Positions 1 to 64,000 of a stretch of 64,000 bases of DNA are shown here, piece after piece. The notes under the pieces are model-generated. The model saw nothing but the letters and a program-made list of their open reading frames with translations, did no database searches and was not told the origin of the DNA. Where the stretch lies: assembly GCF_014960965.1 (NCBI RefSeq), contig NZ_CP063169.1:4311581-4375580 (forward strand), in the 5' to 3' direction. Numbering within the stretch: position 1 is the stretch's first letter; the number at the start of each line of letters is the position of its first letter. This DNA is from Ruania alkalisoli (GTDB lineage Bacteria > Actinomycetota > Actinomycetes > Actinomycetales > Beutenbergiaceae). The position numbers and the translations under genes were made by a program.

Positions 1-279
1 TGGAACCGGCGCTCCGGGTACCGCGCCGAGGGCGATGCCGAGTACCCGATCGTCGGTGACGCGGGTGGCCACGGGGATGCCGACCAGCGCACGATCGCCG
101 AGTTCCTCGACTTCGCCGCCCACGGGGGCACCACTGCCACGTCGCCGGTGGCCGCACGGAACGCCGTCGCCACCGCGGTAGCCGCCACCGAGTCGCTCCG
201 CGCGGGTTCCCTCCCGCGGGACGTCCCACCCCTGGATCCAGCCATCGCCTCCTTCTTCGACGGAAAGGCCACCTCGTGA
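1..279 (+). CDS. C-terminal part of a Gfo/Idh/MocA-family oxidoreductase
   Basis: The reading frame is open from the first base to a TGA at 277-279 and gives 92 residues; the N-terminus lies outside the window. The residues ending in GGHGDADQRTIAEFLDF, followed by a TSPVAAR-like stretch and ESLR, match the usual C-terminal end of Gfo/Idh/MocA dehydrogenases, where the GGHGGAD turn precedes the last helices. The stop overlaps the GTG start of the next gene, so it is co-transcribed with two further members of the family. The Rossmann domain is not visible, so cofactor and substrate cannot be judged. Confidence 0.75.
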   Translation, partial: WNRRSGYRAEGDAEYPIVGDAGGHGDADQRTIAEFLDFAAHGGTTATSPVAARNAVATAVAATESLRAGSLPRDVPPLDPAIASFFDGKATS

Positions 280-1271
280 ACCAACCCGACCCGCTGCGTG
301 TGGGACTGATCGGCGCCGGAGGTATCGCCGGCGTGCACGCCCCCGCATGGCGCAGCCTCGGCGCCGACCTCGTGGTGTACTCCCTGCACGGAGCGACTGA
401 GCTCGCAGACCGCTACGGCGCCACCGCCGCCGATTCCCTCGACGATCTGCTCGCGCAGGTGGACGTGGTGGGCATCCTCACCCCCACTGCCACGCACGCC
501 GAGATCGCCCTGGCCGCGATCGCCGCAGGCAAGCACGTGGTGTGCGAGAAGCCGCTGGCCCGCACCGCCGACCTGGCGCAGCAGATCGTCGATGCCGCCG
601 ATCAGGCCGGTGTGCGGCTGTTTCCGGCACATGTGGTGCGGTACTTCCCCGCCTATGCCGCCGCCCATGCGTCCGTGATGGCGGGGCGGATCGGACAGGT
701 GGCGGTAAGCCGGTTCCGCCGCGCGAGCGCGGCCCCGGCCTCGCCGTGGTTCTTCGACGAGGCCGTCTCGGGAGGGATCGTCATGGATCAGATGATCCAC
801 GATCTCGATCAGGCGGTCTGGTTCTCCGGCACAGTCACCCAGGTCTTTGCCCGCTCGGTCACGCGTACCGACGACGGCGTCCGGACTGCGAGCGCGACCG
901 TCACCCTCACGCATGGTTCCGGTGCGATCAGCCATGTGCACGGGGTGTGGGGGCATGCGCACCTGCCGTTCTCCTCCTCGTTCGAGATCGCCGGCAGTGA
1001 GGGGCTGCTGCGGCACGACTCGGCCCGGGAGGATGCCGTGCGACTGCACCTGCCCCCGACGCCGGGAGGCGGGTATCTGCCGGAGGTGGATGTGATGGAC
1101 AGTCCGTACACGGCAGAGATCGTGGACTTCGCGGCTGCGCTTCGGGAGGGGCGTGAGGCAACGGTGACCGGTGCGGACGGGGTACATGCCGTGCGGTTGG
1201 CGGAGGCGGCGAACGAGTCGATCCGCACCGGCGCCGTGGTCGAGATCGAGACGCAGGAGGCACTCCGATGA
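276..1271 (+). CDS. Gfo/Idh/MocA-family NAD(P)-dependent oxidoreductase
   Basis: This is a 331-residue protein with an N-terminal Rossmann fold (GLIGAGGIAGVHAPAW near residues 10-25) and the family EKP motif at about 91-93, whose lysine normally takes part in catalysis. The MDQMIHDLDQ segment near 170-180 supplies the conserved Asp/His region of the C-terminal domain. Members oxidise or reduce hydroxyl groups of sugars, inositols and related polyols in the cytoplasm. The GTG start overlaps the preceding stop (GTGA), and its own stop overlaps the next gene. Three paralogues in a row suggest stepwise redox processing of a sugar acid or a glycoside. The exact substrate is unknown. Confidence 0.85.
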   Translation: MNQPDPLRVGLIGAGGIAGVHAPAWRSLGADLVVYSLHGATELADRYGATAADSLDDLLAQVDVVGILTPTATHAEIALAAIAAGKHVVCEKPLARTADLAQQIVDAADQAGVRLFPAHVVRYFPAYAAAHASVMAGRIGQVAVSRFRRASAAPASPWFFDEAVSGGIVMDQMIHDLDQAVWFSGTVTQVFARSVTRTDDGVRTASATVTLTHGSGAISHVHGVWGHAHLPFSSSFEIAGSEGLLRHDSAREDAVRLHLPPTPGGGYLPEVDVMDSPYTAEIVDFAAALREGREATVTGADGVHAVRLAEAANESIRTGAVVEIETQEALR

Positions 1272-2275
1272 CGCTCACCGTGGGAATCCTCTCCTTCGCG
1301 CACCCGCACGTCCACGGCTACGCCGCCGCCCTCGCCGGGCAGGGCGTACGGGTGATCGGCACCGACACCGGCACGCCCGACCCGGGCACCATCCGCGGCG
1401 CGGACCTGGCCGCGCAGCTGGGCATCACCTACGCCGAGGACGTGGCGAGCCTGCTGGCCGAGGCGCCGGACGCCGTCGTGATCTGCTCGGAGAACTCACG
1501 CCATCGCGAGCTCACCGAACAGGCCCTGGCGGCCGGGGCGCACGTGCTGTGCGAGAAGCCGCTGGCCACCTCCGACGAGGATGCTGCGGCGATGGTGGCC
1601 GCGGCCGAACGGGCCGGGCGGATCCTGATGACGGCCTACCCGGTGCGGTTCGCGCCGACGTTCGCCGATCTGGTGGCGCGGTGCCGGGCGGGGCAGCTCG
1701 GGCAGATCCTCGCGGTGGTGGGCACGAACAACGGGAAGATGCCCCGGCCCGGCGAACGCTCCTGGTTCACCGACCCGGCGCGGTCCGGTGGTGGGGCGCT
1801 GATGGATCACGTGGTGCATGTGGCCGACCTGCTGGACGAGTTGCTCGGCGAACCGGCCGAGAATGTGCACGCGGTCACAAACCAGATTCTGCATGCGGGC
1901 ACCGGGGTGGAGACCGGTGGGGTGGTGTCGGTCGCCTACCCCAGCGGGGTGATCGCGCAGATCGACTGTTCCTGGTCGGTACCGGACTCAGCACCCACCT
2001 GGGGTGGTCTCACACTGGAGGTGCACGGCACACGAGGCTCGATGCGGATCGACCCGTTCGCCGGGCACGTGGCCGGCTATGACGCCGAGGGCGCGGTGTG
2101 GCAGCCGTACGGGCCTGACCTGGATGCGCGGATGATCGCGACGTTCCTGGACGCGGTGCGCACCGGGACCCGACCCCAACCGGACGGCGGGGTCGGGGCT
2201 CGTACCCTCGCGATCGTGACGGCGGCGCAGCGGTCGGTCGCGTCGGGACGCCCCGAACCCACCCACCTCCACTGA
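1268..2275 (+). CDS. Gfo/Idh/MocA-family oxidoreductase
   Basis: This 335-residue protein has the EKPLA motif at about 96-100 and the downstream MDHVVHVADLLDELLG segment typical of the family. The N-terminus reads VGILSFAHPHVHGYA instead of a canonical GxGxxG, a variant found in sugar-processing members, so nucleotide binding may be somewhat different. The ATG overlaps the stop of the upstream paralogue (ATGA). It is the last gene of the plus-strand operon and converges with the binding-protein gene on the other strand. Confidence 0.83.
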   Translation: MTLTVGILSFAHPHVHGYAAALAGQGVRVIGTDTGTPDPGTIRGADLAAQLGITYAEDVASLLAEAPDAVVICSENSRHRELTEQALAAGAHVLCEKPLATSDEDAAAMVAAAERAGRILMTAYPVRFAPTFADLVARCRAGQLGQILAVVGTNNGKMPRPGERSWFTDPARSGGGALMDHVVHVADLLDELLGEPAENVHAVTNQILHAGTGVETGGVVSVAYPSGVIAQIDCSWSVPDSAPTWGGLTLEVHGTRGSMRIDPFAGHVAGYDAEGAVWQPYGPDLDARMIATFLDAVRTGTRPQPDGGVGARTLAIVTAAQRSVASGRPEPTHLH

Positions 2276-2371
2276 AATCACACGTCGAATTGGTTGTGGG
2301 GAGCTCTGGTTGGGCCCGTCCCGGTAGCCAAATCGTCGTTTGATCTCGGCAGCACCGGCGGGTCGGAACTG
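2276..2371. other. Short convergent intergenic region
   Basis: This gap separates the end of the oxidoreductase operon from the end of the minus-strand binding-protein gene. I see no strong hairpin or open frame with coding character here. Confidence 0.5.
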
Positions 2372-3673
2372 TCACCAGCCGTCGAGGTCAAGCTGGCGAG
2401 CCTGGTTCTCCACATCACGGTCATAGTTGGCTGCGGCCTCCTCAGCGCTCCGAATCCCGGAACCCACCTCGACCGTGATGTTGGCCAAGTTGGGCCCCTT
2501 GATCGGGGAGAGAAACTCCAGCGCGGGGGCCGTGTTGCCCTCATCGACGTACGCCTGGACGTCCTGCAGCAACGGGGTGACGTCGTCAGGCAGCTCGCAG
2601 GAGTTCGCATACGGTCCGCTCGGCGCCCCGGTTTCGTTGAAGATGTCGCACGCGTCCGAGGTGTTGAGGAAGGTCAGCAACTGCAGAGCAGCCGTACGCT
2701 CTTCCCCCTCCGCGGCGGCCGCCACGTAGGTCGCATCAGGCTGCCAGATCGTCGCCGACGTGTGTTGCGCGCTGTCAGCCGGGAGGGCCATGAACCGCAG
2801 GTCCTCGACGGCGTCCGGCGAGTTGGCCGTGATGGTGTCCAGAACCGTGGTCAGGATCGGATAGTGGGCACCGGTGCCGTCAGCCACCATCATGGCGCCA
2901 TCTTCGAACGTGGCCGAGGGGAAGTCGACGTTGAAGTAGCCGGCCTCGTATGCCTCCTGGAGGTGCCGGAATCCGGCGAGGGCGGGCTCTTCGGCGTAGA
3001 ACCTGGAGTGTGCGGTGTACTCCTGTGCCCACTGCGGATCCTGCGCGTGGACATTCGCGAAGTCGCCGAGGACGAACAGCTGGCTGGTCCACGGGTCGGC
3101 GTAGGTCTGGATGATCGGGACATATCCAGCAGCGGCGATCTGCTCGTTGTTCGCCATGAAGGCGTCCCACGACTGCGGTACCTCCAGGCCCAGCTCGTCG
3201 TAGACCGGCTGGCTGTAGACGATGCCGCCGGCGAGGGAGGTGCCGAACGGGGCTCCATAGACACCATTCTCGGTACTGACAACGGATCGGAAATCCTCGG
3301 TCAGATCGTCGATCCAGGTTTCCCCGGACAGGTCGACCAGCGTGGCGTCCGGGTTGAGCGCCTGCAGCAGCGAGCCTGAGTTGTAGGTGAACACTTCGGC
3401 CATCTCCCCGGTGGCGAGGCGGGTCTTGACGACGTTGACCCCGTCGTCGCCGCTGGGCCGGGTGTCATGGTTGACGACGATCCCGGAGTGCGTCGCCTCG
3501 AACTCCTCGATCAGGGCGGCGGCCAGCTCCGACGTCTGCTCGTCGCTGCTGGTCAGCCAGGTGATCTCGATGGTGCCGTCCTCACTTTGATGGGAGGAAC
3601 AGGCGGCCGCGGCAGCCAGGCTGACGGCAGTTGCGAGAGCCCCGAGGGGTTTCGGCGTGAGGATCCTGGTCAT
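2372..3673 (-). CDS. Extracellular solute-binding lipoprotein, ABC sugar type (family 1)
   Basis: The 433-residue product starts with a basic N-terminus, a hydrophobic stretch and a lipobox ending AAAAC (Cys about residue 25), so it should be lipid-anchored outside the membrane. The mature part (ITWLTSSDEQTSELAAALIEEFEATHSGI) is typical of family 1 sugar-binding proteins of CUT1 importers. It is the last gene of the minus-strand sulfatase operon, 56 bp after the preceding sulfatase. No CUT1 permease or ATPase is present in the window, so either its partners are encoded elsewhere or it serves another transporter. Sugar specificity is inferred only from context. Confidence 0.85.
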   Translation of the reverse strand: MTRILTPKPLGALATAVSLAAAAACSSHQSEDGTIEITWLTSSDEQTSELAAALIEEFEATHSGIVVNHDTRPSGDDGVNVVKTRLATGEMAEVFTYNSGSLLQALNPDATLVDLSGETWIDDLTEDFRSVVSTENGVYGAPFGTSLAGGIVYSQPVYDELGLEVPQSWDAFMANNEQIAAAGYVPIIQTYADPWTSQLFVLGDFANVHAQDPQWAQEYTAHSRFYAEEPALAGFRHLQEAYEAGYFNVDFPSATFEDGAMMVADGTGAHYPILTTVLDTITANSPDAVEDLRFMALPADSAQHTSATIWQPDATYVAAAAEGEERTAALQLLTFLNTSDACDIFNETGAPSGPYANSCELPDDVTPLLQDVQAYVDEGNTAPALEFLSPIKGPNLANITVEVGSGIRSAEEAAANYDRDVENQARQLDLDGW

Positions 3674-3729
3674 CGGTGACCCTTCCTGTCGATAGTGGAG
3701 GACGGCGGGCCGTCATGGTGCCGGAGCTG

Positions 3730-5139
3730 TCAGTCGTGCACGCTTCCCGCGAGCTTGCGTCCGTCGAGCAGTTGCGTGCGCACCCAGTCGTTGTCGACGG
3801 TGCGGTCACCGTCGGCCAACAAGTCGTCGTACAGCTGACGCCGCAGACCGGCCAGCACAGCGCTCGCGGAACTGTCACCGATGCGGTTGTCGAGCTCGTC
3901 GGGATCACTGTGAAGGTCGTACAGCTCGTCGACGTCCGTCGGATTCCAGATGTACTTCCACCGTCGGTCCCGGATCATCCGCTGGACGTAGAGGCCGAAC
4001 TGCTGCCCGTTGTAGGTGCTCACCACGTGATCTCGCGCGGAGAGAGCCTCGTTGACGTGCCATCGGCCGCCGTCGGGTTCGACCAGAGGTGCGCCGTGGG
4101 TGGGCGTGCCGTCATCGCCGAGCACGCGGTAGAGCAGGGTGGCCAGATCGAGCGTGTTGTGCACGAACGCATCATTGATCTCCCCGGCGGGCACTGTGCC
4201 CGGCCAGGAGAGCACGAGTGGAACGCGAACGACGTCGTCGTACATCACGTGGTGCTTGTCGATCATCCGATGGGAGCCGCACATGTCCCCGTGATCACTG
4301 GTGTAGATCACGAGCGTGTCCTCGAGCTGGCCCGTCTCGGCGATCGTGGTCATGATGCGGCCGATGGCGGCATCCATCTGGGTGATGCTCGCGTAGTACC
4401 GCGACACCATCGGCGCCCAGTCCTCCCAGGTGAAGTTCTCTACGCCCCAGCTGTGGAGCTGCTGACGCTGGATGTAGGGCTTGCCGGCAAACGACTCCGC
4501 AAAGCTCCCCCACGGCGGGATCTCACGAGCCGGGTACTGATCGGCGAACTCGGCAGTCGGCTGGCACGGCAGATGCGGCTCGACGAAGTCCACCCGGACG
4601 TGCCACGGCTGCCGAGTACTGCGGGTGATGAACTCCGCGGCACGGTCGGCCGACCAGTGCGTCCTGCTGTCCTCGGTGGGCACGGGGTCGATGCCACCGA
4701 ACCACCCGCCGTCGACGTGCGCCCCGGGGTGACGATGCGCCCGCCGCTGGTCATAGGCCTCCAGCGGGACGTACTCGTCGTACCCGAAGTCCCGTGGATC
4801 GGCATCGGCGTGGACGTGCCATTTTCCGATGTACCGACTCCGGTAGCCACGGGATGGGAGGAGTCGGGACCAGGTCATCGCCCCGGGGTCGAGCTGTGTG
4901 CCCTTCGGGCCGAGGTCGTAGTTCCACAGTCCGCCGACGTACTCCGGCCGCAAGCCGGTCAGGAGCGACTGTCGGGCCGGCACGCACAGTGGGATCGGGG
5001 TGAAAGCGCTGTCGAATCGAGTGCCGGATCGGGCGAGCGCATCGAGGGTGGGAGTGCGCACCGGGCAACGTTGCGCGTACCCGGCGCAGTCCCACCGGTG
5101 CTGGTCAGAGACGATGAGCAGGATGTTCGGGGAGGTCAC
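3730..5139 (-). CDS. Cysteine-type sulfatase (arylsulfatase family)
   Basis: A 469-residue S1-family sulfatase. The N-terminal NILLIVSDQHRWD supplies the first metal ligands, and LCVPARQSLLTG (Cys about residue 52) is the CxPxR signature in which the Cys is converted to formylglycine. A second metal site, YTSDHGDMCGSH, lies in the middle of the protein. The protein begins directly at MTSPNILL with no signal peptide, which implies cytoplasmic desulfation of an imported substrate. It lies between a Tat-exported protein and the sugar-binding lipoprotein. The substrate linkage cannot be read from sequence. Confidence 0.92.
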   Translation of the reverse strand: MTSPNILLIVSDQHRWDCAGYAQRCPVRTPTLDALARSGTRFDSAFTPIPLCVPARQSLLTGLRPEYVGGLWNYDLGPKGTQLDPGAMTWSRLLPSRGYRSRYIGKWHVHADADPRDFGYDEYVPLEAYDQRRAHRHPGAHVDGGWFGGIDPVPTEDSRTHWSADRAAEFITRSTRQPWHVRVDFVEPHLPCQPTAEFADQYPAREIPPWGSFAESFAGKPYIQRQQLHSWGVENFTWEDWAPMVSRYYASITQMDAAIGRIMTTIAETGQLEDTLVIYTSDHGDMCGSHRMIDKHHVMYDDVVRVPLVLSWPGTVPAGEINDAFVHNTLDLATLLYRVLGDDGTPTHGAPLVEPDGGRWHVNEALSARDHVVSTYNGQQFGLYVQRMIRDRRWKYIWNPTDVDELYDLHSDPDELDNRIGDSSASAVLAGLRRQLYDDLLADGDRTVDNDWVRTQLLDGRKLAGSVHD

Positions 5140-5210
5140 GGCGCCCTTCAGTGATCGAGATGGTGGGCGTGGACCCAGCAGAAGGTGCCGCGTGGGTCCA
5201 CGCCCCGGGA

Positions 5211-6368
5211 CTACCGGCGCCGGGCGGCCGCACCCCTCGCCAACTCGCGGAAGACCCGCATCTGGCTGGCGCCTTCGGGCGGGAGCGGCCCGAGATCGTC
5301 CGGGGTGGAGTGGTCCGGATAGGGGTGGAACGGCCAGAGGATGTACCGATCCGCCGCACCCCCGTGATCGACATAGGTCGCGATCCCTTCCAGGACCAGG
5401 CGCCGGAACTCGTTGTTGCTCACCCGACCGGCACGCCCATCAGTGCACTGGATCCCATAGGTGATTCCGAGGCTCTTCGCGTACTGCTCGACCTCGATCA
5501 TCTTCTCCCAGGTCATCACCCCACTCGGGCTCTCGAGTTCCAGACGCGGATGCTCGAACGGCTTATCGAAGTGAATGAAGTCCAGCTCGTGCCCCGCCGA
5601 ACGCAACTCGCTCTGCACCCAGGCCCAGGTCTCCCGCCACGGCGGATGAATCTCGGGATTGGTGAGCGGAGTGATCAAACCGATCCGCACACCAGGGAAC
5701 TCACCTCTGACCTGATCGTTGAACTCCACCACATCCTGGATACGACGCTCCATCGAATAGCCCAGAAACCTGCCCGGACCCGGCTTGCTCAACACGCTCT
5801 GCAACATGATGTCCGTCAGGTTGAACCCGGCTGCGCGTATCTGGCGTAGGTTGCTGATCGTGGCCGAGAAGTCCGGCGGCCCGTCCGGAACCTCGCCGGT
5901 CTCCTTGTAGGTGTGCCACCACCACGTCGTCGCCTGGGTGACGTTGAAGGCGAAGTTCATATCGGCGTGGGCCGCCGCCATCTTGTCGAGGACTGCCGGT
6001 TCGAACTTCACCTCGTCCGCGTAGTTGTCGCCGGCGCCGAGCTGGCCGAAGGCAAAGGTGTGCATCGCGCGGCGAGCATGCTTCCAGGTGTCGAGGCTGT
6101 CATACCGGGACTCAAGGTCGGGTGGGGCTGCCCCACCGCCCTGGCCGAGGTTGTTGTCCTGATACCAGAACTCCGGCAGTCGTTCCGACGCGTCAGTTGC
6201 CGCGCCGTTGACGGCGGAAGCGTGTGGAGCGTTCAGCGATCCGGCGGCCAAGGCGCCCGCCAACGCCACACCTCCCGTAGCGAGAGCTTGGCGCCGGGTC
6301 GGTCCTCGGTCGTTACATGTCGCTCGTGACGTCGTCGTCATCTCTTCTCCTTGGGTGTGGGTTGTCAT
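5211..6368 (-). CDS. Tat-exported protein of an unrecognised family, copy 1 (putative polysaccharide-active enzyme)
   Basis: This 385-residue protein has a twin-arginine signal (RRQALATGGVALAGALAAG, near residues 25-45) and an Ala-rich cleavage region. The mature part starts with PEFWYQDNNLGQGGG. The C-terminal half has strand-like segments (RIGLITP, LDFIHFDKPFEHP, ITYGIQCTD, YILWPFHPYP) with acidic, His and Trp residues at their ends, which resembles a TIM-barrel glycosidase; that fold is my inference. I do not recognise the family. Its ATG overlaps the stop of the adjacent paralogue by 4 bp. Residues from about 180 to 375 are identical, also in DNA, to the paralogue. An internal ATG nine codons downstream is an alternative start. 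Confidence 0.8.
   Translation of the reverse strand: MTTHTQGEEMTTTSRATCNDRGPTRRQALATGGVALAGALAAGSLNAPHASAVNGAATDASERLPEFWYQDNNLGQGGGAAPPDLESRYDSLDTWKHARRAMHTFAFGQLGAGDNYADEVKFEPAVLDKMAAAHADMNFAFNVTQATTWWWHTYKETGEVPDGPPDFSATISNLRQIRAAGFNLTDIMLQSVLSKPGPGRFLGYSMERRIQDVVEFNDQVRGEFPGVRIGLITPLTNPEIHPPWRETWAWVQSELRSAGHELDFIHFDKPFEHPRLELESPSGVMTWEKMIEVEQYAKSLGITYGIQCTDGRAGRVSNNEFRRLVLEGIATYVDHGGAADRYILWPFHPYPDHSTPDDLGPLPPEGASQMRVFRELARGAAARRR
5245..5831. repeat. 587-bp exact duplicate, copy in Tat gene 1
   Basis: Read base by base, this block is identical to 6420-7006 at an offset of 1175 bp. Sequence on both sides diverges abruptly. It encodes the C-terminal half of the Tat-exported protein. Confidence 0.92.
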
Positions 6369-7477
6369 TGCGTCTGGTTGGCTCGGGGCGCGTGTTGCGC
6401 GGCGGCGCCCGCCGCGATCTCGCGGAAGACCCGCATCTGGCTGGCGCCTTCGGGCGGGAGCGGCCCGAGATCGTCCGGGGTGGAGTGGTCCGGATAGGGG
6501 TGGAACGGCCAGAGGATGTACCGATCCGCCGCACCCCCGTGATCGACATAGGTCGCGATCCCTTCCAGGACCAGGCGCCGGAACTCGTTGTTGCTCACCC
6601 GACCGGCACGCCCATCAGTGCACTGGATCCCATAGGTGATTCCGAGGCTCTTCGCGTACTGCTCGACCTCGATCATCTTCTCCCAGGTCATCACCCCACT
6701 CGGGCTCTCGAGTTCCAGACGCGGATGCTCGAACGGCTTATCGAAGTGAATGAAGTCCAGCTCGTGCCCCGCCGAACGCAACTCGCTCTGCACCCAGGCC
6801 CAGGTCTCCCGCCACGGCGGATGAATCTCGGGATTGGTGAGCGGAGTGATCAAACCGATCCGCACACCAGGGAACTCACCTCTGACCTGATCGTTGAACT
6901 CCACCACATCCTGGATACGACGCTCCATCGAATAGCCCAGAAACCTGCCCGGACCCGGCTTGCTCAACACGCTCTGCAACATGATGTCCGTCAGGTTGAA
7001 CCCGGCGGAGACCAGATCACGCAGTTCATTGATCGTTCTGGTGAAGTTCGGGCGCCCCGGCGGAATCTCTCCCGTCTGGCGGTAGTACCCCCACCACCAC
7101 GTGGTCGCCTGCGTCACGTTGTAGGCGAAGTGCTGGTCTGCGTGTGCGGCCGCCATCGAGGCCAGGAGGGTCGGATCGTCACGGAGCCCCTGCTTGATGA
7201 GGGCGTTCTGGCCGATGGAGAAGGTGTGCATACGATCCCGGGCCTTGTCCCAGGCCGCCAGGTCGTCGTAGCGAGCCCGGAAGTCAGGCGGAACTCCGCC
7301 GCCCTGGCCGAGGTTGTTGTCCTGATACCAGAACTCCGGCACGCTGTCGGTCTGCGAGGCTGCGCGTGCAGACGTCGCCACGGACGGGGACGCCGTCGCC
7401 ATACCGACCGCCGCCGCGCCTATCGTGGCGCCCGCGGTCGCAATGACCTGCCGCCTGCTGAGTGCATGCGTGTTCAT
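6365..7477 (-). CDS. Tat-exported protein of an unrecognised family, copy 2
   Basis: A 370-residue paralogue of the neighbouring gene. It starts with a Tat signal (SRRQVIATAGATIGAAAVGMA) and the same PEFWYQDNNLGQGGG opening. The region between about residues 55 and 157 differs from copy 1 (for example PPGRPNFTRTINELRDL), while residues about 158 to 353 are identical. It follows a sulfatase gene in the operon and overlaps copy 1 by 4 bp, so the two are made together. Export with sulfatases and a rhamnosidase nearby suggests a role in attacking a sulfated polymer outside the cell, but no catalytic residues can be assigned with confidence. Confidence 0.8.
   Translation of the reverse strand: MNTHALSRRQVIATAGATIGAAAVGMATASPSVATSARAASQTDSVPEFWYQDNNLGQGGGVPPDFRARYDDLAAWDKARDRMHTFSIGQNALIKQGLRDDPTLLASMAAAHADQHFAYNVTQATTWWWGYYRQTGEIPPGRPNFTRTINELRDLVSAGFNLTDIMLQSVLSKPGPGRFLGYSMERRIQDVVEFNDQVRGEFPGVRIGLITPLTNPEIHPPWRETWAWVQSELRSAGHELDFIHFDKPFEHPRLELESPSGVMTWEKMIEVEQYAKSLGITYGIQCTDGRAGRVSNNEFRRLVLEGIATYVDHGGAADRYILWPFHPYPDHSTPDDLGPLPPEGASQMRVFREIAAGAAAQHAPRANQTQ
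6420..7006. repeat. 587-bp exact duplicate, copy in Tat gene 2
   Basis: Partner of the block at 5245-5831. No synonymous difference was seen, which points to recent gene conversion or partial duplication. Confidence 0.92.
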
Positions 7478-7519
7478 TCGATTCCTCCTGTGTCTCCGTT
7501 GATCAGGCAGGTGCCCGTG

Positions 7520-9079
7520 CTAGGTGAGCACGGGGTCGTGGCACACGGTGGCCGGGTTCTCGGGAAATCCGGTGATACCGCGCGACTTGTCGAACTGATA
7601 GATCCGGGTGCGCTCCCACACCTCGTACGGCTGCGTCCACAGATGTGTGCCTTCGGCCCCATCGACCAAGGCTGCCGAGCAGCCCTCAGCGATCAGGTCC
7701 TCGATCAAGGCACGGGTGAGTTCGGCGACCACGCCGGGGTGCTCGTGCTGCAGCGCTGTCAGCTCGTCCGGGTCGGATTCGACGTCGAAGAGCAATCGAT
7801 GGCCACCGTTGGCGAGGAAGATCAGCTTCCATCGATCCTGCACAACCATCGCCTTGAACCGCCGGGTCCGTGGCCTGCCGTGATAGCCGATCAGGCGACG
7901 GCGGGGCGCACCTCGACCTAGCAGTGTTCCCAGGACATCGTGCCCCTGACGCAGGTCCGGACGTCCAGCAGCCGTTGTGCAGATCCCGAAGATGTCCGTG
8001 AGGCAGACCAGGTCAGCACATGCCTGATCCGCAGGGAGCATCCGTGGCCAGCTCAGCAGGAACGGGATTCTGGTGGAGGCTTCGAAGAAGCTCTCTTTCT
8101 GCCAGCCAGAGTGATCGCCCAGAAGGTCCCCGTGGTCGGAGACGAAGCAGATCAGCACATTGTCCGGATCCGGGAGACGATCGACCGCATCCAGGATCGT
8201 GCCGATACAGGCGTCGATGTAGCTGATCTCGCCGTAATAGCGAGCTTTCAGGGACCGCGCCCGGTCGTCGTCGACGTTCTCGGCGAACGTCATCGCGTTC
8301 ATCCACGGCAACTGCTGGTCGAGGTGGTCGACGTCGAGGTCTCCACGCACAGGTAGCGGCATGCGGTCCGGGTCGTACATGCGGTGATACGGCATCGGCG
8401 GGGCAAACGGCGGGTGCGGGCCGATGAACGAGACCGCACCGAAGAAGGGGCGCGGATCTGGCTGTTCGATCTGCTCGACGGCCCGGTCGGCGGCCCACGC
8501 CTCGACCGTCAGGCTCGCTGGAAGCGGGCTCGTCTGGGGCATGTAGTACATCTCGGTGCGTTCACCCATCAGGGCATCCACCCAGTCGTACTCGGCGTGC
8601 TCGGTCGAGATCCACGATGCGTACGAGTCCCGGGCCCGCTGATCGGGCGTCTCGTACTGTTCCTCACTGTGCAGGTGCACCTCGAAACCCACGTCAGCGT
8701 CCCACGGGCTGGTGTGGAACTTGCCGATCCCGAACGTTCGGTAACCGCGCTCTCTCATCGCTTCGGCCAGGTACGGGCCCTGCTCCGCCCTCAGACGCTC
8801 ATGACGACCTGGCGGAAGGCGGTTGTCCCAGATGTCGGTTCGGGTGGGTTCGCAGCCGGACCGGAGGGTATACCGCGCCGGGACGCATACGGGCGTGGTG
8901 GAGTACCCGCGCTCGAAGGTGAGCCCGCGCCGTACCAGCCGGTCCAGGTGGGGCGTGTGGATCTCGGTGTTTCCTCGACAGGCGATGGTGTCGAACCGCT
9001 GCTGGTCCGTCATGATCAGCAGCACATGAGGGCGATCATCCGCACCCACACGCGTGCGTCCCGCGGCGCTACGGCTCAT
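7520..9079 (-). CDS. Cysteine-type sulfatase
   Basis: I place the start at the ATG at 9079 because it overlaps the upstream stop (ATGA) and leaves a 519-residue protein; a longer frame from 9124 would run into the previous gene. VLLIMTDQQRFD gives the N-terminal metal ligands and PVCVPARYTLRSG (Cys about residue 65) is the formylglycine motif. FVSDHGDLLGDHSGWQKESFFEAS is the second conserved block, characteristic of the choline-sulfatase/phosphonate-monoester-hydrolase-like branch. There is no signal peptide. It lies between the trehalase-like hydrolase and the Tat-exported pair and is one of six sulfatases in the locus. Confidence 0.92.
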   Translation of the reverse strand: MSRSAAGRTRVGADDRPHVLLIMTDQQRFDTIACRGNTEIHTPHLDRLVRRGLTFERGYSTTPVCVPARYTLRSGCEPTRTDIWDNRLPPGRHERLRAEQGPYLAEAMRERGYRTFGIGKFHTSPWDADVGFEVHLHSEEQYETPDQRARDSYASWISTEHAEYDWVDALMGERTEMYYMPQTSPLPASLTVEAWAADRAVEQIEQPDPRPFFGAVSFIGPHPPFAPPMPYHRMYDPDRMPLPVRGDLDVDHLDQQLPWMNAMTFAENVDDDRARSLKARYYGEISYIDACIGTILDAVDRLPDPDNVLICFVSDHGDLLGDHSGWQKESFFEASTRIPFLLSWPRMLPADQACADLVCLTDIFGICTTAAGRPDLRQGHDVLGTLLGRGAPRRRLIGYHGRPRTRRFKAMVVQDRWKLIFLANGGHRLLFDVESDPDELTALQHEHPGVVAELTRALIEDLIAEGCSAALVDGAEGTHLWTQPYEVWERTRIYQFDKSRGITGFPENPATVCHDPVLT

Positions 9080-10356
9080 CGGAGATCCCCGGATGGCGTC
9101 GGCAGGTCGAGATCTCTCAGCCACCAGTCCGCCCCGTGCTCGAGGTCGGTCACCAGTTGCGGCAGCATCAGTCCCCAGCTCCCGATACCGCGCGCGGCCA
9201 GACCTTCACCGGATTCTGCGCTGAAGTTCTCGAACAACGCGCCATGCTCGTCGAGGGCGTTGGCGTGTACTGCCAGGATCCGCTCCGCGACCGTCCATGC
9301 GTGATCGCGGTAGCCGTACCGGGACAGATAGTGCGCTGCGAAGTAGGAGTGCAGTGCCCAGATCGGCCCCTGCCAGTTGGAACACGTCGCCGTCTCACCG
9401 GCTGGTCCCTGCCATGGGCCGTGCCCCATGGGCATAGCGAGCCCGTTCACGGCGTTCGAGTAGTGCACATCGGACCTGCTCAGCGAGCGGATTCCGTAGT
9501 CGCTCCACAGGTGCTCCGGTGCCAGCACGTACCGTTCGATCACCCGTTGGGCTCGATCCTCGGGGACGAGGCCGAGCCAGAGGGGCCACAGGTTCGACGC
9601 GTGCACTGAGCGGATGGGGTGTGACTCGTCTCGTCGTAGCGGAGGTATGTAGAGGCTGTAGTAGTAGTCGTCCTCGCCATCCCAGAGCACGCGGCCGATG
9701 CTCGCGGTGAGGCGCTGTGCGAGGGCACGGTGCCGTCGAACTCGTCCGTGGTCTCCGGCGCGCTCGGCGAGCCAGGCGAACGCCGTGTGCTCGAGGACCA
9801 TCTGGGCGTTCAGGTCGACCGCCTGCACGGCATTGGGCTCCCATGCCCAGTTCGCCGTCGCATTGTCAGCGAATCCCTCATCGACGTGGGTCCAGGTGAG
9901 AAGGCCATCTCGACCGAGCTGGTGGATATGGCGGTAGTCGAGATAGGACTCGATACGTTCCAAACCGTCAGATCCGAGCCAGTCGATCGAGTTCGTCTCG
10001 CGGGAGAGCACGAAGGCTCCAGTCGCGAGAAAAGGACGTACCTGATATGGCGGAGCGCTGTACCGGTCCCGGCCGATCCGTCTCTGCCCCTTTCCGTCCG
10101 GGCTGATGTGTTCGATCAGGTTGAGCAGGCTGTCACGCAACGGTTCCGGGTCGCCGTCGATGAGATACGCGGCACCAGCCCAGACGGCATCCCAGTCGGT
10201 GAGATCGGGATAGGTCGTGCCTGCTCCGGCCGAGAGATAGGGCCGCGTGAGCAGCCCGTCGGCCGGACGCAGCAGATCAGGCTTGACCTGCATGCGGTGA
10301 GCACCGATCAGATCGGCGTCCCGCGCGAGCTTGGTGCGCTCGTCGGGGGTCGGCAT
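9076..10356 (-). CDS. Trehalase/GH63-like (alpha/alpha)6-barrel glycoside hydrolase
   Basis: This 426-residue protein has features of the trehalase, glucosylglycerate hydrolase and debranching clan: an alternating helical pattern, EGFADNATANWAWEPNAVQAVDLNAQ in the middle, and a C-terminal SNWQGPIWALHSYFAAHYL that corresponds to the NWRGPxW signature of GH63-type enzymes. It has no signal peptide, so it should act in the cytoplasm on an imported oligosaccharide. It overlaps the downstream sulfatase start by 4 bp and follows the oligopeptide-type binding protein by about 40 bp. The sugar cleaved is unknown; a glycosidase for a sulfated or acidic sugar would fit the neighbours. Confidence 0.75.
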   Translation of the reverse strand: MPTPDERTKLARDADLIGAHRMQVKPDLLRPADGLLTRPYLSAGAGTTYPDLTDWDAVWAGAAYLIDGDPEPLRDSLLNLIEHISPDGKGQRRIGRDRYSAPPYQVRPFLATGAFVLSRETNSIDWLGSDGLERIESYLDYRHIHQLGRDGLLTWTHVDEGFADNATANWAWEPNAVQAVDLNAQMVLEHTAFAWLAERAGDHGRVRRHRALAQRLTASIGRVLWDGEDDYYYSLYIPPLRRDESHPIRSVHASNLWPLWLGLVPEDRAQRVIERYVLAPEHLWSDYGIRSLSRSDVHYSNAVNGLAMPMGHGPWQGPAGETATCSNWQGPIWALHSYFAAHYLSRYGYRDHAWTVAERILAVHANALDEHGALFENFSAESGEGLAARGIGSWGLMLPQLVTDLEHGADWWLRDLDLPTPSGDLR

Positions 10357-10396
10357 GGAAACTCCTCGCTCGTCGTGGATCGTGCCTGCCGGGAGG

Positions 10397-12376
10397 TCAG
10401 CTACGGAAGTACTGACAGGGGTTGGTCGTGGCAGGATTCGAATACGCGCCGGTGGTGAGTTCGGCAGGAACGTTGTGGAAGTCGTTCTTGACGATTCCGA
10501 CTCCGCCCTCCCACAAGGTCACTCCGATGGTGTAGAACTCCTCCTTTGCGATGGCGAGGATCTCCTGCATCAGCGCGTTCTGATCGTCGGCGGACGCCGT
10601 CGTCGTGATCTGGTCGTAGAGGTCCATCTGCCGCCGAACGGCCTCGGGAGGCTCCTGCCCCGACTCGCCACGGCTGGCGTACCACTGCGCCCACGGGACG
10701 GCGTACCGACTGAACGTGTCGTAGGGAAAGTAGAGGCTGGGGTGCAGCAGTGCGTTCAGGCCACCGACTGCGAAATGGACCGCCGCGTCGTGATGATTGC
10801 CGGCCTGGCGTTCCAGGAACAGGGACATGTCTTCGGGCGAGACCGACACCTCGATCCCGACAGCCAGCCACTGTTGCCGGACGAGCTCCATCGTGTCCAC
10901 GTCGGGACCACGCTGGGAAGCGACCTCGACGTCGAAGGAGATCGGATTGCCGTCCGGACCGAGGCGCATTCCGTCACTGTTGGTCTCCGAGTACCCGGCC
11001 CGGTCGAGATGCTCGTTCGCCAGGTCGAGGTCGAACTCGGTGTACTGCGTGGCCATCTCCTCGTCGTAGAAGTCGGACTCTGGCCGCGGAGCAGCTTGGA
11101 AGGGCTCCCCTTGGCGGGCGTAGACCGCATCGATGATCGTCTGGCGGTCGATCGCGTGTGAGAGACCGATCCGGAAGTCCTTGTTGTTGAAGATCTCACG
11201 CTTGACGGGGTCCTGATGCGAGAGGTTGAGATGGATCACCGGCACCGTGGAGTGCGACTTCACGGTGGTGACGAAGTGATAGTCGGCGGACTCCTGGTTG
11301 TCGGCGAGAAGCGGCCTGTTCGCGGCATCGCCGATGTTGGGAAAGTGGAAGTCGATCTCGCCGTTGACGGCGTTGAGCACCAGGGTCTCGGTCTCGGACA
11401 CGACCGCGTAGCGCACCTCGTCGAGGTAGGGCAGCTGGCTCCCGTCCGGATCGACCTTCCAGTAGTACGGATTGCGGCGGGCAACCAGCTCTTGGACGTC
11501 CTCGTTCACGCCGTGGTCAAGGCTCCACCCGCACAGGGTGGGCAACTCGGCGTTGTTGAAGCGGGTGGTGAACGTGCCCCCCTTGGCCTCGAACAGCTCG
11601 ACCCAGGTGCTCAGACCCGCATCCGAGATCGTGGAGTCGATGTCCTCGGCAAAGTCCGGGTGGAACTGCTGCAGGTAGTGCTTCGGGACTCGGGTGATCA
11701 GGTCCCCCTCCTGGGCTAGCTTGGCGAGGAACAGCCCGTTCGGTTCGTCGAAGATGAAGGTGACTGTCTGCTCGTCGACCTTCTGGACCGTGACCGGGGC
11801 ACCGGCCGAGGTGAGCCAGTTGGCCTTCGCCGGCGTGAGGTCCTCGTTCAGGAAGACAGCCTCGTACCAGAACATGATGTCGTCGGCGGTGAAAGGCTCG
11901 CCATCCGACCAGCGCATCCCGTTGCGGAGCCGGAACGTGTACTCCGTGCCCTCGTCGTTGTACTCGAACGACTCGGCGACGTTCGCCGTGACTCCAGCCG
12001 CTGTGAGGTCGGTGGTGTTGGGGAGGAATCGGACCAGGTGCTCGTAGCCAATGGTGTCCTCGACCCATGCCGACGCGTTCGCCTGCTTCAGGACAGCCGT
12101 TCGCCAGGCGCCACCGTAGCGCCCGACCTCGTCGTTCGGTTCGACGACGAGTGGGGTGCTGGGGAGGCGTTCTTCGACCGGAGGAAGCTCTCCGGCTTCG
12201 ACCTGCGCGGCGAGATCCGGGGCCTCTCGGCCTTTCGCGCCCGTTGGCTCGGTGGTTCCCGGGTCGGTGTCGTCGAGCATGTCGCACCCGCCGAGAGCTA
12301 TAGCCGTGGCCATCGTCCCGCCTCCCCAGGCGAGGAACTGACGGCGAGGAAGTGTGGAAGGTCTGGTCTGCATCAT
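10397..12376 (-). CDS. Opp/Dpp-type substrate-binding Tat-lipoprotein (family 5)
   Basis: I start at the double ATG at 12371-12376, preceded by an AAAGAGG-like ribosome site, which gives 659 residues. It opens with a twin-arginine motif (LPRRQFLAWGGG) and a lipobox ending LGGC, so it is probably a Tat-secreted lipoprotein. The body (YTFRLRNGMRWSDGEPFTADD, then VPVIHLNLSHQDPVKREIF) is typical of family 5 binding proteins used for peptides, and in many bacteria also for oligosaccharides. It is divergent from the matching permeases. Context suggests it captures oligosaccharides rather than peptides. Confidence 0.9.
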   Translation of the reverse strand: MMQTRPSTLPRRQFLAWGGGTMATAIALGGCDMLDDTDPGTTEPTGAKGREAPDLAAQVEAGELPPVEERLPSTPLVVEPNDEVGRYGGAWRTAVLKQANASAWVEDTIGYEHLVRFLPNTTDLTAAGVTANVAESFEYNDEGTEYTFRLRNGMRWSDGEPFTADDIMFWYEAVFLNEDLTPAKANWLTSAGAPVTVQKVDEQTVTFIFDEPNGLFLAKLAQEGDLITRVPKHYLQQFHPDFAEDIDSTISDAGLSTWVELFEAKGGTFTTRFNNAELPTLCGWSLDHGVNEDVQELVARRNPYYWKVDPDGSQLPYLDEVRYAVVSETETLVLNAVNGEIDFHFPNIGDAANRPLLADNQESADYHFVTTVKSHSTVPVIHLNLSHQDPVKREIFNNKDFRIGLSHAIDRQTIIDAVYARQGEPFQAAPRPESDFYDEEMATQYTEFDLDLANEHLDRAGYSETNSDGMRLGPDGNPISFDVEVASQRGPDVDTMELVRQQWLAVGIEVSVSPEDMSLFLERQAGNHHDAAVHFAVGGLNALLHPSLYFPYDTFSRYAVPWAQWYASRGESGQEPPEAVRRQMDLYDQITTTASADDQNALMQEILAIAKEEFYTIGVTLWEGGVGIVKNDFHNVPAELTTGAYSNPATTNPCQYFRS

Positions 12377-12709
12377 CGATCTCGGCCTCTTTGCTTGTCG
12401 ACGGAACTGGGACGCCGCTGTCGCCGTCCTGGGCTGCCGAGACGGCACTACACGCCTTCCCAGCAGTCTCGATACGTTGCAATTCTGTTGCGTGACACCG
12501 ATCCACAATGCCTTGCGCTGCCTGACCTCTACCGCGTGATCTAGCGGTTTCGTGCGACCTAGCGGCTGTGACACTGCCGAACCGGTTGGCACGAAAGTAC
12601 TCTGATACGATACAAAGCGCAACTGTCAGTGGCGACACACGCAAGGAAGGATCTCGATGATGCGACCGGCCACTCCGTGCCGCACCCTCAGGGCGGGGGG
12701 CTACTGCTC
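12377..12709. promoter_or_regulatory. Divergent promoter region of the sulfatase/transport locus
   Basis: This gap separates the binding-protein operon (minus) from the permease operon (plus). It contains a TGATACGATACA site at 12603-12614, an AACCGGTT palindrome at 12580-12587 and two direct copies of CTAGCGG (near 12541 and 12559). A possible plus-strand -35 TTGGCA at 12586-12591 stands 17 bp before GATACA. On the minus strand TTGCGC, 17 bp, TACTTT is a possible promoter over the same site. These promoter calls are tentative. Confidence 0.5.
12603..12614. promoter_or_regulatory. Candidate LacI-type operator TGATACGATACA
   Basis: It matches TGAWWCGAWWCA, shared with 22563-22574 and 23826-23837. 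It lies between the two divergent arms, within or beside the likely -10 region. The dyad symmetry here is poor, so the call depends on the other two copies. Confidence 0.45.
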
Positions 12710-12716
12710 GTGCTGA
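12657..12716 (+). CDS. Possible 19-residue leader peptide upstream of the permease
   Basis: A very good ribosome site (AAGGAAGG) is followed after 7-8 bp by ATGATG, but this frame stops after 19 codons and the peptide ends YCSC. The stop at 12714-12716 overlaps the GTG start of the permease at 12710. This could be a translationally coupled leader, or chance spacing in front of a poorly defined permease start. Confidence 0.25.
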   Translation: MMRPATPCRTLRAGGYCSC

Positions 12717-13663
12717 AGTTCCTTGCGCGTCGGTTGGTGTATATGGTGCCGACGTTGTTGTTGATCTCGGTGGCCTCGTTTGTGATCATTCAGTTGCCGC
12801 CGGGTGATTATGCGACGTCGTATGTGGCCCGGTTGGAGGCTGAGGGGCAGGCGGTGGACACCGCGCAGCTGGCGGCGTTGCGGGAGCGGTTCGGGTTGGG
12901 GGATCCGATCTGGGTGCAGTACTGGAAGTGGATCTCGGGGATCCTGCTGCATGGGGACTTCGGGTATTCGTTCGACTATGCCGCCCCCGTATCGGGGTTG
13001 TTGGCCGACCGGTTGCCGCTGACGGTGATCTTGTCGATCTCGACGTTGTTGTTCACGTGGGCGGTGGCGTTGCCGATCGGGGTGTACTCGGCGTTGAAGC
13101 AGTACTCCCCCGGTGACTACATCGTGACGACGTTGGGGTTTTTGGGGTTGGCGACTCCGAACTTCCTGCTGGCGTTGATCATGATGTGGTTCGCGTTCTC
13201 CACGTTCGGGTTGAGTGTGGGCAAGAACAACCTGCCCACGTTCCTCATCGCGATCGTCGTGTTGGGCACTGCCGGGACGGCGGGGTTGATCCGGATCTTG
13301 CGGGCGAACCTGCTCGATGAGCTGCGCAAACCGTATGTGGTCGCCGCCCGGGCTCAGGGGATGGCCGAAGGGCCGCTGCTGCTGCGCTACCCGCTGCGGG
13401 TCGCGCTGAACCCGTTCATCTCCACCATCGGATGGTTACTGCCCGGGATCATCGGCGGTGAAGTGATCGTGGCCCAGGTCGCGAACCTGAACACCATCGG
13501 CCCGCTGCTGCTGGGGGCGCTACGCAGCCAGGACATGTACCTAGCCGGGTCGATCATCCTGATCACCGCGGTGCTCACGGTGATCGGGACCCTGCTGTCG
13601 GATCTGGCCCTGGCCTGGGCCGACCCGAGAGTCCGGCTACGCACCGTGGGAGGTGCCGCATGA
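12710..13663 (+). CDS. Opp/Dpp-type ABC transporter permease (DppB-like)
   Basis: Starting at the GTG at 12710 gives 317 residues beginning VLKFLARRLVYMVPTLLLIS, the usual N-terminus of DppB/OppB permeases. A longer frame from 12629 would add an atypical hydrophilic extension. Several membrane helices are clear, and the RAQGMAEGPLLLRYPLRVALNP segment near the end is the EAA-type coupling helix that contacts the ATPase. Its stop overlaps the next permease gene (ATGA). Together with the downstream permease and fused ATPase it forms the import complex for the binding protein encoded divergently. Confidence 0.88.
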   Translation: MLKFLARRLVYMVPTLLLISVASFVIIQLPPGDYATSYVARLEAEGQAVDTAQLAALRERFGLGDPIWVQYWKWISGILLHGDFGYSFDYAAPVSGLLADRLPLTVILSISTLLFTWAVALPIGVYSALKQYSPGDYIVTTLGFLGLATPNFLLALIMMWFAFSTFGLSVGKNNLPTFLIAIVVLGTAGTAGLIRILRANLLDELRKPYVVAARAQGMAEGPLLLRYPLRVALNPFISTIGWLLPGIIGGEVIVAQVANLNTIGPLLLGALRSQDMYLAGSIILITAVLTVIGTLLSDLALAWADPRVRLRTVGGAA

Positions 13664-14871
13664 GCGACCAGACCAGCCTCCCGGTCCCCGGGTCGAGCGG
13701 TCCATCACAGACGACACTCGGTGACCCGCCCGACGTGCCCACCAAGCCGAGCACCGCCCGGCGCGGCAAGAGCAGCGGGCAGGCCACGGCCTCCCAGTGG
13801 CGCTTGATCTGGCGGCGGTTCCGCAAGCACAAGCTGGCGATGATCGGCCTCACGGTGACCGGGTTCCTCTACCTGATCGCCGCGTTCGCGGGGTTCCTCG
13901 CCCCGTATACGACCACCGATCTGTCGGCTCAGCACACCTACGCCCCACCCACCTCGCTGCACCTGGTCGACACCAGTGGTGGGTCGTGGGACTGGGGGTT
14001 GCACTACTACGGCTACTTCGTGGAGCAGGACCCGGACACGTTGGCCCTGACCTACACCGTCGATGAGACCGCGAAGGTGCCGGTCGAGTTCTTCGCCCAA
14101 GGATCGACGTATGAGTTCTGGGGGCTGTTCACCACCAATGTGCACCTGCTCGGCCCAGCCGACCCGGGCACGGAGCACCCGATGTATCTCCTCGGCGCGG
14201 ACCGCCTCGGGCACGACTTGTTGTCGTTGATCATCCACGGCACCCGCATCTCCATGTCCGTGGGGCTGGTCGGAGTCACCCTCGCCTTCCTGTTGGGCAT
14301 CACCCTCGGTGGGGTATCCGGGTTCGTCGGCGGGAAGGTCGACACGATCATCCAACGCATCATCGAGCTGTTCATGTCGATCCCCACGCTGCCGTTGTGG
14401 TTGGGCTTGGCCGCCGCGATCCCCGGCGAATGGGGGCCAGTCACCCGGTATGTCGCGATCACCGTCGTGCTCTCCCTGGTCGGCTGGACCGGACTAGCCC
14501 GAGAAGTCCGCGGCCGGTTCCTATCCCTGCGGGAAGAGGACTTCGTCACCGCTGCCCGCCTCGACGGGGCCAAACAGCCGGCGATCATCTTCTCCCACAT
14601 GCTGCCCTCCTTCACCTCCCACCTGATCGCCACCCTCACGTTGTCGATCCCGGCGATGATCCTCGCCGAGACCGCGCTGTCCTTCCTCGGTCTCGGACTT
14701 CAGCCGCCGACGGTCTCCTGGGGTGTGCTGCTCCAAGAAGCACAGAACCTGCGCGTGATCGCCTCCGCCCCCTGGTTACTACTGCCCGGCGCAGCCGTCG
14801 TCGCAGCTGTGCTCTCACTGAACTTCCTCGGCGACGGCCTGCGCGACAGCGCCGACCCCTACCGATCATGA
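13660..14871 (+). CDS. Opp/Dpp-type ABC transporter permease (DppC-like)
   Basis: A 403-residue second permease. After a hydrophilic start it carries WRRFRKHKLAMIGLTVTGFLYLIAAFAGFLAPY, the standard DppC opening helix. A long extramembrane insertion (about residues 85-180) precedes LGADRLGHDLLSLIIHGTRISMSVG, and the EAA loop (AARLDGAKQPAIIFSHMLPS) comes later. The insertion makes it longer than peptide-type DppC and resembles the large periplasmic loop of oligosaccharide-associated relatives. ATGA overlaps link it to both neighbours. Confidence 0.9.
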   Translation: MSDQTSLPVPGSSGPSQTTLGDPPDVPTKPSTARRGKSSGQATASQWRLIWRRFRKHKLAMIGLTVTGFLYLIAAFAGFLAPYTTTDLSAQHTYAPPTSLHLVDTSGGSWDWGLHYYGYFVEQDPDTLALTYTVDETAKVPVEFFAQGSTYEFWGLFTTNVHLLGPADPGTEHPMYLLGADRLGHDLLSLIIHGTRISMSVGLVGVTLAFLLGITLGGVSGFVGGKVDTIIQRIIELFMSIPTLPLWLGLAAAIPGEWGPVTRYVAITVVLSLVGWTGLAREVRGRFLSLREEDFVTAARLDGAKQPAIIFSHMLPSFTSHLIATLTLSIPAMILAETALSFLGLGLQPPTVSWGVLLQEAQNLRVIASAPWLLLPGAAVVAAVLSLNFLGDGLRDSADPYRS

Positions 14872-17144
14872 CGGGACGAGCAATGACTTCTCACGCCCTC
14901 AGCCAGACCAGCAATGACACACCTGCCGGCCCGGTCACCAGCGAGGCCGTGCTCAGGGTGGAGGACCTACGCACCTACTTCCACACCGATGAGGGGGTGG
15001 TCAAGGCCGCCGACGGCGTCACCTTCGACGTCACCCGAGGCCGCACGACCTGCCTGGTCGGAGAATCCGGGTGCGGCAAATCGATCACCGCACGCTCCAT
15101 CGCCGGCCTCGTGCTGCCACCGGGCCGGATCGAGCGCGGTCACGCCTGGTTCCAGCCTGACACTGATGCCGACCCGGTGGATCTGGCCGCCTTGGACCCG
15201 ACCGGGGAACAAATCCGCAGCATCCGCGGGGGCGACATCGGGTTCGTGTTCCAGGAACCCGGAGCCTCCCTGTCACCGATGTACACCATCGGCACCCAGC
15301 TCGCGAGAGCCATCCGGTTGCACCAACCCATCAGCAAAGCTGAGGCGAAAGAGCAGGCAATCGAGCACCTGGCCCGAGTCGGGATCCCCAGCCCACACAC
15401 GAGGTTCGACGCCTACCCCTTCCAACTCTCCGGCGGCATGAACCAACGCGCCATGATCGCCATCGCCTTAGCGAACGACCCCGCGTTGCTCATCGCGGAC
15501 GAACCCACCACCGCCCTGGACGTGACCACCCAAGCCCGCATCCTCGACCTCCTCGCCAACCTGCAAGAAGAGACCGGGATGTCGATGCTGTTCATCACCC
15601 ACGACCTCGGCGTCGTCGCCGAAATCGCCGACGACGTCAGCGTCATGTACCTAGGCACCGTCGCCGAACGCGGCTCGGTCACCGACATCTTCGACCGCCC
15701 CCAACACCCCTACACCCAAGCCCTCCTCGAATCCATCCCCACCATCACCACCGACGGCACCAGCGAGGAGACCAGCGAGGAGACCAGCGACGGAGCCGGT
15801 GATGGGGGCCGCTTGCCGGCCATCCCGGGCAACGTCCCCCACCCCAACCAACGCCCCACCGGCTGCCCCTTCCACACCCGCTGCCAGTTCGCCATGCCCG
15901 GCCTCTGCGATGAGACCACCCCACACCCGATCGCCCTCGACGACGGGCGACTGGTCCGCTGCCACCTACGCGACCCCGACATCGAGAACCTCCCCCCGCA
16001 GGTCGTCACCGAACCCGACTCCGCCGAAAGCCCCGCACCCGCCCCGACCGCCTCACCCGCCCCACACGAGGCCCAACCCTCTGTAGATGAGGGGGAGCCG
16101 ATCATGTCGATCCGGGACCTGCAGGTGCACTTCCCCATCAAGTCCGGCTTCTTCGGCCGCACCACCGGACACGTGCACGCCGTCGACGGCGTGGACCTGA
16201 CCATCCACCGCGGTGAGACCCTTGGCCTCGTGGGCGAGTCCGGGTGCGGGAAAACCACCCTCGGACGCACCATCGTCCGCGCCCTGGACCCCACCGCAGG
16301 AACCATCACCTACCAAGGCGACACCAGCGAGGTGGACCTCACCAGCCTGGACAACCGCGCCCTGACCCCCTACCGGGGCCAGATCCGGATGATCTTCCAA
16401 GACCCCTTCACCTCGGTCAACCCCCGCAAAACCCTCCTCCAGATCATCGGCGAACCCCTACGCCGGCTCGGTGATGGCCAACCCCCCGGTGCGATCGCCG
16501 ACCAGGTAGGTCACATGCTCACCCGGGTGGGGCTACGCCCCGAATACATGCACCGCTACCCCCACGCCTTCTCCGGCGGCGAACGCCAACGCGTCAACAT
16601 CGCCCGCGCCCTGATCACCCGCCCCCGACTCGTCGTCGCCGACGAAGCCGTCTCCGCACTCGACGTCTCAGTCCGGGCCCAAATCCTCAACCTCCTCGCC
16701 GACCTCCAACAGGAATACAACCTCACCTACCTCTTCATCTCCCACGACCTGTCCGTCGTCGAACACCTCTGCGACCGCGTCGCCGTCATGTACCTCGGCA
16801 AAGTCGTCGAACAAGCCCCCACCAGGGAACTGTTCACCACCCCCCGACACCCCTACACCGAAGCCCTCCTCTCCGCGGTTCCGGTGCCAGATCCGCACCG
16901 CCGTGATCAGCGCCGGATCAGGTTGAACGACGAGCTTCCCGACCCGACCAACCCACCGGCCGGCTGCCCGTTCCACACCAGGTGCCCCCACCGCCGCGAT
17001 GAACGCTGCGACGACGAACGCCCCACCCTGGAACTGCTGGAACCCGCGCATCGCACCTCCTGCCACTACCCCCTCACCCCCAACCAAGACGGCCCACCCA
17101 CCAGAACACAGACCGGCACCACCGAACAGGACACACACGCATGA
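14868..17144 (+). CDS. Fused DppD-DppF double ATP-binding subunit
   Basis: The protein has 758 residues if it starts at the ATG at 14868, which overlaps the upstream stop (ATGA); the ATG at 14883 with a GGGACGAG site is an alternative. It contains two complete ABC domains. The first has Walker A GESGCGKS near residue 65 and signature LSGGMNQRAMIA. The second has GESGCGKT and signature FSGGERQRVNIA. Each ends in the Cys-rich oligopeptide-transporter module (GCPFHTRC). A short (TSEE)2-TSDG linker sits after the first ABC core. It powers the divergently paired importer. Confidence 0.92.
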   Translation: MTGRAMTSHALSQTSNDTPAGPVTSEAVLRVEDLRTYFHTDEGVVKAADGVTFDVTRGRTTCLVGESGCGKSITARSIAGLVLPPGRIERGHAWFQPDTDADPVDLAALDPTGEQIRSIRGGDIGFVFQEPGASLSPMYTIGTQLARAIRLHQPISKAEAKEQAIEHLARVGIPSPHTRFDAYPFQLSGGMNQRAMIAIALANDPALLIADEPTTALDVTTQARILDLLANLQEETGMSMLFITHDLGVVAEIADDVSVMYLGTVAERGSVTDIFDRPQHPYTQALLESIPTITTDGTSEETSEETSDGAGDGGRLPAIPGNVPHPNQRPTGCPFHTRCQFAMPGLCDETTPHPIALDDGRLVRCHLRDPDIENLPPQVVTEPDSAESPAPAPTASPAPHEAQPSVDEGEPIMSIRDLQVHFPIKSGFFGRTTGHVHAVDGVDLTIHRGETLGLVGESGCGKTTLGRTIVRALDPTAGTITYQGDTSEVDLTSLDNRALTPYRGQIRMIFQDPFTSVNPRKTLLQIIGEPLRRLGDGQPPGAIADQVGHMLTRVGLRPEYMHRYPHAFSGGERQRVNIARALITRPRLVVADEAVSALDVSVRAQILNLLADLQQEYNLTYLFISHDLSVVEHLCDRVAVMYLGKVVEQAPTRELFTTPRHPYTEALLSAVPVPDPHRRDQRRIRLNDELPDPTNPPAGCPFHTRCPHRRDERCDDERPTLELLEPAHRTSCHYPLTPNQDGPPTRTQTGTTEQDTHA

Positions 17145-19528
17145 GCAGCCCCACCCCGGAGACCGGCTCGCTCACACCGCAGACCAGCGCCACCCCGCTG
17201 GACGGGGCCACCATGATCACCCCCGATCAGGACTTCCACGGTGCCCCCCTGCTCCGGGTAGAACACGCCCTGGAGTCCGGACACGGCGACGTGGTCACCG
17301 CGACGCTGACCGCGACCGGGCAAGGAATCTTCGAAGCCTTCGTCAACGGCACACCCGTGGGTCCAGACGTACTCTCCCCCGGCTGGTCCAGCTACCAATG
17401 GCGGCTGCGCTGGCGTACCTGGGACATCACCGAACTGGTCCCGGACTCAGGACCAGTGGTGGTCGGTGCAGCCCTGGGTAATGGGTGGCACCGCGGCAGG
17501 CTCGGGTTCACCGGCGGCCGTGCCCTCTACGGCGATCAGCTCGCCTTCATGGCCCGCCTCGACGTCACCTTCGCCGACGGGCACGTCCAGACCATCGTGA
17601 CCGACGAGACTTGGCGAGCTGCACCGTCGGCCACCACCGCGAACGACCTCTACGACGGGCAGACGATCGACGCCCGCCGCCACCAACCCGGCTGGAACAC
17701 CACCGGCTTCGACGACACCACCTGGGCAGGCGTGCACGAGGTCGCCTTCGACCCCACCACCCTCACCGCCCCCATCGGACCACCCGTCATCCGGCACGAG
17801 ACCATCCGCCCAGTGCGGATCTGGACCTCCCCCACGGGCAAGACACTGCTGGACTTCGGGCAGAACCTCGTCGGCTGGACCCGGACCACGATCACCGCAC
17901 CAGCCGGCACCGAGATCACCATCCGCCACGCCGAAGTCCTCGAACACGACGAGCTCGGCACCCGGCCACTGCGCACCGCCGAAGCCACCGACCGCTACAT
18001 CACCTCCGGCGCTCAGGACGTCTTCGAACCGACCTTCACCTTCCACGGCTTCCGCTACGCCGAGATCACCGGATGGCCCGACCACCTCACCCACCAACTC
18101 ACCAACGGCGCGATCGAAGCCATCGTCGTCAGCTCCGACCTGGACCGCACCGGCTACTTCGAATGCTCCAATCCCGACCTGAACCAACTCCACGAGAACG
18201 TCCTCTGGTCCCTGCGCGGCAACTTCCTCGACCTGCCCACCGACTGCCCGCAACGCGATGAACGACTCGGCTGGACCGGCGACATCGCCGTCTTCGCGCC
18301 CACCGCCGCCTACCTCTACGACACCCAGGACTTCCTCGCCGACTGGCTCACCGACCTCGCCGCCGAACAACACGCACAGCACGGTCGCGTCCCGCTGGTT
18401 GTGCCCGATGTGTTCCTCGCCGGTCCCACAGACCCGGCCCGTGACCCCGAAAAGGACCGGGCCGTCACGGCGATCTGGGGTGACGCCGCCGTCTGGGTCC
18501 CCTGGACCCTCTACCAGGCCTACGGCAACCCTGACATCCTCAAGGCCCAGTACGACTCCATGACCGCGCACACGCGCGGGGTAGCACGTTGCCTGTCGGA
18601 CACGGGGCGGTGGGATACCGGCTTCCAGTTCGGTGACTGGCTCGACCCCGATGCGCCGGCCGACCAACCCGGCGCCGGAAAGGCCGATGTCGGCGTGGTG
18701 GCGACTGCGTGCGCGTACCGAACGTTCGATCTGATGGCCCAGATCGCGGCCATCCTCGGACACAGCGACGAACCCGAGTTCCGTGTCCTCGCCGAACGCG
18801 CGCTACGAGGCTTCCAGACCCACTACGTCACCGACGACGGGCGCATCCACAGCGACTGCACCACCGTCTACGCCCTGGCGATCGAGTTCGGACTCCTCGA
18901 CGACCAGCAGCGCCACATCGCCGGGGAACGCCTCGCTGAACTGGTGGCCGAATCCGGGTACCGCATCTCCACCGGATTCGCCGGCACACCCGTCATCACC
19001 GCCGCCCTGAGCAGCACCGGTCACACCGAGACCGCCTACCGGCTCCTGCTCGAACGCAAGTGCCCCTCCTGGCTCTACCCCGTCACCATGGGCGCCACCA
19101 CCATCTGGGAACGCTGGAACTCCATGCTCCCCGACGGCACCATCAACCCCGGCACCATGACCAGCTTCAACCACTACGCCCTCGGCGCCGTCGCCCACTG
19201 GCTGCACACCGTCGTCGCAGGCATCACCCCCGCCGAACCCGGCTACTCCCGCATCCGCATCGCCCCCAGGCCCGGCGGAGGCCTCACCTGGGCCAAAGCC
19301 AGCCTGCACACCCCCCACGGCGAGATCCGCACCCACTGGCACCACGACGGCGACCAGTTGATCCTGGAGACCACCATCCCCGAAGGCACCACCGCCGTCG
19401 TAGAACTACCCGGAACCGCCACGGCTACCGTGGGCCCAGGGTGCCATCGATTCACCGCTACGTGCCTGTCGCCCGCGTCGATGGTGGCGAGCACGCCCGC
19501 ACCTCGTGGCGCCGGAGGAGGAACGTGA
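17141..19528 (+). CDS. GH78 alpha-L-rhamnosidase
   Basis: The 795-residue protein has the order expected for bacterial GH78: N-terminal beta-sandwich domains, LLDFGQNLVGWTR at about 235-250, then TDCPQRDERLGWTGDIAVF at about 365-385 containing the catalytic-acid region, and an (alpha/alpha)6 barrel with ATTIWERWNSMLPDGT near 650-665. These enzymes invert alpha-L-rhamnosyl bonds. No signal peptide is present, so it should act on imported oligosaccharides. It overlaps both neighbours by 4 bp, between the importer ATPase and a sulfatase, which is the best hint that the substrate contains rhamnose. Confidence 0.93.
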   Translation: MSSPTPETGSLTPQTSATPLDGATMITPDQDFHGAPLLRVEHALESGHGDVVTATLTATGQGIFEAFVNGTPVGPDVLSPGWSSYQWRLRWRTWDITELVPDSGPVVVGAALGNGWHRGRLGFTGGRALYGDQLAFMARLDVTFADGHVQTIVTDETWRAAPSATTANDLYDGQTIDARRHQPGWNTTGFDDTTWAGVHEVAFDPTTLTAPIGPPVIRHETIRPVRIWTSPTGKTLLDFGQNLVGWTRTTITAPAGTEITIRHAEVLEHDELGTRPLRTAEATDRYITSGAQDVFEPTFTFHGFRYAEITGWPDHLTHQLTNGAIEAIVVSSDLDRTGYFECSNPDLNQLHENVLWSLRGNFLDLPTDCPQRDERLGWTGDIAVFAPTAAYLYDTQDFLADWLTDLAAEQHAQHGRVPLVVPDVFLAGPTDPARDPEKDRAVTAIWGDAAVWVPWTLYQAYGNPDILKAQYDSMTAHTRGVARCLSDTGRWDTGFQFGDWLDPDAPADQPGAGKADVGVVATACAYRTFDLMAQIAAILGHSDEPEFRVLAERALRGFQTHYVTDDGRIHSDCTTVYALAIEFGLLDDQQRHIAGERLAELVAESGYRISTGFAGTPVITAALSSTGHTETAYRLLLERKCPSWLYPVTMGATTIWERWNSMLPDGTINPGTMTSFNHYALGAVAHWLHTVVAGITPAEPGYSRIRIAPRPGGGLTWAKASLHTPHGEIRTHWHHDGDQLILETTIPEGTTAVVELPGTATATVGPGCHRFTATCLSPASMVASTPAPRGAGGGT

Positions 19529-21159
19529 CTACACCGCCCCTACGACGGTCACCGAACATCGTCGTGATTCTCGCTGACGACCTTGGCTACTCCGACATCG
19601 GATGTTACGGATCGGAGATCCGGACACCCCGCCTGGACGCACTGGCTGCGGCCGGGGTGCGCATGTCCCAGTTCTACAACACCGCCCGTTGCTCCCCGGC
19701 GCGCGCGTCGTTGCTCACCGGTCTTCATCCGCACCAGACGGGCATCGGGGTGCTCACCCAGGACGATGGGCCGCTCGGTTATCCCGGGACGCTCAATCAT
19801 CGATGCGTCACGATGGCGGAGATCCTGCGTGACCACGGCTATGCCACCGCCATGTTCGGCAAGTGGCATCTGAGCGGCGATGTTCAGCACCCCAACGACG
19901 CATGGCCCACCCGCCGTGGATTCGATACGTTCTACGGGACCCTGGGAGGCGCAGCAAGCTATTACCAGCCAGTCACCCTCACCCGAGGGGAGTCGGTCGA
20001 ACCTGTGCCCACGGATGGCTTCTATCTCACGTCTGTGCTCGGCGACGAGGCGGCAGCGTTCGTCCGCCGGCACACGGCCAACCAGCCCGACACCCCCTTC
20101 TTCTGCTACCTGCCATTCACCGCACCCCACTGGCCATTGCACGCACCACCGGAGGCGATCGATGGCTATCGGGGGTTCTATGACAAGGGATGGGATCTGC
20201 TCCGCGAGCGCCGATATCGTCGCCTCGTGGCCGAAGGGCTGATCAGCGGCGACTGTCCCCTCACCGATCGCGACGCCGACGTCACCGCGTGGGCGGACAC
20301 TGCCCATCGCGAATGGCAGGCGCTCCGCATGCAGGTGTACGCCGCCCAGGTGGAGCTCATGGATGCTGCGATCGGATCCGTCATCGACGCGATCACCGAA
20401 GCCGGGCAACTGGATGACACGCTGATCCTGTTCCTCTCCGACAACGGTGGGTGCGCTGAGGCGTTCCAGCCAGCCTGGGTGGACGAGATGGACCGTCGAC
20501 CACTCGCCGCTCTCGAGCGGACATCCTCAGGTGAGCGTGTCCGCCTCGGAAACGACCCGTCGATCCCACCTGGACCCCCGGAGACCTTCACCTCCTATGG
20601 CAAGCCGTGGGCCAATCTCTCGAACACTCCGTTCCGGGAGTACAAGCATTGGGTCCACGAGGGAGGCATTGCGACGCCGTTCATCGCGCACTGGCCTTCG
20701 GGCGGCCTGCGACAGCGCATAGACCACACGCCACACTACCTCCCGGACGTCCTGCCCACAGTCCTTGACGTTGTGGGTGCGACGTACCCGGATCGCTATT
20801 CCGGGCGGGACATCCTTCCGCTCGAGGGGATATCGATGATCGGCTCCTGGACCGGATCGGAGCCGATGCGCCAACGCTCAATGTTCTTCGAGCATGAAGG
20901 CAACGGTGCCGTCCGCTCAGGCCGGTGGAAACTGGTGCGCAAGTACGGTCAGGGCTGGGAATTGTATGACCTGAACGTCGACCGGACAGAAGTCCATGAT
21001 CTGGCCGCGCACTATCCTGATCGAGTACGCACCATGTCTGAGGCCTGGCATACCTGGACGGAACGGTGCGGCGTGAAGCCGTGGGCTCCTCTGCACGCTG
21101 CCCGAGCCGCGCGGAGGGACACGGCTGAGCAGATCCGAACGTCCCCGTTGCGCGCCTGA
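19525..21159 (+). CDS. Cysteine-type sulfatase (arylsulfatase A-like)
   Basis: I use the GTG at 19525, which overlaps the rhamnosidase stop (GTGA), giving 544 residues. NIVVILADDLGYSDIGCYGSE carries the metal Asp pair, RCSPARASLLTG (Cys about residue 56) is the formylglycine site, and MFGKWHLSG plus FLSDNGGCAEAF complete the active-site set of the large arylsulfatase group. The start MTTPPLRRSPN has no signal peptide. It is the last gene of the plus-strand importer operon and meets a convergent sulfatase gene with no gap at all. Confidence 0.93.
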   Translation: MTTPPLRRSPNIVVILADDLGYSDIGCYGSEIRTPRLDALAAAGVRMSQFYNTARCSPARASLLTGLHPHQTGIGVLTQDDGPLGYPGTLNHRCVTMAEILRDHGYATAMFGKWHLSGDVQHPNDAWPTRRGFDTFYGTLGGAASYYQPVTLTRGESVEPVPTDGFYLTSVLGDEAAAFVRRHTANQPDTPFFCYLPFTAPHWPLHAPPEAIDGYRGFYDKGWDLLRERRYRRLVAEGLISGDCPLTDRDADVTAWADTAHREWQALRMQVYAAQVELMDAAIGSVIDAITEAGQLDDTLILFLSDNGGCAEAFQPAWVDEMDRRPLAALERTSSGERVRLGNDPSIPPGPPETFTSYGKPWANLSNTPFREYKHWVHEGGIATPFIAHWPSGGLRQRIDHTPHYLPDVLPTVLDVVGATYPDRYSGRDILPLEGISMIGSWTGSEPMRQRSMFFEHEGNGAVRSGRWKLVRKYGQGWELYDLNVDRTEVHDLAAHYPDRVRTMSEAWHTWTERCGVKPWAPLHAARAARRDTAEQIRTSPLRA

Positions 21160-22533
21160 CTACGTCCCCGCGCTCATCAGGGCACCGACGGCCATCCGGT
21201 GCAGTGGGCTGGTGACAGCACCGTCCAGGAGCGGGTCGGCGGTCTCCCGCATCCACTGGTGCAGCTCCTCGAGCAGCACGTCACGCACCGGGGCGTGCTC
21301 CGGATCGTCGGCCAGGTTCTGCTCTTCCTGAGGGTCTACCCTCAGGTCGTACAGCTCGACGGGTGGATGGAAGCTGCGGACCGGCGCACGAGGTGTGGTC
21401 CGGGGCCGCCAGGACTGGGAGGAGTCCATGAATCCCGGTGCTGCGGTGAAGTTGACGATCAGCTTGTGCGTCCGGGTGCGCACGCATCGGCGGGGGTCGT
21501 AGTAGTCGTGGTAGGTCATCTCGCCGTAGACGGCGTCGCGGTCGGGCGTGCGGGAGTCGGCCTCATCGAGGAGCGGGCGCAGGCTCTGTCCGTGGACCCG
21601 GGCGCTGGGTTCGGCACCGACGACCTCGAGCAGGGTGGGGAGCAGATCGATGTGGGAGACGAGCTCGGTGCGGCGCGCCCCACCCGTCCAACCCAGCGTG
21701 GGACCGCGCATGATCCACGCCACCTCGAGGCCCGGGTCGTACACGGTGCACTTGGCCCGGGGAAGCGCGAGGCCGTGATCGGTCGTGAAGATCACGAGCG
21801 TGTTCTCGGTCAGGTTGCGCTGAGCGAGTCCGGCAAGCACCTGACCGACCGCCTCATCGAGATAGCGCACGGCCCCCTGGAGCTCGGCCAGCTCAGTACG
21901 CGTGCTCTCGCCCTCATCAGCGATATAGGCCGGCACATCAACACCGAGGGAGTCATCCGGGTCGATGTGGTCACCGATGAATCCGGTGTACCCAGGTTCG
22001 TCGCGGTGATTCACCGGGAGCCGGTGCGGTTCCACGAATCCGACCTGCAGGTAGAACGGCTGGTTGACCTCGACGAGGCGGTCGAGCTCGGCGCATGCGG
22101 CCGCTGCGACGGCCTCGGCACGATCGGGCGCGCCCGTTCCTTCGACGACGGGAACTGCTCGATCAAAACCGAGACGCGCCGCCATCTGCTCCGGTGTCCG
22201 GCTCGCCAAGGACTCATGCTGCACCCCGAGCAGTGACGTGGTGTACCCGTTCTCGTGCAGCTGCTGAGCGAGGTGGCGTTCGTCCGGGAACAGGTCCCAT
22301 GCGAAGTTCCGGTGCGTCAGTCCCATCACCCCGGCGGAGTGCGGGTAGCGCCCCGTGAACAACGAGGCACGCGCAGGGCTGCACTGCGGCGCTGTGCAGA
22401 AGGCCTGTTCGAAGAGCACACCGTCCGCGGCCAGGGCGTCCAGGTGTGGAGTGTGCACCGTGCGGTGGCCATAGCAGCCAAGGAAGCGACCGAGATCGTG
22501 GCAGTGCAGGAGAAGAATGTTCGGGCGGACCAC
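21160..22533 (-). CDS. Cysteine-type sulfatase (heparan N-sulfatase-like branch)
   Basis: I start at the GTG at 22533, 7-8 bp after GGAGGG; the longer frame to 22623 crosses the promoter. The 457-residue protein opens VVRPNILLLHCHDLGRFLGCYG and has the CSPAR motif (Cys about residue 51). The VMGLTHRNFAWDLFPDERHLAQQL segment recalls the sulfamidase/N-sulfoglucosamine branch, but I would not assign that substrate. It has no signal peptide. It is transcribed alone on the minus strand, divergent from the LacI gene, from a clear promoter. Confidence 0.9.
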   Translation of the reverse strand: MVRPNILLLHCHDLGRFLGCYGHRTVHTPHLDALAADGVLFEQAFCTAPQCSPARASLFTGRYPHSAGVMGLTHRNFAWDLFPDERHLAQQLHENGYTTSLLGVQHESLASRTPEQMAARLGFDRAVPVVEGTGAPDRAEAVAAAACAELDRLVEVNQPFYLQVGFVEPHRLPVNHRDEPGYTGFIGDHIDPDDSLGVDVPAYIADEGESTRTELAELQGAVRYLDEAVGQVLAGLAQRNLTENTLVIFTTDHGLALPRAKCTVYDPGLEVAWIMRGPTLGWTGGARRTELVSHIDLLPTLLEVVGAEPSARVHGQSLRPLLDEADSRTPDRDAVYGEMTYHDYYDPRRCVRTRTHKLIVNFTAAPGFMDSSQSWRPRTTPRAPVRSFHPPVELYDLRVDPQEEQNLADDPEHAPVRDVLLEELHQWMRETADPLLDGAVTSPLHRMAVGALMSAGT

Positions 22534-22562
22534 AGTTGTCCCTCCGCTGTGAAAAAGTTCTT

Positions 22563-22574
22563 TGATACGATTCA
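22563..22574. promoter_or_regulatory. Candidate LacI-type operator TGATACGATTCA
   Basis: A partial dyad around a central CG that matches TGAWWCGAWWCA. It lies just downstream of the minus-strand -10 element, at the expected transcription start of the sulfatase, a good position for repression by the adjacent LacI protein. Confidence 0.55.
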
Positions 22575-22579
22575 CGAAC

Positions 22580-22608
22580 ACGATACGGAGCCGGTGCAGG
22601 AAGGTCAA
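22580..22608 (-). promoter_or_regulatory. Promoter of the divergent sulfatase gene
   Basis: On the minus strand TTGACC (22603-22608) and TATCGT (22580-22585) are separated by exactly 17 bp, close to the housekeeping sigma consensus. Confidence 0.6.
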
Positions 22609-22699
22609 TATTCTGCGGTTCACCTCCCATGATCGACTCGCTGATCCCTCACCAGGGGACCAGATGGAGCTCTGGATCGTGCCAAAATGGGTAAGAATC

Positions 22700-22713
22700 G
22701 AACCGATCGGTTC
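22700..22713. promoter_or_regulatory. Perfect 14-bp palindrome upstream of the LacI gene
   Basis: GAACCGATCGGTTC is a perfect dyad 20 bp before the GTG start of the LacI-family gene. It resembles the AACCGGTT-type half sites of many LacI operators, so it may be an autoregulatory site. Confidence 0.55.
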
Positions 22714-22733
22714 AGCAAGGACGAGGAGAGGGT

Positions 22734-23786
22734 GTGTCGCGAGCCGTGAACCTTCCCACCGAGCCGAATCACCGCCCGACCAGCCGCGACGTCGCGCGCC
22801 TGGCCGGGGTGTCCGTGAGCACTGTCTCGAACGTGCTGAACAGACCCGATCTGGTGACCGACGGCACCCGTGAACGTGTCGAGCACGCGATGCACGAGCT
22901 CCGCTTCGTCCGAAACCGCTCGGCTCGAGAGCTCCGGATGGGGAAGGGGCGGACCATCGGACTCCTCGTCTACGACATCTCCGGCCCGTACTCCATCGCT
23001 GTGGCTCGTGCCGCTGAACGGCACCTGACAGAGGCCGGATACATGGTCATGCTGTGCAGCTCAGATGGACAGCCTGACCGTGAACGACGCCAGCTGTTGG
23101 AGCTCGAGGAGCACGGCGTCAGCGGAATCGTGATCGGCCCCACCAGCCACGATCTCGCTACCGTCGACGAGATCCGTGAGCGTGGAACGCCGGTCGTGCT
23201 GCTGGACCGCGCAAGTCCGGACGGTGAGCACTGCTCGGTCGCAGTCGATGATGTCAAGGGCGCAGAGCAAGCCGGACGGCACCTCCTTGCGCTGGGTCAC
23301 CGTCGGATCGGTCTGGTGAACGGGCCGCACGACCGTCGGCAATGCCACGACCGTCGCCGCGGACTGCACCAGGCTGTCGAGGAAGCAGGGCTCAAGGTCG
23401 ACGCGACTGTTGTCGAGGTGGTCGTGCCGGAGCCAGACGCCGCCGCCGGGGAGGCGTCGGTCGGGGAGGTCATGAAGGGACGTCGGCCTCCAACGGCCGT
23501 CATGTGCATCAACGACCGGCTCGCGCTTGGTGTGCTTCGTGGATTGCAGGAGCGAGGCATTCGGTCGCCGGAGGATGTTGCTGTCGTGGGGTACGACGAC
23601 CTCGAGTTCGCGGCCATGCTGTCACCTCGCCTGACCTCCATCCGCCGCCCGAAAGAGGAGTACGGCCGTCGAGTCGCCGAGCTGCTCCTCGATGAGATCG
23701 AGAACGCGACCACGCACGTGCATCAGCAGATGGTCTTCCAGACCGGACTGGCCGTGCGGGAGTCGAGCGATCTCCCTCGCCCCTAG
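22734..23786 (+). CDS. LacI-family transcriptional regulator
   Basis: A 350-residue regulator. The N-terminal helix-turn-helix reads TSRDVARLAGVSVSTVSNVLNRP (about residues 15-37), followed by a hinge and a periplasmic-binding-like sugar domain (TIGLLVYDISGPYSIAVARAAERHL; VVGYDDLEFAAMLSPRLTSIRRP). The GTG start has a GAGGAGAG site. It lies between two sulfatase units, and candidate operators lie beside both it and the importer operon. I infer that it is the local sugar-responsive repressor of the sulfatase locus. Confidence 0.92.
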   Translation: MSRAVNLPTEPNHRPTSRDVARLAGVSVSTVSNVLNRPDLVTDGTRERVEHAMHELRFVRNRSARELRMGKGRTIGLLVYDISGPYSIAVARAAERHLTEAGYMVMLCSSDGQPDRERRQLLELEEHGVSGIVIGPTSHDLATVDEIRERGTPVVLLDRASPDGEHCSVAVDDVKGAEQAGRHLLALGHRRIGLVNGPHDRRQCHDRRRGLHQAVEEAGLKVDATVVEVVVPEPDAAAGEASVGEVMKGRRPPTAVMCINDRLALGVLRGLQERGIRSPEDVAVVGYDDLEFAAMLSPRLTSIRRPKEEYGRRVAELLLDEIENATTHVHQQMVFQTGLAVRESSDLPRP

Positions 23787-23789
23787 CGC

Positions 23790-23825
23790 ACGTCGCGCCT
23801 CAGGACACCGTCTCAGGCGCGACGT
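23790..23825. terminator. Hairpin after the LacI gene
   Basis: An 11-bp perfect stem (ACGTCGCGCCT / AGGCGCGACGT) with a 14-base loop begins four bases after the LacI stop. There is no T-tract, as is common in actinobacteria. The candidate operator for the next sulfatase begins immediately after it. Confidence 0.55.
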
Positions 23826-23837
23826 TGAATCGAATCA
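23826..23837. promoter_or_regulatory. Candidate LacI-type operator TGAATCGAATCA
   Basis: A near-perfect dyad (one mismatch) around a central CG that matches TGAWWCGAWWCA. It lies 15 bp before the sulfatase start at 23853. Confidence 0.55.
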
Positions 23838-23852
23838 GAGAGGACGGATCGG

Positions 23853-25292
23853 ATGTCCAGGCCCAATGTCGTGTTCATCATGAGCGACGATCACGCGGCA
23901 CACGCGATCTCTGCCTACGGCAGTCGCATCAACCAGACCCCGCACCTGGATCGGCTCGCCCAGGACGGGATGCGCTTCGATGCCGCGTTCTGCACGAACT
24001 CGATCTGCACCCCGAGCCGTGCAGCCGTCCTGACCGGCCAGCACAGCCACGTCAACGGCGTGCGAAGCCAAGGGGACCAGTTGGACGGGCGGCGTCAGAC
24101 CTTCCCGCAACTGTTGCAGGGGTCCGACTATCAGACGGCACTGTTCGGCAAGTGGCACCTGGGGCACGGAGGGAACGCCGATCCGACCGGGTTCGACACG
24201 TGGAGCATCCTCCCCGGCCAAGGGGACTACGTCGACCCGGTACTGATCGAGAACGGCGCCGAACGCCAGCACACCGGCTACGTCACCGACCTGCTCACCG
24301 ACCTGAGCCTGGCGTGGCTCGACCAGCGAGATCAGGATCGACCGTTCCTGCTCTGCCTGCACCACAAGGCACCACACCGCTGGTGGGTGCCCGCTGATCG
24401 GCACGCGGACCTGTACTCCGACGACCGAGAAGAACCGGAGACGCTGGACGACGATTACAGCACCCGCGCCAGCGCCGCTCGCCGGGCACGGATGCGCATC
24501 GATCGGGACCTGACGGTCAAGGATGTGAAGGCCGAACCACCTGCCGACCTCGACGGTGAGGACCGCCGTCGGTGGTTCTACCAGCGGTACATCAAGGACT
24601 ACCTGCGGTGCGTGGCAGCGGTGGACGACAGCGTGGGACGGGTGCTCGACTACCTCGACGCCCACGACCTGACTGAGGACACGATCGTCGTCTACACCTC
24701 CGATCAGGGCTTCTTCCTGGGCGATCACGGCTGGTACGACAAGCGATTCATGTACGACGAGTCGCTGCGGATCCCGCTGCTGATGCGCTATCCGGCCCGT
24801 ATCGCCGCGGGCAGCACGAGCGACGCGCTCGTGCAGAACATCGACTTCGCGCCGACGTTCGCCGAGCTCGCCGGCATCCAACCCAGCGAACCGATGAACG
24901 GCGCGAGCCTGACCCCGATCTTCGACCAGGCTGAGCCTGCCGACTGGCGCGCAGCCGCGTACTACCGCTACTGGGAGCACGACTCCATCCCGCATCGTGT
25001 CGCCGCCCACTGCGGTATCCGTACCCGGACCCACAAGCTCGTCCATTACTACGGCCGGGGGCTCGGGGTCCCGCGAGCGTCGGACACCCCCACCGAACCC
25101 GAGTGGGAGCTCTTCGACCTGGTCGCCGATCCGCACGAGCTACACAACCTCTACGGCCGACCTGGCCACGAGGAACTCACCGCGGAGCTCACGCGCACCC
25201 TGAGCGAGGTCCGTGCGGAGATCGGCGACGACAGCCTGACCCGCCCGATCCCCGGTGCCGCCGCCGACACCTCGGTTCTGGGGGCCCAGTGA
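23853..25292 (+). CDS. Cysteine-type sulfatase
   Basis: A 479-residue S1 sulfatase. NVVFIMSDDHAAHAISAYG provides metal ligands, SICTPSRAAVLTG (Cys about residue 52) is the formylglycine motif, ALFGKWHLGHGG is the conserved Lys/His block, and YTSDQGFFLGDHGWYDKRFMYDESLR is the second metal block seen in the group with iduronate- and choline-sulfatases. No signal peptide. The ATG has an AGAGAGGA ribosome site. It overlaps the next sulfatase gene by one base, so the two are coupled. Confidence 0.92.
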   Translation: MSRPNVVFIMSDDHAAHAISAYGSRINQTPHLDRLAQDGMRFDAAFCTNSICTPSRAAVLTGQHSHVNGVRSQGDQLDGRRQTFPQLLQGSDYQTALFGKWHLGHGGNADPTGFDTWSILPGQGDYVDPVLIENGAERQHTGYVTDLLTDLSLAWLDQRDQDRPFLLCLHHKAPHRWWVPADRHADLYSDDREEPETLDDDYSTRASAARRARMRIDRDLTVKDVKAEPPADLDGEDRRRWFYQRYIKDYLRCVAAVDDSVGRVLDYLDAHDLTEDTIVVYTSDQGFFLGDHGWYDKRFMYDESLRIPLLMRYPARIAAGSTSDALVQNIDFAPTFAELAGIQPSEPMNGASLTPIFDQAEPADWRAAAYYRYWEHDSIPHRVAAHCGIRTRTHKLVHYYGRGLGVPRASDTPTEPEWELFDLVADPHELHNLYGRPGHEELTAELTRTLSEVRAEIGDDSLTRPIPGAAADTSVLGAQ

Positions 25293-26656
25293 TGACTCGT
25301 CCCAACATTCTTCTCATCACCGCCGACGACTTGGCGGGTGATACTCCTGGTTCGTTCGGTGGGCGGGGCGACGTGATGCCGGCGTTGGACAGGTTGGCGG
25401 CTGAGGGGATGACCTTTGGGCGTGCGCATGTGCCGGCGCCGGTGTGTCAGCCGAGCCGGTCGGCGTTGATGACGGGGCGGTGGCCGCACCGCAACGGTGC
25501 GGAGGGATTCGAGCCGATCGATGAGAGGGTGCCGTTGCTGACCGAGGCGATCAGCACCGTCGGGTATCGCAGCGGGATCCTCGGGAAGGTGAACCACCTG
25601 CAACCGGAGGACCGGTTCGGGTGGTCGTTCGTGCGGCAGCAGGCCGAGCTGGGCATGGGGCGAAACCCGCAGGCGTATGGCGACGCGACGGCGGAGTTCA
25701 TCGCGGCATCCGAGGGAGAGCCATGGTTCCTGATGGCGAACGCGCACGACCCACATCGCCCGTTCCACGGCAGTGCGGCTGAACGGGAGGGATACACCGA
25801 GGAGCAGCAGGCCTCCTACCCGGACCCGAGCTGCGTGTTCACCGCCGAGGAGGCGGATCCGCCCGGCTTCCTGCCCGATCTGCCGCAGGTCCGCCAGGAG
25901 TATGCCCAGTATCTGAGCTCGGCGCGCCGATGTGACGATGTGATCGCGGCGATCCTGGCCGCCCTGGAGGACTCGGGGCAGTCGGAGCGCACGGTGGTGG
26001 TGTTCTTCTCCGACAACGGGATGGCGTTCCCGTTCGCGAAGGCGAACTGTTATCTGGCGGGAACGCGCACACCGCTGGTGGTGCGCTGGCCGGGCCAGGT
26101 GCCCCCGGGCGGAGTGAACAACGACCACTTCGTCTCCACCCTGGACCTGTTCGCCACCTTCTGCGAGATGGCCGGGGCCGAGATTCCCGACGGCGTCGAC
26201 GGACGCAGCGTAGTCAGGCTGCTGCAAGGGCGTGGGGAACCTGGGCGTGACCATGTGGTCACCGTGTTCCACGAGACGAACGCGGGGAACAGGTATGAGA
26301 TGCGGTCGGTGCAGGACGGCGAGTGGGGCTATATCTGGAACGCCTGGTCGGATGGGGAGAGCGCGTATCGGGCGGAGAACATGGCCGGTCTGACGTGGCC
26401 GGCGATGACGGACGCGGCCGAGACCGACACGGCCCTGAAGGAGCGCACCGACTTCTACCGGCGACGCGCCCCGGAGGAGTTGTACCGGCTCACCACCGAC
26501 CCGAACGCGCTGCACAACCTCATCGACTCGAAGGGCCAGGCGGGCGACCCCGAATCCGCGCAGGCACTCACCCAAGCACGGACCCTCCTCCGCGAATGGA
26601 TGAACACAACCGGCGACCCCTTGCGAAGCGAGTACCCCGCGTGGGCGGCGATGTGA
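25292..26656 (+). CDS. Cysteine-type sulfatase
   Basis: I start at the ATG at 25292 (TGATG overlap with the previous stop), giving 454 residues; the GTG one codon earlier is also possible. NILLITADDLAGDTPGSFGG and PVCQPSRSALMTG (Cys about residue 52) are the metal and formylglycine motifs, and VVFFSDNGMAFPFAKANCYLAGTRTPLVVRWPG is the second conserved block of the heparan-sulfamidase-like subgroup. No signal peptide. It is the last gene of the sulfatase locus. Confidence 0.92.
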   Translation: MTRPNILLITADDLAGDTPGSFGGRGDVMPALDRLAAEGMTFGRAHVPAPVCQPSRSALMTGRWPHRNGAEGFEPIDERVPLLTEAISTVGYRSGILGKVNHLQPEDRFGWSFVRQQAELGMGRNPQAYGDATAEFIAASEGEPWFLMANAHDPHRPFHGSAAEREGYTEEQQASYPDPSCVFTAEEADPPGFLPDLPQVRQEYAQYLSSARRCDDVIAAILAALEDSGQSERTVVVFFSDNGMAFPFAKANCYLAGTRTPLVVRWPGQVPPGGVNNDHFVSTLDLFATFCEMAGAEIPDGVDGRSVVRLLQGRGEPGRDHVVTVFHETNAGNRYEMRSVQDGEWGYIWNAWSDGESAYRAENMAGLTWPAMTDAAETDTALKERTDFYRRRAPEELYRLTTDPNALHNLIDSKGQAGDPESAQALTQARTLLREWMNTTGDPLRSEYPAWAAM

Positions 26657-26725
26657 CACCTGTCATCCGCACCTCGTGACAGCACCCCCTCGTGCGCACC
26701 CTGGCCACGCCGCCAGTGTGGAGGG

Positions 26726-27658
26726 ATGAGAACACCTCCCCCCGCAGGCGGCCCGCCCGCCGTCCAGCTCGACCAGGTCGTGAAGGAGTTCCGGTCCGCC
26801 ACCGGCTCCGTGCGGGCCGTCGACGGCATCGACCTGACCATCGGCTCCGGCGAGATCGTCGCCTTCCTCGGCCCGAACGGCGCCGGGAAGACGACGGCGC
26901 TCGACATGATCCTCGGCCTGACCACCCCCACCTCAGGCACCATCAGCGTGCACGGTCAGGCGCCCCGCCGCGCCGTCGCCGCCGGCCGGGTCTCGGCCGT
27001 GCTGCAGACCGGAGGTCTGCTGCGCGACCTCACCGTGGCCGAGACGGTCACGCTCATCGCCTCGACCTACGCCGAGCACGCCGGGATCGGGGCCGTGATC
27101 GAGCGCGCGGGCCTGACCGAGCTCGCCGGCCGGAAGGTCTCGAAATGCTCCGGTGGTGAGCAGCAGCGCCTCCGCTTCGCCCTCGCCCTGCTGCCCGACC
27201 CGGACCTGCTGATCCTGGATGAACCGACCGCCGGGATGGACGTGACAGCCAGGCGCGACTTCTGGGAGACGATGCGGGCCGAGGCCGCCTCCGGCCGGAC
27301 GATCGTCTTCGCCACCCACTACCTGGAGGAGGCCGACTCGTTCGCCCAGCGGATCGTCATGGTGGCCGGCGGCCGTATTGTCGCCGACGGCGCCACCGAG
27401 GAGATCCGCACCCGGGCCACCGGACGTCGCGTCTCGGTCACGTTCGCGCCCGGCAACCGCGCAGAGGCACTCTCCCGCCTGGAGGCGCTGGACACCGTCC
27501 ACGCCATCACCCCCGACGGCGATCGCGTGCACCTGCGCGCCCTCGACTCCGACGCCGTCGCCCGCGCCGTGCTCGACCTCGGCGGCACCGACCTGCTCGT
27601 CACCTCCGGCTCCCTCGACGACGCCTTCACCACCCTGACTCAAGGAGCGACCCGATGA
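26726..27658 (+). CDS. ABC-2 type transporter ATP-binding protein (DrrA/CcmA-like)
   Basis: 310 residues with Walker A GPNGAGKTTALD near residue 50, an ABC signature (KCSGGEQQRLRFALAL) and Walker B LLILDEPTAGMD, followed by the C-terminal extension of DrrA-type exporters. It overlaps the permease gene by 4 bp. GAGGG directly abuts the ATG, which leaves poor ribosome-site spacing, so a leaderless mRNA or another start is possible. Export of a lipid, antibiotic or peptide is typical of the family. Confidence 0.9.
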   Translation: MRTPPPAGGPPAVQLDQVVKEFRSATGSVRAVDGIDLTIGSGEIVAFLGPNGAGKTTALDMILGLTTPTSGTISVHGQAPRRAVAAGRVSAVLQTGGLLRDLTVAETVTLIASTYAEHAGIGAVIERAGLTELAGRKVSKCSGGEQQRLRFALALLPDPDLLILDEPTAGMDVTARRDFWETMRAEAASGRTIVFATHYLEEADSFAQRIVMVAGGRIVADGATEEIRTRATGRRVSVTFAPGNRAEALSRLEALDTVHAITPDGDRVHLRALDSDAVARAVLDLGGTDLLVTSGSLDDAFTTLTQGATR

Positions 27659-28413
27659 ACACGACCTATCTGCGGATCGAACTCGCCCGGGTGGGCCGGG
27701 ACCTGGTGAGCATGTTCTTCATTGCGGTGATGCCGGCGTTCTTCTTCATCATCTTCGGCGCCTCGATGGAGTACGGTGCCTACCCGATCGGCAACGGGAA
27801 CGTCTCGATGCACACGATGATCTCGATGGCCGCATTCGGTGCCGTGGTGGCGACCACGGGCGTGGGCGGGATGGCCGCCGTCGAGCGGATGCAGGGCTGG
27901 GGGCGCCAGCTCGGCCTGACGCCGATGTCAGACGGCGCCTATGTGCGCGTGAAGACCACCGTGGCGTTCACGATCTCGCTCATCCCGATTGGGTTGGTCT
28001 ACCTCATCGGCGCGTTCACCGGCGCCAGCGCACCAGGCTGGGTGTGGGCCGCGAGCGCCGCGATCGTGATGCTCGGGGCGGCTGTGTTCTCCCTGTACGG
28101 CCTCATCGTGGGCCTGCTCTTCCGCAGCGAGGCCGCGGTCGGGGCGGCCAGCGGCGCACTGGTGATCCTGGCGTTCCTCGGCAACATCTTCTTCCCACTC
28201 AGCGGGGTGATGCTCACGATCGCGAAATTCACCCCGTTGTACGGGATCATCGGGCTGGCGCGCTACCCCCTGACCGACGGCGCGCTGGTGGCCACCGAAG
28301 GCGTCGGAGGGTCCGACCCGCTGTGGATGCTCCTGGTGAACTCTGTGGCATGGACGGTGATCTTCGCCGTCGGGGCGGTGCTGCTGGTGCGGCGCGGGCG
28401 TGGGCGGCAATGA
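27655..28413 (+). CDS. ABC-2 type transporter permease
   Basis: 252 residues with about six hydrophobic helices, beginning MNTTYLRIELARVGRDLVSMFFIAVMP. The FPLSGVMLTIAKFTPLYGI segment before the last helix is typical of ABC-2 export permeases. It pairs with the upstream ATPase and is followed by a kinase/regulator pair, an arrangement common for envelope-stress or antimicrobial export modules in actinobacteria. Confidence 0.88.
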   Translation: MNTTYLRIELARVGRDLVSMFFIAVMPAFFFIIFGASMEYGAYPIGNGNVSMHTMISMAAFGAVVATTGVGGMAAVERMQGWGRQLGLTPMSDGAYVRVKTTVAFTISLIPIGLVYLIGAFTGASAPGWVWAASAAIVMLGAAVFSLYGLIVGLLFRSEAAVGAASGALVILAFLGNIFFPLSGVMLTIAKFTPLYGIIGLARYPLTDGALVATEGVGGSDPLWMLLVNSVAWTVIFAVGAVLLVRRGRGRQ

Positions 28414-28455
28414 CATCCACCTCCCGGCGTGGGATTCGGGCGAGAATGGCGGGCA

Positions 28456-29529
28456 ATGAGCGCACCTGATCCCGCGACCGAACCGTGGGCGAAGTTCAGC
28501 TGGTTGCTGGCCACGCCGTGGCTGGTGTTCCTTGTCTTCCCCGTGACCGGCATCTTGCAGGCCCCGGCTCCGTGGTGGCTTCGCGTGTTCGCCCTGACGG
28601 CGGTCCTCGCCTTTGCGGGCACGTACCTGTTCGGCTTCATCACCAATGCGCGCACCCCGGTGGGGTCTGCGCGCAACCACGTGATCTTGGCGATCCTGTT
28701 CGTCCTCACGGCGCCGGTGTTCGCAGTCGTGGGACTGGACGCCTTCGGGATGTTCACCTTCCCACCCGTCTATGCGGTGTTCAGCCAGCCACTGCGCAGG
28801 GCGATCATCCTGGCGGGCGGGCTGGTCGTGATCGTCGCGACGACAGTGCTGCTGGCCGGCTCCCCAGAACGTCTCCTCTATGCAGGCACCATCACCGGAA
28901 CCACGCTGTTCGTCGGCCTCATCCGGTGGATCGATGACCGCCACCAGGAGCGGGAGGTGCTCGAGCGTCAGCTCACCGTCACCGCCGAACGGGAACGCGT
29001 GGCGCGGGACGTCCACGATGTGCTCGGCCACAGCCTGACCGTGGTGACGGTGAAAGCGGAGCTGGCCGAACGGTTGATCGAGGCCGACCCCGTGGCGGCG
29101 AAGGCGGAGATCGCTGCCATCCGCTCCCTCACCCGGGAGGCGCTCGGGGAGCTGCGGGCGACAGTGTCCGGGCTGCGGGTGGCACGCCTCGCCGACGAGT
29201 TGACCGCCGCGCAGGAGGCACTGACCGATGCTGGGATCGACGCCGACGTTCCCACCGACCCGGCTGTGGTGGACCCCCGGCACCGGATCGTGGTGGCGTG
29301 GGTGCTGCGGGAGGCGATCACGAATGTGGTGCGCCACTCCGGAGCCGGGCGTTGCGAGGTGAGCTTGGGGTCGTCGTCGTTGGTGGTGGCCGATGACGGT
29401 GTGGGGCCGGGTGGCGCTGCCGAGGCCGGCGGGCTCCGGGGCGCCCGGGAGCGGGTCGATGCCGCCGGTGGCACGCTGACCGTGCGGCCCGGCGAGACGG
29501 GTGGAACACGTGTGGAGGTGCGCTGGTGA
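28456..29529 (+). CDS. Sensor histidine kinase (NarX/DesK-like, HisKA_3)
   Basis: I choose the ATG at 28456 (MSAPDPATEPW) over the GTG at 28429. The 357-residue protein has four or more N-terminal membrane helices and then ERERVARDVHDVLGHSLTVVTVKAEL, the HisKA_3 dimerisation box with the phosphorylated His. A compact HATPase domain follows (REAITNVVRHSGAGRCEVSL; DDGVGPGG). GTGA overlap joins it to the response regulator. Its stimulus is unknown; it probably controls the preceding ABC exporter. Confidence 0.9.
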   Translation: MSAPDPATEPWAKFSWLLATPWLVFLVFPVTGILQAPAPWWLRVFALTAVLAFAGTYLFGFITNARTPVGSARNHVILAILFVLTAPVFAVVGLDAFGMFTFPPVYAVFSQPLRRAIILAGGLVVIVATTVLLAGSPERLLYAGTITGTTLFVGLIRWIDDRHQEREVLERQLTVTAERERVARDVHDVLGHSLTVVTVKAELAERLIEADPVAAKAEIAAIRSLTREALGELRATVSGLRVARLADELTAAQEALTDAGIDADVPTDPAVVDPRHRIVVAWVLREAITNVVRHSGAGRCEVSLGSSSLVVADDGVGPGGAAEAGGLRGARERVDAAGGTLTVRPGETGGTRVEVRW

Positions 29530-30140
29530 CCGGTCCGATCAGAGTGCTGCTGGCCGACGACCAGGCACTGGTGCGCGGGGCGCTGGCGGCGTTGCTCCGC
29601 CTCGAGGACGACCTGGACGTGGTGGCCGAAGTGGGCGCCGGGGACGAAGTGGTGGCAGCGGCCCGAGAACACCGAGCACACGTGTGCCTGCTCGATATCG
29701 AGATGCCCGGGATGGATGGGATCGCTGTGGCGGTACAGCTCCGGGCGGAGCTCCCGCACGTTCGGTCACTGATGGTGACGACGTTCGGCCGGCCGGGGTA
29801 TCTGCGCCGGGCGCTGGAGGCCGGGGCCGCGGGGTTCGTGGTCAAGGACACCCCGGCGACCGAGTTGGCCGATGCCATCCGGGCGGTGCATGCGGGCCGC
29901 CGGGTGGTGGACCCGGCGCTGGCGACCGAGTCCCTCGCCGGAGGACCGAACCCGCTGGGCGAGCGCGAGCGGCAGGTGCTACGCGAGTGCCTCGACGGTG
30001 AGCCGATCGTCACAATCGCCGCGCGGGTGCATCTGAGCCCCGGCACCGTGCGCAACTACGTGTCCTCGGCCATCGGGAAGGTTGGGGCGACCAACCGGGT
30101 GGAGGCGGCCCGGATCGCCGACCGGAACGGGTGGCTGTAG
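29526..30140 (+). CDS. NarL/FixJ-family response regulator
   Basis: 204 residues. The receiver domain has the acidic pair ADDQAL and the phospho-acceptor Asp in LLDIEMPGMDG (near residue 58), and a conserved Lys in FVVKDTPATELADAI. The C-terminal LuxR-type helix-turn-helix (LGERERQVLRECLDGEPIVTIAARVHLSPGTVRNYVSSAIGKVG) binds DNA. GTG start overlaps the kinase stop. Confidence 0.93.
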   Translation: MTGPIRVLLADDQALVRGALAALLRLEDDLDVVAEVGAGDEVVAAAREHRAHVCLLDIEMPGMDGIAVAVQLRAELPHVRSLMVTTFGRPGYLRRALEAGAAGFVVKDTPATELADAIRAVHAGRRVVDPALATESLAGGPNPLGERERQVLRECLDGEPIVTIAARVHLSPGTVRNYVSSAIGKVGATNRVEAARIADRNGWL

Positions 30141-30151
30141 TCGGGTCACCG

Positions 30152-30221
30152 ACACAACTGACGGCCCTCAGCCGCTCCGTGCCATAGAGGGCACAGTGTC
30201 GCTGAGGGCCGTCAGTTGTGT
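30152..30221. terminator. Long perfect hairpin between convergent genes
   Basis: Arms of 21 bp at 30152-30172 and 30201-30221 are perfectly complementary, with a 28-base loop that holds a smaller GTGCC/GGCAC hairpin. It lies between the response regulator (plus) and the TerC gene (minus), so it is a likely bidirectional terminator. Confidence 0.75.
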
Positions 30222-30256
30222 ACCGATATGCCCGGGCCGGAGGCGTCAGGCGCCGA

Positions 30257-31057
30257 TCAGGACCCGGCGCCGACCTTCTGCTCGGGGAACCTGGCCTTGA
30301 GGTGCACTGGCTCGACCACCTTGCCGGCCTTCTTCACGGACCGGTTGCGGTAGATGAGGTTGAGCACCTCGACTCCGATGGCGAAGGCGATGGGTCCGTA
30401 GATCATGCCCTTGCTGACGTGCATGTCGAAGCCTTCAGCCAGCAGGGTGGCGCCGATGAGCACGAGGAATGCCAGGCAGAGCATCTTGACTGTCGGGTGG
30501 CGGTCGACGAAGTCGCCGATGGTCTTGGCCATGAACATCATCACCACGATCGCGACGACCACGGCGGTGATCATCACCCAGAGCTGGTCGACCATCCCGA
30601 CGGCGGTGATCACCGAGTCCAGTGAGAAGACCATGTCGATGAGCACGATCTGCAGGATGACGCGGCCGAAGGTGGTGGCGGCCTTGGAGGCCTTGCTCTC
30701 CTCCTCGCCGTCCGCGCCCTCGAGCTTGTGGTGGATCTCGGTGACGGCCTTGTAGATGAGGAAGGCACCACCGGCGATCAGGATCAGGTCGCGTCCGGAG
30801 AACGCGAGCGCCTCGACGTCTCCGATCGAGAACCAGGGATCAGTCAGGCCCACGATCCAGGAGGCGAAGAACAACAGGATGATCCGCATCACCAGGGCGA
30901 GCGCGAGGCCGAGCACGCGCGCCTTCTGGCGCTGCTCGGCGGGGAGCCGGTTGGCGAGGATGGAGATGAAGACCACGTTGTCCACGCCGAGCACCAGCTC
31001 GAGCGCGAGCAGGGTGGCGAGGGCGATCCAGACATCAGGGCTGGCGAGAGATTCCAC
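30257..31057 (-). CDS. TerC-family integral membrane protein
   Basis: 266 residues with seven or so membrane helices. The opening LALELVLGVDNVVFISILANRLP and the mid-protein IVLIDMVFSLDSVITAVGM are the two conserved acidic helices of the TerC/YjbE-like metal transport family. Members are linked to tellurite resistance or Mn2+ export. It stands alone on the minus strand. Confidence 0.9.
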   Translation of the reverse strand: MESLASPDVWIALATLLALELVLGVDNVVFISILANRLPAEQRQKARVLGLALALVMRIILLFFASWIVGLTDPWFSIGDVEALAFSGRDLILIAGGAFLIYKAVTEIHHKLEGADGEEESKASKAATTFGRVILQIVLIDMVFSLDSVITAVGMVDQLWVMITAVVVAIVVMMFMAKTIGDFVDRHPTVKMLCLAFLVLIGATLLAEGFDMHVSKGMIYGPIAFAIGVEVLNLIYRNRSVKKAGKVVEPVHLKARFPEQKVGAGS

Positions 31058-31089
31058 GGGGGGAGCCTAGCCTGTGGCGGTGAACCCAG

Positions 31090-33408
31090 TCACCGGTGTC
31101 GGCTGACCAGCTCGGCGAGACCCTCCTGCGTGAGGTCGGGCGACATCCGCATGACCGGCACCTTCTTCACCGGCATCGCCCCGAGGAAGGCGGCCATCGC
31201 CGGGTCAGGACTGTCCTGGCCGAAGAGGGCGCCGAAGTCACCCATCGCGGCCAGCAGCGCCGATCCGGCCTGCGGGTGCTCGAGCCATTCACTGATGGTG
31301 GCGTCCTCGCTGAGCGGACGGCGCAGCGCCGGTGCCACGAGTTCGGTGACATGCTCCAGCGGCAGGTCGCGCGAGGAGGCTCCGACGGCGACGTGCAGCG
31401 GTCCGGGCTCCACGGCCCAACCGTGAGCGTGCACGTCCCAGTGGCTCAGTTCACGCCGGGTGACAGTGAGCTCGACCCGCTGCTCCTGGCCGGGCTCGAG
31501 CTCCACGCGAGCGAAGCCCTTGAGTTCGCGCGGCGGCCGCACCACGGCTGAATCGGGCCGGCTGAGGTACAGCTGAGGCACCGCCACACCCGCACGGTCA
31601 CCGGTGTTGTGTACGGTCACGCCCGCCCTCACGACGACGTCCCCCACACCGGTCTGCTCCGTCACCTCGGTCACGTCGACCGTCAGGTCGGTGTAGTCGA
31701 AGGTGGTGTAGGTCAGGCCGTACCCGAATGGGTAGGAGACCGCCCGCTCGGTCGCGTCGAGGCCGCGGTAGCCGATGAAGAGCCCTTCGCCATAGCGCAC
31801 GGTGCCGTTCTCGCCGGGGAAGTTCAGCTGCGCGGGTACATCGGCCAGGCGTACCGGGATGGACTCGGCGAGCCGGCCAGACGGAGCGGCATCGCCGAGC
31901 AGCAGGTCGACGGCGGCGCTGCCCCCGGCCTGGCCGCCCAGCCAGAGCTCAAGCAGCGCATCGGCGTGGTGCTCCCACTCGGAGACGGCCACCGCGGAGC
32001 CGTTGGCGAGCAGCACCACGGTGCGCTCCGCGACCGCAGAAACGTCCCGCAGCAGTTCCCGGTGGCTGGCGGGGATATCCAGATGCTCGCGGTCGTATCC
32101 CTCGGACTCGTCCACGGCGGGCAGCCCGAGCAGCACAATCGCGGTCTTGCCGGTGGCGGCAGCAACAGCCTCGGCGCGCAGGGTGACGTCGTCTCGGGTC
32201 TCACCCTCGGCCGGGCCCCCGGGCTTCTCGGCCTCGGCGAGCCGGTAGCCGGGGGTGAACGGCACGTCGATCCCTCGTTCGGCGAGGGCGTCGACCATGC
32301 TCACCAGCCGGGTGGGGTTCACCTGAGAGGATCCGGCGCCCTGGTAGCGGGGGGTACGGGCCAGCTCACCGATGAGGACCGCAGACCCTGCCAGAGTGTC
32401 CATGGCTAGCGGAAGGACGGCGTCGGGGTTCTTGAGCAGGACAGCGCTTCGCACGGCGACCTCGTGGGCCAGGGCGTGGTGCGCCGTCGGGTCGGCCGTT
32501 CCCGGCTCGGCCAGGGCCAGCTGCGCCCTGGCGATCATGGTGAGCACACGCGTGACGGCGGTATCGAGGTCAGCCTCGGCAAGGCGCCCCTCGCGGACCG
32601 CGGCAACGATCGCGGCGTCGTTGAGGCCGTGCGAGGAGGGCATCTCCAGGTCGAGGCCGGCGGCGATCCCGGCGGCGCGGTCGTCCACGGCGCCCCAATC
32701 GGAGACCACCAGGCCCTCAAAGCCCCACTCTCCCCGGAGCACCTCGGTGAGCAGCCACGGGTCCTGCGAGGCGTAGGTCCCGTTGATCTTGTTGTAGGCG
32801 CACATGACGGTCCAGGGCTGGGCGCGGGTGACGACCTTCTCGAAGGCCGGCAGGTAGATCTCGCGCAGGGTGCGCTCGTCGATCTCGGCGGAGATCCGCA
32901 TCCGGTCGGTTTCCTGGTTGTTCGCGGCAAAGTGCTTCAGCGAGGTGCCCACGCCCTGAGACTGGACGCCGGCCACCAGCTCAGCGGCCAACTCACCTGC
33001 GTGGAAGGGATCCTCGCCGATGTACTCGAAATTGCGCCCGCACAGGGGGCTGCGCTTCATGTTGATACCCGGTCCGAGCAGCACGGCGACGTCGTTGGCG
33101 CGGGTCTCGATTCCGAGCGCCTCCCCCACCCGGTACAGGAGGTCGCGATCCCAGGTGGAGCCGAGTCCGGCGGCGGAGGGGAAGCAGGTGGCCGGCACTG
33201 AATCGTTCAGGCCGACGTGATCGGTGGCCCCGGCCTGCTTGCGCAGCCCGTGCGGGCCGTCGGTGACCATGACGGCGGGGATACCAAGGCGCTCGATCGC
33301 CTGGGTGTGCCAGAAGTCCTGCCCGGAGCACAGGGCGGCCTTCTCCTCCAGGCTGAGCTCGGTGAGCAGGCGTGGGATGTCGGCCTGAGTGAGGGCTGTC
33401 GAGTGCAT
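31090..33408 (-). CDS. GH3 beta-glucosidase
   Basis: 772 residues, cytoplasmic by lack of a signal peptide. The GH3 N-terminal barrel shows TDGPHGLRKQ, the KHFAANNQE block near 158-166, and GLVVSDWGAVDDR with the nucleophile Asp at about residue 237. The second alpha/beta sandwich domain and a C-terminal fibronectin-III-like domain (GVTVHNTGDRAGVAVPQLYL) follow. It hydrolyses terminal beta-D-glucosides or related sugars. It is divergent from a TetR gene with an operator-like palindrome between them. Confidence 0.94.
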   Translation of the reverse strand: MHSTALTQADIPRLLTELSLEEKAALCSGQDFWHTQAIERLGIPAVMVTDGPHGLRKQAGATDHVGLNDSVPATCFPSAAGLGSTWDRDLLYRVGEALGIETRANDVAVLLGPGINMKRSPLCGRNFEYIGEDPFHAGELAAELVAGVQSQGVGTSLKHFAANNQETDRMRISAEIDERTLREIYLPAFEKVVTRAQPWTVMCAYNKINGTYASQDPWLLTEVLRGEWGFEGLVVSDWGAVDDRAAGIAAGLDLEMPSSHGLNDAAIVAAVREGRLAEADLDTAVTRVLTMIARAQLALAEPGTADPTAHHALAHEVAVRSAVLLKNPDAVLPLAMDTLAGSAVLIGELARTPRYQGAGSSQVNPTRLVSMVDALAERGIDVPFTPGYRLAEAEKPGGPAEGETRDDVTLRAEAVAAATGKTAIVLLGLPAVDESEGYDREHLDIPASHRELLRDVSAVAERTVVLLANGSAVAVSEWEHHADALLELWLGGQAGGSAAVDLLLGDAAPSGRLAESIPVRLADVPAQLNFPGENGTVRYGEGLFIGYRGLDATERAVSYPFGYGLTYTTFDYTDLTVDVTEVTEQTGVGDVVVRAGVTVHNTGDRAGVAVPQLYLSRPDSAVVRPPRELKGFARVELEPGQEQRVELTVTRRELSHWDVHAHGWAVEPGPLHVAVGASSRDLPLEHVTELVAPALRRPLSEDATISEWLEHPQAGSALLAAMGDFGALFGQDSPDPAMAAFLGAMPVKKVPVMRMSPDLTQEGLAELVSRHR

Positions 33409-33463
33409 GCGTGCTCCTGCGGGAGTGGGGTACGACGTCGTCCGAGAGCACCGTAGAACTTAA

Positions 33464-33479
33464 TTAACCGGCCGGTCAA
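33464..33479. promoter_or_regulatory. TetR-type operator candidate
   Basis: TTAACCGGCCGGTCAA is a 16-bp dyad with a single mismatched pair, in the 95-bp gap between the GH3 gene and the divergent TetR gene. Confidence 0.6.
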
Positions 33480-33503
33480 TATATTCTTGGCTAGCCTGGT
33501 TCC

Positions 33504-34127
33504 GTGGCACACGAGCAACCACGGCGGCCGGGGCGCCCGCCGGCCGGTGGCGAGGACAAGCGCGAGCGGATCCTCACCGAGGCGATCGCGTTGTTCGCAC
33601 GCTCCGGATATGCCGCCACATCCCTGGCTGACGTGGCCCAGGCTGCACAGATCTCGAAGGCCGGCCTGCTCCACCACTTCGGATCCAAGGGATCCCTCTA
33701 CTCCGCCGTACTGGAGTGGCGTGATACACGAGACGCAGGGGCGCTGACCTCCGCTACCGACGTGTGGCAGCAACTCGACAACTTCGCCGACCTCATGGAT
33801 CGCAACGCCGAGGACCCAGCGATGGTAGGTCTGTACATGGCAATGGCCGTCGAGGGCACGCACTCCGGGCATCCGGCCCACACATGGCTCACCGACCACT
33901 TCACCCGCGCTGTCGACACCCTCACCGCCGGGTTCGAACGCGGCAAGATCGACGGCGCGGTGCATCCGGATGCGCCCTCACGGGACCTGGCCCGATCGGT
34001 GGTGGCGCTGGCGGACGGAATCCAACTGCAGTGGCTGACCGTGACGTCACCGGATCAGGAACCGGTCCGGATGGGCGATCAGATCCGGCAGCTGACCGAG
34101 CTGATCCGGGCTCGTTGGGCCATATAG
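33504..34127 (+). CDS. TetR-family transcriptional regulator
   Basis: 207 residues. RERILTEAIALFARSGYAATSLADVAQAAQISKAGLLHHFGSKGSLYSAVL is a textbook TetR DNA-binding domain at about residues 17-65; the remainder is a helical ligand domain. GTG start. It is divergent from the GH3 beta-glucosidase gene and probably represses it and itself. Confidence 0.92.
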   Translation: MAHEQPRRPGRPPAGGEDKRERILTEAIALFARSGYAATSLADVAQAAQISKAGLLHHFGSKGSLYSAVLEWRDTRDAGALTSATDVWQQLDNFADLMDRNAEDPAMVGLYMAMAVEGTHSGHPAHTWLTDHFTRAVDTLTAGFERGKIDGAVHPDAPSRDLARSVVALADGIQLQWLTVTSPDQEPVRMGDQIRQLTELIRARWAI

Positions 34128-34440
34128 CGACATTGCTCGACGATTTGGTGGCTGGTCAGCCGCCAGATCGACTGTGAGTGTGGTGTTCGCAGCCTGGTGG
34201 TGATGGGCTGTGGGTGGTGGCTTGGAGTGTGACTCGCTAATCGACTGGCCGTGTGTGCCTTTCGCACGACTTGTCCGCTCCGGGTCGCCGCCTCCGGCCC
34301 GGTCGGAGCGACTGGCCTGATCAGGAGCTTGACCGGCGGGCGTAGTAGCGCCCGTCGTGTCCCATCTACAGTCCTGCCGATTCTCCTACCGGACCGGAAA
34401 GCAACAACGTCCCGTCCCGTTCCGAAGTGGAGGAAACGTC
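34128..34440 (+). ncRNA. 5' noncoding region of the IS110 element with candidate bridge RNA
   Basis: No convincing gene is present in these 313 bp. They hold strong hairpins: CGCTCCGGG pairing with CCCGG-T-CGGAGCG across 34276-34310, and CGGGCG/CGCCCG at 34337-34354. IS110-family elements are known to encode a structured guide (bridge) RNA in a noncoding end. The element boundary within this stretch is not defined. Confidence 0.45.
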
Positions 34441-35590
34441 ATGACTAGTCTGAGTGATCTCGTCGAGGTTGTCATCGGGGTCGACACCCATGTCGATACC
34501 CATACCGCGGCGATCATCGATGCTGGCACCGGTGGGGTGCTCGGCCAGGTACAGGTCGCGGCCACCCCGGCGGGGTATGCCGAGCTGGTCGAGTTCGTCG
34601 ATACCCACCTACGCGGTGAGGATGAGGCTGATATCGAGACCGATCCGTGCGCCGCCACTGGTGGACGGGCGTGGGCGATCGAGGGCACCCGCTCCCACGG
34701 GGCGGGTCTGACCCGACATCTACAGGCTCGTGGTGAGCTGGTCATCGAGATCGACCGCCCGCAACGGGCCAAGCGCCGCCGTGGAGCCAAGTCCGACCCG
34801 ATCGACGCAGTCCGCGCCGCACGGGAAGCGTTAACCCGCGAGCACCTCGCCACCCCACGCTCAGGCGGGAACCGGCACGCCCTCGCGATCCTGCTGAGCA
34901 CCCGAGACTCCCTCGTGACCGAAGCAGGCCGCGCCGCACGGCAAGTGTTCCACCTCATCATCACCGCCCCCGAACCCCTGCGAGCGAAGTTCGCCGGCAA
35001 GAAACTGCCCGCGATGATCACCACCGCCGCCCGGCTACGCACCCGGCCCGGTCAAGACATCGAGACCACCACCACGATCACCATCCTGCGCGACCTGGCC
35101 CGCCGCGCCCAAGACCTGACCACACAAGCGACCCAGTACAAGAAACAGATCCACCACATCGTGACCAGCATGCGCGCCGACCTGCTCGATCAGCCCGGCA
35201 TCGGCCCCATCGTGGCCGCACGAATCCTGTGCGCCTGGTCCCACCCCGGACGCATCCACTCCGAAGCCGCATTCGCCATGCTCGCCGGCGTCGCCCCCAT
35301 CCCAGCCACCAGCGGCAGAACCACCAACCGACACCGCCTCAACCGCCACGGCGACCGCCAACTCAACCGAGCACTCCACGTCATCGTCCTGACCCGACTA
35401 CGCCACGACCCACACACCCGCGCCTACGCCCAACGCCGCACCACCCAAGGCCGCACCCACCGCGAAATCACCCGCTGCCTCAAACGCTACATAGCCCGCG
35501 ACATCTACCGACAACTCGAACACCACAACCCCACAAACACCCCTTGACAGAACATAGGAGCGTCGAGCGATTTCTGGGAGGCGATCGGGC
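34130..35590 (+). mobile_element. IS110-family insertion sequence (approximate limits)
   Basis: It comprises the structured noncoding region, the transposase at 34441-35547 and a short 3' end. IS110 elements usually lack terminal inverted repeats, so the ends cannot be fixed. Weakly similar sequences (CGACGATTT near 34138, CGAGCGATTT near 35563) flank the element. It sits between a TetR gene and the FecB-type gene. Confidence 0.7.
34441..35547 (+). CDS. IS110-family transposase (DEDD recombinase)
   Basis: I start at the ATG at 34441, seven bases after GTGGAGGAAA, giving 368 residues. The N-terminal RuvC-like DEDD domain begins VVIGVDTHVDTHTAAIID. The C-terminal Tnp domain shows RADLLDQPGIGPIVAARIL and GVAPIPATSGRTTNRHRLN, containing the serine that completes catalysis in this family. 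The reading frame appears intact, so the element may still be active. Its third-position usage is as GC-rich as that of its neighbours. Confidence 0.93.
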   Translation: MTSLSDLVEVVIGVDTHVDTHTAAIIDAGTGGVLGQVQVAATPAGYAELVEFVDTHLRGEDEADIETDPCAATGGRAWAIEGTRSHGAGLTRHLQARGELVIEIDRPQRAKRRRGAKSDPIDAVRAAREALTREHLATPRSGGNRHALAILLSTRDSLVTEAGRAARQVFHLIITAPEPLRAKFAGKKLPAMITTAARLRTRPGQDIETTTTITILRDLARRAQDLTTQATQYKKQIHHIVTSMRADLLDQPGIGPIVAARILCAWSHPGRIHSEAAFAMLAGVAPIPATSGRTTNRHRLNRHGDRQLNRALHVIVLTRLRHDPHTRAYAQRRTTQGRTHREITRCLKRYIARDIYRQLEHHNPTNTP

Positions 35591-35603
35591 CGGTCTGCGA
35601 GGC

Positions 35604-36626
35604 TCAGAAGGCGTCGGGATAGAGCCCTTCGGCGATCTGCCGGACGATCGCGACGTTGCCCAGCGTCCCGGGGAAGACGTCGGAGCTGGAGACCGCGATC
35701 AGGCGACCTTCACGCACGGCAGGCATGTCGGGGAAGGTCGTCTCCAGGTACTCCCTGGTGGCCGTCTCGTGCGCCTCGTCGTAGACCGAGAACACCAGCG
35801 CATCGGGTTCCTCGGCCGCCAGCGACTCCGGCGTGACGGTCGCGGCGAAGAAGTCGGCGAACGCGGCTTGGTCCGGGCGGTAGACGTTGTCGGCACCAGC
35901 GCGGGAGAGGATGTCGTACTCGATCCCCGCACCGATGGCCTGCAGGGTGGTCCCGTCCACGTAGACCTGCGCCACCCGCAGCGGCTCGACGGCGGCCACC
36001 GCGGCCTCGACCTCGTCCAGGTCCGCCTGGCTCTGCGCGATGAGGTCTGCGGCGGCCCCCTCCACGCCGAAGATCGTCCCGATGTTCTCCAGGTCCGTGA
36101 ACAGGTCGGTGACCTCGCCGCCCATCCGTCGCTCTGCGCACCCGCCGGTGGCGACGTACACCGCTGCACCGGCCTGGTCGAGCTGGTCGATGCTCGCGAA
36201 CCCCTGCTCCGCGGTGAACTCGTACGTGGTCGGCGAGTAGACGAAATCCGGCTCCACGGCCAGCAGGTCCTCGCGGCTTGGCGGCATGACATCCCCGATC
36301 ACGGGCACATCGGCGGCCAGGCCGGCAACGTCGTCAGGCAGGGCTTGAGCCCCGGTCTGAGCCTGCCCGGCGAGGTGGTCGGCCAGGCCAAGACGCAACA
36401 GCAGCTCGGTCTGGGCGGGGTGCATTCCCACCACAGCCCCGGGGACGTCATCGACGACGACGTCCCGTCCGCAATTCTCGATCGTCACCGACTCGGCCGG
36501 CTCGCTCTCGGACGTGGTGGACCTGACGGCGGACCCGCACCCGGTCAGCAGCAGCACCCCGGCAAGGGCGGCAGGCGCCAGGCGCGCGGGTGCAGCGGAG
36601 GCAGCGTTCATGAGGAGGTCGCGCAT
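35604..36626 (-). CDS. FecB-type siderophore/metal-chelate binding lipoprotein
   Basis: 340 residues with a lipoprotein signal ending LLLTGC (Cys about residue 30). The mature part has the two-lobed FecB/BtuF pattern (VVGMHPAQTELLLRLGLADHLAG; REDLLAVEPDFVYSP; LRVAQVYVDG). Starts at 36626 or at 36611 are both possible; the latter overlaps the ATPase stop (ATGA). With the ATPase and permease upstream it forms an importer for an iron siderophore, haem or corrinoid; the ligand is unknown. Confidence 0.9.
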   Translation of the reverse strand: MRDLLMNAASAAPARLAPAALAGVLLLTGCGSAVRSTTSESEPAESVTIENCGRDVVVDDVPGAVVGMHPAQTELLLRLGLADHLAGQAQTGAQALPDDVAGLAADVPVIGDVMPPSREDLLAVEPDFVYSPTTYEFTAEQGFASIDQLDQAGAAVYVATGGCAERRMGGEVTDLFTDLENIGTIFGVEGAAADLIAQSQADLDEVEAAVAAVEPLRVAQVYVDGTTLQAIGAGIEYDILSRAGADNVYRPDQAAFADFFAATVTPESLAAEEPDALVFSVYDEAHETATREYLETTFPDMPAVREGRLIAVSSSDVFPGTLGNVAIVRQIAEGLYPDAF

Positions 36627-37456
36627 GATCGTGAGGTTCCTTCTGTGGAGGGGTCAGTGCGGGATGGTTCAGCGGGCGGTTCGGGTGCGGAGTGGGCGGC
36701 GAACGGCCGGAAGGCGAACACCGGATCGCTGGGCTCGCCGAGCACGCGGACGTCGACGCCGAAGGTGGTGCGGATCAGGCCCGGCGTCAGCACCTCCACA
36801 GGCGGTCCGGAGGCGATGATGCGCCCTTCGGCGAGCACCACGATGTGGTCGCAGTACTGGGCCGCGAGGTTGAGATCGTGCAGGGCCGCGATCACGGTCC
36901 TGCCGAGCCCCCGGACGGTGCTCATCAATTCGTGCTGATGAGCGATGTCGAGGTGATTGCTCGGCTCGTCGAGTACGAGGATGGGGCTCTCCTGGGCGAG
37001 CGCCCGCGCCAGCATGACCCGCTGTCGCTGCCCGCCGGAGAGGGTGGCGACCATGCGATCACCCAGATTGGTGATCTCCGCCCGGAGCATCGCCTCATCC
37101 ACGATGCGCAGATCCTCGGCAGTGTCCCGACCGAACGAGGCGTGATGCGGTGCACGGCCCAGGGCCACGGTCTCTGCCACGGTCAGATCGAAGTCGGTGG
37201 GTGGATCCTGCAGCATCACTGCCACCGATCGCGCCGCCTGCCGCCCGCTGAGGCTCAGCACGTCCCGGCCATCGACGTGCACGGTGCCCCGCCTCGGCTT
37301 CAGGGCCCGGTACAGGGTGCGCAGCAGCGAGGACTTCCCGCTCCCGTTCGGCCCGACCAGACCCACCACAGTTCCCGATTCCACTGTCAGCGAGGACTCG
37401 CGCACCACATCCCGCCCGCCCAGGGTCACCGTGACGGCGTCGAACTCCACTGTCAT
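36608..37456 (-). CDS. FecE-type ABC transporter ATP-binding protein
   Basis: Starting at the ATG at 37456 gives 282 residues, MTVEFDAVTVTLGGRDVV. Walker A GPNGSGKSS, signature LSGGQRQRVMLARALA and Walker B LVLDEPSNHLD define a siderophore-type ATPase. The frame stays open upstream through two exact 87-bp repeats, each beginning with ATG, up to 37630, where an ATG overlaps the permease stop. The true start could therefore add 29 or 58 residues. Confidence 0.9.
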   Translation of the reverse strand: MTVEFDAVTVTLGGRDVVRESSLTVESGTVVGLVGPNGSGKSSLLRTLYRALKPRRGTVHVDGRDVLSLSGRQAARSVAVMLQDPPTDFDLTVAETVALGRAPHHASFGRDTAEDLRIVDEAMLRAEITNLGDRMVATLSGGQRQRVMLARALAQESPILVLDEPSNHLDIAHQHELMSTVRGLGRTVIAALHDLNLAAQYCDHIVVLAEGRIIASGPPVEVLTPGLIRTTFGVDVRVLGEPSDPVFAFRPFAAHSAPEPPAEPSRTDPSTEGTSRSCATSS

Positions 37457-37627
37457 CGGTGCTCTCTGGTCTGAGCCCTCCGGTACCCCGCTCCAGCGGC
37501 CCTCGTCCCTCACGCCACCTACACCCGGGTTCCTCAGGCTCATCGGTGCTCTCTGGTCTGAGCCCTCCGGTACCCCGCTCCAGCGGCCCTCGTCCCTCAC
37601 GCCACCTACACCCGGGTTCCTCAGGCT
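37454..37627. repeat. Exact 87-bp tandem duplication at the ATPase gene start
   Basis: Units 37454-37540 and 37541-37627 are identical, and the first bases of the unit recur at 37628. The length is a multiple of three and each unit carries an in-frame ATG on the minus strand, encoding 29 residues opening MSLRNPGVGGVRDEG. Confidence 0.92.
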
Positions 37628-38751
37628 CATCGGCCGAACCCCGCCCGGTCGGCACCGCTACGGCGCATCAGCCAGAGGAAGAACGGTGCCCCGACGAACG
37701 CCGTCAGGATCCCCAACGGGATCTCGGTCGGAGCAGCCACGGTCCGCGCGAGCAGATCGGCTGCCATCAGGAACACCGCACCGCCGAGCACCGCCACCGG
37801 CAGCATGCGCCGGTGATCGGCGCCGACTGCGATCCGCGCGATGTGCGGCACGACCAACCCCACGAACCCGATACCGCCGGCGACCGACACCACCGAGCCG
37901 GTCAGCAGCGAGGCCAGCACGAGCAGAATGGCCCGCATCCGGGCGGCGTCCACGCCGAGGGAGACGGCGGACTCGTCCCCGGTCATCAACGCATTCAGCG
38001 ACCGCGCCAGCAGTGCCGCGGCCACACATCCCACCACCAACGCCACCGCCGGTCCGATCAAACTCGACATCGTCGCCGCCGACACGCTGCCGAGGAGGAA
38101 GAAGAGCACGCTCACCACGTTCTGGGCGTCGGTGGAGATCGTCAGGTAGCTCGTCACCGCGCTGAACAGGGTGCCGAGCGCCACGCCCGCGAGGATCATC
38201 CGGGTCGGTGACAGCGCCCCGTCCTTACGCGCGAGCGCCGCCACGCACACACAGGCAGCGAGTGCCCCGACAAAGGCGGCGAGGTTCATCGACATCCCAC
38301 CCAGTGCCGCCGACCCGAGCACGATCACGAGGACGGCGCCGACGCTCGCGCCGGAGGAGACGCCGAGGATGTAGGGCTCGGCGAGCGGGTTGCGCACCGT
38401 CACCTGCATGAGGGCACCGGCCAGCGACAGGCCGGCTCCGGCGAGCCCCGCCAGCAGTGCGCGTGGCAGGCGGAACTGCCACACAGCCTGATCCTGCAGC
38501 GCCGTCAGCGATCCGTCCGACATCCATGGCATTCCCGGCGCCAGGTGCCCGATCACGATCTTGGCAGCCTGCACAGTGCTGACCTCCACCGAACCCACGG
38601 CTCCCGAGAGCACCACGAGCACTCCGACGGCCACCGTCAGGACGCCGCAGATCACCGTGGTGCGCCTGGCGCGAGCGACGCGAGCTCGTGCAGTGGCGGA
38701 GCGATCGCCGTCCGGTGGGCGCACGCCGATAGCGGGGGAGGAAGTGGGCAC
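37627..38751 (-). CDS. FecCD-family ABC transporter permease
   Basis: 374 residues with about ten hydrophobic helices. LPRALLAGLAGAGLSLAGALMQVTVRNPLAEPYILGVSSGASVGAV and the later GFVGLVVPHIARIAVGADHRRMLPV are FecCD hallmarks, the latter being the ATPase-coupling region. It is the first gene of the minus-strand uptake operon, divergent from two ABC half-transporters. Confidence 0.93.
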   Translation of the reverse strand: MPTSSPAIGVRPPDGDRSATARARVARARRTTVICGVLTVAVGVLVVLSGAVGSVEVSTVQAAKIVIGHLAPGMPWMSDGSLTALQDQAVWQFRLPRALLAGLAGAGLSLAGALMQVTVRNPLAEPYILGVSSGASVGAVLVIVLGSAALGGMSMNLAAFVGALAACVCVAALARKDGALSPTRMILAGVALGTLFSAVTSYLTISTDAQNVVSVLFFLLGSVSAATMSSLIGPAVALVVGCVAAALLARSLNALMTGDESAVSLGVDAARMRAILLVLASLLTGSVVSVAGGIGFVGLVVPHIARIAVGADHRRMLPVAVLGGAVFLMAADLLARTVAAPTEIPLGILTAFVGAPFFLWLMRRSGADRAGFGR

Positions 38752-38766
38752 GGAATCGCACTATAG

Positions 38767-38781
38767 TGAGAGCGATTCTCA
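38767..38781. promoter_or_regulatory. Fur-family-like metal box
   Basis: TGAGAGCGATTCTCA is a 7-1-7 dyad with five of seven pairs intact, similar to Fur/Zur-type boxes. It lies in the 54-bp divergent gap between the FecCD permease and the ABC half-transporter pair. Confidence 0.6.
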
Positions 38782-38805
38782 TATCCAAAATCGACAGGCT
38801 GTCCC

Positions 38806-40569
38806 ATGATGATTGACGCGAACGTCGCGCCCTACGCTCGCCAGGCGTGGCCACGGCTGGCCGGCACAGCAGCCATCACCCTGCTCGCCTCGGGCGCCTC
38901 CATCGGCGCAGCGTTCGCCATGGCTGCAGCCTTCACGCGCATCCTCAGCACCGATGGCACACTCCCGGCCGGCCCGCTGACGGCGGCCGTGGCCCTGCTC
39001 GGGTTGCGTGCCCTGCTGCTGTGGTGCCGCGACCAGTCCGCACTGCACACCGGAACGGTTGTCGCCCGCAGCATCCGGGAGAAGCTGCTGCGGCACATCG
39101 TGGCACTCGGTCCCGCGCACCGATGGCCGGGCGGGCGTGCCAGCGCGCACCTCGCAGCCGTCGACGGCTGCGAGCACCTCAAGGGCTACGTCGGCAACTA
39201 CCTTCCACAGGTGCTCGCCGCGATACTCGTCCCCGCGGCCCTGACCGTCGCGCTCTTCCTGCGCGACCCGGCCGTGGCGCTCGTGGTGGTCGCCGGTGTG
39301 GCATGCGTGCCGCTGGCCCACCGGATCACCAAGCGGCTCCTCGGCGCACGTGCTGCCGAGCACTGGCGAGCCTACGACCGGTATGCAGCCCGCGTGAGCG
39401 ACAACATCGCCGGGATCGCCACCCTCGCCGGCTTCGGTGCCGCCGAGCGGCGCGGCGCGGCGCTTGCCCGGGACGCGGAGACTCTGCGGGCCGCCACGAC
39501 GGCGAACATGAACGTCTCCCTCTCCACCTATGTGATCACGTCCGCCGCCATGCTCCTGGGTACGTCGGGGGCGACGCTACTGGCGGCCTGGCACGCGGCC
39601 GAGGGCCGGCTGGCTGCTGGGGACGTGTTGTTGGTGCTCTTTCTCGCAGCCGAGTGCTTCCGGCCGCTGCAGGATCTGCAGAGCTACTGGCACGAGGGCT
39701 TCTACGGGCTGGCGGCCGCCGCCTCCATCAACCGCATCCTCGCGACCGAACCGCAGGTGACCACGGCCGCGGACGCGACGCCGATCGCGCTCGCCGGACC
39801 TCCCGGACTGCGTCTGGAGCACGTCAGTTTCACCTACCCGGGCGCGGAGCGAGCGAGCCTGAACCAGATCAGCGTCACTATCCCCGCGGGCCGGACCACG
39901 GCTCTGGTGGGAGCCAGCGGCGCGGGGAAGACCACGCTCACCGCGTTGCTCCTGCGGGATATCGACCCGGATGACGGCTCGGTACTGCTGGTCACCGCGG
40001 ACGGGCACCACGACCTACGCACTCTCCCGCTGAGTCAGGTGCGCCACATCAGCGCCCGCGTGAGTCAGGACGTGGTGCTGATGGACGGCACCGTGGCCGA
40101 GAACGTGCGCCTCGCAGCGCCCACCGATGCCAGCGATACCGAGGTGGACGACGCCATGGCGGCCGCCCGGGTGACCCCCTTCCTCGCCGACCTTCCCGAG
40201 GGTCCCGCGAGCCACGTCGGGGAGGGCGGGCGGCGCCTCTCCGGCGGGCAGCGTCAACGGGTGGCGCTGGCACGAGCGCTCGTGCAGCGGGCGCCGCTGC
40301 TGGTACTCGACGAGGCCACCAGCGCCCTCGATGGGGAGAACGAGGCCCTCATCACCGAGGCCGTCCGCTCCGGCGACGGCTCGCGCACCACGGTGGTGAT
40401 CGCGCACCGGCTCTCCACTGTGGCCCACGCCGACCACGTGATCGTGCTGGGCGAAGGCCGTGTGCTGGAGGAAGGCACTGCGGCCCAGCTGGAGGCGGAG
40501 GGCGGCCCCTGGGCGGCCATGGTGCGGGCGCAACGGATTGCCGACGGCGGAGCGCAGGTGTTCTCGTGA
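38806..40569 (+). CDS. ABC half-transporter, fused permease/ATPase (siderophore-type pair, subunit 1)
   Basis: 587 residues: an N-terminal six-helix ABC exporter-fold membrane domain, then a nucleotide-binding domain with Walker A GASGAGKTT near residue 370, signature LSGGQRQRVALARAL and Walker B LLVLDEATSALDGE. It is co-translated (GTGA overlap) with a second half-transporter to form a heterodimer. Divergence from a FecBCD-type uptake operon across a metal box suggests siderophore or metal-chelate transport of the IrtAB/YbtPQ kind, although import or export cannot be told from sequence. Confidence 0.88.
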   Translation: MMIDANVAPYARQAWPRLAGTAAITLLASGASIGAAFAMAAAFTRILSTDGTLPAGPLTAAVALLGLRALLLWCRDQSALHTGTVVARSIREKLLRHIVALGPAHRWPGGRASAHLAAVDGCEHLKGYVGNYLPQVLAAILVPAALTVALFLRDPAVALVVVAGVACVPLAHRITKRLLGARAAEHWRAYDRYAARVSDNIAGIATLAGFGAAERRGAALARDAETLRAATTANMNVSLSTYVITSAAMLLGTSGATLLAAWHAAEGRLAAGDVLLVLFLAAECFRPLQDLQSYWHEGFYGLAAAASINRILATEPQVTTAADATPIALAGPPGLRLEHVSFTYPGAERASLNQISVTIPAGRTTALVGASGAGKTTLTALLLRDIDPDDGSVLLVTADGHHDLRTLPLSQVRHISARVSQDVVLMDGTVAENVRLAAPTDASDTEVDDAMAAARVTPFLADLPEGPASHVGEGGRRLSGGQRQRVALARALVQRAPLLVLDEATSALDGENEALITEAVRSGDGSRTTVVIAHRLSTVAHADHVIVLGEGRVLEEGTAAQLEAEGGPWAAMVRAQRIADGGAQVFS

Positions 40570-42464
40570 GCGACCTCGACCAGGGCACGTCAGCGGATGT
40601 CGCGCCACAGCGGCACGCACCACCGCATGGCGCGTACGGAACATACGGCGCACCTTCGCCGGGCCTGCGGTTGGACGATGTGCGCGCACTCGGCGCCGTC
40701 CTGGCCGGATGGCGGGGCTGGTACGTGGCCGCTCTGACATGGAACGCCGTCGTCCATCTCTCGGCGGCAGTGGCTGCCGGGGCCGCAGCCTATGCGGTGG
40801 CAGCCGCCGTCACCGGAGTGGCCGGCAGCACGCGGGTGGAGCTGATGCTGCCGACGGTGCTGGTGCTCGGCGCGACCCTGGTGCGCAGCGTGGCGGTGTG
40901 GCAGGAGGCCTACACCAGCCACGACGTCGCATTCCGGGTGCTGGCGCGGGTGCGCGGATGGCTGTTCGCCGGGCTGGCACGGATCGCACCGGGAGGCGTG
41001 GCGCGGCGCCGGACGGGCGATCTGACCACCCTGAGCACGAACGACTCCGAGGCGCTGGAGATCTTCCTCGCGCATTCCTCGCTCTACATCATCGGCCGGT
41101 TCCTGGCCACGCCTCTGATCGTGGTTGGCCTGGCCCTGATCAGCCTGCCTGCGGCACTGGTGACGCTGCCGTTCCTGGCGCTGGCCGTGCTGGTACCACT
41201 CGCGGCGAGGCGCAGCGCCCGGGAGCAGGGGCGGCGTGCGCGGGCAGTGACCGCCGAGATCGGTGCGGACATGCAGGAGAACGTGGGGGCCGTGCGGGAG
41301 ATCGCAGCGTTCGGACTGCTCGAGGAGCGGTTGGGTCGGCTCGCCGGTCAGCAGACCCGGCTCTGGCGCGCACAGCGGGCGACCACGATCCGTACGGGGG
41401 TGGAGACCGCCGTCGGGGGCGTGCTCTCCTCCCTGGTGGCTGTGGCCGCCACCGTAGTGGCCGTACGGGAGGTGGCAGCCGGGCGCCTGGCCCTCGAGTG
41501 GCTGCCGGTGGTAGCGGCAGTGGCGGGCGCAACGCCCTCGGCGATCGCCCAGTGGGCTGCGACCACCCGGCACTATGGCAACACCGCGGCTTCGGCGCGA
41601 CGCATCGAGGAGATCCTCGACGCCCCCGATCCACTGCCGGTCATTCCGGAGTCCGAAGGGTCCAGCCCGACCACCTCGGTGGAGTGCCTTCCGGTCGCAG
41701 AACCCTCCGATCGCGGCCTGAGCACACCCCATATCCGGGTGGAATCGGTCACCTACAGCTGGCCCGGTGCGCCCCGGCCAGCCGTGCGAGATGTCAGCGT
41801 GGCGATCGGGGCCGGGGAGACGGTCGCGCTGGCTGGCGCGAGCGGGGCGGGCAAGTCCACGCTGGGGGCGCTGCTGGCCCGTTGGTATGACCCGGACGTC
41901 GGGCGCATCCTCGTCGGGGGCACGGACGTGCGCGCGATGGAGCGAGCCGAACGGGTGGCCACCGTGTGCCTGGTGCCGCAGGAGCCGTACCTGTTCGCCG
42001 AATCGGTGCGGGAGAACCTCGCCGTGGCCCTACCGCACGAGCTTCCCGACGACGCCCTGTGGGAGGCACTGGAACGCACCCGCGCAGCTGATGTGGTCCG
42101 CGGGATGCCGCACGGGCTGGACACGGTGCTCGCCGATCGCGGGCGCAGCCTCTCCGGAGGCGAACGGCAGCGACTGGCGCTGGCTCGCGCTGCGCTGCGC
42201 CGGCCGGAGGTGCTCATCCTGGACGAAGCCGTCAGTCAGCTCGACGTCGAGAACGAGGTGGCGCTACGGGACAGTCTCATCGGCACCGCCACCACCACCG
42301 TGGTCATCGCGCACCGGCTCAGCACGCTGGTGACCACACCACGGGTGCTCGTTCTCGACGGCGGATCACTGGTGGGTGACGGCACGCACGAGGAGCTGCT
42401 GGCCGGATGCGACGCCTACCGGCGCCTGGTCCGTCCCCAGCTCGACCTACGGAAGGGCACATGA
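40566..42464 (+). CDS. ABC half-transporter, fused permease/ATPase (subunit 2)
   Basis: 632 residues, GTG start overlapping the partner stop. A hydrophilic N-terminal 40 residues precede six membrane helices. The ATPase domain has GASGAGKSTLGALLARWYDPD, signature LSGGERQRLALARAAL and Walker B VLILDEAVSQLDVE; both Walker motifs look intact. It is coupled to a methyltransferase gene by an ATGA overlap. Confidence 0.88.
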   Translation: MSDLDQGTSADVAPQRHAPPHGAYGTYGAPSPGLRLDDVRALGAVLAGWRGWYVAALTWNAVVHLSAAVAAGAAAYAVAAAVTGVAGSTRVELMLPTVLVLGATLVRSVAVWQEAYTSHDVAFRVLARVRGWLFAGLARIAPGGVARRRTGDLTTLSTNDSEALEIFLAHSSLYIIGRFLATPLIVVGLALISLPAALVTLPFLALAVLVPLAARRSAREQGRRARAVTAEIGADMQENVGAVREIAAFGLLEERLGRLAGQQTRLWRAQRATTIRTGVETAVGGVLSSLVAVAATVVAVREVAAGRLALEWLPVVAAVAGATPSAIAQWAATTRHYGNTAASARRIEEILDAPDPLPVIPESEGSSPTTSVECLPVAEPSDRGLSTPHIRVESVTYSWPGAPRPAVRDVSVAIGAGETVALAGASGAGKSTLGALLARWYDPDVGRILVGGTDVRAMERAERVATVCLVPQEPYLFAESVRENLAVALPHELPDDALWEALERTRAADVVRGMPHGLDTVLADRGRSLSGGERQRLALARAALRRPEVLILDEAVSQLDVENEVALRDSLIGTATTTVVIAHRLSTLVTTPRVLVLDGGSLVGDGTHEELLAGCDAYRRLVRPQLDLRKGT

Positions 42465-43210
42465 TGAAGGCAGCGCAATTCTGGGCCACAGGCGACTATG
42501 CGACGGTCGGTGACTTGTGGAGTCAGCCAGGCCGGGATCTACCCGCTCGGCTGAGCGTGACCGGGAAGGACGTCGTGGACCTGGCCACCGGCACCGGGGT
42601 CACCGCAATCGCGGCCGCCCGGGCCGGCGCGGGCGCGGTGACCGGGGTGGACGTCACCCCGTCGTTGTTGGTCGAGGCACGGCGGCGGGCGGGTGACCTG
42701 CCGATCCGCTGGGTGGAGGCGGATGTGACGGCGTTGCCGCTACCGGACGACTCGGCCGATCTGGCGGTGTCCACCTTCGGGATGGTGTTCGCCGAGCCCG
42801 GGAGCGCGTTCGGGGAGGCACGGCGGATCGTGCGACCGGGCGGTCGGGTGGTGACGACCAGCTGGTCGGAGGAGGGGTTCTTCGGACGACTGCGGCGCAC
42901 GCTCGCCCCGTACGCACCCGACGCGCCCGAACCTTGGCACGAGAACGCCGTCGGGATCCGGAACGTGCTGGGGCCCGGGGCGGAGGTGGCGGAGGCGTCG
43001 TTCGTGATGACCGTGGCCTCGCCGGAAGACTTCGTCGAGATGCTCGAGCGGCACAGTGCACCCATCGTGCTGCTCTCCCGCGGCATCGGCGAGCAGTGGC
43101 TGACCGCCCGCCAGGCATTGGTGGACCTGGCGGCTACTTCGGGAACCTGGCAGGGCGATCAGTTCGAGATCGTGGTCTCGTACCTGATCACGTCGATCTC
43201 GGTGGAGTGA
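42461..43210 (+). CDS. Class I SAM-dependent methyltransferase
   Basis: I start at the ATG at 42461, which overlaps the transporter stop; the protein has 249 residues. VVDLATGTGVTAIAAARAGAGAVTGVDVTPSLL is the SAM-binding motif I and its acidic partner, and LPLPDDSADLAVSTFGMVFAEP is motif IV-like. The gene ends 13 bp from the convergent dehydratase gene. Linkage to metal-chelate transporters suggests it modifies the imported or exported chelate, but this is inference. Confidence 0.85.
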   Translation: MMKAAQFWATGDYATVGDLWSQPGRDLPARLSVTGKDVVDLATGTGVTAIAAARAGAGAVTGVDVTPSLLVEARRRAGDLPIRWVEADVTALPLPDDSADLAVSTFGMVFAEPGSAFGEARRIVRPGGRVVTTSWSEEGFFGRLRRTLAPYAPDAPEPWHENAVGIRNVLGPGAEVAEASFVMTVASPEDFVEMLERHSAPIVLLSRGIGEQWLTARQALVDLAATSGTWQGDQFEIVVSYLITSISVE

Positions 43211-43223
43211 TCCTCGGGAATGC

Positions 43224-44384
43224 TCACCACTCCGCGAGGCTGCCGTCGGCGTGGTTCCAGGTAGGCGTGGCCCACTCGTGCCCGTGAGCGGCTGCCTTGC
43301 GCACTTCGGCCTCGTCGATCTCGACACCCAGGCCCGGGCCGGTGAGCCGGTCGATGTGCCCCTCGCGCACGTCGAACGGGCTGGTGTCGACCAGATAGTC
43401 GAGCAGATCCCAGCCCTCGTTGTAGTGGATGCCGAGGCTGGACTCCTGGATCACCGTGTTGGGTGAGACCAGGTCCACCTGCAGGCAGGAGGCGAGTGCG
43501 ATCGGGCCGAGCGGGCAGTGCGGGGCCAGGCCGGCGCCGTAGGTCTCGGCCATCGCTGCGATCCGGCGGGTCTCGGAGATACCGCCGGCGTGGGAGATGT
43601 CGGGCTGGGCCACCGCGATGCCCGCCTCGAGCAACGGTTTGAAGTCCCAGCGGGAGAAGGCCCGCTCGCCGGTGGCGATCGGAATCGAGCTGCGCTCCAC
43701 CAGCCGCGGCAGGTGCTCGGCGGAGAGCTCGGGCACCACCGGCTCCTCCACCCACATCGGCATCAGTTCCTCGAGCAGGGGAAGTAGCCGGTGCGCCATC
43801 GCCGGGGAGACGCGGCCGTGGAAGTCCAGTGCGAAGTCGCCGGAGTCGCCCAGCGTCTCCCGGGCGGCGCGGGCGCGGTCGACCACATCGGTGATGGCGG
43901 CAGGTGAGTCGATGTGCCGGAGCGCCCCGGAGGCGTTCATCTTCACGGCGGTGAAGCCCTGGTCCAGGCGTGCCTGGATGTGCTCGCGCACCCCGGCGGG
44001 GTCGTCTCCGCCCACCCAGGAGTAGGTGCGCACCCGGTCCCGCACCGCTCCCCCGAGCAGGTCGTGCACAGGCACCCCGAGCCGCTTGCCGGCGATGTCC
44101 CACAGGGCCTGGTCATACCCGGCAATGGCACTGTTGAGTACTGGCCCGTGGCGGTAGAAGCCGGAGCGCGTCAGGCGCTGCCAGGTGTCCTCGATGCGGC
44201 TCGCATCGCTGCCCATCACCTGGGGCGCCAGCTCGTGCACGGCGGCCTCGACTGTGGCGGCACGGCCCTCCAGCACAGGTTCGCCCCAGCCGACGAGCCC
44301 GTCGGAGGTCTCCACCCGCAGGAACAGCCACCGCGGAGGCACTCGGAACGTTTCGATCTTGGTGATGGTCGTCGATGAACTCAC
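43224..44384 (-). CDS. dgoD: D-galactonate dehydratase (enolase superfamily)
   Basis: 386 residues that follow E. coli DgoD closely: ALDFHGRVSPAMA near 185-197 (metal Asp187 and His189), WVEEPV near 211-216, TGERAFSRWDFKPLLEAG near 237-254, QPDISHAGGISE, and APHCPLGPIALASCLQVDLVS with the catalytic His near 289. The C-terminal GLGVEIDEAEVRKAA also agrees. The enzyme converts D-galactonate to 2-keto-3-deoxy-D-galactonate. No other De Ley-Doudoroff gene is adjacent, so a relative acting on another aldonate remains possible. Confidence 0.85.
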   Translation of the reverse strand: MSSSTTITKIETFRVPPRWLFLRVETSDGLVGWGEPVLEGRAATVEAAVHELAPQVMGSDASRIEDTWQRLTRSGFYRHGPVLNSAIAGYDQALWDIAGKRLGVPVHDLLGGAVRDRVRTYSWVGGDDPAGVREHIQARLDQGFTAVKMNASGALRHIDSPAAITDVVDRARAARETLGDSGDFALDFHGRVSPAMAHRLLPLLEELMPMWVEEPVVPELSAEHLPRLVERSSIPIATGERAFSRWDFKPLLEAGIAVAQPDISHAGGISETRRIAAMAETYGAGLAPHCPLGPIALASCLQVDLVSPNTVIQESSLGIHYNEGWDLLDYLVDTSPFDVREGHIDRLTGPGLGVEIDEAEVRKAAAHGHEWATPTWNHADGSLAEW

Positions 44385-44433
44385 CCCAGCAACCTACCGC
44401 CACCGGTGTGGGGTGCGTTTCACCGGCGCGAGC

Positions 44434-44742
44434 TCATGGCAGCGAGCCGTCGTAATGCGGCCACAGGACGATGACCCGGATCGCATCGTTGGAACTGTCC
44501 AACCTGGCGTACCCGTGCGGCGGTGGGTCGCCGTCAAGCACACTGTCGACCTCGGATACGAGCCGATCGAGGCCCCGCACCCTGGCGAAGGCACGCAGTC
44601 GTTCGCGTGCATGGCACTGCGGTTCGCGCACCGCCAGGAGCCGTCTGCTCGGAGCAGTCGGGTGCTCGGGATCGATCTGTTTCACGAGCAGGCGGACGGG
44701 CGTGTCGTACCCGATCACACGATCTCCCTTCCGGAGTGCCAC
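44434..44742 (-). CDS. Small hypothetical protein
   Basis: The frame from the GTG at 44742 gives about 102 residues (ALRKGDRVIGYDTPVRLLVKQIDPEHP ... VIVLWPHYDGSLP). I do not recognise it. It starts just beyond a hairpin terminator and has a weak ribosome site, so it could be spurious. The frame extends upstream to 44850, but that part overlaps the hairpin and the neighbouring gene. Confidence 0.35.
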   Translation of the reverse strand: MALRKGDRVIGYDTPVRLLVKQIDPEHPTAPSRRLLAVREPQCHARERLRAFARVRGLDRLVSEVDSVLDGDPPPHGYARLDSSNDAIRVIVLWPHYDGSLP

Positions 44743-44757
44743 CGTCCCCGGTGCGTG

Positions 44758-44799
44758 CGCAGTTCCCGCGGCGCGCTCGCGCGCGCCACGGGAACTGCG
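44758..44799. terminator. Hairpin downstream of the wall-anchored protein gene
   Basis: An 11-bp outer stem (CGCAGTTCCCG / CGGGAACTGCG) encloses an inner GGCGCGC/GCGCGCC stem. It begins nine bases past the minus-strand stop at 44808. Confidence 0.7.
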
Positions 44800-44807
44800 G
44801 TGCAGGG

Positions 44808-47612
44808 TCAGCGACCGGCGTTCAGCCGACGTCGGACGATGAGCAGGCACGAACCGCCGAAGAGCGCCAGGCTCGCCAGCACAGCAAGGACTGCCACCAA
44901 CGGGCTCGTCCCGGTGTCAGCCAGGTCGCCGTCCTGACCAGTCCCATCACCGTCCACGTCCCCACCATCGCCGGTGGGACCGCCGTCGCCCGTCGGGTCC
45001 GTCGGATCCGTGGGGGTGCCAGGGTCCGTCGGATCGGTGGGATCCGTCGGATCGACCGCGTCGATGGTGATCTCCGCTTCGGCCCAAGACTCACCGGCGT
45101 CGGCCCGCACGGTGACCGTGCCCGCGGCTCCGGTCGGCAGCGCGAGCATTGCCCGGCCTGCGCCGTCGGCTCCGGTGGTCAGTGTCGCCAGTTCCTCACC
45201 ATCAACGAGCAGCCGGTATTCGGTGTCCGGCTCGCCGCCGGTGAGCCCGATGCTGATCTCATCCCCGGCGTCGGCCTCACCGGGCGCCGTGATGGCGATC
45301 GGCAGGTCGATCGTGCACTGTTGCGCCTGAGCCACCACCGTGCGGATCTCGGTGAGTACCCCGGCGTCTCCGCCGGCGACGAGCTCGAGCTGCAGGCTTC
45401 GTAGCGCCGTCTGCACGTCCTCGTCGGTGCCGTCCGTGCGGGCACTCTCCAGGTCGGCCAGCGCCGCTGCGACGGCGTCCTGCACGTCGGCCGGCAGCTC
45501 CTCCCACTCCGGGGTTGCCATCAGTTCCCGCACAATTTCGAGTTCACCGAGGAGTGCGTCGTCGGTGTCGCTGGTGTACGGGCGATCGGTCGTGCACACC
45601 TGCCCGGCGTTGAGGAACCGGGTCAGGAAGGTGTGCGCAGCGATCTGCGCCGTGCGCTCCTCCCGCAGCCCGTAGTTGCTCTCGGAGTTGTCGAGGTAGG
45701 TACGTCCGTCCTCGAACCGGTCCTGCAGCGCGATCGCATCCTGTAGGTGGCGTTCGGCCCAGACGGCAGGCGGGGTGCTGACGTCCCCGCCGACGTCGTA
45801 GGTTGCAGCGATCACGTCACCCTGGGCGAAGTAGAGCGGGAAGGTGCTTCCCCAGTCGTTGCCGTCGGGGTAGTAGATCGAGGACTCACCGGGCACGTAG
45901 ATGGTGCCGCCCGGTGCCTGCCACGGTGGGGAGTCGAACTGCAGGTCGACGAAGGCCTCGTAGGTCAGGTCGATGTTGTGGAAGAAGGCTTCCGCCGGCT
46001 GCTGGCCGCCTAGCTGCTGGGTGAGGGCGGAATTGACGTTCTGGTCGAAGGCGAGCATGTAGATGGGGTGCATGAGGTTGTGGTTCTCGACGGTGCCGTC
46101 GGACTCGACGTTCGAGCCGGTCAGCATCTCATCCAGCGCCCGGCCGTTGATGACCTCGCTGCTGTCGACGTCCTGCGGCGTCGCCCAGCCAGCCAGGGCG
46201 AGGTCGATGGCGTCGGAGCGCCACTGGTCGCTGTTGGCGGCCTCGGGCATCATGGTGGCCGCCAGGCCCGAGAGCGAGCTGCGCCAGGTGTTCTCCTCAG
46301 CCTTGGTGTCACCCGGGATCACGATGGTGCCCTCAGCGTTGCGGTAGTACTCGGGGTCGACCATCTGGTCAGCCTCCATGGCGACCATGTTCGTCACGCA
46401 CGCCTGCTGAGCCGGGCTGAAGTCGTCCCAGAGCAGCCAGGCGGCGAAGCCGTTGTAGTAGGCCCACAACGAGGCCTGCCACCGGTCCGCCTCCGGTCCC
46501 CATCCTGCGGGGTTGTTCGATCGGTGCTCGGCGGCTGCGGAGGAAACCATCCGGACGATGCGCTCGCGGACCTCGTCCTCGGTGACGCCGGTGTCCTCTG
46601 GGTCGTAGCCGCCGGTGGCTACCAGAATGGACATGTTGACCGCGGCCATGGAGACACCGCGCAGCGCGTACTCGGGTGCTCCCACCCGGCGCGAGAGCGG
46701 GATGTACTCACCGGGCTCGGCGGCGAACTCCTCATCCCAGAAGGTGGTCGTGATGTAGCGGTTGGCGTTCTGCGCGGCTTCAAGGCTCAGCTGGGTGAGC
46801 TCATCGGTGGGGATCGCGTGGTCGAGGACTGACGCATCCGGGGTCGCCACCGGCATGGCGGTGTCCGCAGCGGCCTCGCACGCCGCCCAGGGCTCCTGCC
46901 TGGGCGAGGAGGTGAGGGAGATGCTCCCGAGGGAGCCGCGATAGAAGAACCCGTCGCCGAGGTCGTCGCCGTTGCCCAGCCGGATCGGACTGTTCCCGCT
47001 GTTGATCAACGGGATCCCGATCTCGCCGGTGACGGTCACGTCGGCGCCGCCGCTGATCTCGGTCGTCAGCGAGCCGGGCGTGTACGTCACGGTGATGTCA
47101 TAGCTCGTGCCCGGCTGAGCGATCACACCGGTGGGGAACTGTGCCCACTGTCCCTGGCCCACCACACGAGACCAGAAGCGGAACTCGCCATTGGGCATGA
47201 TGTAGAGGGCCCAGCCCTGGTTGTTGCTGGAGCGGCTCGTCGCCACGGCCTGGTGGGAACCGGTACGACTTCCGGGAACCACGTCGGTGAGCTCGAGCAC
47301 CCACTCGCCGTTGCCAGGCTCGAGATTTCGCTCGTACGGAAGGCGGATCTCGGAGTCATCCGACGCTGAGAACTGCGCACTGCCATCGGCGAAGGTCACG
47401 TCATCCAGGACCTCACCGTCGCGATCTTCCACGGAGTCGCTCGCGTCCGTCTCAAGCTCCCACGTGGAACTGAATACGTCGCCATCATCTGCCGTCGCAG
47501 GGGACGCGGCGATGAGGCCGAGGGCCAGCGCTGCAGTCAGCGCGCCAGCGATCGTACGGGAGACGTGTGGTCGGGATGGACTCGGGTGCCGTCCTGGGAC
47601 GTGTGGGGACAT
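44808..47612 (-). CDS. Secreted, cell-wall-anchored alpha/alpha-toroid protein (polysaccharide lyase-like)
   Basis: I start at the ATG at 47612 after GAGGAG; 934 residues. A signal peptide (TIAGALTAALALGLIAASPATA) is followed by a LamG-like beta-sandwich (about 45-230) and a long helical region with Trp/His/Tyr-rich motifs (ESDGTVENHNLMHPIYML) that looks like the toroid of chondroitin/heparin lyases; the enzymatic role is inferred. An Ig-like domain, a PTDPTD-rich spacer, the sortase signal LADTG at about 897-901, a membrane helix and RRR complete it. LAxTG is the signal type of actinobacterial class E sortases. Confidence 0.75.
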   Translation of the reverse strand: MSPHVPGRHPSPSRPHVSRTIAGALTAALALGLIAASPATADDGDVFSSTWELETDASDSVEDRDGEVLDDVTFADGSAQFSASDDSEIRLPYERNLEPGNGEWVLELTDVVPGSRTGSHQAVATSRSSNNQGWALYIMPNGEFRFWSRVVGQGQWAQFPTGVIAQPGTSYDITVTYTPGSLTTEISGGADVTVTGEIGIPLINSGNSPIRLGNGDDLGDGFFYRGSLGSISLTSSPRQEPWAACEAAADTAMPVATPDASVLDHAIPTDELTQLSLEAAQNANRYITTTFWDEEFAAEPGEYIPLSRRVGAPEYALRGVSMAAVNMSILVATGGYDPEDTGVTEDEVRERIVRMVSSAAAEHRSNNPAGWGPEADRWQASLWAYYNGFAAWLLWDDFSPAQQACVTNMVAMEADQMVDPEYYRNAEGTIVIPGDTKAEENTWRSSLSGLAATMMPEAANSDQWRSDAIDLALAGWATPQDVDSSEVINGRALDEMLTGSNVESDGTVENHNLMHPIYMLAFDQNVNSALTQQLGGQQPAEAFFHNIDLTYEAFVDLQFDSPPWQAPGGTIYVPGESSIYYPDGNDWGSTFPLYFAQGDVIAATYDVGGDVSTPPAVWAERHLQDAIALQDRFEDGRTYLDNSESNYGLREERTAQIAAHTFLTRFLNAGQVCTTDRPYTSDTDDALLGELEIVRELMATPEWEELPADVQDAVAAALADLESARTDGTDEDVQTALRSLQLELVAGGDAGVLTEIRTVVAQAQQCTIDLPIAITAPGEADAGDEISIGLTGGEPDTEYRLLVDGEELATLTTGADGAGRAMLALPTGAAGTVTVRADAGESWAEAEITIDAVDPTDPTDPTDPGTPTDPTDPTGDGGPTGDGGDVDGDGTGQDGDLADTGTSPLVAVLAVLASLALFGGSCLLIVRRRLNAGR

Positions 47613-47729
47613 CGGGAAGTCTCCTCGTGAGACAAGGGGGATGTGAGCGGACAAATCATGTGTAACAGGGCTCACAGGACATACGCAAGGTTCATTCGTA
47701 AATGATTTTTCGTTTAGTAGGGTGGGAGC
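47613..47729. promoter_or_regulatory. Divergent promoter region, wall protein / ROK regulator
   Basis: An AT-rich stretch before the ROK start contains TTCATTCGTAAATGA, a short CATT/AATG dyad, and TTTTTCGTTTAG. It may hold the ROK operator and the promoters of both genes. Confidence 0.4.
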
Positions 47730-48911
47730 GTGACTGTCGACATGGCCGAGCACGCGCGTGGAACTGGCCGCCTCCGAGTGCTCAACACCCGTCATGTCCT
47801 AGGTGCGATGCGGCGCGCCCAGGAGCCGGTGCGGATCTCCGAGCTGGCGCAGATGACGTCGCTGACGCGACCGACCGTCTCGCACATCGTGGCCGCTCTG
47901 GAGAATCGCGGCTGGGTGCATCGGCTCGAACCTGCCGGGAACACTGGTCGGCCCGCTGTCCGCTACAGCGTCGCCCTCGACCGATTCGCGGCGGTGGGCG
48001 CCGATGCCGGTGCGCATCGCGCCGTGGTGGAAGTCGCCACCCTGGACGGCGCTCGCCGAGCCAGACGCGAGCATCGCCGCCCCATCCAGCTGGGCGAGGA
48101 CATGCTGGCAGTGTTGAGCTCGATGATGGGCGAAGCGCTCGCGGAGGCCGGAATGTCCCAGGCGGACGTGCTGGCGGCCACCGTGGCGAGCCCAGGGATC
48201 GTTGCAGAGACCTCCGGTGGGATCGAACTACGCACCGGACTCGGCGCATGGACTGCGGCCGACGTCGTCGCGGCACTTCAACCGCTGGTGACGGGCCGCG
48301 TCACCGTCGAGAACGACGCCAACCTGGCAGCACACGCGATGCGCACGATGCCGGACATGCCGGAGGACTTCATCGGCTTGCAGTGGGGGCAGCGCCTGGG
48401 CGCGGGTCTGGTCCTCGACGGTCAGGTGTTCCGAGGGCGCCGCGGTGGAGCTGGCGAGCTGGGCGCACTGCTCGTGGAGGACCCGGCCACCGGAGCCACT
48501 CGGGTCCTCGAAGAAGTCGTTCGCTCCGACCGGCTGCCCCTGCATGGCGACCTGCCAGACCTGAGCACAGAAGCGCTGATCAACCGAGCCGATACCGGCG
48601 ATCTGGTGGCACAACGAGCTCTCGCGCGCGGTATCGACCCGCTCGCCGCCGCGGTGGCTCCACTCTGCGTCGGACTGGACCTTCGCACCGTGGCGATCTC
48701 GGGCGGGATCGCTCGCTCCGGCCCGGCCCTCGTCACCGCATTCCACGACCGACTGGCAGCACACGGAGCCACCGATATCGACTGCCGGCTCTCCAGCTTC
48801 CGCGAAGACACCGTGCTGCGCGGGGCGGTGAGCACCGCCGTCGACAGCGGATGGGCCACATTGATGGAGGCGTGCGGCGCTGGGAGCCCCGAGCAGTCGA
48901 GGAAGACCTGA
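47730..48911 (+). CDS. ROK-family transcriptional regulator (NagC/XylR type)
   Basis: 393 residues. A winged helix-turn-helix (EPVRISELAQMTSLTRPTVSHIVAALENRGWVHR) is followed by a ROK sugar-kinase-like domain (FAAVGADAGAHRAVVEVATLDG; ENDANLAAHAM; GGAGELGALL). Such proteins sense a sugar or sugar phosphate and repress catabolic genes. GTG start. Divergent from the wall-anchored protein, which is its likely target, and overlapping the next gene by one base. Confidence 0.9.
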   Translation: MTVDMAEHARGTGRLRVLNTRHVLGAMRRAQEPVRISELAQMTSLTRPTVSHIVAALENRGWVHRLEPAGNTGRPAVRYSVALDRFAAVGADAGAHRAVVEVATLDGARRARREHRRPIQLGEDMLAVLSSMMGEALAEAGMSQADVLAATVASPGIVAETSGGIELRTGLGAWTAADVVAALQPLVTGRVTVENDANLAAHAMRTMPDMPEDFIGLQWGQRLGAGLVLDGQVFRGRRGGAGELGALLVEDPATGATRVLEEVVRSDRLPLHGDLPDLSTEALINRADTGDLVAQRALARGIDPLAAAVAPLCVGLDLRTVAISGGIARSGPALVTAFHDRLAAHGATDIDCRLSSFREDTVLRGAVSTAVDSGWATLMEACGAGSPEQSRKT

Positions 48912-49888
48912 TGTATCCCCGTACGGCGCCGCACACTCACGGACTGCTGACCGCCTCCGACGGCCAGTCGATCTCTTGGGAGGAGGCAGGCACTCCAGAC
49001 GGCGTCCCTGCCGTATACCTGCACGGTGGCCCAGGTGGTGGACTGGGTCAGGGTGGGTACGTCACGAAGTTCGACCCCGACCGGTACCGCATCATCGGGC
49101 TGGACCAGCGCGGCTGTGGGCGGTCGGTTCCGCTCGCCCACGATCCGGCGCATGACCTCGACGCCAACACCACGCCGCGCCTGATCGCTGACCTCGAGGA
49201 GCTGCGCACGCACCTGGGAATCGCGGCGTGGGTGGTCAACGGTGTCTCCTGGGGCAGCACGCTCGCGATCGCCTACGCCCAGGCGCACCCGGACCGGACG
49301 CTGGGGATCGTGCTGTTCGCCGTCACGACGACGTCCCGCGCCGAGGTGGACTGGATCACCGAAGGAGTGGGCAGGGTGTTCCCGGAGGAATGGGAGCGCT
49401 ACGCAGCGTTCGCCGCCTCGCACGACCCGGCCTACCGCCGTCGGGAATCGCGCCTGGTGGAAGCCTACGCGCGGCTGCTGCGCGACCCGGCCACCCGGGA
49501 GGACGCCTCGCAGGCGTGGGCACGCTGGGAGGACGTACACGTCTCCATCGGGGCGGGCGGTTTCCAGCCCGATCCACGCTGGGCAGACGACGACTACCGG
49601 CACGCGTTCACGGTGCTGACCAGCCACTACTGGGCGCACGACGGGTTCACCGTGCCGCCACTGCTGGAGCAGATGGACCGGATCGCGCACATCCCGGCGG
49701 CGCTGATCCATGGGCGACGCGACATCAGCGGCCCGGTGCACACGGCGTGGGAGCTACACCGGCGGTGGCCGGCCAGCCGCCTGGTGATCGACGAGGGCGA
49801 CGGGCACGGCGGGGATGGAATGGTCGCCGAGTGGGTGCGAGCGAACGACCAACTCGCCGCACGCTGGGCGTCCGATCGACGGAAGTGA
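48911..49888 (+). CDS. Proline iminopeptidase-like alpha/beta hydrolase (peptidase S33)
   Basis: I start at the ATG at 48911 (TGATG overlap), 325 residues. HGGPGGGLGQGGYVTKFDPDRYRIIGLDQRGCGRS is the oxyanion HGGPG block plus the DQRGCGRS motif of prolyl aminopeptidases, and NGVSWGSTLAIAYAQ carries the nucleophile Ser at about residue 113. The acid and His lie in HGRRDISGP and GDGHGG near the C-terminus. It removes N-terminal proline from peptides. Linkage to a ROK gene is unusual, but the motifs are clear. Confidence 0.88.
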   Translation: MYPRTAPHTHGLLTASDGQSISWEEAGTPDGVPAVYLHGGPGGGLGQGGYVTKFDPDRYRIIGLDQRGCGRSVPLAHDPAHDLDANTTPRLIADLEELRTHLGIAAWVVNGVSWGSTLAIAYAQAHPDRTLGIVLFAVTTTSRAEVDWITEGVGRVFPEEWERYAAFAASHDPAYRRRESRLVEAYARLLRDPATREDASQAWARWEDVHVSIGAGGFQPDPRWADDDYRHAFTVLTSHYWAHDGFTVPPLLEQMDRIAHIPAALIHGRRDISGPVHTAWELHRRWPASRLVIDEGDGHGGDGMVAEWVRANDQLAARWASDRRK

Positions 49889-49929
49889 GACCATCCGCAC
49901 TGAACGTTCGCCGCACATCCGATAGGTTC

Positions 49930-49944
49930 TGGATCCATGATCCC
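49930..49944. promoter_or_regulatory. GntR operator candidate 1 (TGGATCCATGATCCC)
   Basis: A TGGAT-N5-ATCCC site that spans the ATG at 49937 of the GntR gene itself. A TAGGTT -10-like element at 49923-49928 would place transcription start at or very near the ATG. Confidence 0.55.
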
Positions 49945-50638
49945 AAATGCAGGCTCGGCGGGCGCCGATCTCCAGGAGCTCGCCCAGCGCCATCACACGG
50001 CCTACCGCTCGGTAGGTGCCATGGTCTACGGGCTGCTGCAGGAGGCGATCCTCAGTGGCACGCTCCGACCCGGGCAGAAGTTGCGGCAGGAGACCCTTGC
50101 CGAGCAGATCGGCGTCTCCCGGCTGCCCGTGCGTTCGGCGCTGATCCAGCTTGAGTCTGACGGCTTGGTCGAGTTCCATGATCGGCGCGGTGCCACCGTG
50201 CGGTCCATCTCGCCGGATCAGGCCAAAGAGGTGTACCGCATCCGCGCACTGCTCGAGGTGGACGCGCTGAAGCAATCGATGAAGCGCTCTTCGCCCGAGC
50301 GGGTCGAGCGACTGCGCGATCTGGCCAAGGCGGCCGACGGTCAGCACGAGGGCCCCGAGTTCGTGGAGGCTCGCACGCAGTTCTACGCCGAGCTCTACGA
50401 CGCTGAGCACAACCCGATCACCTGGGAGATGATCGAGCAGCTGCGCCTGAAGATGGGCCGCTATGTACTCGGGTGGCGCGTGGTGGGCGGTTCGCACACT
50501 CACTCGCACGAAGATCTCGTGGACGCGTTCGCCTCGGGTGACGCCACGAAGGCGAGCGCGCTGTTGCGCAAGCACCTCGCCGAGGTACTCAAGGGCGTTC
50601 TGGGCTGGCTCGAGGCCGAGGCCACCGGCACAGACTGA
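49937..50638 (+). CDS. GntR-family (FCD domain) transcriptional regulator
   Basis: 233 residues. The winged helix-turn-helix reads LLQEAILSGTLRPGQKLRQETLAEQIGVSRLPVRSALIQLESDGLVEF (about 33-80), followed by an FCD ligand domain (EVYRIRALLEVDALKQS; the later His/Asp positions would bind metal). There is no Shine-Dalgarno sequence before the ATG, which fits a leaderless mRNA. FCD regulators usually sense organic acids. Repeated TGGAT-N5-ATCCA sites at this and four nearby promoters suggest that it controls the catabolic genes downstream. Confidence 0.92.
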   Translation: MIPNAGSAGADLQELAQRHHTAYRSVGAMVYGLLQEAILSGTLRPGQKLRQETLAEQIGVSRLPVRSALIQLESDGLVEFHDRRGATVRSISPDQAKEVYRIRALLEVDALKQSMKRSSPERVERLRDLAKAADGQHEGPEFVEARTQFYAELYDAEHNPITWEMIEQLRLKMGRYVLGWRVVGGSHTHSHEDLVDAFASGDATKASALLRKHLAEVLKGVLGWLEAEATGTD

Positions 50639-50704
50639 TCTTCGAGCCGATCTCCGCTCGGCGGCGCACTCGGCCAGCGCATCGCAGCAAGTTCTCTTGA
50701 ATTC

Positions 50705-50719
50705 TGGATCCAGAATCCA
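50705..50719. promoter_or_regulatory. GntR operator candidate 2 (TGGATCCAGAATCCA)
   Basis: Located 54 bp before the F420-dependent dehydrogenase start. It overlaps a perfect 16-bp palindrome, ATTCTGGATCCAGAAT, at 50701-50716. Confidence 0.65.
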
Positions 50720-50772
50720 ATCTGTGTCAGGATGGGCCCCAGCCTGCACCGCTGACGATGCGAGGGAGCACC

Positions 50773-51810
50773 ATGACACTGACGTTGGGTTACAAGGCCT
50801 CGGCCGAGCAGTTCGCGCCCCGAGAGCTCGTCGAGCTCGCCGTGGCGGCCGAGGCGCACGGGATGGAGTCGGTGGCCGTGAGCGACCACTTCCAGCCGTG
50901 GCGCCACGAGGGCGGCCACGCCCCGTTCTCCCTGGCCTGGATGGCCGCCGTCGGGGAACGCACCTCCACCATCCGGATCGGCACCTCGGTGATGACCCCG
51001 ACGTTCCGGTACAACCCCGCCGTACTCGCCCAGGCATTCGCGACGCTCGGCTGCCTCTACCCGGGCCGGATCATGCTGGGAGTGGGCAGCGGGGAGGCGT
51101 TGAACGAGATCGCCACCGGCTTCCGCGGCGCAGGCGAGCAGGACTGGCCACCGTTCAAGGAGCGCTTTGCCCGGCTGCGCGAGTCGGTCCGCCTGATGCG
51201 TGAGCTGTGGTCCGGCGACCGGGTGTCCTTCGAGGGCGAGTACTACTCCACCCACGGCGCCTCGATCTACGACCGCCCCGACGGCGGGATCCCGATCTAC
51301 ATCGCGGCCGGCGGTCCGGTGATGGCCAAGTACGTGGGCCGCGTGGCCGACGGGTTCATCTGCACGTCCGGCAAGGGCGAGGAGCTCTACACCGAGAAGC
51401 TGTTGCCCGCGCTCGCCGAGGGCGCGAGCCTGAACGACCGTGACCCAGCGACCATCGACCGGATGATCGAGATCAAACTCTCCTACGAGGAGAGTGAGCA
51501 GACGGCCCTGGAAAACACCCGGTTCTGGTCCCCGCTCTCCCTCACCCCGGAGCAGAAGCACTCCATCTCCGACCCGCTCGAGATGGAACGCGCCGCCGAT
51601 GCCCTCCCGATCGAGCAGATCGCGAAGCGCTGGATCGTGGGCACCGACCCGGACACGGTGGCCGAGCAGATCGGCCAGTACGTGCGCTGGGGATTCAACC
51701 ACCTGGTCTTCCACGCACCCGGCCACGACCAGCGGCGGTTCCTGCAGCTGTTCGAGCGCGACCTGGCACCTCGGTTGCGCGCTCTCGACGCGACCATCCG
51801 GGCGGCGTAG
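50773..51810 (+). CDS. fgd: F420-dependent glucose-6-phosphate dehydrogenase (LLM superfamily)
   Basis: I start at the ATG at 50773 (GAGGGAGCACC before it), 345 residues. The sequence tracks mycobacterial Fgd1 closely: [82 protein letters not shown] and [15 protein letters not shown]. The enzyme oxidises glucose 6-phosphate and reduces cofactor F420 in the cytoplasm. Here it heads a catabolic operon, so it probably supplies F420H2 to a reductase step, such as the second LLM enzyme at 54242. Confidence 0.9.
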
Positions 51811-51857
51811 CACCGCGCACCGATCGATCGGATCCGTGGCACAGCAGATGCACTGAT

Positions 51858-51872
51858 CGGATCCAGAATCCA
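51858..51872. promoter_or_regulatory. GntR operator candidate 3 (CGGATCCAGAATCCA)
   Basis: Located 26 bp before the hydrolase start at 51898; 14 of 15 bases match candidate 2. Confidence 0.65.
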
Positions 51873-51897
51873 GACTAGAAGCGTCGAAGGAGACAGT

Positions 51898-52836
51898 ATG
51901 CAGACCACAGCCGTGGAGTTCTACAGCGAAGGCGAGCCGATCGCCGGCCTGTGGCGCCGGCCAGACGGCACGGCACCCGTCCGGGCAATCGTGCAGGGGC
52001 CGGGCTGGCTCGGGCTCAAGGACGCCAACCTGTACGTGCGCTACCACGAGGCCCTGGTGGCCGCCGGGTTCGGTGTGCTGGTGTTCGACTACCGCGGCTT
52101 CGGCGACTCCGGCGGCGATCGCGGGATCATCTCCCCCGGCGCCCAGCTACGCGACCTGATCAACGCCGTCACCTATCTGACCACCCGCGAGGACGTGGAC
52201 GCCGACGCCATCGGGGTCTTCGGCACCGGAGGCACCGGAGGCGGCAATGCCGTGCTGCTCGCCGAGGCGGACGACCGGATCCGGGCCGCGGTGAGTCAGG
52301 TACCAGTGGCCGACGGACGCGACTGGTTGCACCGGATGCGCCAGGAGCACGAGTGGCTGACCTTCCTCAAGGACCTGGATGTGGACCGAAAGGAACGCGT
52401 GCTCACCGGGCATGGGCGGATGGTTCACCCGCGCGAGGAGATCATGGTGCCCACCCCCGAACGCCGGGCCACCACCGTCAAGTCCGACGTGGACGGGCGC
52501 ATCCCGTCCTCGGTGCCGCTGGCCTGCGCGGAGGAGATCCTCGCCTATCAGCCGATCGAGGCCGCCGGGCGCCTGAGCACCCCGCTGATGATCGTCGCCG
52601 TCGAGGCAGACGCCACCACGCCCACCGATCACGCTGAGCGGTTGTACGCCGCCGCACGCGGCCCGAAGGCGCTGCTGATGCAGCGCCACACCACCCACTA
52701 CGCGGCCTACGACCGGTACTGGGAACAGACCACCCCCCGCATCGTCGACTGGTTCGACCGCCACGTGCGGCCCAGTTCCGTCGACGTCCACACCAGCAGC
52801 TCGCCCGACGCGAGCGTCGAATACCTGGAGGCATGA
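51898..52836 (+). CDS. Alpha/beta-hydrolase fold protein with altered nucleophile elbow
   Basis: 312 residues. VFDYRGFGDSGGDRG near 62-75 and an oxyanion-region GPGW fit the dienelactone hydrolase/X-Pro dipeptidyl peptidase-like fold. The expected GxSxG elbow reads GVFGTGGTGGGNA near 107-117, with Thr about residue 113 where Ser would stand. A late Asp (VEADATTPTDHAERL) and His (RHTTHYAAYDRY) are present. It overlaps the amidohydrolase gene by 4 bp and a GntR-type site lies upstream. Substrate unknown. Confidence 0.8.
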   Translation: MQTTAVEFYSEGEPIAGLWRRPDGTAPVRAIVQGPGWLGLKDANLYVRYHEALVAAGFGVLVFDYRGFGDSGGDRGIISPGAQLRDLINAVTYLTTREDVDADAIGVFGTGGTGGGNAVLLAEADDRIRAAVSQVPVADGRDWLHRMRQEHEWLTFLKDLDVDRKERVLTGHGRMVHPREEIMVPTPERRATTVKSDVDGRIPSSVPLACAEEILAYQPIEAAGRLSTPLMIVAVEADATTPTDHAERLYAAARGPKALLMQRHTTHYAAYDRYWEQTTPRIVDWFDRHVRPSSVDVHTSSSPDASVEYLEA

Positions 52837-54242
52837 CCATGATCGATCTGAGGATCGCTGGCGGAACGGTTGTGACGCCGTCGGGACCCAGCGCAGCCGA
52901 CCTGCTCATTCAGGGGGGCGTGATCGCCGGCATCGTCGCACCGGAGGTCGACATCCCCACCGCGCGCACGATCGATGCGACCGGACGGCTCGTGCTGCCC
53001 GGCATGGTCGACGTGCACGTGCACACCCGCGAGCCCGGGTACGAGCACAAGGAAGACATCCTCACCACCAGCCAGCAGGCGGCTGCCGGGGGTGTCACCA
53101 CGATCTTCGGGATGCCGAACCTCAAGCCGCCCACCGTGGACAGGGCCACCCTGCAGGACGTCTTCGACCGGTACGCGCGCACCTCGCTCGTGGACTTCAA
53201 CCACAACCCGGCACCCACCAAGTTCGACGAGATCGACGGCATGGCCGCGATGGGTGTCAACGCGTTCAAGATCTACATGGTGGTCGACACCGGCCGTGAC
53301 TACCCGCACCCCTCGGGCACCGGCATCCACGATCACGGTCACCTGCTGCAGATCATGGACCGTATCGCCACCACCGGGAAGCGGTTCATCATCCACCCGC
53401 ACGACCAGGCGCTGATGGACTACATCGAGGGTGAGGTGCTCGGCCGCGGCGATAACACCCCGGAGGGCTACGCCTCCGCGTACGCCGCCCGGGAAGGCGT
53501 CATCTGGGATACCGCGATCGATGTGGTGCTCCGCCTCGCCGAGGCATCCGGCTGCCCGATCCATATCGCGCACATGCAGACCCGCCGCTCCATCGACGCG
53601 GTCCGGCGAGCGAAGGCCGCCGGGATCGACGTGACCTGCGAGGTCAATCACTGGGCGCCGTTCCTGTCCACCTGGGAGGACGTGCAGACCCTCGGCCCGT
53701 ACGCCCTCTCCTACTGGGTGCCCGACGACAACCGGGCCGCCGTGTGGGAAGGCATGCGCGACGGCACCATCGATATCGCCAGCTCCGACCACGCCCCGCA
53801 TACCCGCGAGGAGAAGGAGATCGGCTGGACCGAGATGTGGAGCGCCCACACCGGCACCCCCGGCATCCAGTACTACTACGAGCTCATGCTGGACGCGGTG
53901 AACCGCGGCGAGCTGAGCCTGGCCCGCGCTGTGGACATGGTGGCCGGCTCCCCCGCGGCCAACTTCGGTCTCGGCGGGATCAAGGGCGGGCTCGTCTGCG
54001 GAGCCGATGCCGATGTGGTGATCGCGGACATGGACCACGAGTGGACGATCACGAACGACGACGTGCTCTCCCGGTGCGGCTGGACCCCGTATGACGGGCG
54101 CACCATCTCCGCACGCATCGAACGCACGCTGGTGCGCGGCACCGAGGTCTACGCCGACGGCGACGTCGTGGGCGAACCAGGAACAGGGCGACTGGCCGCG
54201 GCCGGCGCCAACAGGACGGCTCTGGCCGGAAAGGGACTCTGA
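52833..54242 (+). CDS. Dihydroorotase/hydantoinase-like cyclic amidohydrolase
   Basis: 469 residues, ATGA start overlap. The metal-binding HVHTREPG at about 62-69, a Lys in NAFKIYM (near 147, usually carbamylated), IIHPHDQ, IHIAHMQT and IASSDHAPHT are the ordered ligands of the dihydroorotase/allantoinase/hydantoinase branch of the amidohydrolase superfamily. Such enzymes open cyclic amides. Position between a hydrolase and an LLM oxidoreductase suggests that an N-containing ring is opened in the pathway. Confidence 0.88.
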   Translation: MTMIDLRIAGGTVVTPSGPSAADLLIQGGVIAGIVAPEVDIPTARTIDATGRLVLPGMVDVHVHTREPGYEHKEDILTTSQQAAAGGVTTIFGMPNLKPPTVDRATLQDVFDRYARTSLVDFNHNPAPTKFDEIDGMAAMGVNAFKIYMVVDTGRDYPHPSGTGIHDHGHLLQIMDRIATTGKRFIIHPHDQALMDYIEGEVLGRGDNTPEGYASAYAAREGVIWDTAIDVVLRLAEASGCPIHIAHMQTRRSIDAVRRAKAAGIDVTCEVNHWAPFLSTWEDVQTLGPYALSYWVPDDNRAAVWEGMRDGTIDIASSDHAPHTREEKEIGWTEMWSAHTGTPGIQYYYELMLDAVNRGELSLARAVDMVAGSPAANFGLGGIKGGLVCGADADVVIADMDHEWTITNDDVLSRCGWTPYDGRTISARIERTLVRGTEVYADGDVVGEPGTGRLAAAGANRTALAGKGL

Positions 54243-55234
54243 TGGCGATGAAGTTCGGGCTGCTGCTGCCGCATTTCGGTGAGCAGGCCAGCCGCGAGAA
54301 GCTCCTCGAGGGATCGAAGCTCGCCGAGGCGCGCGGGTTCGACTCGGTGTGGGTGCGTGACCACCTGGTCTTCGAACCGCACGGGGAGATGGAGAAGCCC
54401 AACCGCACGTTCTACGACGCGCTCATCACCCTGACGGCGATCGGCGCCGTCACCGACAAGCTCCAGCTGGGCACCGGGTCCCTGATCCCGTTCCGGCACC
54501 CGCTGATCACCGCGCTGATGACCGGCACCATGACCCAGCTCCTCGGCGACCGGCTGATCCTCGGGTTCGGCGCCGGAACCTTCGATCACGAGTTCGAGGC
54601 GATCGGCTGGGGCGATCTGAACCGGGTGGAGCTCGTACGCTCCAACGCCGAGATCCTCAAGCGCGTCTTCACCGAGAACAACGTCGACTACGACGACGGC
54701 ATCTTCTCCTTCAACGACATCACCGTCGAGCCCAAACCAGTGGGCGGGCAGATCCCGTTCTGGTATTGCGGCGCCACCCCGAAATCGGCCCGCCTGGCAG
54801 CCGAGTACGCCGACGGCTGGATGCCGGGACGTATCTCCCTGCGAACCATGGAGAAGCGGATCGCCGTGATGCGGGAGATGACCGCCGAGAGCGGCCGGCC
54901 GATGCCCACTGTCGGGGTCATCCCGCCCACCTCGATCGAGGAAACCCGCGAGGAGGCGCTCAAGCACGTCAACATTCCCGGGCTGCTCGCGTGGGCGAAC
55001 AAGGCCAAGTTCGCCGTCAAGCCACCCTCGGGTACCTTCGAGACCGTCGAGGACCTGGAGGGTCAGCTCATCGTCGGCGATCCCGAGCAGGCGGTGGCTG
55101 AGCTGCGGAAGTTCGAGGCGCTCGGAGTCGAGCACCTCGTCTTCGACTTCCGGTTCAAGTTCGACAGGTTCTTCGACCAGATCGAGCTTCTCGGCACCGA
55201 GGTGCTCCCGAGGTTCCGCGATGGCTCTGCCTGA
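54242..55234 (+). CDS. LLM-class flavin/F420-dependent oxidoreductase
   Basis: 330 residues of the luciferase-like TIM-barrel superfamily: MKFGLLLPHFGEQASREKLLEGSKLAEARGFDSVWVRDH at the N-terminus, LGTGSLIPFRHP and LGFGAGTFDHEFEAIGW in the barrel, and IPFWYCGATPKSARLAAEYADGWMPG. With an F420-reducing dehydrogenase three genes upstream, I infer that it uses F420H2 or FMN to reduce or oxygenate the pathway substrate. TGATG overlap with the amidohydrolase. Confidence 0.85.
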   Translation: MAMKFGLLLPHFGEQASREKLLEGSKLAEARGFDSVWVRDHLVFEPHGEMEKPNRTFYDALITLTAIGAVTDKLQLGTGSLIPFRHPLITALMTGTMTQLLGDRLILGFGAGTFDHEFEAIGWGDLNRVELVRSNAEILKRVFTENNVDYDDGIFSFNDITVEPKPVGGQIPFWYCGATPKSARLAAEYADGWMPGRISLRTMEKRIAVMREMTAESGRPMPTVGVIPPTSIEETREEALKHVNIPGLLAWANKAKFAVKPPSGTFETVEDLEGQLIVGDPEQAVAELRKFEALGVEHLVFDFRFKFDRFFDQIELLGTEVLPRFRDGSA

Positions 55235-55265
55235 CATCCGCACCCCCGAGACAACGGAGCGATCC

Positions 55266-56090
55266 ATGACCAGCGCGGACACCGACGTCGGCACTCCCCT
55301 GATCCAGGTGCGTGACCTCGCGGTGCACTACTCCCACCGGCGCACCGGCGGATCACTGGTCGCGATCGAGGGCGTCAACCTCGACGTCACCGACGGCGAG
55401 TTCGTCACCGTGCTGGGCCCCTCGGGCTGCGGGAAGACCACCTTCATGAACGTGGTGGCCGGTCTGGTTGCGCCCTCGCACGGGCAGGTGCTGGTGGACG
55501 GCAAGCCGGTCACCGGGCCTGGTCCCGATCGCGCGGTGGTCTTCCAGGACTACGCGCTGCTGCCCTGGCGCACGGTGATCGACAACGTGCGCTTCGGCTT
55601 GGAGATGCAACCGCACCTGCGCGGGACCGGATGGCGAGAGCGGGTGCAGGAGGCGATCGAGACGGTCGGCCTGGCCGGCTTCGAGCAGTCCTACCCGCGT
55701 GAGCTCTCCGGCGGGATGCAGCAGCGGGTCGGCCTGGCCCGAGCGATCGTGGCCGAGCCGCGGATCCTGCTCATGGACGAACCGCTCGGCGCGGTGGACG
55801 CCCTCACCCGCGAGGTGATGCGGGAGGAGATCGAGCGGCTGATCACCGCCACTGGGAAGACCGTCCTGTTCATCACGCACTCCATCGAGGAGGCGATCCT
55901 GCTCGGTGATCGCATCGTGGTGTTCAAGTCCCACCCAGGTGCGGTCAAGGAAGTCCTCACCACCGGGATCGAGCGTCCCCGGTCCGAACGCAGCATCCAG
56001 AGCGACGCCCGCTTCCTGGAGCTGCGCGACCACCTGTGGGAGGCGCTCCGCGGTGAGGCGACGGCCGCCGCGACGAGGTCGTCCTCATGA
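55266..56090 (+). CDS. Nitrate/sulfonate/taurine-type ABC transporter ATP-binding protein
   Basis: I choose the ATG at 55266 (GGAG site) over that at 55221, giving 274 residues. Walker A GPSGCGKTT, signature LSGGMQQRVGLARAI and Walker B LLMDEPLGAVDALTREVMREE match the SsuB/TauB group. Followed by two permeases (ATGA overlaps) and, on the opposite strand, an NMT1-type binding protein. Confidence 0.9.
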   Translation: MTSADTDVGTPLIQVRDLAVHYSHRRTGGSLVAIEGVNLDVTDGEFVTVLGPSGCGKTTFMNVVAGLVAPSHGQVLVDGKPVTGPGPDRAVVFQDYALLPWRTVIDNVRFGLEMQPHLRGTGWRERVQEAIETVGLAGFEQSYPRELSGGMQQRVGLARAIVAEPRILLMDEPLGAVDALTREVMREEIERLITATGKTVLFITHSIEEAILLGDRIVVFKSHPGAVKEVLTTGIERPRSERSIQSDARFLELRDHLWEALRGEATAAATRSSS

Positions 56091-56920
56091 GTGCCCTGCT
56101 CGCCAGCGGCCCCGGCCTCCGGCAGCGCGGGCCCGGAGCCTGGCTCGCCGGGCTGAGCACACGCGGCAAGGCCGCCGTCATCGCCGTCGAGGTGCTGGTG
56201 ATGCTCACGCTGTGGCAACTCGTCGTGGGTGTGCTGGGATGGATCAACCCCGTCTTCGTCCCACCACCGCTGGCGATCGCCACCGGGTTCGGTGAGCTGA
56301 TCAGCACCGGCGCGCTCGCCGCGAACGCCCCCATCTCGGTCCAGGCGTGGCTGACCGGTTTCACCATCGCCGTGGTCACCGCCATCCCGGTGGGGCTCCT
56401 GATGGGTACGTCCCTGCCGGTCGACCGCGTCACCAGTCCGATCGCCTGGACCATCTACGCGACGCCGTCGATCGCCTATCAGCCCCTGGCCAAGGCGTGG
56501 TTCGGCTTCGGCATCGGCCCGGTCGTATTCCTGGTCACCATCAGCGCCGTCTTCCCCATCCTGCTCAACGTGGCCGCCGGGATGCGCACCACCAGCGCCT
56601 CGCTCATCCGCGCCGGTCGGGTCTACGGGGCGAACCGGTTCCAGCTGTACCGGTCGGTCTATCTGCCCTCGACCACACCGTTCCTGTTCGCCGGGCTCCG
56701 CCAGGCCGTGGTGCTCGCCACCATCGGGATGACCGTGGCGGAGCTGGCCGGCTCGGCCACCGGCATGGGAGCGCTGATCATCAAGGCCTCGAACACCTAC
56801 CAGACCGACCAGGCCTACGCGGCGATCGGCATCGTGGTCATCTGGAGCGTCGGCATGACCCAGGTGATCACGCTCGTGGAACGTCTCGTAGCCCCGTGGA
56901 CCCGGAAGGGGCGCTCATGA
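56087..56920 (+). CDS. ABC transporter permease (SsuC/TauC type)
   Basis: 277 residues, six predicted helices. The coupling region GMRTTSASLIRAGRVYGANRFQLYRSVYLPSTTPFLFAGLR is the classic SsuC-type EAA loop. Forms a heterodimer with the next permease. ATGA overlaps on both sides. Confidence 0.9.
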   Translation: MSALLASGPGLRQRGPGAWLAGLSTRGKAAVIAVEVLVMLTLWQLVVGVLGWINPVFVPPPLAIATGFGELISTGALAANAPISVQAWLTGFTIAVVTAIPVGLLMGTSLPVDRVTSPIAWTIYATPSIAYQPLAKAWFGFGIGPVVFLVTISAVFPILLNVAAGMRTTSASLIRAGRVYGANRFQLYRSVYLPSTTPFLFAGLRQAVVLATIGMTVAELAGSATGMGALIIKASNTYQTDQAYAAIGIVVIWSVGMTQVITLVERLVAPWTRKGRS

Positions 56921-57753
56921 GCATCCAGACGCGACTGCCTGCACTCAAGGCGACCGGCCGCCGTCGTGGGACGGCACCACGAGGAGAGGTCCGCTGGACG
57001 TTCCTGCTCATCGCCGTGGTACTGGCAATCCTTGCCGTGTGGGAGGCCGTGGTGCGCGCGGGACTGGTCCCCGAGGCCTTCCTCCCGCCCCCGTCGAAGG
57101 TCCTGACGGCGTTCCTCGCCCTGCTCGTCGAGGGCGAGTTCTGGCAGGCGTTCGCGTTCAGCATGGGCAATGTGGTGATCGGGCTCGCCCTGGCGATCGT
57201 CGTTGGCGTGGTGGTCGGGCTGGCCGTGGGCTGGTCACCGGTGCTGCGCTTCACGGTGGCGCCGTTCCTGTGGCTGCTCTACTCCACCCCGAAGGTGGCG
57301 CTCGCGCCGGTGATCATCCTCGCGCTCGGACTGGGCAGCGAGTCGAAGATCGCGCTGACGTTCCTGCTCGCCGTGTTCCCGATCCTGCTGAACACCATGG
57401 AGGGGGCGGTGACCGTGTCCCCCTCGCTGGTGCGCGCGGCGCGGGTGTTCGGCGTGCGCGGGCCGGCGCTGGGCTGGAAGGTGATCTTCCCGGCGACGCT
57501 GCCGTTCAGCCTGGCGGGGATCCGGCGCGGGGCTGCGCTGGGATTCACCGGGGAGGTACTCGGTGAGTTCCTCGGTGGGACCGGCGGTCTCGGGCACATG
57601 CTCGAGCAAGCGGCATACCAGTTCGAGATGGACGAGGCGCTTGCCATGGTGGTGGTGATGGTGATCATCGCCAACCTGACGCTGAGCCTGATCGGGCTGC
57701 TGCAGCGCAAGCTGGCGCCCTGGCACGACGAGCGGACTGCGGCGGCGTCCTAG
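56917..57753 (+). CDS. ABC transporter permease (SsuC/TauC type)
   Basis: I use the ATG at 56917 (ATGA overlap); 278 residues. Helices begin at WTFLLIAVVLAILAVWEAVV, and the EAA loop reads AVTVSPSLVRAARVFGVRGPALGWKVIFPATLPFSLAGIRR. Last gene of the plus-strand operon, followed by a strong hairpin. Confidence 0.9.
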   Translation: MSIQTRLPALKATGRRRGTAPRGEVRWTFLLIAVVLAILAVWEAVVRAGLVPEAFLPPPSKVLTAFLALLVEGEFWQAFAFSMGNVVIGLALAIVVGVVVGLAVGWSPVLRFTVAPFLWLLYSTPKVALAPVIILALGLGSESKIALTFLLAVFPILLNTMEGAVTVSPSLVRAARVFGVRGPALGWKVIFPATLPFSLAGIRRGAALGFTGEVLGEFLGGTGGLGHMLEQAAYQFEMDEALAMVVVMVIIANLTLSLIGLLQRKLAPWHDERTAAAS

Positions 57754-57767
57754 GTTCCAGACTCGGG

Positions 57768-57813
57768 CAATGGCCCTGAACCGCGGTGGCGAGACCGCGG
57801 TTCAGGGCCATTG
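57768..57813. terminator. 20-bp perfect hairpin after the permease operon
   Basis: Arms 57768-57787 and 57794-57813 are perfectly complementary around a 6-base loop (GGCGAG). It begins 15 bases after the permease stop. Confidence 0.8.
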
Positions 57814-57831
57814 GTCGTTGCGGGGCCAGTG

Positions 57832-57986
57832 AGAGGTTCCGCCAGTGGAGGCTGCCGTCACGAGCGGTGATGCGTGCATCGCAAGGCGCAGGAGGAAGGC
57901 GTGGCGGAGCCACGTCGCCGACGAGAACGCAGCGAGGTACGTGCTGGGTGCCGCGCAGCAGGCATCGCTCTACTGGCGGAACCTCT
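57832..57986. repeat. 155-bp structured element with 15-bp inverted ends
   Basis: AGAGGTTCCGCCAGT at 57832-57846 is the exact reverse complement of 57972-57986. The interior has small hairpins (GATGC-GT-GCATC; CGTGGC-GGA-GCCACG). No flanking target duplication is obvious. It may be a small mobile element or a structured RNA. Confidence 0.6.
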
Positions 57987-58073
57987 GAGGTCAGGCGGAG
58001 TGACCGACCATCTCCACCCAGCCCTCAGGCGGTACCGAAAGCACCTGGTCCACCATGTCCTCGACGACGAGCG

Positions 58074-58131
58074 ACGAGGGTTGCCTGAGTGTCGCGTTTC
58101 GCTCGTTCTGCGACACTCAGCCAACCCTCGT
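58074..58131. terminator. Hairpin downstream of the NMT1-type binding protein gene
   Basis: Arms 58074-58095 and 58110-58131 pair over 22 bp with one mismatch, 18 bases beyond the minus-strand stop at 58149. Confidence 0.75.
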
Positions 58132-58148
58132 GGCGGTAGTCAGGCGGA

Positions 58149-59219
58149 TCAGGGGTAGGGCAGCGTCTCCGGCGGAGAGTTGTCGAGGCCGAGCAGTTCC
58201 TGGGCCCGTTCCAGGTAGACCAGCTGACTGCTGTCGAACTCCAGCGCCTCGAGGTCCTGGGTCTCGGTGGTGACGTCCCAGGCCTCGGAGTCGAAGTAGA
58301 GGTTCGGGCAGGCGAGGTGGGCGTCCAACCGCCACAGGTTGTCCGACTCCCGCAGGCCGGTCACGTCGAAGTCGTTCGCCTCGTAGATGTCGAGCACGGC
58401 GTCGGCGTTCTCCGGCTGCTCTCCCGGCGCCGGAGCGACGATGTAGTCGAGCCCGCGAAGGGTGGCGCGCAGGAACCGCACCATCGTGTTCGGGTTCTCG
58501 GCCAGCCAATCGGTGCCAACCACCTGCACGTCGTTGGCCCAGTTCCGTAGCGCCTCGACGATGATGTCTGCTCCGTGCGCCTCCAGCGCGGCACGGTCGT
58601 CGGCATAGAAGGGCTGCAGGGTGATCCGGTCGTTGACGAAGAACTCCGTCCACGACTCCGAACCAGGACCGGGGTAGACCACCTCGACGTCCACGCCCTC
58701 CAGGTCCCATCCTTCTTCGGCCAGTACCTGCCGCCGCTGGAACTCGGCCGGGTCCCCAGGGGATCCAGCCAGTGTCACGGATGTTCCGGCGAGGTCCTCG
58801 GCCGACTCGATCCCGGACTGCACCGCGAAGTCGAAGTTCTGCCGGCAGTAGTGGCCGGAGACGAGCTCCACGTCGACTCCACCCCGGATCGCCTCGATCA
58901 CGGTTCCGGTGCTCTCCACGCCGATGTCGGCGCTGCCGCTCGCCACAGCAGCGGTGACGTTGTCGGCGGTGATGACCTCGACCTCGAGGCCCTCCTCCTC
59001 GTAGTAGCCCAGGTCCGCGGCCACGACGTACATCGAGTACATCGTCACGTCCGGGAAGGGGATCGCCACGGTGATGTCGGTGTCCTCAGCGGCAGCGGGC
59101 TCTCCGTCCGGTAGCTCAACCGGGTCCGACGACGTCGACGGCTCGGTGCAGCTGGCGAGCGCCGCTGCGGCCACCAGCCCTGCAGCACAAATAGCGGTTG
59201 ATCTGGCAACTCTGCGCAT
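58149..59219 (-). CDS. NMT1/SsuA-type ABC substrate-binding lipoprotein
   Basis: I start at the ATG at 59219, six bases after AAGGAG; 356 residues. A lipoprotein signal ends LASC (Cys about residue 24). TVAIPFPDVTMYSMYVVAADLGYYEEEGLEVEVITADN and SGSADIGVESTGTVIEAIRGG are typical of the NMT1/SsuA family that binds pyrimidine precursors, sulfonates, nitrate or aromatic acids. It should serve the ABC importer encoded at 55266-57753. A TGGAT-N5-ATCCA site lies in its promoter region. Confidence 0.9.
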   Translation of the reverse strand: MRRVARSTAICAAGLVAAAALASCTEPSTSSDPVELPDGEPAAAEDTDITVAIPFPDVTMYSMYVVAADLGYYEEEGLEVEVITADNVTAAVASGSADIGVESTGTVIEAIRGGVDVELVSGHYCRQNFDFAVQSGIESAEDLAGTSVTLAGSPGDPAEFQRRQVLAEEGWDLEGVDVEVVYPGPGSESWTEFFVNDRITLQPFYADDRAALEAHGADIIVEALRNWANDVQVVGTDWLAENPNTMVRFLRATLRGLDYIVAPAPGEQPENADAVLDIYEANDFDVTGLRESDNLWRLDAHLACPNLYFDSEAWDVTTETQDLEALEFDSSQLVYLERAQELLGLDNSPPETLPYP

Positions 59220-59280
59220 GATGCTCCTTCGTGCAATGGCTCGCACGCGGCACCGCCCAAGCGACAGTGCCTGCGACTTC

Positions 59281-59295
59281 TGGATACCGTATCCA
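59281..59295. promoter_or_regulatory. GntR operator candidate 4 (TGGATACCGTATCCA)
   Basis: A symmetric 15-bp inverted repeat (7-1-7) 62 bp before the binding-protein start on the minus strand. Confidence 0.65.
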
Positions 59296-59359
59296 AAATT
59301 GCAGGCCGATGTCCATAGGCGATCGGACTGGACCGTCGACCCGCCGTCGAGTACGGTTC

Positions 59360-59374
59360 TGGATATTGGATCCA
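59360..59374. promoter_or_regulatory. GntR operator candidate 5 (TGGATATTGGATCCA)
   Basis: On the minus strand it reads TGGATCCAATATCCA, matching candidates 2 and 3 in both half sites. It lies 26 bp before the MDR gene at 59400. Confidence 0.65.
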
Positions 59375-59399
59375 ATCTCACAGTGGAGGCGGTGGATTC

Positions 59400-60395
59400 G
59401 TGCGAGCAGCAGTGATGACCGATGACGGTGTGCGCGTCCGCGACGTCGCCGAACCCACGCCGGCGGCCGGCGAGGTCCTCCTGCGCGTGCAGACCGTCGG
59501 GGTCAATCAGCTGGACCTCAACGTGATCGCTGGGTCCGGCCCGGGCGCAGCGGCCCGCCTGCCCCGCATCCTCGGGATCGACCCTGCCGGCATCGTCGCC
59601 GCCGTCGGACCGGGTATCGACGCCGACCTGATCGGGTCGGAGGTCGTGGCCAAACCCAATATCCCGTGCGGCCACTGCCGGTGGTGTGGCGAGCACCGCG
59701 AGTCGGAGTGCCCTGCGCAGGAAGTCCTCGGCGTCCATCGCGACGGCGGAGCGTGCGAGTCCGTCGCCGTTCCCCTGAGCGTGGTGTTCCCCAGACACGG
59801 CCTGCCAGCCGCCACCGCCACGGCGGCCGTTCACAGTGTGCCGATCGTGCTGAATGCCTTCGACGCCGCCGACGTCCGGGTGGGCGAACGAGTGCTGGTC
59901 ACGGGCGCCGGTGGGGTCCTCGGGCGCGTGGCTCTCGACGTCGGCCGCCACCTGGGCGCCTCGGTCACCGCGGCTTCGCGCCACCCAGTCCCAGGCCTTC
60001 CCCCGGGAGTCCGCGAGATCGTCACCGGTGCGGAAGCGAACCTCGCAGGGGCCGTGGCACCGTCGGACCGCTTCGACGTGGTAATCGACACCAGCGGGAG
60101 CGCCGCGCTACTTACCCAGGCCGTCGCACTGCTTGACTGGTGCGGCCGCGCCGTGTTCTGCGCGGCTTCCGTGGACGCCGGCCTCCACCTGGACGCTCGC
60201 TCCTTCTATCTCCGGCGACACCGCCTGATCGGGGTGGCCAGCGCGACCTTCGATCAGGTCACCCGCGGGCTGGAACTCGTTCGCCAGGGAGTCGTACAGG
60301 TGCCGATCGCGCATCGTTTCCCCCTGACCGACGTCGATGCCGCCTACGCGGCATTCGCTGCCCCTCGGCACGGGAAGGTGATCATCGATGTCTGA
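59400..60395 (+). CDS. Zinc-type MDR alcohol dehydrogenase / quinone oxidoreductase
   Basis: 331 residues, GTG start. The GroES-like N-terminal domain (GEVLLRVQTVGVNQLDLNVIAG) lacks the catalytic-zinc Cys of alcohol dehydrogenases, but the structural-zinc set CGHCRWCGEHRESEC is complete. RVLVTGAGGVLGRVALDVGRHLGA is the NAD(P) Rossmann motif. Role in the pathway is probably reduction or oxidation of an intermediate. A GntR-type operator precedes it, and it overlaps the OsmC gene by 8 bp. Confidence 0.87.
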   Translation: MRAAVMTDDGVRVRDVAEPTPAAGEVLLRVQTVGVNQLDLNVIAGSGPGAAARLPRILGIDPAGIVAAVGPGIDADLIGSEVVAKPNIPCGHCRWCGEHRESECPAQEVLGVHRDGGACESVAVPLSVVFPRHGLPAATATAAVHSVPIVLNAFDAADVRVGERVLVTGAGGVLGRVALDVGRHLGASVTAASRHPVPGLPPGVREIVTGAEANLAGAVAPSDRFDVVIDTSGSAALLTQAVALLDWCGRAVFCAASVDAGLHLDARSFYLRRHRLIGVASATFDQVTRGLELVRQGVVQVPIAHRFPLTDVDAAYAAFAAPRHGKVIIDV

Positions 60396-60978
60396 CATCG
60401 ACTCCGACCGGCTCCGCGACTCGCTCGCGACGCTCACGGCGAGAAGCTTGCGGGAGCCGGCCTCCGCCGTCATGAGGCCCTCGGTGCGCGCCACCCTGGA
60501 ACGCGACACTGCCGTGCTGACCACGTTCCGCCAGTACGGCACCGACTGGCGGTTGCGGGTGGACGAGGCGACCGAGCGGGGCGGGCACGAGAGCGGGCCG
60601 AGCCCGATGCGCTACCTGCTCACGTCCGTGGCCGGGTGCCTGCTGGGCTGGTCGGCGAAGACCTGGGCGGCCGCACACGTGCCGCTGGCCGAGATCGAGC
60701 TGGAACTGCGCACGGCACTGGACCTGCGCGGTGAACACCGCGCCGACGACACGCCCGCGCACCCCCCATGGTTCGTGGCCGACCTCCACGTGCACAGTGA
60801 CGCGACGCCGGACCAGGCCATCGAGCTGGCCCGCGAGGCGCGCGACCGCTGCCCGGTCACCGCTCTGGTCACTCGCGCCGTGCCCCTGTACCTCCTGCTG
60901 CATCATGAGGGGGCGATCGTTCTGGACGAGCGCCCCGACCACCTCAGTGCCGAGGACCGAGAGGAATCCACGACATGA
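60388..60978 (+). CDS. OsmC-family protein
   Basis: 196 residues. ESGPSPMRYLLTSVAGCLLGWSA near residues 70-92 is the OsmC helix with the first redox Cys, and DRCPVTALV near 152-160 supplies the second. Members reduce organic hydroperoxides or act on thiol intermediates. It overlaps both neighbours and is transcribed with the CoA transferase. Confidence 0.8.
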   Translation: MSDIDSDRLRDSLATLTARSLREPASAVMRPSVRATLERDTAVLTTFRQYGTDWRLRVDEATERGGHESGPSPMRYLLTSVAGCLLGWSAKTWAAAHVPLAEIELELRTALDLRGEHRADDTPAHPPWFVADLHVHSDATPDQAIELAREARDRCPVTALVTRAVPLYLLLHHEGAIVLDERPDHLSAEDREESTT

Positions 60979-62132
60979 CGAACGACGCAGGCCACGGACC
61001 GCTGGCCGGAATCCGGGTGGTCGAGCTGGGCCAGTACATCTCCGGGCCGTATGCGGCGAAGATCCTCGCCGACCTCGGCGCCGAGGTGATCAAGGTGGAG
61101 TCCCCGGCCGGTGACCCGATGCGACGCTGGGAGGGCTCGGGCGAGATGAGCCCGCAGTTCGCCGCCTACAACCGGGGCAAACGGGCCGTGACGCTGGACC
61201 TGAAGACCAGCGAAGGCCTCGCCCACCTGCTCAACCTGGCACGGGAGGCGGACGTGCTGATCGAGAACTTCCGTCCGGGCGTGGCCGAGCGGCTCGGGTT
61301 CGGACCCGACCGGCTCCGCGAGATCGCGCCGGCGCTGATCACCTGCTCGATCACCGGCTTCGGCGCCACCGGCCCGCTCGCGGGCCGCCCCAGCTATGAC
61401 ACCGTGGTCTCGGCGATCGGTGGCATGTACAGCCAGGTGGTGCCGGAGAGCACACTGCGTCCGCTCGGCCCGGCCTTCTCGGACCTGCTCTCCGGGATGT
61501 CTGCCGCGCAGTCGATCCTGGCCGCGTTGCACGCCCGCACCGAACGGGGCACCGGCGAGCACGTCAGCGTCTCCATGGTGGGCGCGCTGCTGGACTTCCT
61601 CACCGAGGCCGCCTCCACCTACCTGGAGACCGGCGCCGTGGCGCACCCGGACTCCCGGCCTCGCCGCGCGCAGGCGTACGCACTGAAGGGCTCCGACGGC
61701 GGAGCTTTCGTCGTGCACATGTCCGTTCCCGAGAAGTTCTGGCTGGGACTGCTGGAGGTGCTCGAGCGGCCGGAGCTCGCCGAGGATCCGCGGTTCGCCA
61801 GCCGGGAGGGTCGCGTGCGCCACTACGACGATCTCGACGCGGAGCTGAAGGTGATCGCTGCCACGAGACCGAGGCAGCACTGGCTGGACCGGCTCGCCGA
61901 GTACGACATCCCGCACGGCCCGCTGAACACGGTGGCGGACCTGTTCGACGACCCGCAGATCGCGGCGATGGAGCTCGTGGAGGACGTGCCGTTGCCGGAT
62001 GGCTCGACGAGGCCCATGCCCAGGCCGAGCGTCGGCTTCTCGGCGAGCGGACGCCGTCGGCTGGCTCCTCCCCCTGGCCTTGGTGAAGGCAACGCCGACC
62101 TACTGACGACGGAGGCACCCACCCATGCGTGA
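60975..62132 (+). CDS. CaiB/BaiF family III CoA transferase
   Basis: 385 residues. GIRVVELGQYISGPYAAKILADLGAEVIKVESPAGDPMRRW is the standard N-terminal signature, RGKRAVTLDLKTSEG follows, and the catalytic Asp lies in AFSDLLSGMSAAQSI near residue 173. Members move CoA between carboxylic acids. It would activate an organic acid intermediate of the pathway. ATGA overlap with the OsmC gene. Confidence 0.9.
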   Translation: MTNDAGHGPLAGIRVVELGQYISGPYAAKILADLGAEVIKVESPAGDPMRRWEGSGEMSPQFAAYNRGKRAVTLDLKTSEGLAHLLNLAREADVLIENFRPGVAERLGFGPDRLREIAPALITCSITGFGATGPLAGRPSYDTVVSAIGGMYSQVVPESTLRPLGPAFSDLLSGMSAAQSILAALHARTERGTGEHVSVSMVGALLDFLTEAASTYLETGAVAHPDSRPRRAQAYALKGSDGGAFVVHMSVPEKFWLGLLEVLERPELAEDPRFASREGRVRHYDDLDAELKVIAATRPRQHWLDRLAEYDIPHGPLNTVADLFDDPQIAAMELVEDVPLPDGSTRPMPRPSVGFSASGRRRLAPPPGLGEGNADLLTTEAPTHA

Positions 62133-62985
62133 CATCGTGGCGATCGACGTGCACACCCACCCGCAGACCGAGGAGTTCCTCGCGGCGATGGGTTCCCGGC
62201 ACCGGCAGATGGCGAAGCACTTCGGGCGGGAGCGGCCGGTGGTCTCCTTCGCCGAGCAGGCCGACCAGTACCGCGAGCGCCGGATGATGGCCGTGATCGT
62301 GAACTCCGACTCGGAGACGACCTCGGGGATCCGTGGCGCCCCGAACGATCTGCTCGGCCAGGCGCAGCAGGATCACCCCGATGTGTTCCTCTCCTTCGCG
62401 GGTATCGACCCGTGGAAGGGTGAGGCGGCGGTGGCGGAGATCCGGCGGATGCATGCCGAGTACGGGATCAAGGGGGTCGGTGAGCTGAACCCGTCCCGGC
62501 AGAAGTTCGCTCCGAACGACCGGCGCTTCTTCCCGATCTGGGAGGTGTGCGCCGAGCTGGGCCTGGTGGTGATGTTCCACTCCGGGTTCCCAGGGGCTGG
62601 AGCGGGCACGCCTGGGGGAGGCGGGTACCGGCTGGAGCTGGCCAAGCCGGTGCCGTACGTGGACGATGTGGCGGCGGAGTTCCCGGAGCTGAAGATCATC
62701 AGCGCCCATCCGGCGTGGCCGTGGCACCTGGAGAACCTGGCGATGGTGTGGCACAAGTCGAACGTGTACCTGGACCTGTCCGGGTGGGCGCCGAAGTATC
62801 TGCCGCCGGAGGTGGTCCGGTACGCCGATTCCCTGATCACCGATCGGGTGCTGTTCGGTTCGGACTGGCCGGTGCTGACCGTGGATCGCTGGATGGCGGA
62901 GTTCGACGAGCTGGGTCTGAAGGAGACCTCACGGCGCAAGATCCTGCTGGAGAACGCCCGCACCCTGTTCGGGCTGGAGGGCTGA
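62125..62985 (+). CDS. Amidohydrolase-2 family protein (ACMSD-like)
   Basis: 286 residues. AIDVHTHPQTEEF gives the two N-terminal metal His, ISAHPAWPWHLENLAMV the third, and FGSDWPVLTVDRW the catalytic Asp of the amidohydrolase-2 group, which contains decarboxylases (ACMSD, gamma-resorcylate) and hydratases acting on ring-cleavage products. An 8-bp overlap with the CoA transferase and linkage to LigB/LigA support a role in ring-cleavage metabolism. Confidence 0.88.
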   Translation: MRDIVAIDVHTHPQTEEFLAAMGSRHRQMAKHFGRERPVVSFAEQADQYRERRMMAVIVNSDSETTSGIRGAPNDLLGQAQQDHPDVFLSFAGIDPWKGEAAVAEIRRMHAEYGIKGVGELNPSRQKFAPNDRRFFPIWEVCAELGLVVMFHSGFPGAGAGTPGGGGYRLELAKPVPYVDDVAAEFPELKIISAHPAWPWHLENLAMVWHKSNVYLDLSGWAPKYLPPEVVRYADSLITDRVLFGSDWPVLTVDRWMAEFDELGLKETSRRKILLENARTLFGLEG

Positions 62986-63824
62986 TGGCGCAGCTGGTGA
63001 TGGCGGCGGCCACCCCGCACAACCCGCTGCTGTGGCGGGCGATGACCGACCCGATCCCGGACGACCTCGAAGGCGTCGCGGCGAACTTCGCGCTGATCCG
63101 GAACACGATCGCCGAGTTGGCGGTGGACGTGATCGTGCTGATCGGCACCGACCACATCCGCCAGTTCTTCCTGGAGAACGTGCCCGCGTTCATCGTGGGC
63201 AAGGCCGAGCGGTATCACGGCACGTATGAGAACGAGGTGCGCACCTTCGGACTGGAGTACGGCGAGGTGATCGGCCACCGGGAACTGGCGGACGAGATCA
63301 CCGGGCGGGAGGTGCTCACCGAGGCGATCGACTTCGGCATCTCGCACGAGTGGCGCCTCGACCACGGGTTCATGATCCCGCTGCAGTACCTGACCCCGGA
63401 CTTGGACATCCCGGTGGTGCCGATCCACGTGAACGCCACCTTGCCGCCGCTGCCGAGCCCGCGCCGGTTCGCCGTGCTGGGCGAGCACCTGAGAGAGACC
63501 ATCGGGCGATGGGACAGGGACGTCCGGGTGGCGATCCTCACCTCGGGGCACATGGCCACCGACATCGGCGGTCCGAAGCAGTTCGACGGCTCCCCGGATC
63601 CGGCGTTCGATGCCGAGGCGGTTGGCTGGATGCGTGATGGGGACCTGGAGGCGGCGATCGAGGGATGCCGGTACGAGCGGCTGATGGGCGCCGGGAACGT
63701 GACGTATCAGTACGTGAACGTGATCGCGGCACTGGCCGCGATGCAGGGCCGTGGGGCAGACCTGGCGGAGGCGACACCGAGCCGGTTCGCCTCCAGTCCG
63801 TTCTTCCTGTGGAGGGCACGATGA
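62985..63824 (+). CDS. LigB-type class III extradiol dioxygenase catalytic subunit
   Basis: I start at the ATG at 62985 (TGATG overlap), 279 residues. ATPHNPLLW (His about residue 11) and IGTDHIRQFF carry conserved His residues of the LigB active site, and SHEWRLDHGFMIPL contains the later His. These Fe(II) enzymes split catecholic rings beside the hydroxyls. The alpha subunit follows immediately. Confidence 0.88.
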   Translation: MAQLVMAAATPHNPLLWRAMTDPIPDDLEGVAANFALIRNTIAELAVDVIVLIGTDHIRQFFLENVPAFIVGKAERYHGTYENEVRTFGLEYGEVIGHRELADEITGREVLTEAIDFGISHEWRLDHGFMIPLQYLTPDLDIPVVPIHVNATLPPLPSPRRFAVLGEHLRETIGRWDRDVRVAILTSGHMATDIGGPKQFDGSPDPAFDAEAVGWMRDGDLEAAIEGCRYERLMGAGNVTYQYVNVIAALAAMQGRGADLAEATPSRFASSPFFLWRAR

Positions 63825-64000
63825 GCACGTACATGATCGACAAGTTCATGCGCGCGGTGGAGATGAGCGATGCTGCCGTGGCCGCCTACGTGGCCGACCC
63901 GGCCGCGTTCCTGGATGAGTGGATGACGGCGGACGCGGCCACGGATCGGCCTGCCGACGATCGGCGGCTCACTCAGGCCGAGTATGCAGCCTTCGCTGCC
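63821..64000 (+). CDS. LigA-like extradiol dioxygenase small subunit (partial, cut by the window end)
   Basis: An ATG overlaps the LigB stop (ATGA). Sixty codons are visible, MSTYMIDKFMRAVEMSD followed by a helical, Asp/Ala-rich stretch ending in AEYAAF, similar to the small LigA subunit or LigA-like domain of class III dioxygenases. The C-terminus is outside the window. Confidence 0.75.
   Translation, partial: MSTYMIDKFMRAVEMSDAAVAAYVADPAAFLDEWMTADAATDRPADDRRLTQAEYAAFAA

Follow-up and report, generated by a model that had tools for sequence, protein, structure and literature searches.

Introduction

Sulfated glycans resist degradation. Bacteria able to use sulfated methyl pentoses have been reported to carry GH78 rhamnosidases next to sulfatases, and the Verrucomicrobiota loci of this kind bring together many sulfatases, a GH78 rhamnosidase, and other glycosidases (PMC8857213). 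The same elements occur in a locus of Ruania alkalisoli, within the window analysed here (the whole stretch of 64,000 nucleotides). Unlike the Verrucomicrobiota loci, it is actinobacterial, possesses an Opp-type importer and sulfatases without signal peptides, and carries a pair of unnamed, putatively exported barrel proteins where an enzyme of initial attack would be expected. A locus of this type has lacked a recognised enzyme for the first extracellular cut.

The explanation that we favour, to which we assign roughly even chances, is that the pair represents an undescribed family of exported (β/α)8 carbohydrate-active proteins, probably cleaving a sulfated and perhaps rhamnose-containing glycan before uptake. 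Export and the barrel fold are read from sequence and from prediction, and the link to carbohydrate from the gene neighbourhood, one fusion to a binding module, and the phage context; the cleavage of a sulfated glycan is what we infer, with the substrate taken from the neighbouring genes only.

Results

The gene pair and its neighbourhood

The two genes sit in a minus-strand run with two sulfatases, a six-hairpin glycosidase, and two binding proteins (Table 1). Their coding status is backed by the GC content by codon position (GC3 0.80 and 0.82), and the orthologues suggest that the true start of P0001 is probably an internal ATG at 6341, which would give a protein of 376 aa. Both proteins have twin-arginine leaders, TRRQALATGG in P0001 and SRRQVIATAG in P0002, and in both the motif is followed by an Ala-rich hydrophobic stretch without a lipobox, as in a Tat substrate. 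The RR of the leader is invariant in 7/7 members from the genus, and a distant member (L036) also has a leader, TRRDFL; Tat-type export of the pair is thus supported by the motif and its conservation. The first-pass annotation had placed the two ORFs as we find them, on the minus strand, with Tat-type leaders and with PEFWYQDNNLGQGGG common to both. It had also regarded them as the only obviously exported non-lipoprotein products of the locus, and indeed the sulfatase block encodes no other soluble non-lipoprotein with an N-terminal export-like segment.

The CxPxR motif is present in 6/6 sulfatases of the window, none of which has a visible signal peptide, and adjacent PF00884 sulfatases with this motif characterise the region as a sulfatase-linked catabolic locus. 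The SBP_bac_5 ORF is over-extended at its start; the likely real N-terminus, PRRQFLAWGGGTMATAIALGGCDML, lies inside the ORF and reads as that of a Tat lipoprotein. Just beyond the SBP_bac_1 gene, two Gfo/Idh/MocA oxidoreductases are encoded at 276-2275, both without an export signal. Elsewhere in the window, the start of a minus-strand ORF at 36608-37630 carries the repeated peptide MSLRNPGVGGVRDEGRWSGVPEGSDQRAP, possibly an over-extension across a DNA repeat, and a 995-aa protein encoded on the minus strand at 44808-47795, ~37 kb away from the pair, shows a weak Laminin_G_3 match (E 3e-5).

Table 1. Positions in the window of the pair, the neighbouring genes, and the segments discussed in the text.
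Feature	Position	Strand	Remarks
SBP_bac_1 lipoprotein (solute-binding protein)	2372..3673	-	
S1-type sulfatase	3730..5139	-	PF00884; CxPxR motif CVPAR; no signal peptide seen
Exchanged island	5000..22700		~17.7 kb; compared with sister species G004
P0001	5211..6368	-	385 aa ORF; family member, 'a-type' with LGAGDNYADEVK insertion; Tat leader; predicted (β/α)8 barrel
588-bp stretch in P0001	5244..5831	-	identical to 6419-7006
P0002	6365..7477	-	370 aa; family member, 'b-type'; Tat leader; AlphaFold2 barrel
588-bp stretch in P0002	6419..7006	-	identical to 5244-5831
S1-type sulfatase	7520..9124	-	PF00884; CVPAR; no signal peptide seen
MGH1-like / trehalase / GH63-like six-hairpin glycosidase	9076..10356	-	PF22422, PF01204
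SBP_bac_5 solute-binding protein	10397..12622	-	adjoins divergent Opp/Dpp-type importer
Opp/Dpp-type ABC importer	12629..17144	+	two permeases and fused ATPases
GH78-type alpha-L-rhamnosidase	17141..19528	+	PF17389
Region with four further sulfatases and LacI regulator	19060..26656	both	
Sulfatase ORF	19060-21159	+	over-extended at start
Sulfatase ORF	21160-22623	-	
LacI regulator	22734-23786	+	
Sulfatase ORF	23853-25292	+	
Sulfatase ORF	25103-26656	+	over-extended

Distribution of the family

Seven copies were found in 2/8 species of the genus, two in the genome of the window and five in the sister species G004, and none in the six other species. Outside the genus, among sampled genomes of the order (396), the class (395), and the phylum (396; the samples overlap), core members occur only in two genomes of genus g324, which belongs to another class (E ~1e-35 to 1e-46; 2/39 genomes of that class). 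A match in genome G003 to the full-length profile (E 7e-4, profile positions 10-117 only) was gone with the core profile. The g324 homologues share ~29% identity with the pair and stand among sulfatases: in one locus (L036) the order is sulfatase-sulfatase-member-sulfatase, and in the other (L035) a sulfatase split into two ORFs lies directly downstream of the member. The sulfatases of both g324 loci carry lipoprotein leaders, so sulfatase and barrel would act together outside the cell.

Within the genus, sulfatase linkage is seen in the window and at L010 and L012/L013. Co-occurrence with sulfatases, which the first-pass annotation had proposed as a check, is seen at all genus and g324 loci, across two actinobacterial classes. 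The carriers are also the most sulfatase-rich genomes among those compared: they have 56 and 32 PF00884 genes versus 4-23 in the others in the genus (8 genomes), and 21 and 19 versus 2-10 in g324 (six genomes counted). This comparison was made post hoc, draws on few independent events, and counts by PF00884, which also covers relatives that are not sulfatases.

Two proteins of 620-633 aa from another actinobacterial class match the core profile weakly (per-genome E 3e-8 and 2e-8), and a profile-profile comparison (hhalign) backs their homology (probability 97%, E 3e-11). Such lipoprotein-like relatives, likewise unnamed, occur in 7/198 genomes of their class (L037, L038, L043-L047). They resemble the pair in the barrel region by profile comparison, in the strand-6 Asp, and in the equivalents of W265 and P329, but unlike the pair they mostly keep the acids on strands 3, 4, and 5. 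One is fused to an F5/8C domain as its tail (PF00754, 1e-9) and another has a weak CBM4_9-like tail. A homologue of 316 aa with a Sec-type leader is also encoded on the contig IMGVR_UViG_3300017598_000575 of IMG/VR (L051 10001-10951, plus strand). It shares 26-29% identity with the family and the motifs MQSVLSKP, FIHLDLP, and WYQDTN, and its gene follows directly on tail genes and precedes those for a DUF1353 protein and an M15-type peptidase. Besides these two, the contig encodes tape-measure and tail-tip proteins and an integrase, and this gene content points to a probably temperate phage. Nothing similar to this homologue was found in 50,697 deposited phage records, and neither scans of a genome contig collection nor tblastn searches of phages and plasmids with the family gave a match. 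No sulfatases were detected by tblastn near the remote relatives or the phage copy.

Predicted fold and conserved residues

The pair had been called an unrecognised family, and our searches agree: neither Pfam, NCBIfam, PHROGs, nor PDB sequences gave a significant match for the pair or the family, and we found no description of it in the literature. Matches to VWA_2 (E 0.24), MelC (0.04, in the signal region), and ypsA (0.016) were dismissed as chance. AlphaFold2 returned an eight-stranded β/α barrel in both of two runs, made with 7 and 9 sequences (mean pLDDT 79 and 77, pTM 0.83 and 0.82), the strands being predicted at 3-8, 40-44, 71-76, 117-123, 161-167, 197-201, 236-241, and 274-277 in core numbering (the P0002 residue number is the core number + 45). 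Alternation of eight strands and helices in the models supports a (β/α)8 (TIM) barrel. The PDB matches listed by Foldseek are overwhelmingly barrel enzymes, many of them sugar-acting (3-epimerases, GH10, GH79, GH53, GH1), but non-specific, at ~10% identity with TM scores mostly of 0.45-0.55; the comparison of the models therefore backs the fold and picks no family. The TIM barrel of the first-pass annotation agrees with both the models and the Foldseek matches, and of its suggested resemblance to a TIM-barrel glycosidase the predicted fold stands, but the catalytic Glu positions of clan GH-A are absent.

The enzymes of clan GH-A (GH10, GH53, GH79, GH30; PDB 4pmu, 6gp5, 7psh, 5ngl) share the predicted fold of the pair (Foldseek E ~1e-4 to 5e-5) and, like it, are associated with glycan-degrading genes. 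Where strand 4 of these enzymes ends in an Asn-Glu acid/base, all core members have LQS, VQS, or MQS, and where strand 7 ends in the Glu nucleophile there is C286 (QCTD, VCTS; FLVS in the phage copy). Membership in clan GH-A was rejected on these active-site positions. The xylose-isomerase-like 3-epimerases (PDB 7dz2, 3vni, 2ou4) have the best Foldseek E-values (from 6e-7) and a barrel of similar size, but the pair differs from them in being exported and in having no Pfam match; the profile PF01261 (AP_endonuc_2) matched neither the window pair (E up to 10) nor any of the seven genus members (E up to 1). Sugar 3-epimerases carry a metal tetrad of Glu, Asp, His, and Glu on strands 5-8. This tetrad is absent from the family, whose residues at these positions, aligned with the AlphaFold2 strands, are T/Y/D, D, and C, with no Glu, and membership in the xylose-isomerase-like / AP endonuclease 2 group was likewise rejected.

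The invariant residues are enriched at the C-terminal ends of the strands, with 13/29 positions within -3 to +5 (hypergeometric p 0.005). Core members share WY..N on strand 1, QS..K on strand 4, and HxD on strand 6, where the Asp (D246 of P0002) belongs to the motif F-[IV]-H-x-D. The Asp, His, and Trp residues pointed out earlier at strand ends are real, and D246 and H244 are conserved beyond the genus, but D288 and the WWW motif are not. Only three residues stand out as shared across the superfamily alignment, the strand-6 Asp, a Trp, and a Pro, so that D246 is the single invariant acid and no conserved acid pair exists. The strand-4 acid of the remote relatives is a Gln in the core members. 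At core position 166 on strand 5, the remote relatives have E, five core members and the phage copy have D, both window proteins have Thr (T211 of P0002), and their two orthologues have Tyr. Should this residue have a catalytic role, the window pair could be altered or inactive; this is the chief reason for caution in reading the pair as enzymes.

Gene conversion and an exchanged segment

The two genes share 588 bp of identical DNA covering 196 residues, a feature absent from the first-pass annotation. Before core residue 113, the mature parts of P0001 and P0002 have 56% protein identity; from residue 113 to the end the identity is 98%, and the two are each other's closest relative in the tree. 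When only the core residues before 113 are used, with the signal peptide left out, two groups form, one of P0001, L010:13232, and L013:1107 and the other of P0002 and L010:14387. This conflict between the trees of the first and last parts indicates that the tandem pair existed before the two species split and that its 3' two thirds were homogenised by gene conversion; on this ground a simple recent duplication was rejected as the origin of the pair. The 588-bp identity represents recent gene conversion within the pair, which is under concerted evolution. In each of the tandem arrangements (window 5211-7477; L010 13232-15502; L013 1107-3306), the 3' two thirds are converted and the 5' third is still diverged, with two different front halves kept.

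Compared with G004, the flanks of a segment from ~5.0 to 22.7 kb show ~88-98% DNA identity (dS 0.10-0.23) and the pair ~76-83% over most of its length (dS 0.57-0.85); the genes of 7520-22623 match another G004 locus (L013), with dS of 1.0-1.3 in the three genes checked. The segment was swapped in one of the two lineages, and the locus is a mosaic. Between orthologues of the pair, dN/dS is 0.12-0.18, and the proteins are constrained.

Discussion

The sulfatase linkage in two classes, the F5/8C fusion, and the phage copy beside tail genes all fit a putative glycosidase role. The loss of the strand-5 acid in exactly the window pair and its orthologues, with D246 as the sole invariant acid, would also suit a degenerated enzyme that captures the sulfated glycan on the outside of the cell and hands it over to the importer, leaving the cutting to other secreted enzymes. 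In addition, the two species differ more in the pair than in its flanking genes, although the exchange of the island explains at least part of this. However, the strand-end cluster of WY..N, QSVL.KP, and H.D is conserved at ~27% overall identity, down to the phage, and looks like an active site, and the low dN/dS likewise speaks against such a role; we therefore regard non-catalytic capture as unlikely.

The phage gene, placed between tail genes and a peptidase, and the remote relatives without nearby sulfatases could instead point to a hydrolase of cell-wall or capsule glycans that has nothing to do with sulfated polymers, the sulfatase linkage being secondary. We consider this quite improbable, given that every genus and g324 locus is sulfatase-linked and that Pfam gives no match to a lysozyme family. 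The least probable reading in our judgement is an epimerase/isomerase-like enzyme or an oxidation-dependent lyase, in which a xylose-isomerase-like barrel would work with the Gfo/Idh/MocA oxidoreductases encoded nearby. Foldseek does rank D-allulose/D-tagatose 3-epimerases first (E 6e-7 at best, TM ~0.5) and lists a C-glycoside deglycosidase further down, but the lack of a PF01261 match and of the metal tetrad argues against it, as does the lack of an export signal on the oxidoreductases.

In the model of an exported glycan-cleaving enzyme, the folded barrel protein would be exported by Tat and would break a sulfated glycan, probably one containing rhamnose, at a glycosidic bond, by hydrolysis or elimination. 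The key acid would be D246, together with the WY..N residues of strand 1 and the QS..K residues of strand 4. Capture of the products would fall to the solute-binding proteins and their import to the Opp-type transporter, and desulfation and trimming would follow in the cytoplasm through the signal-less sulfatases, the six-hairpin glycosidase, and the GH78-type rhamnosidase. That the substrate contains rhamnose is suggested, by analogy, by the GH78-type gene and the reported GH78-sulfatase loci (PMC8857213), and by these only. The two diverged tandem copies would be kept, yet repeatedly homogenised by gene conversion. More specifically, and only tentatively, the proteins could form an unclassified family of exported, endo-acting TIM-barrel enzymes that attack sulfated glycans at an unusual active site around the strand-6 H-x-D, a family present in sulfatase loci of two actinobacterial classes and in a temperate phage.

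If this is true, the gap of the first cut would be filled by an exported barrel family that accompanies sulfatases in different actinobacterial classes and is also found in a phage. A new family of glycoside hydrolases or lyases would then have a tractable candidate, and loci that current annotation misses would be accounted for.

Follow-up and report, generated by a model that had tools for sequence, protein, structure and literature searches.

The closest described counterparts of the element analysed here are two IS110-family insertion sequences: IS621, for which a bridge RNA has been reported (PMC11208160, PMC11208158), and ISEc21, which is active and for which a seekRNA has been demonstrated (Siddiquee et al., PMC11187229). 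In the IS621 numbering, the core occupies positions 8–9 and the top strand is cut after position 9; strand exchange is promoted when positions 6–7 pair with the partner, whereas the complex is locked when they pair with the guide's own DNA (PMC11208158). A −35 box completed by circle formation has been described for both elements, and a G--P----SG motif containing the catalytic serine is reported for the IS110 family (PMC11187229). Insertion sequences that target repeated extragenic palindromes (REPs) are also known (PMC1525189).

The window, which is the whole 64,000-nucleotide stretch of Ruania alkalisoli DNA that was analysed, contains an IS110 element with a predicted bridge RNA, ordinary of its kind and unusually well resolved. 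As judged from its sequence, it is almost certainly an ISEc21-like insertion sequence that moves by bridge-RNA-guided recombination.

Extent, ends and copies of the element

Genomic copies and orthologous empty sites place a complete IS110-family element of 1,392 bp at window positions 34173–35564 on the forward strand; the placement 34172–35563 is equivalent, one C being common to target and element. The host genome (G000; 4.45 Mb, a single contig) holds seven near-identical, full-length copies, all of which agree internally and diverge at identical points. The other six differ from the window copy by one to three substitutions each. One of them, L005, additionally carries one inserted base, which makes it 1,393 bp long and splits the recombinase frame near codon 57; the frame is intact in six of the seven copies.

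In the congener G005, the locus orthologous to the window insertion is empty and lines up with the joined flanks, no base being gained or lost, reading CCAGATCGAC^GTGCGATTTC, compared with CCAGATCGAC and GAGCGATTTC flanking the window element. The G005 sites of L002 and L005 gave the same junction result, again with no base gained or lost, and the adjoining repeats differ in number. Empty sites were found in G005 for three of the five copies tried: the L003 locus was located there without the palindrome described below, the L007 flank had no match in the search for its orthologous site, and L004 and L006 lay outside the comparison. The three empty sites fix both ends of the element to the base and show no target duplication on insertion, as in site-specific insertion of the IS110 type. 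The target reads GAC and the right end of the element GTC; since the middle base differs, only the C can be shared at the crossover.

These ends narrow the interval proposed in an earlier sequence-only reading (34128–35590), of which 45 bp on the left and 26 bp on the right lie outside the element as defined by seven copies and three empty sites. That reading had also described the element as apparently intact, which agrees with the complete 368-aa transposase frame and the ends defined by copies and empty sites. It had named a left end downstream of the upstream hairpins as the outcome that would speak against it; the empty-site comparison puts the left end at 34173, upstream of all hairpins.

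Across 24 genomes of the host family, matches to the element at E ≤ 1e-100 were confined to its own genome, and a search of a phage collection returned only two weak partial matches.

Elsewhere in the window, a perfect 87-bp tandem repeat (2.1 copies; 37453–37633) lies at the start of the frame 36608–37630, which by eye resembles an ABC-transporter ATPase and whose predicted protein opens with a repeated 29-residue stretch. The true start of this frame may lie downstream of the repeat.

The recombinase

The recombinase gene occupies 34441–35547 (+) and encodes 368 residues. It matches the Pfam families DEDD_Tnp_IS110 (PF01548; 47.3 bits, cut-off 29) and Transposase_20 (PF02371; 75.4 bits, cut-off 21.3) and the NCBIfam model transpos_IS110 (NF033542, 'IS110 family RNA-guided transposase'; 154.6 bits, cut-off 140). 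Residues D15, E81, D119, D122 and S291 are invariant across the 12 aligned proteins and, going by the family motif, probably correspond to the DEDD and serine residues. The GxxPxxxxSG motif reads GVAPIPATSG, and its G283, P286, S291 and G292 are identical in the same 12 of 12. Among relatives of solved structure, sequence comparison found only ISCro4 and IS621 at E ≤ 0.01. The same two were the top fold matches (E-values of 8.6e-9 and 3.1e-8) of an AlphaFold model of moderate quality (pLDDT 71, pTM 0.55), with low TM-scores of about 0.33–0.39.

The noncoding DNA is distributed as in the IS110 group rather than the IS1111 group, with 268 bp upstream of the gene and 17 bp downstream. Between the first and last 40 bp, exact inverted matches do not exceed 6 bp, a length at chance level (reached by 303 of 500 shuffles); the absence of long (7–17 bp) subterminal inverted repeats likewise assigns the sequence to the IS110 group and not to IS1111.

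A second IS110 gene in the genome (L117; G000:C1:2378533–2379537) is 42% identical to the window gene, and L119 (4169857–4169994) is a short, decayed IS110 fragment with one stop codon.

A REP-like palindrome as the target

Six of the seven copies are inserted in one arm of an imperfect palindrome, the other arm of which is retained in the flank (16–20 of 20 matches). At the window copy, comparison with the other copies and the empty site resolves the interrupted arm into a left target half, CCAGATCGAC (34163–34172, +), and a right target half, GAGCGATTTC (35565–35574, +), and the other arm lies outside the element at 34129–34148 (−), imperfect with 16 of 20 matches. A weak flank similarity, CGACGATTT / CGAGCGATTT, once considered a possible mark of the ends, falls within the arms of this palindrome and is not an end marker. 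The label 'REP-like' was given from the palindrome form.

The remaining copy, L007 (G000:515177–516575), has no detectable palindrome around it (11 of 20 matches). Its site fits the left guide (AAATCGAC) and hardly fits the right one, which suggests that target choice depends more on the left guide than on the right.

The palindrome arm occurs 71 times in the host genome at up to two mismatches, and the reversed pattern not once. It is present in seven of the eight genomes of the genus, the host included, and its number among these congeners (G000–G007) ranges from 0 in G006 to 88 in G005. Most simply, the sequences indicate that the palindromes predate the element in the genus and that the element arrived recently. 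A RAYT transposase was considered as the source of the palindromes in the host genome and rejected: a PF01797 search of this genome alone returned no Y1 (RAYT-type) transposase, and five of 14 controls were positive.

Architecture of the predicted bridge RNA

The 313 bp between the tetR stop codon (34127) and the transposase frame contain no recognised gene, as the sequence-only reading had stated, and are strongly folded: for 34175–34440 the fold has a z-score of −3.07, and none of 200 shuffles was equally stable. The 268 bp of the element upstream of the gene have the layout of a bridge RNA, with a target-binding loop and a donor-binding loop.

Relatives were collected in one scan of GTDB genomes, which gave 59 loci; we take all of these to belong to Actinomycetota, one of them in a Coriobacteriaceae MAG. 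An alignment (A1) was built from 31 of the 39 elements used below, excluding L060 and L061 (near-identical to L059), L063 (longer noncoding region) and the distant L077, L080, L084, L086 and L087. The aligned noncoding region is well conserved from the target loop through the donor loop, except in two short stretches of the first loop, and its consensus structure, determined with RNAalifold, contains both loops.

The target-binding stem-loop spans 34212–34293 (+) and is closed by arms 34212–34233 and 34273–34293. The outer stem of the donor-binding loop pairs 34294–34308 with 34383–34397 (both +) in the consensus structure, and the loop carries a terminal hairpin at 34335–34356 (+) in both the single-sequence fold and the consensus. 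One of the two hairpins proposed earlier, near 34337–34354, is this terminal hairpin; the other, at 34276–34310, finds no support as a unit, since the consensus divides it between the target-loop arm and the donor-loop outer stem. A possible 5′ stem-loop at 34189–34211 (+) is weakly indicated: it comes from the single-sequence fold, and the consensus of 31 sequences keeps only three pairs in this area. No Rfam family matched the region at its gathering score.

Across the alignment of 31 sequences, 96.6% of the cells of this structure are paired, compared with 35–45% for structures slid along the alignment. Fifteen pairs are changed on both sides, against 6.1 in shuffles, none of 500 of which reached 15. 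The target-loop stem accounts for 12 of the 15, so changed at 12 of its 21 pairs; the donor-loop stems barely vary, and conservation is their main support.

Target guides covary with the flanks

The left target guide, AAUCGAC, lies at 34239–34245 (+), with core bases at 34244–34245, and the right target guide, UCGCAC followed by the core GA and a handshake C, at 34262–34270 (+). Each guide was compared with its own flank, left with left and right with right, in 39 elements (the window element and 38 relatives), with identical pairs merged to give 36 left and 37 right pairs. The remaining 21 of the 59 relatives comprise six truncated near-copies that resemble L088 (L089–L094) and 15 of the 53 scanned, in which the motif search found no left end or target loop, so that the comparison covers members with a recognisable motif and excludes divergent ones.

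Both guides covary with the flank on their side. For left guides, 180 of the 212 variable positions (−4 to −9) are matches, against 86.6 (s.d. 7.4) with permuted partners, and for right guides 92 of 139 (+1 to +4) are, against 51.3 (s.d. 5.6); none of 20,000 permutations reached either value. These permutations ignore relatedness, and some guide classes are common to related elements with similar targets. A test with one element per class, which meets relatedness only in part, gave 139 of 162 against 59.7 for left-guide 9-mers and 57 of 92 against 29.4 for right-guide 5-mers. The covariation stops at the guide ends, with 29 of 105 matches against 29.5 expected at positions −10 to −12, beyond the left guide, and 50 of 204 against 44.4 expected at +5 to +10, a value reached by 2,929 of 20,000 permutations.

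The window element fits its own flanks worse than many relatives fit theirs, with a six-base run for the left guide and, for the right guide, a four-base run, one mismatch and four more matches. Against two palindrome variants, with the element core on the right side, its left and right target guides together give a contiguous run of 15 nt; none of 1,000 shuffles reached 15, the maximum being 13. The best-fitting variant, ..GTGCGA.., is that of the orthologous empty site.

Loop bases thus follow each element's own flanks, and at the level of sequence RNA-guided target choice is well supported for this element. The suggestion that the upstream noncoding DNA is the source of a guide RNA finds support here, both in the bridge-RNA-like structure and in loop sequences that vary with the insertion sites across 39 related elements.

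In L005 (G000:3192783–3194205), the base equivalent to window 34239, within the left target guide, is G in place of A, which improves the fit of the guide to the common palindrome arm (AGATCGAC) by one base. This copy, the one with the split recombinase frame, adjoins a row of palindrome repeats.

The donor loop and the predicted circle junction

The left donor guide, AGGAGCUU (34323–34330, +), matches the element's right end at every position but 7 and is conserved in alignment A1. The right donor guide, CUACAGUC (34366–34373, +), is complementary to the left end and has one extra U relative to the related elements. Within the second loop, AGGAGC.U matches the right end CATAGGAGCGTC, and (C)ACAGUC is complementary to the left end of the element plus the AC of the left flank; the loop is in this way complementary to the joined ends of the element (AGGAGC to the right, ACAGUC to the left), with guides that barely vary. 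Five distant relatives have the left end AGTGA for TGTGA and the guide CACUGU for CACAGU, which indicates that the right donor guide changed together with the element end.

An alternative left donor guide, GGAGCGAC at 34305–34312, was rejected. This stretch varies among relatives, whereas AUCAGGAGC is nearly constant and distant relatives carry AUAGGAGC there, as do most of their right ends; the guide is accordingly placed at 34323–34330.

The predicted circle junction is GGAGCGTC-TGTGAG. TTGACA at 35544–35549 (+) is a candidate −35 box for the would-be junction promoter, and its position is conserved: among the 51 elements for which a right end was found, 50 have a TTGAC that starts 20–21 nt from that end. 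No clear −10 box was identified in the window element.

A partner-coded first core base

The core is not shared as in IS621-type bridge RNAs, the target having AC and the element TC. At position 8, the left junction has A in 37 of 39 elements and G in two, and the right junction has T in 38 of 38. With this base left free, A8 stands in each of the 38 uninterrupted palindrome arms found at 30 loci, these loci having been fetched with an A-containing pattern at up to two mismatches. At this position the left target guide agrees with the left junction, both G cases included; the right target guide always has T8, which fits all 38 right junctions and none of the 39 left ones. In all 39 elements the right donor guide has the U complementary to A8, a base that the search motif itself contained, and the left donor guide has U for T8 in 31 of 31 aligned. 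By these counts, the bottom-strand guides carry the base of their own DNA at position 8 and the top-strand guides that of the partner. Position 7 behaves in the same way in the five distant relatives: in each of them the right target guide has the base of the element (A) and the right donor guide that of the target (A, G, G, A and G).

By analogy with the IS621 handshake at positions 6–7, position 8 resembles a handshake displaced by a single base, a feature that ISEc21 shares. On balance, we favour the reading that the first core base acts as a built-in handshake switch in the IS110 branch that includes ISEc21, mismatched in both loops before strand exchange and completely paired after it, so that crossover would need only one shared base (none in ISEc21). 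With A in the target, T in the element and top-strand guides coded for the partner, exchange would swap two mismatches for matches and may in this way be driven forward.

The same sequences fit a second, rather unlikely account, in which the coding at position 8 serves excision: the four guides would be complementary to the integrated junctions, left target with right donor guide at the left junction and left donor with right target guide at the right, and insertion would tolerate the mismatch. All four guides do fit the integrated junctions at position 8, and for ISEc11 and ISEc21 target-derived flanks on both sides are reported to be needed for circle formation or movement (Siddiquee et al., PMC11187229). 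In IS621, however, partner pairing at positions 6–7 is reported to promote strand exchange in the insertion step (PMC11208158), and the five distant relatives are partner-coded at position 7 as well, in both loops.

An argument excluding a wide stagger, drawn from the top-strand position-8 bases inherited in all seven copies, was dropped, as the overlap of IS621 is also mismatched; its authors suppose that mismatched overlap bases are repaired (PMC11208158).

The sections consulted of PMC11208160, PMC11208158 and PMC11187229 do not describe a partner-coded first core base, nor do the titles and abstracts listed in searches of the open literature announce one, a silence that speaks only weakly for novelty. 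Durrant et al. recognised cores by their repetition and demanded that they be concordant, which may disfavour elements with unshared cores. If the switch reading holds, searches for element boundaries that demand a repeated core would overlook such elements or set their ends wrongly.

Proposed mechanism and significance

By analogy with IS621 and ISEc21, the element would excise as a circle, with the joined ends forming a promoter, and an RNA from the left end would bind the recombinase. The first loop of this RNA would pair with the target through the left guide AAUCGAC and the right guide UCGCAC plus core, and the second loop with the circle junction. The recombinase would then join the circle into one arm of the REP-like palindromes.

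That the folded upstream region is merely an mRNA leader controlling transposase expression is very improbable: small RNAs and 5′UTR structure are reported to regulate the ISPpu9 transposase (PMC8450116), but a leader predicts no tracking of the genomic flank by loop bases. The two roles may coexist.

More improbable still is that the recombinase rather than the RNA reads the target and that the likeness of loop and flank was inherited from a captured ancestral target, as the guide classes common to related elements with similar targets might suggest, since the matches persist with one element per guide class, involve both strands and two distinct segments of the loop and end at the edge of the left guide, and use of the RNA has been shown for IS621 (PMC11208160) and ISEc21 (PMC11187229).

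Programmable DNA insertion is what draws interest to bridge RNAs. For the window element, the target, both ends, all four guides and the joining point are legible in the DNA and can be set beside those of 38 relatives, which yields actinomycete recombinases with a readable guide code. Should the partner-coded base prove a real switch, it would provide a natural design rule for forward strand exchange and relax the demand for a core dinucleotide common to target and donor.

Comparison with known systems

IS621 likewise has a DEDD and serine recombinase (about 20% identical to that of the window element by structural alignment), a bridge RNA in a long left end with a target loop and a donor loop, a candidate promoter box in the right end and partner-coded handshake bases. 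In IS621, however, the core CT is common to target and donor and the handshake is at positions 6–7, whereas the window element shares C9 alone with its target and is partner-coded at position 8.

ISPpu9, ISPpu10 and ISPa11 also insert into repeated extragenic palindromes; unlike theirs, the host here is an actinomycete, with no Y1 transposase found in its genome.

ISEc21 is the closest characterised relative identified, with 36.0% protein identity over 96% (hit H32). It likewise has a recombinase of intermediate size, an upstream noncoding region, a left guide that precedes the right guide and no target duplication. The copy retrieved for comparison is 1,374 bp long, equal to the published construct minus its 100-bp flanks. 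Three intact target copies of ISEc21 read GAT and its right end reads GTC, so that both core bases differ between target and element, whereas only the first differs in the window element. The ISEc21 right target guide codes the element core, giving an 11-base run with that core and four bases with the target core, and its right donor guide matches a hybrid GAC over eight bases, the target core over four and the element core over five. The targets themselves differ, ISEc21 entering IS3-family transposase genes and the window element REP-like palindromes.
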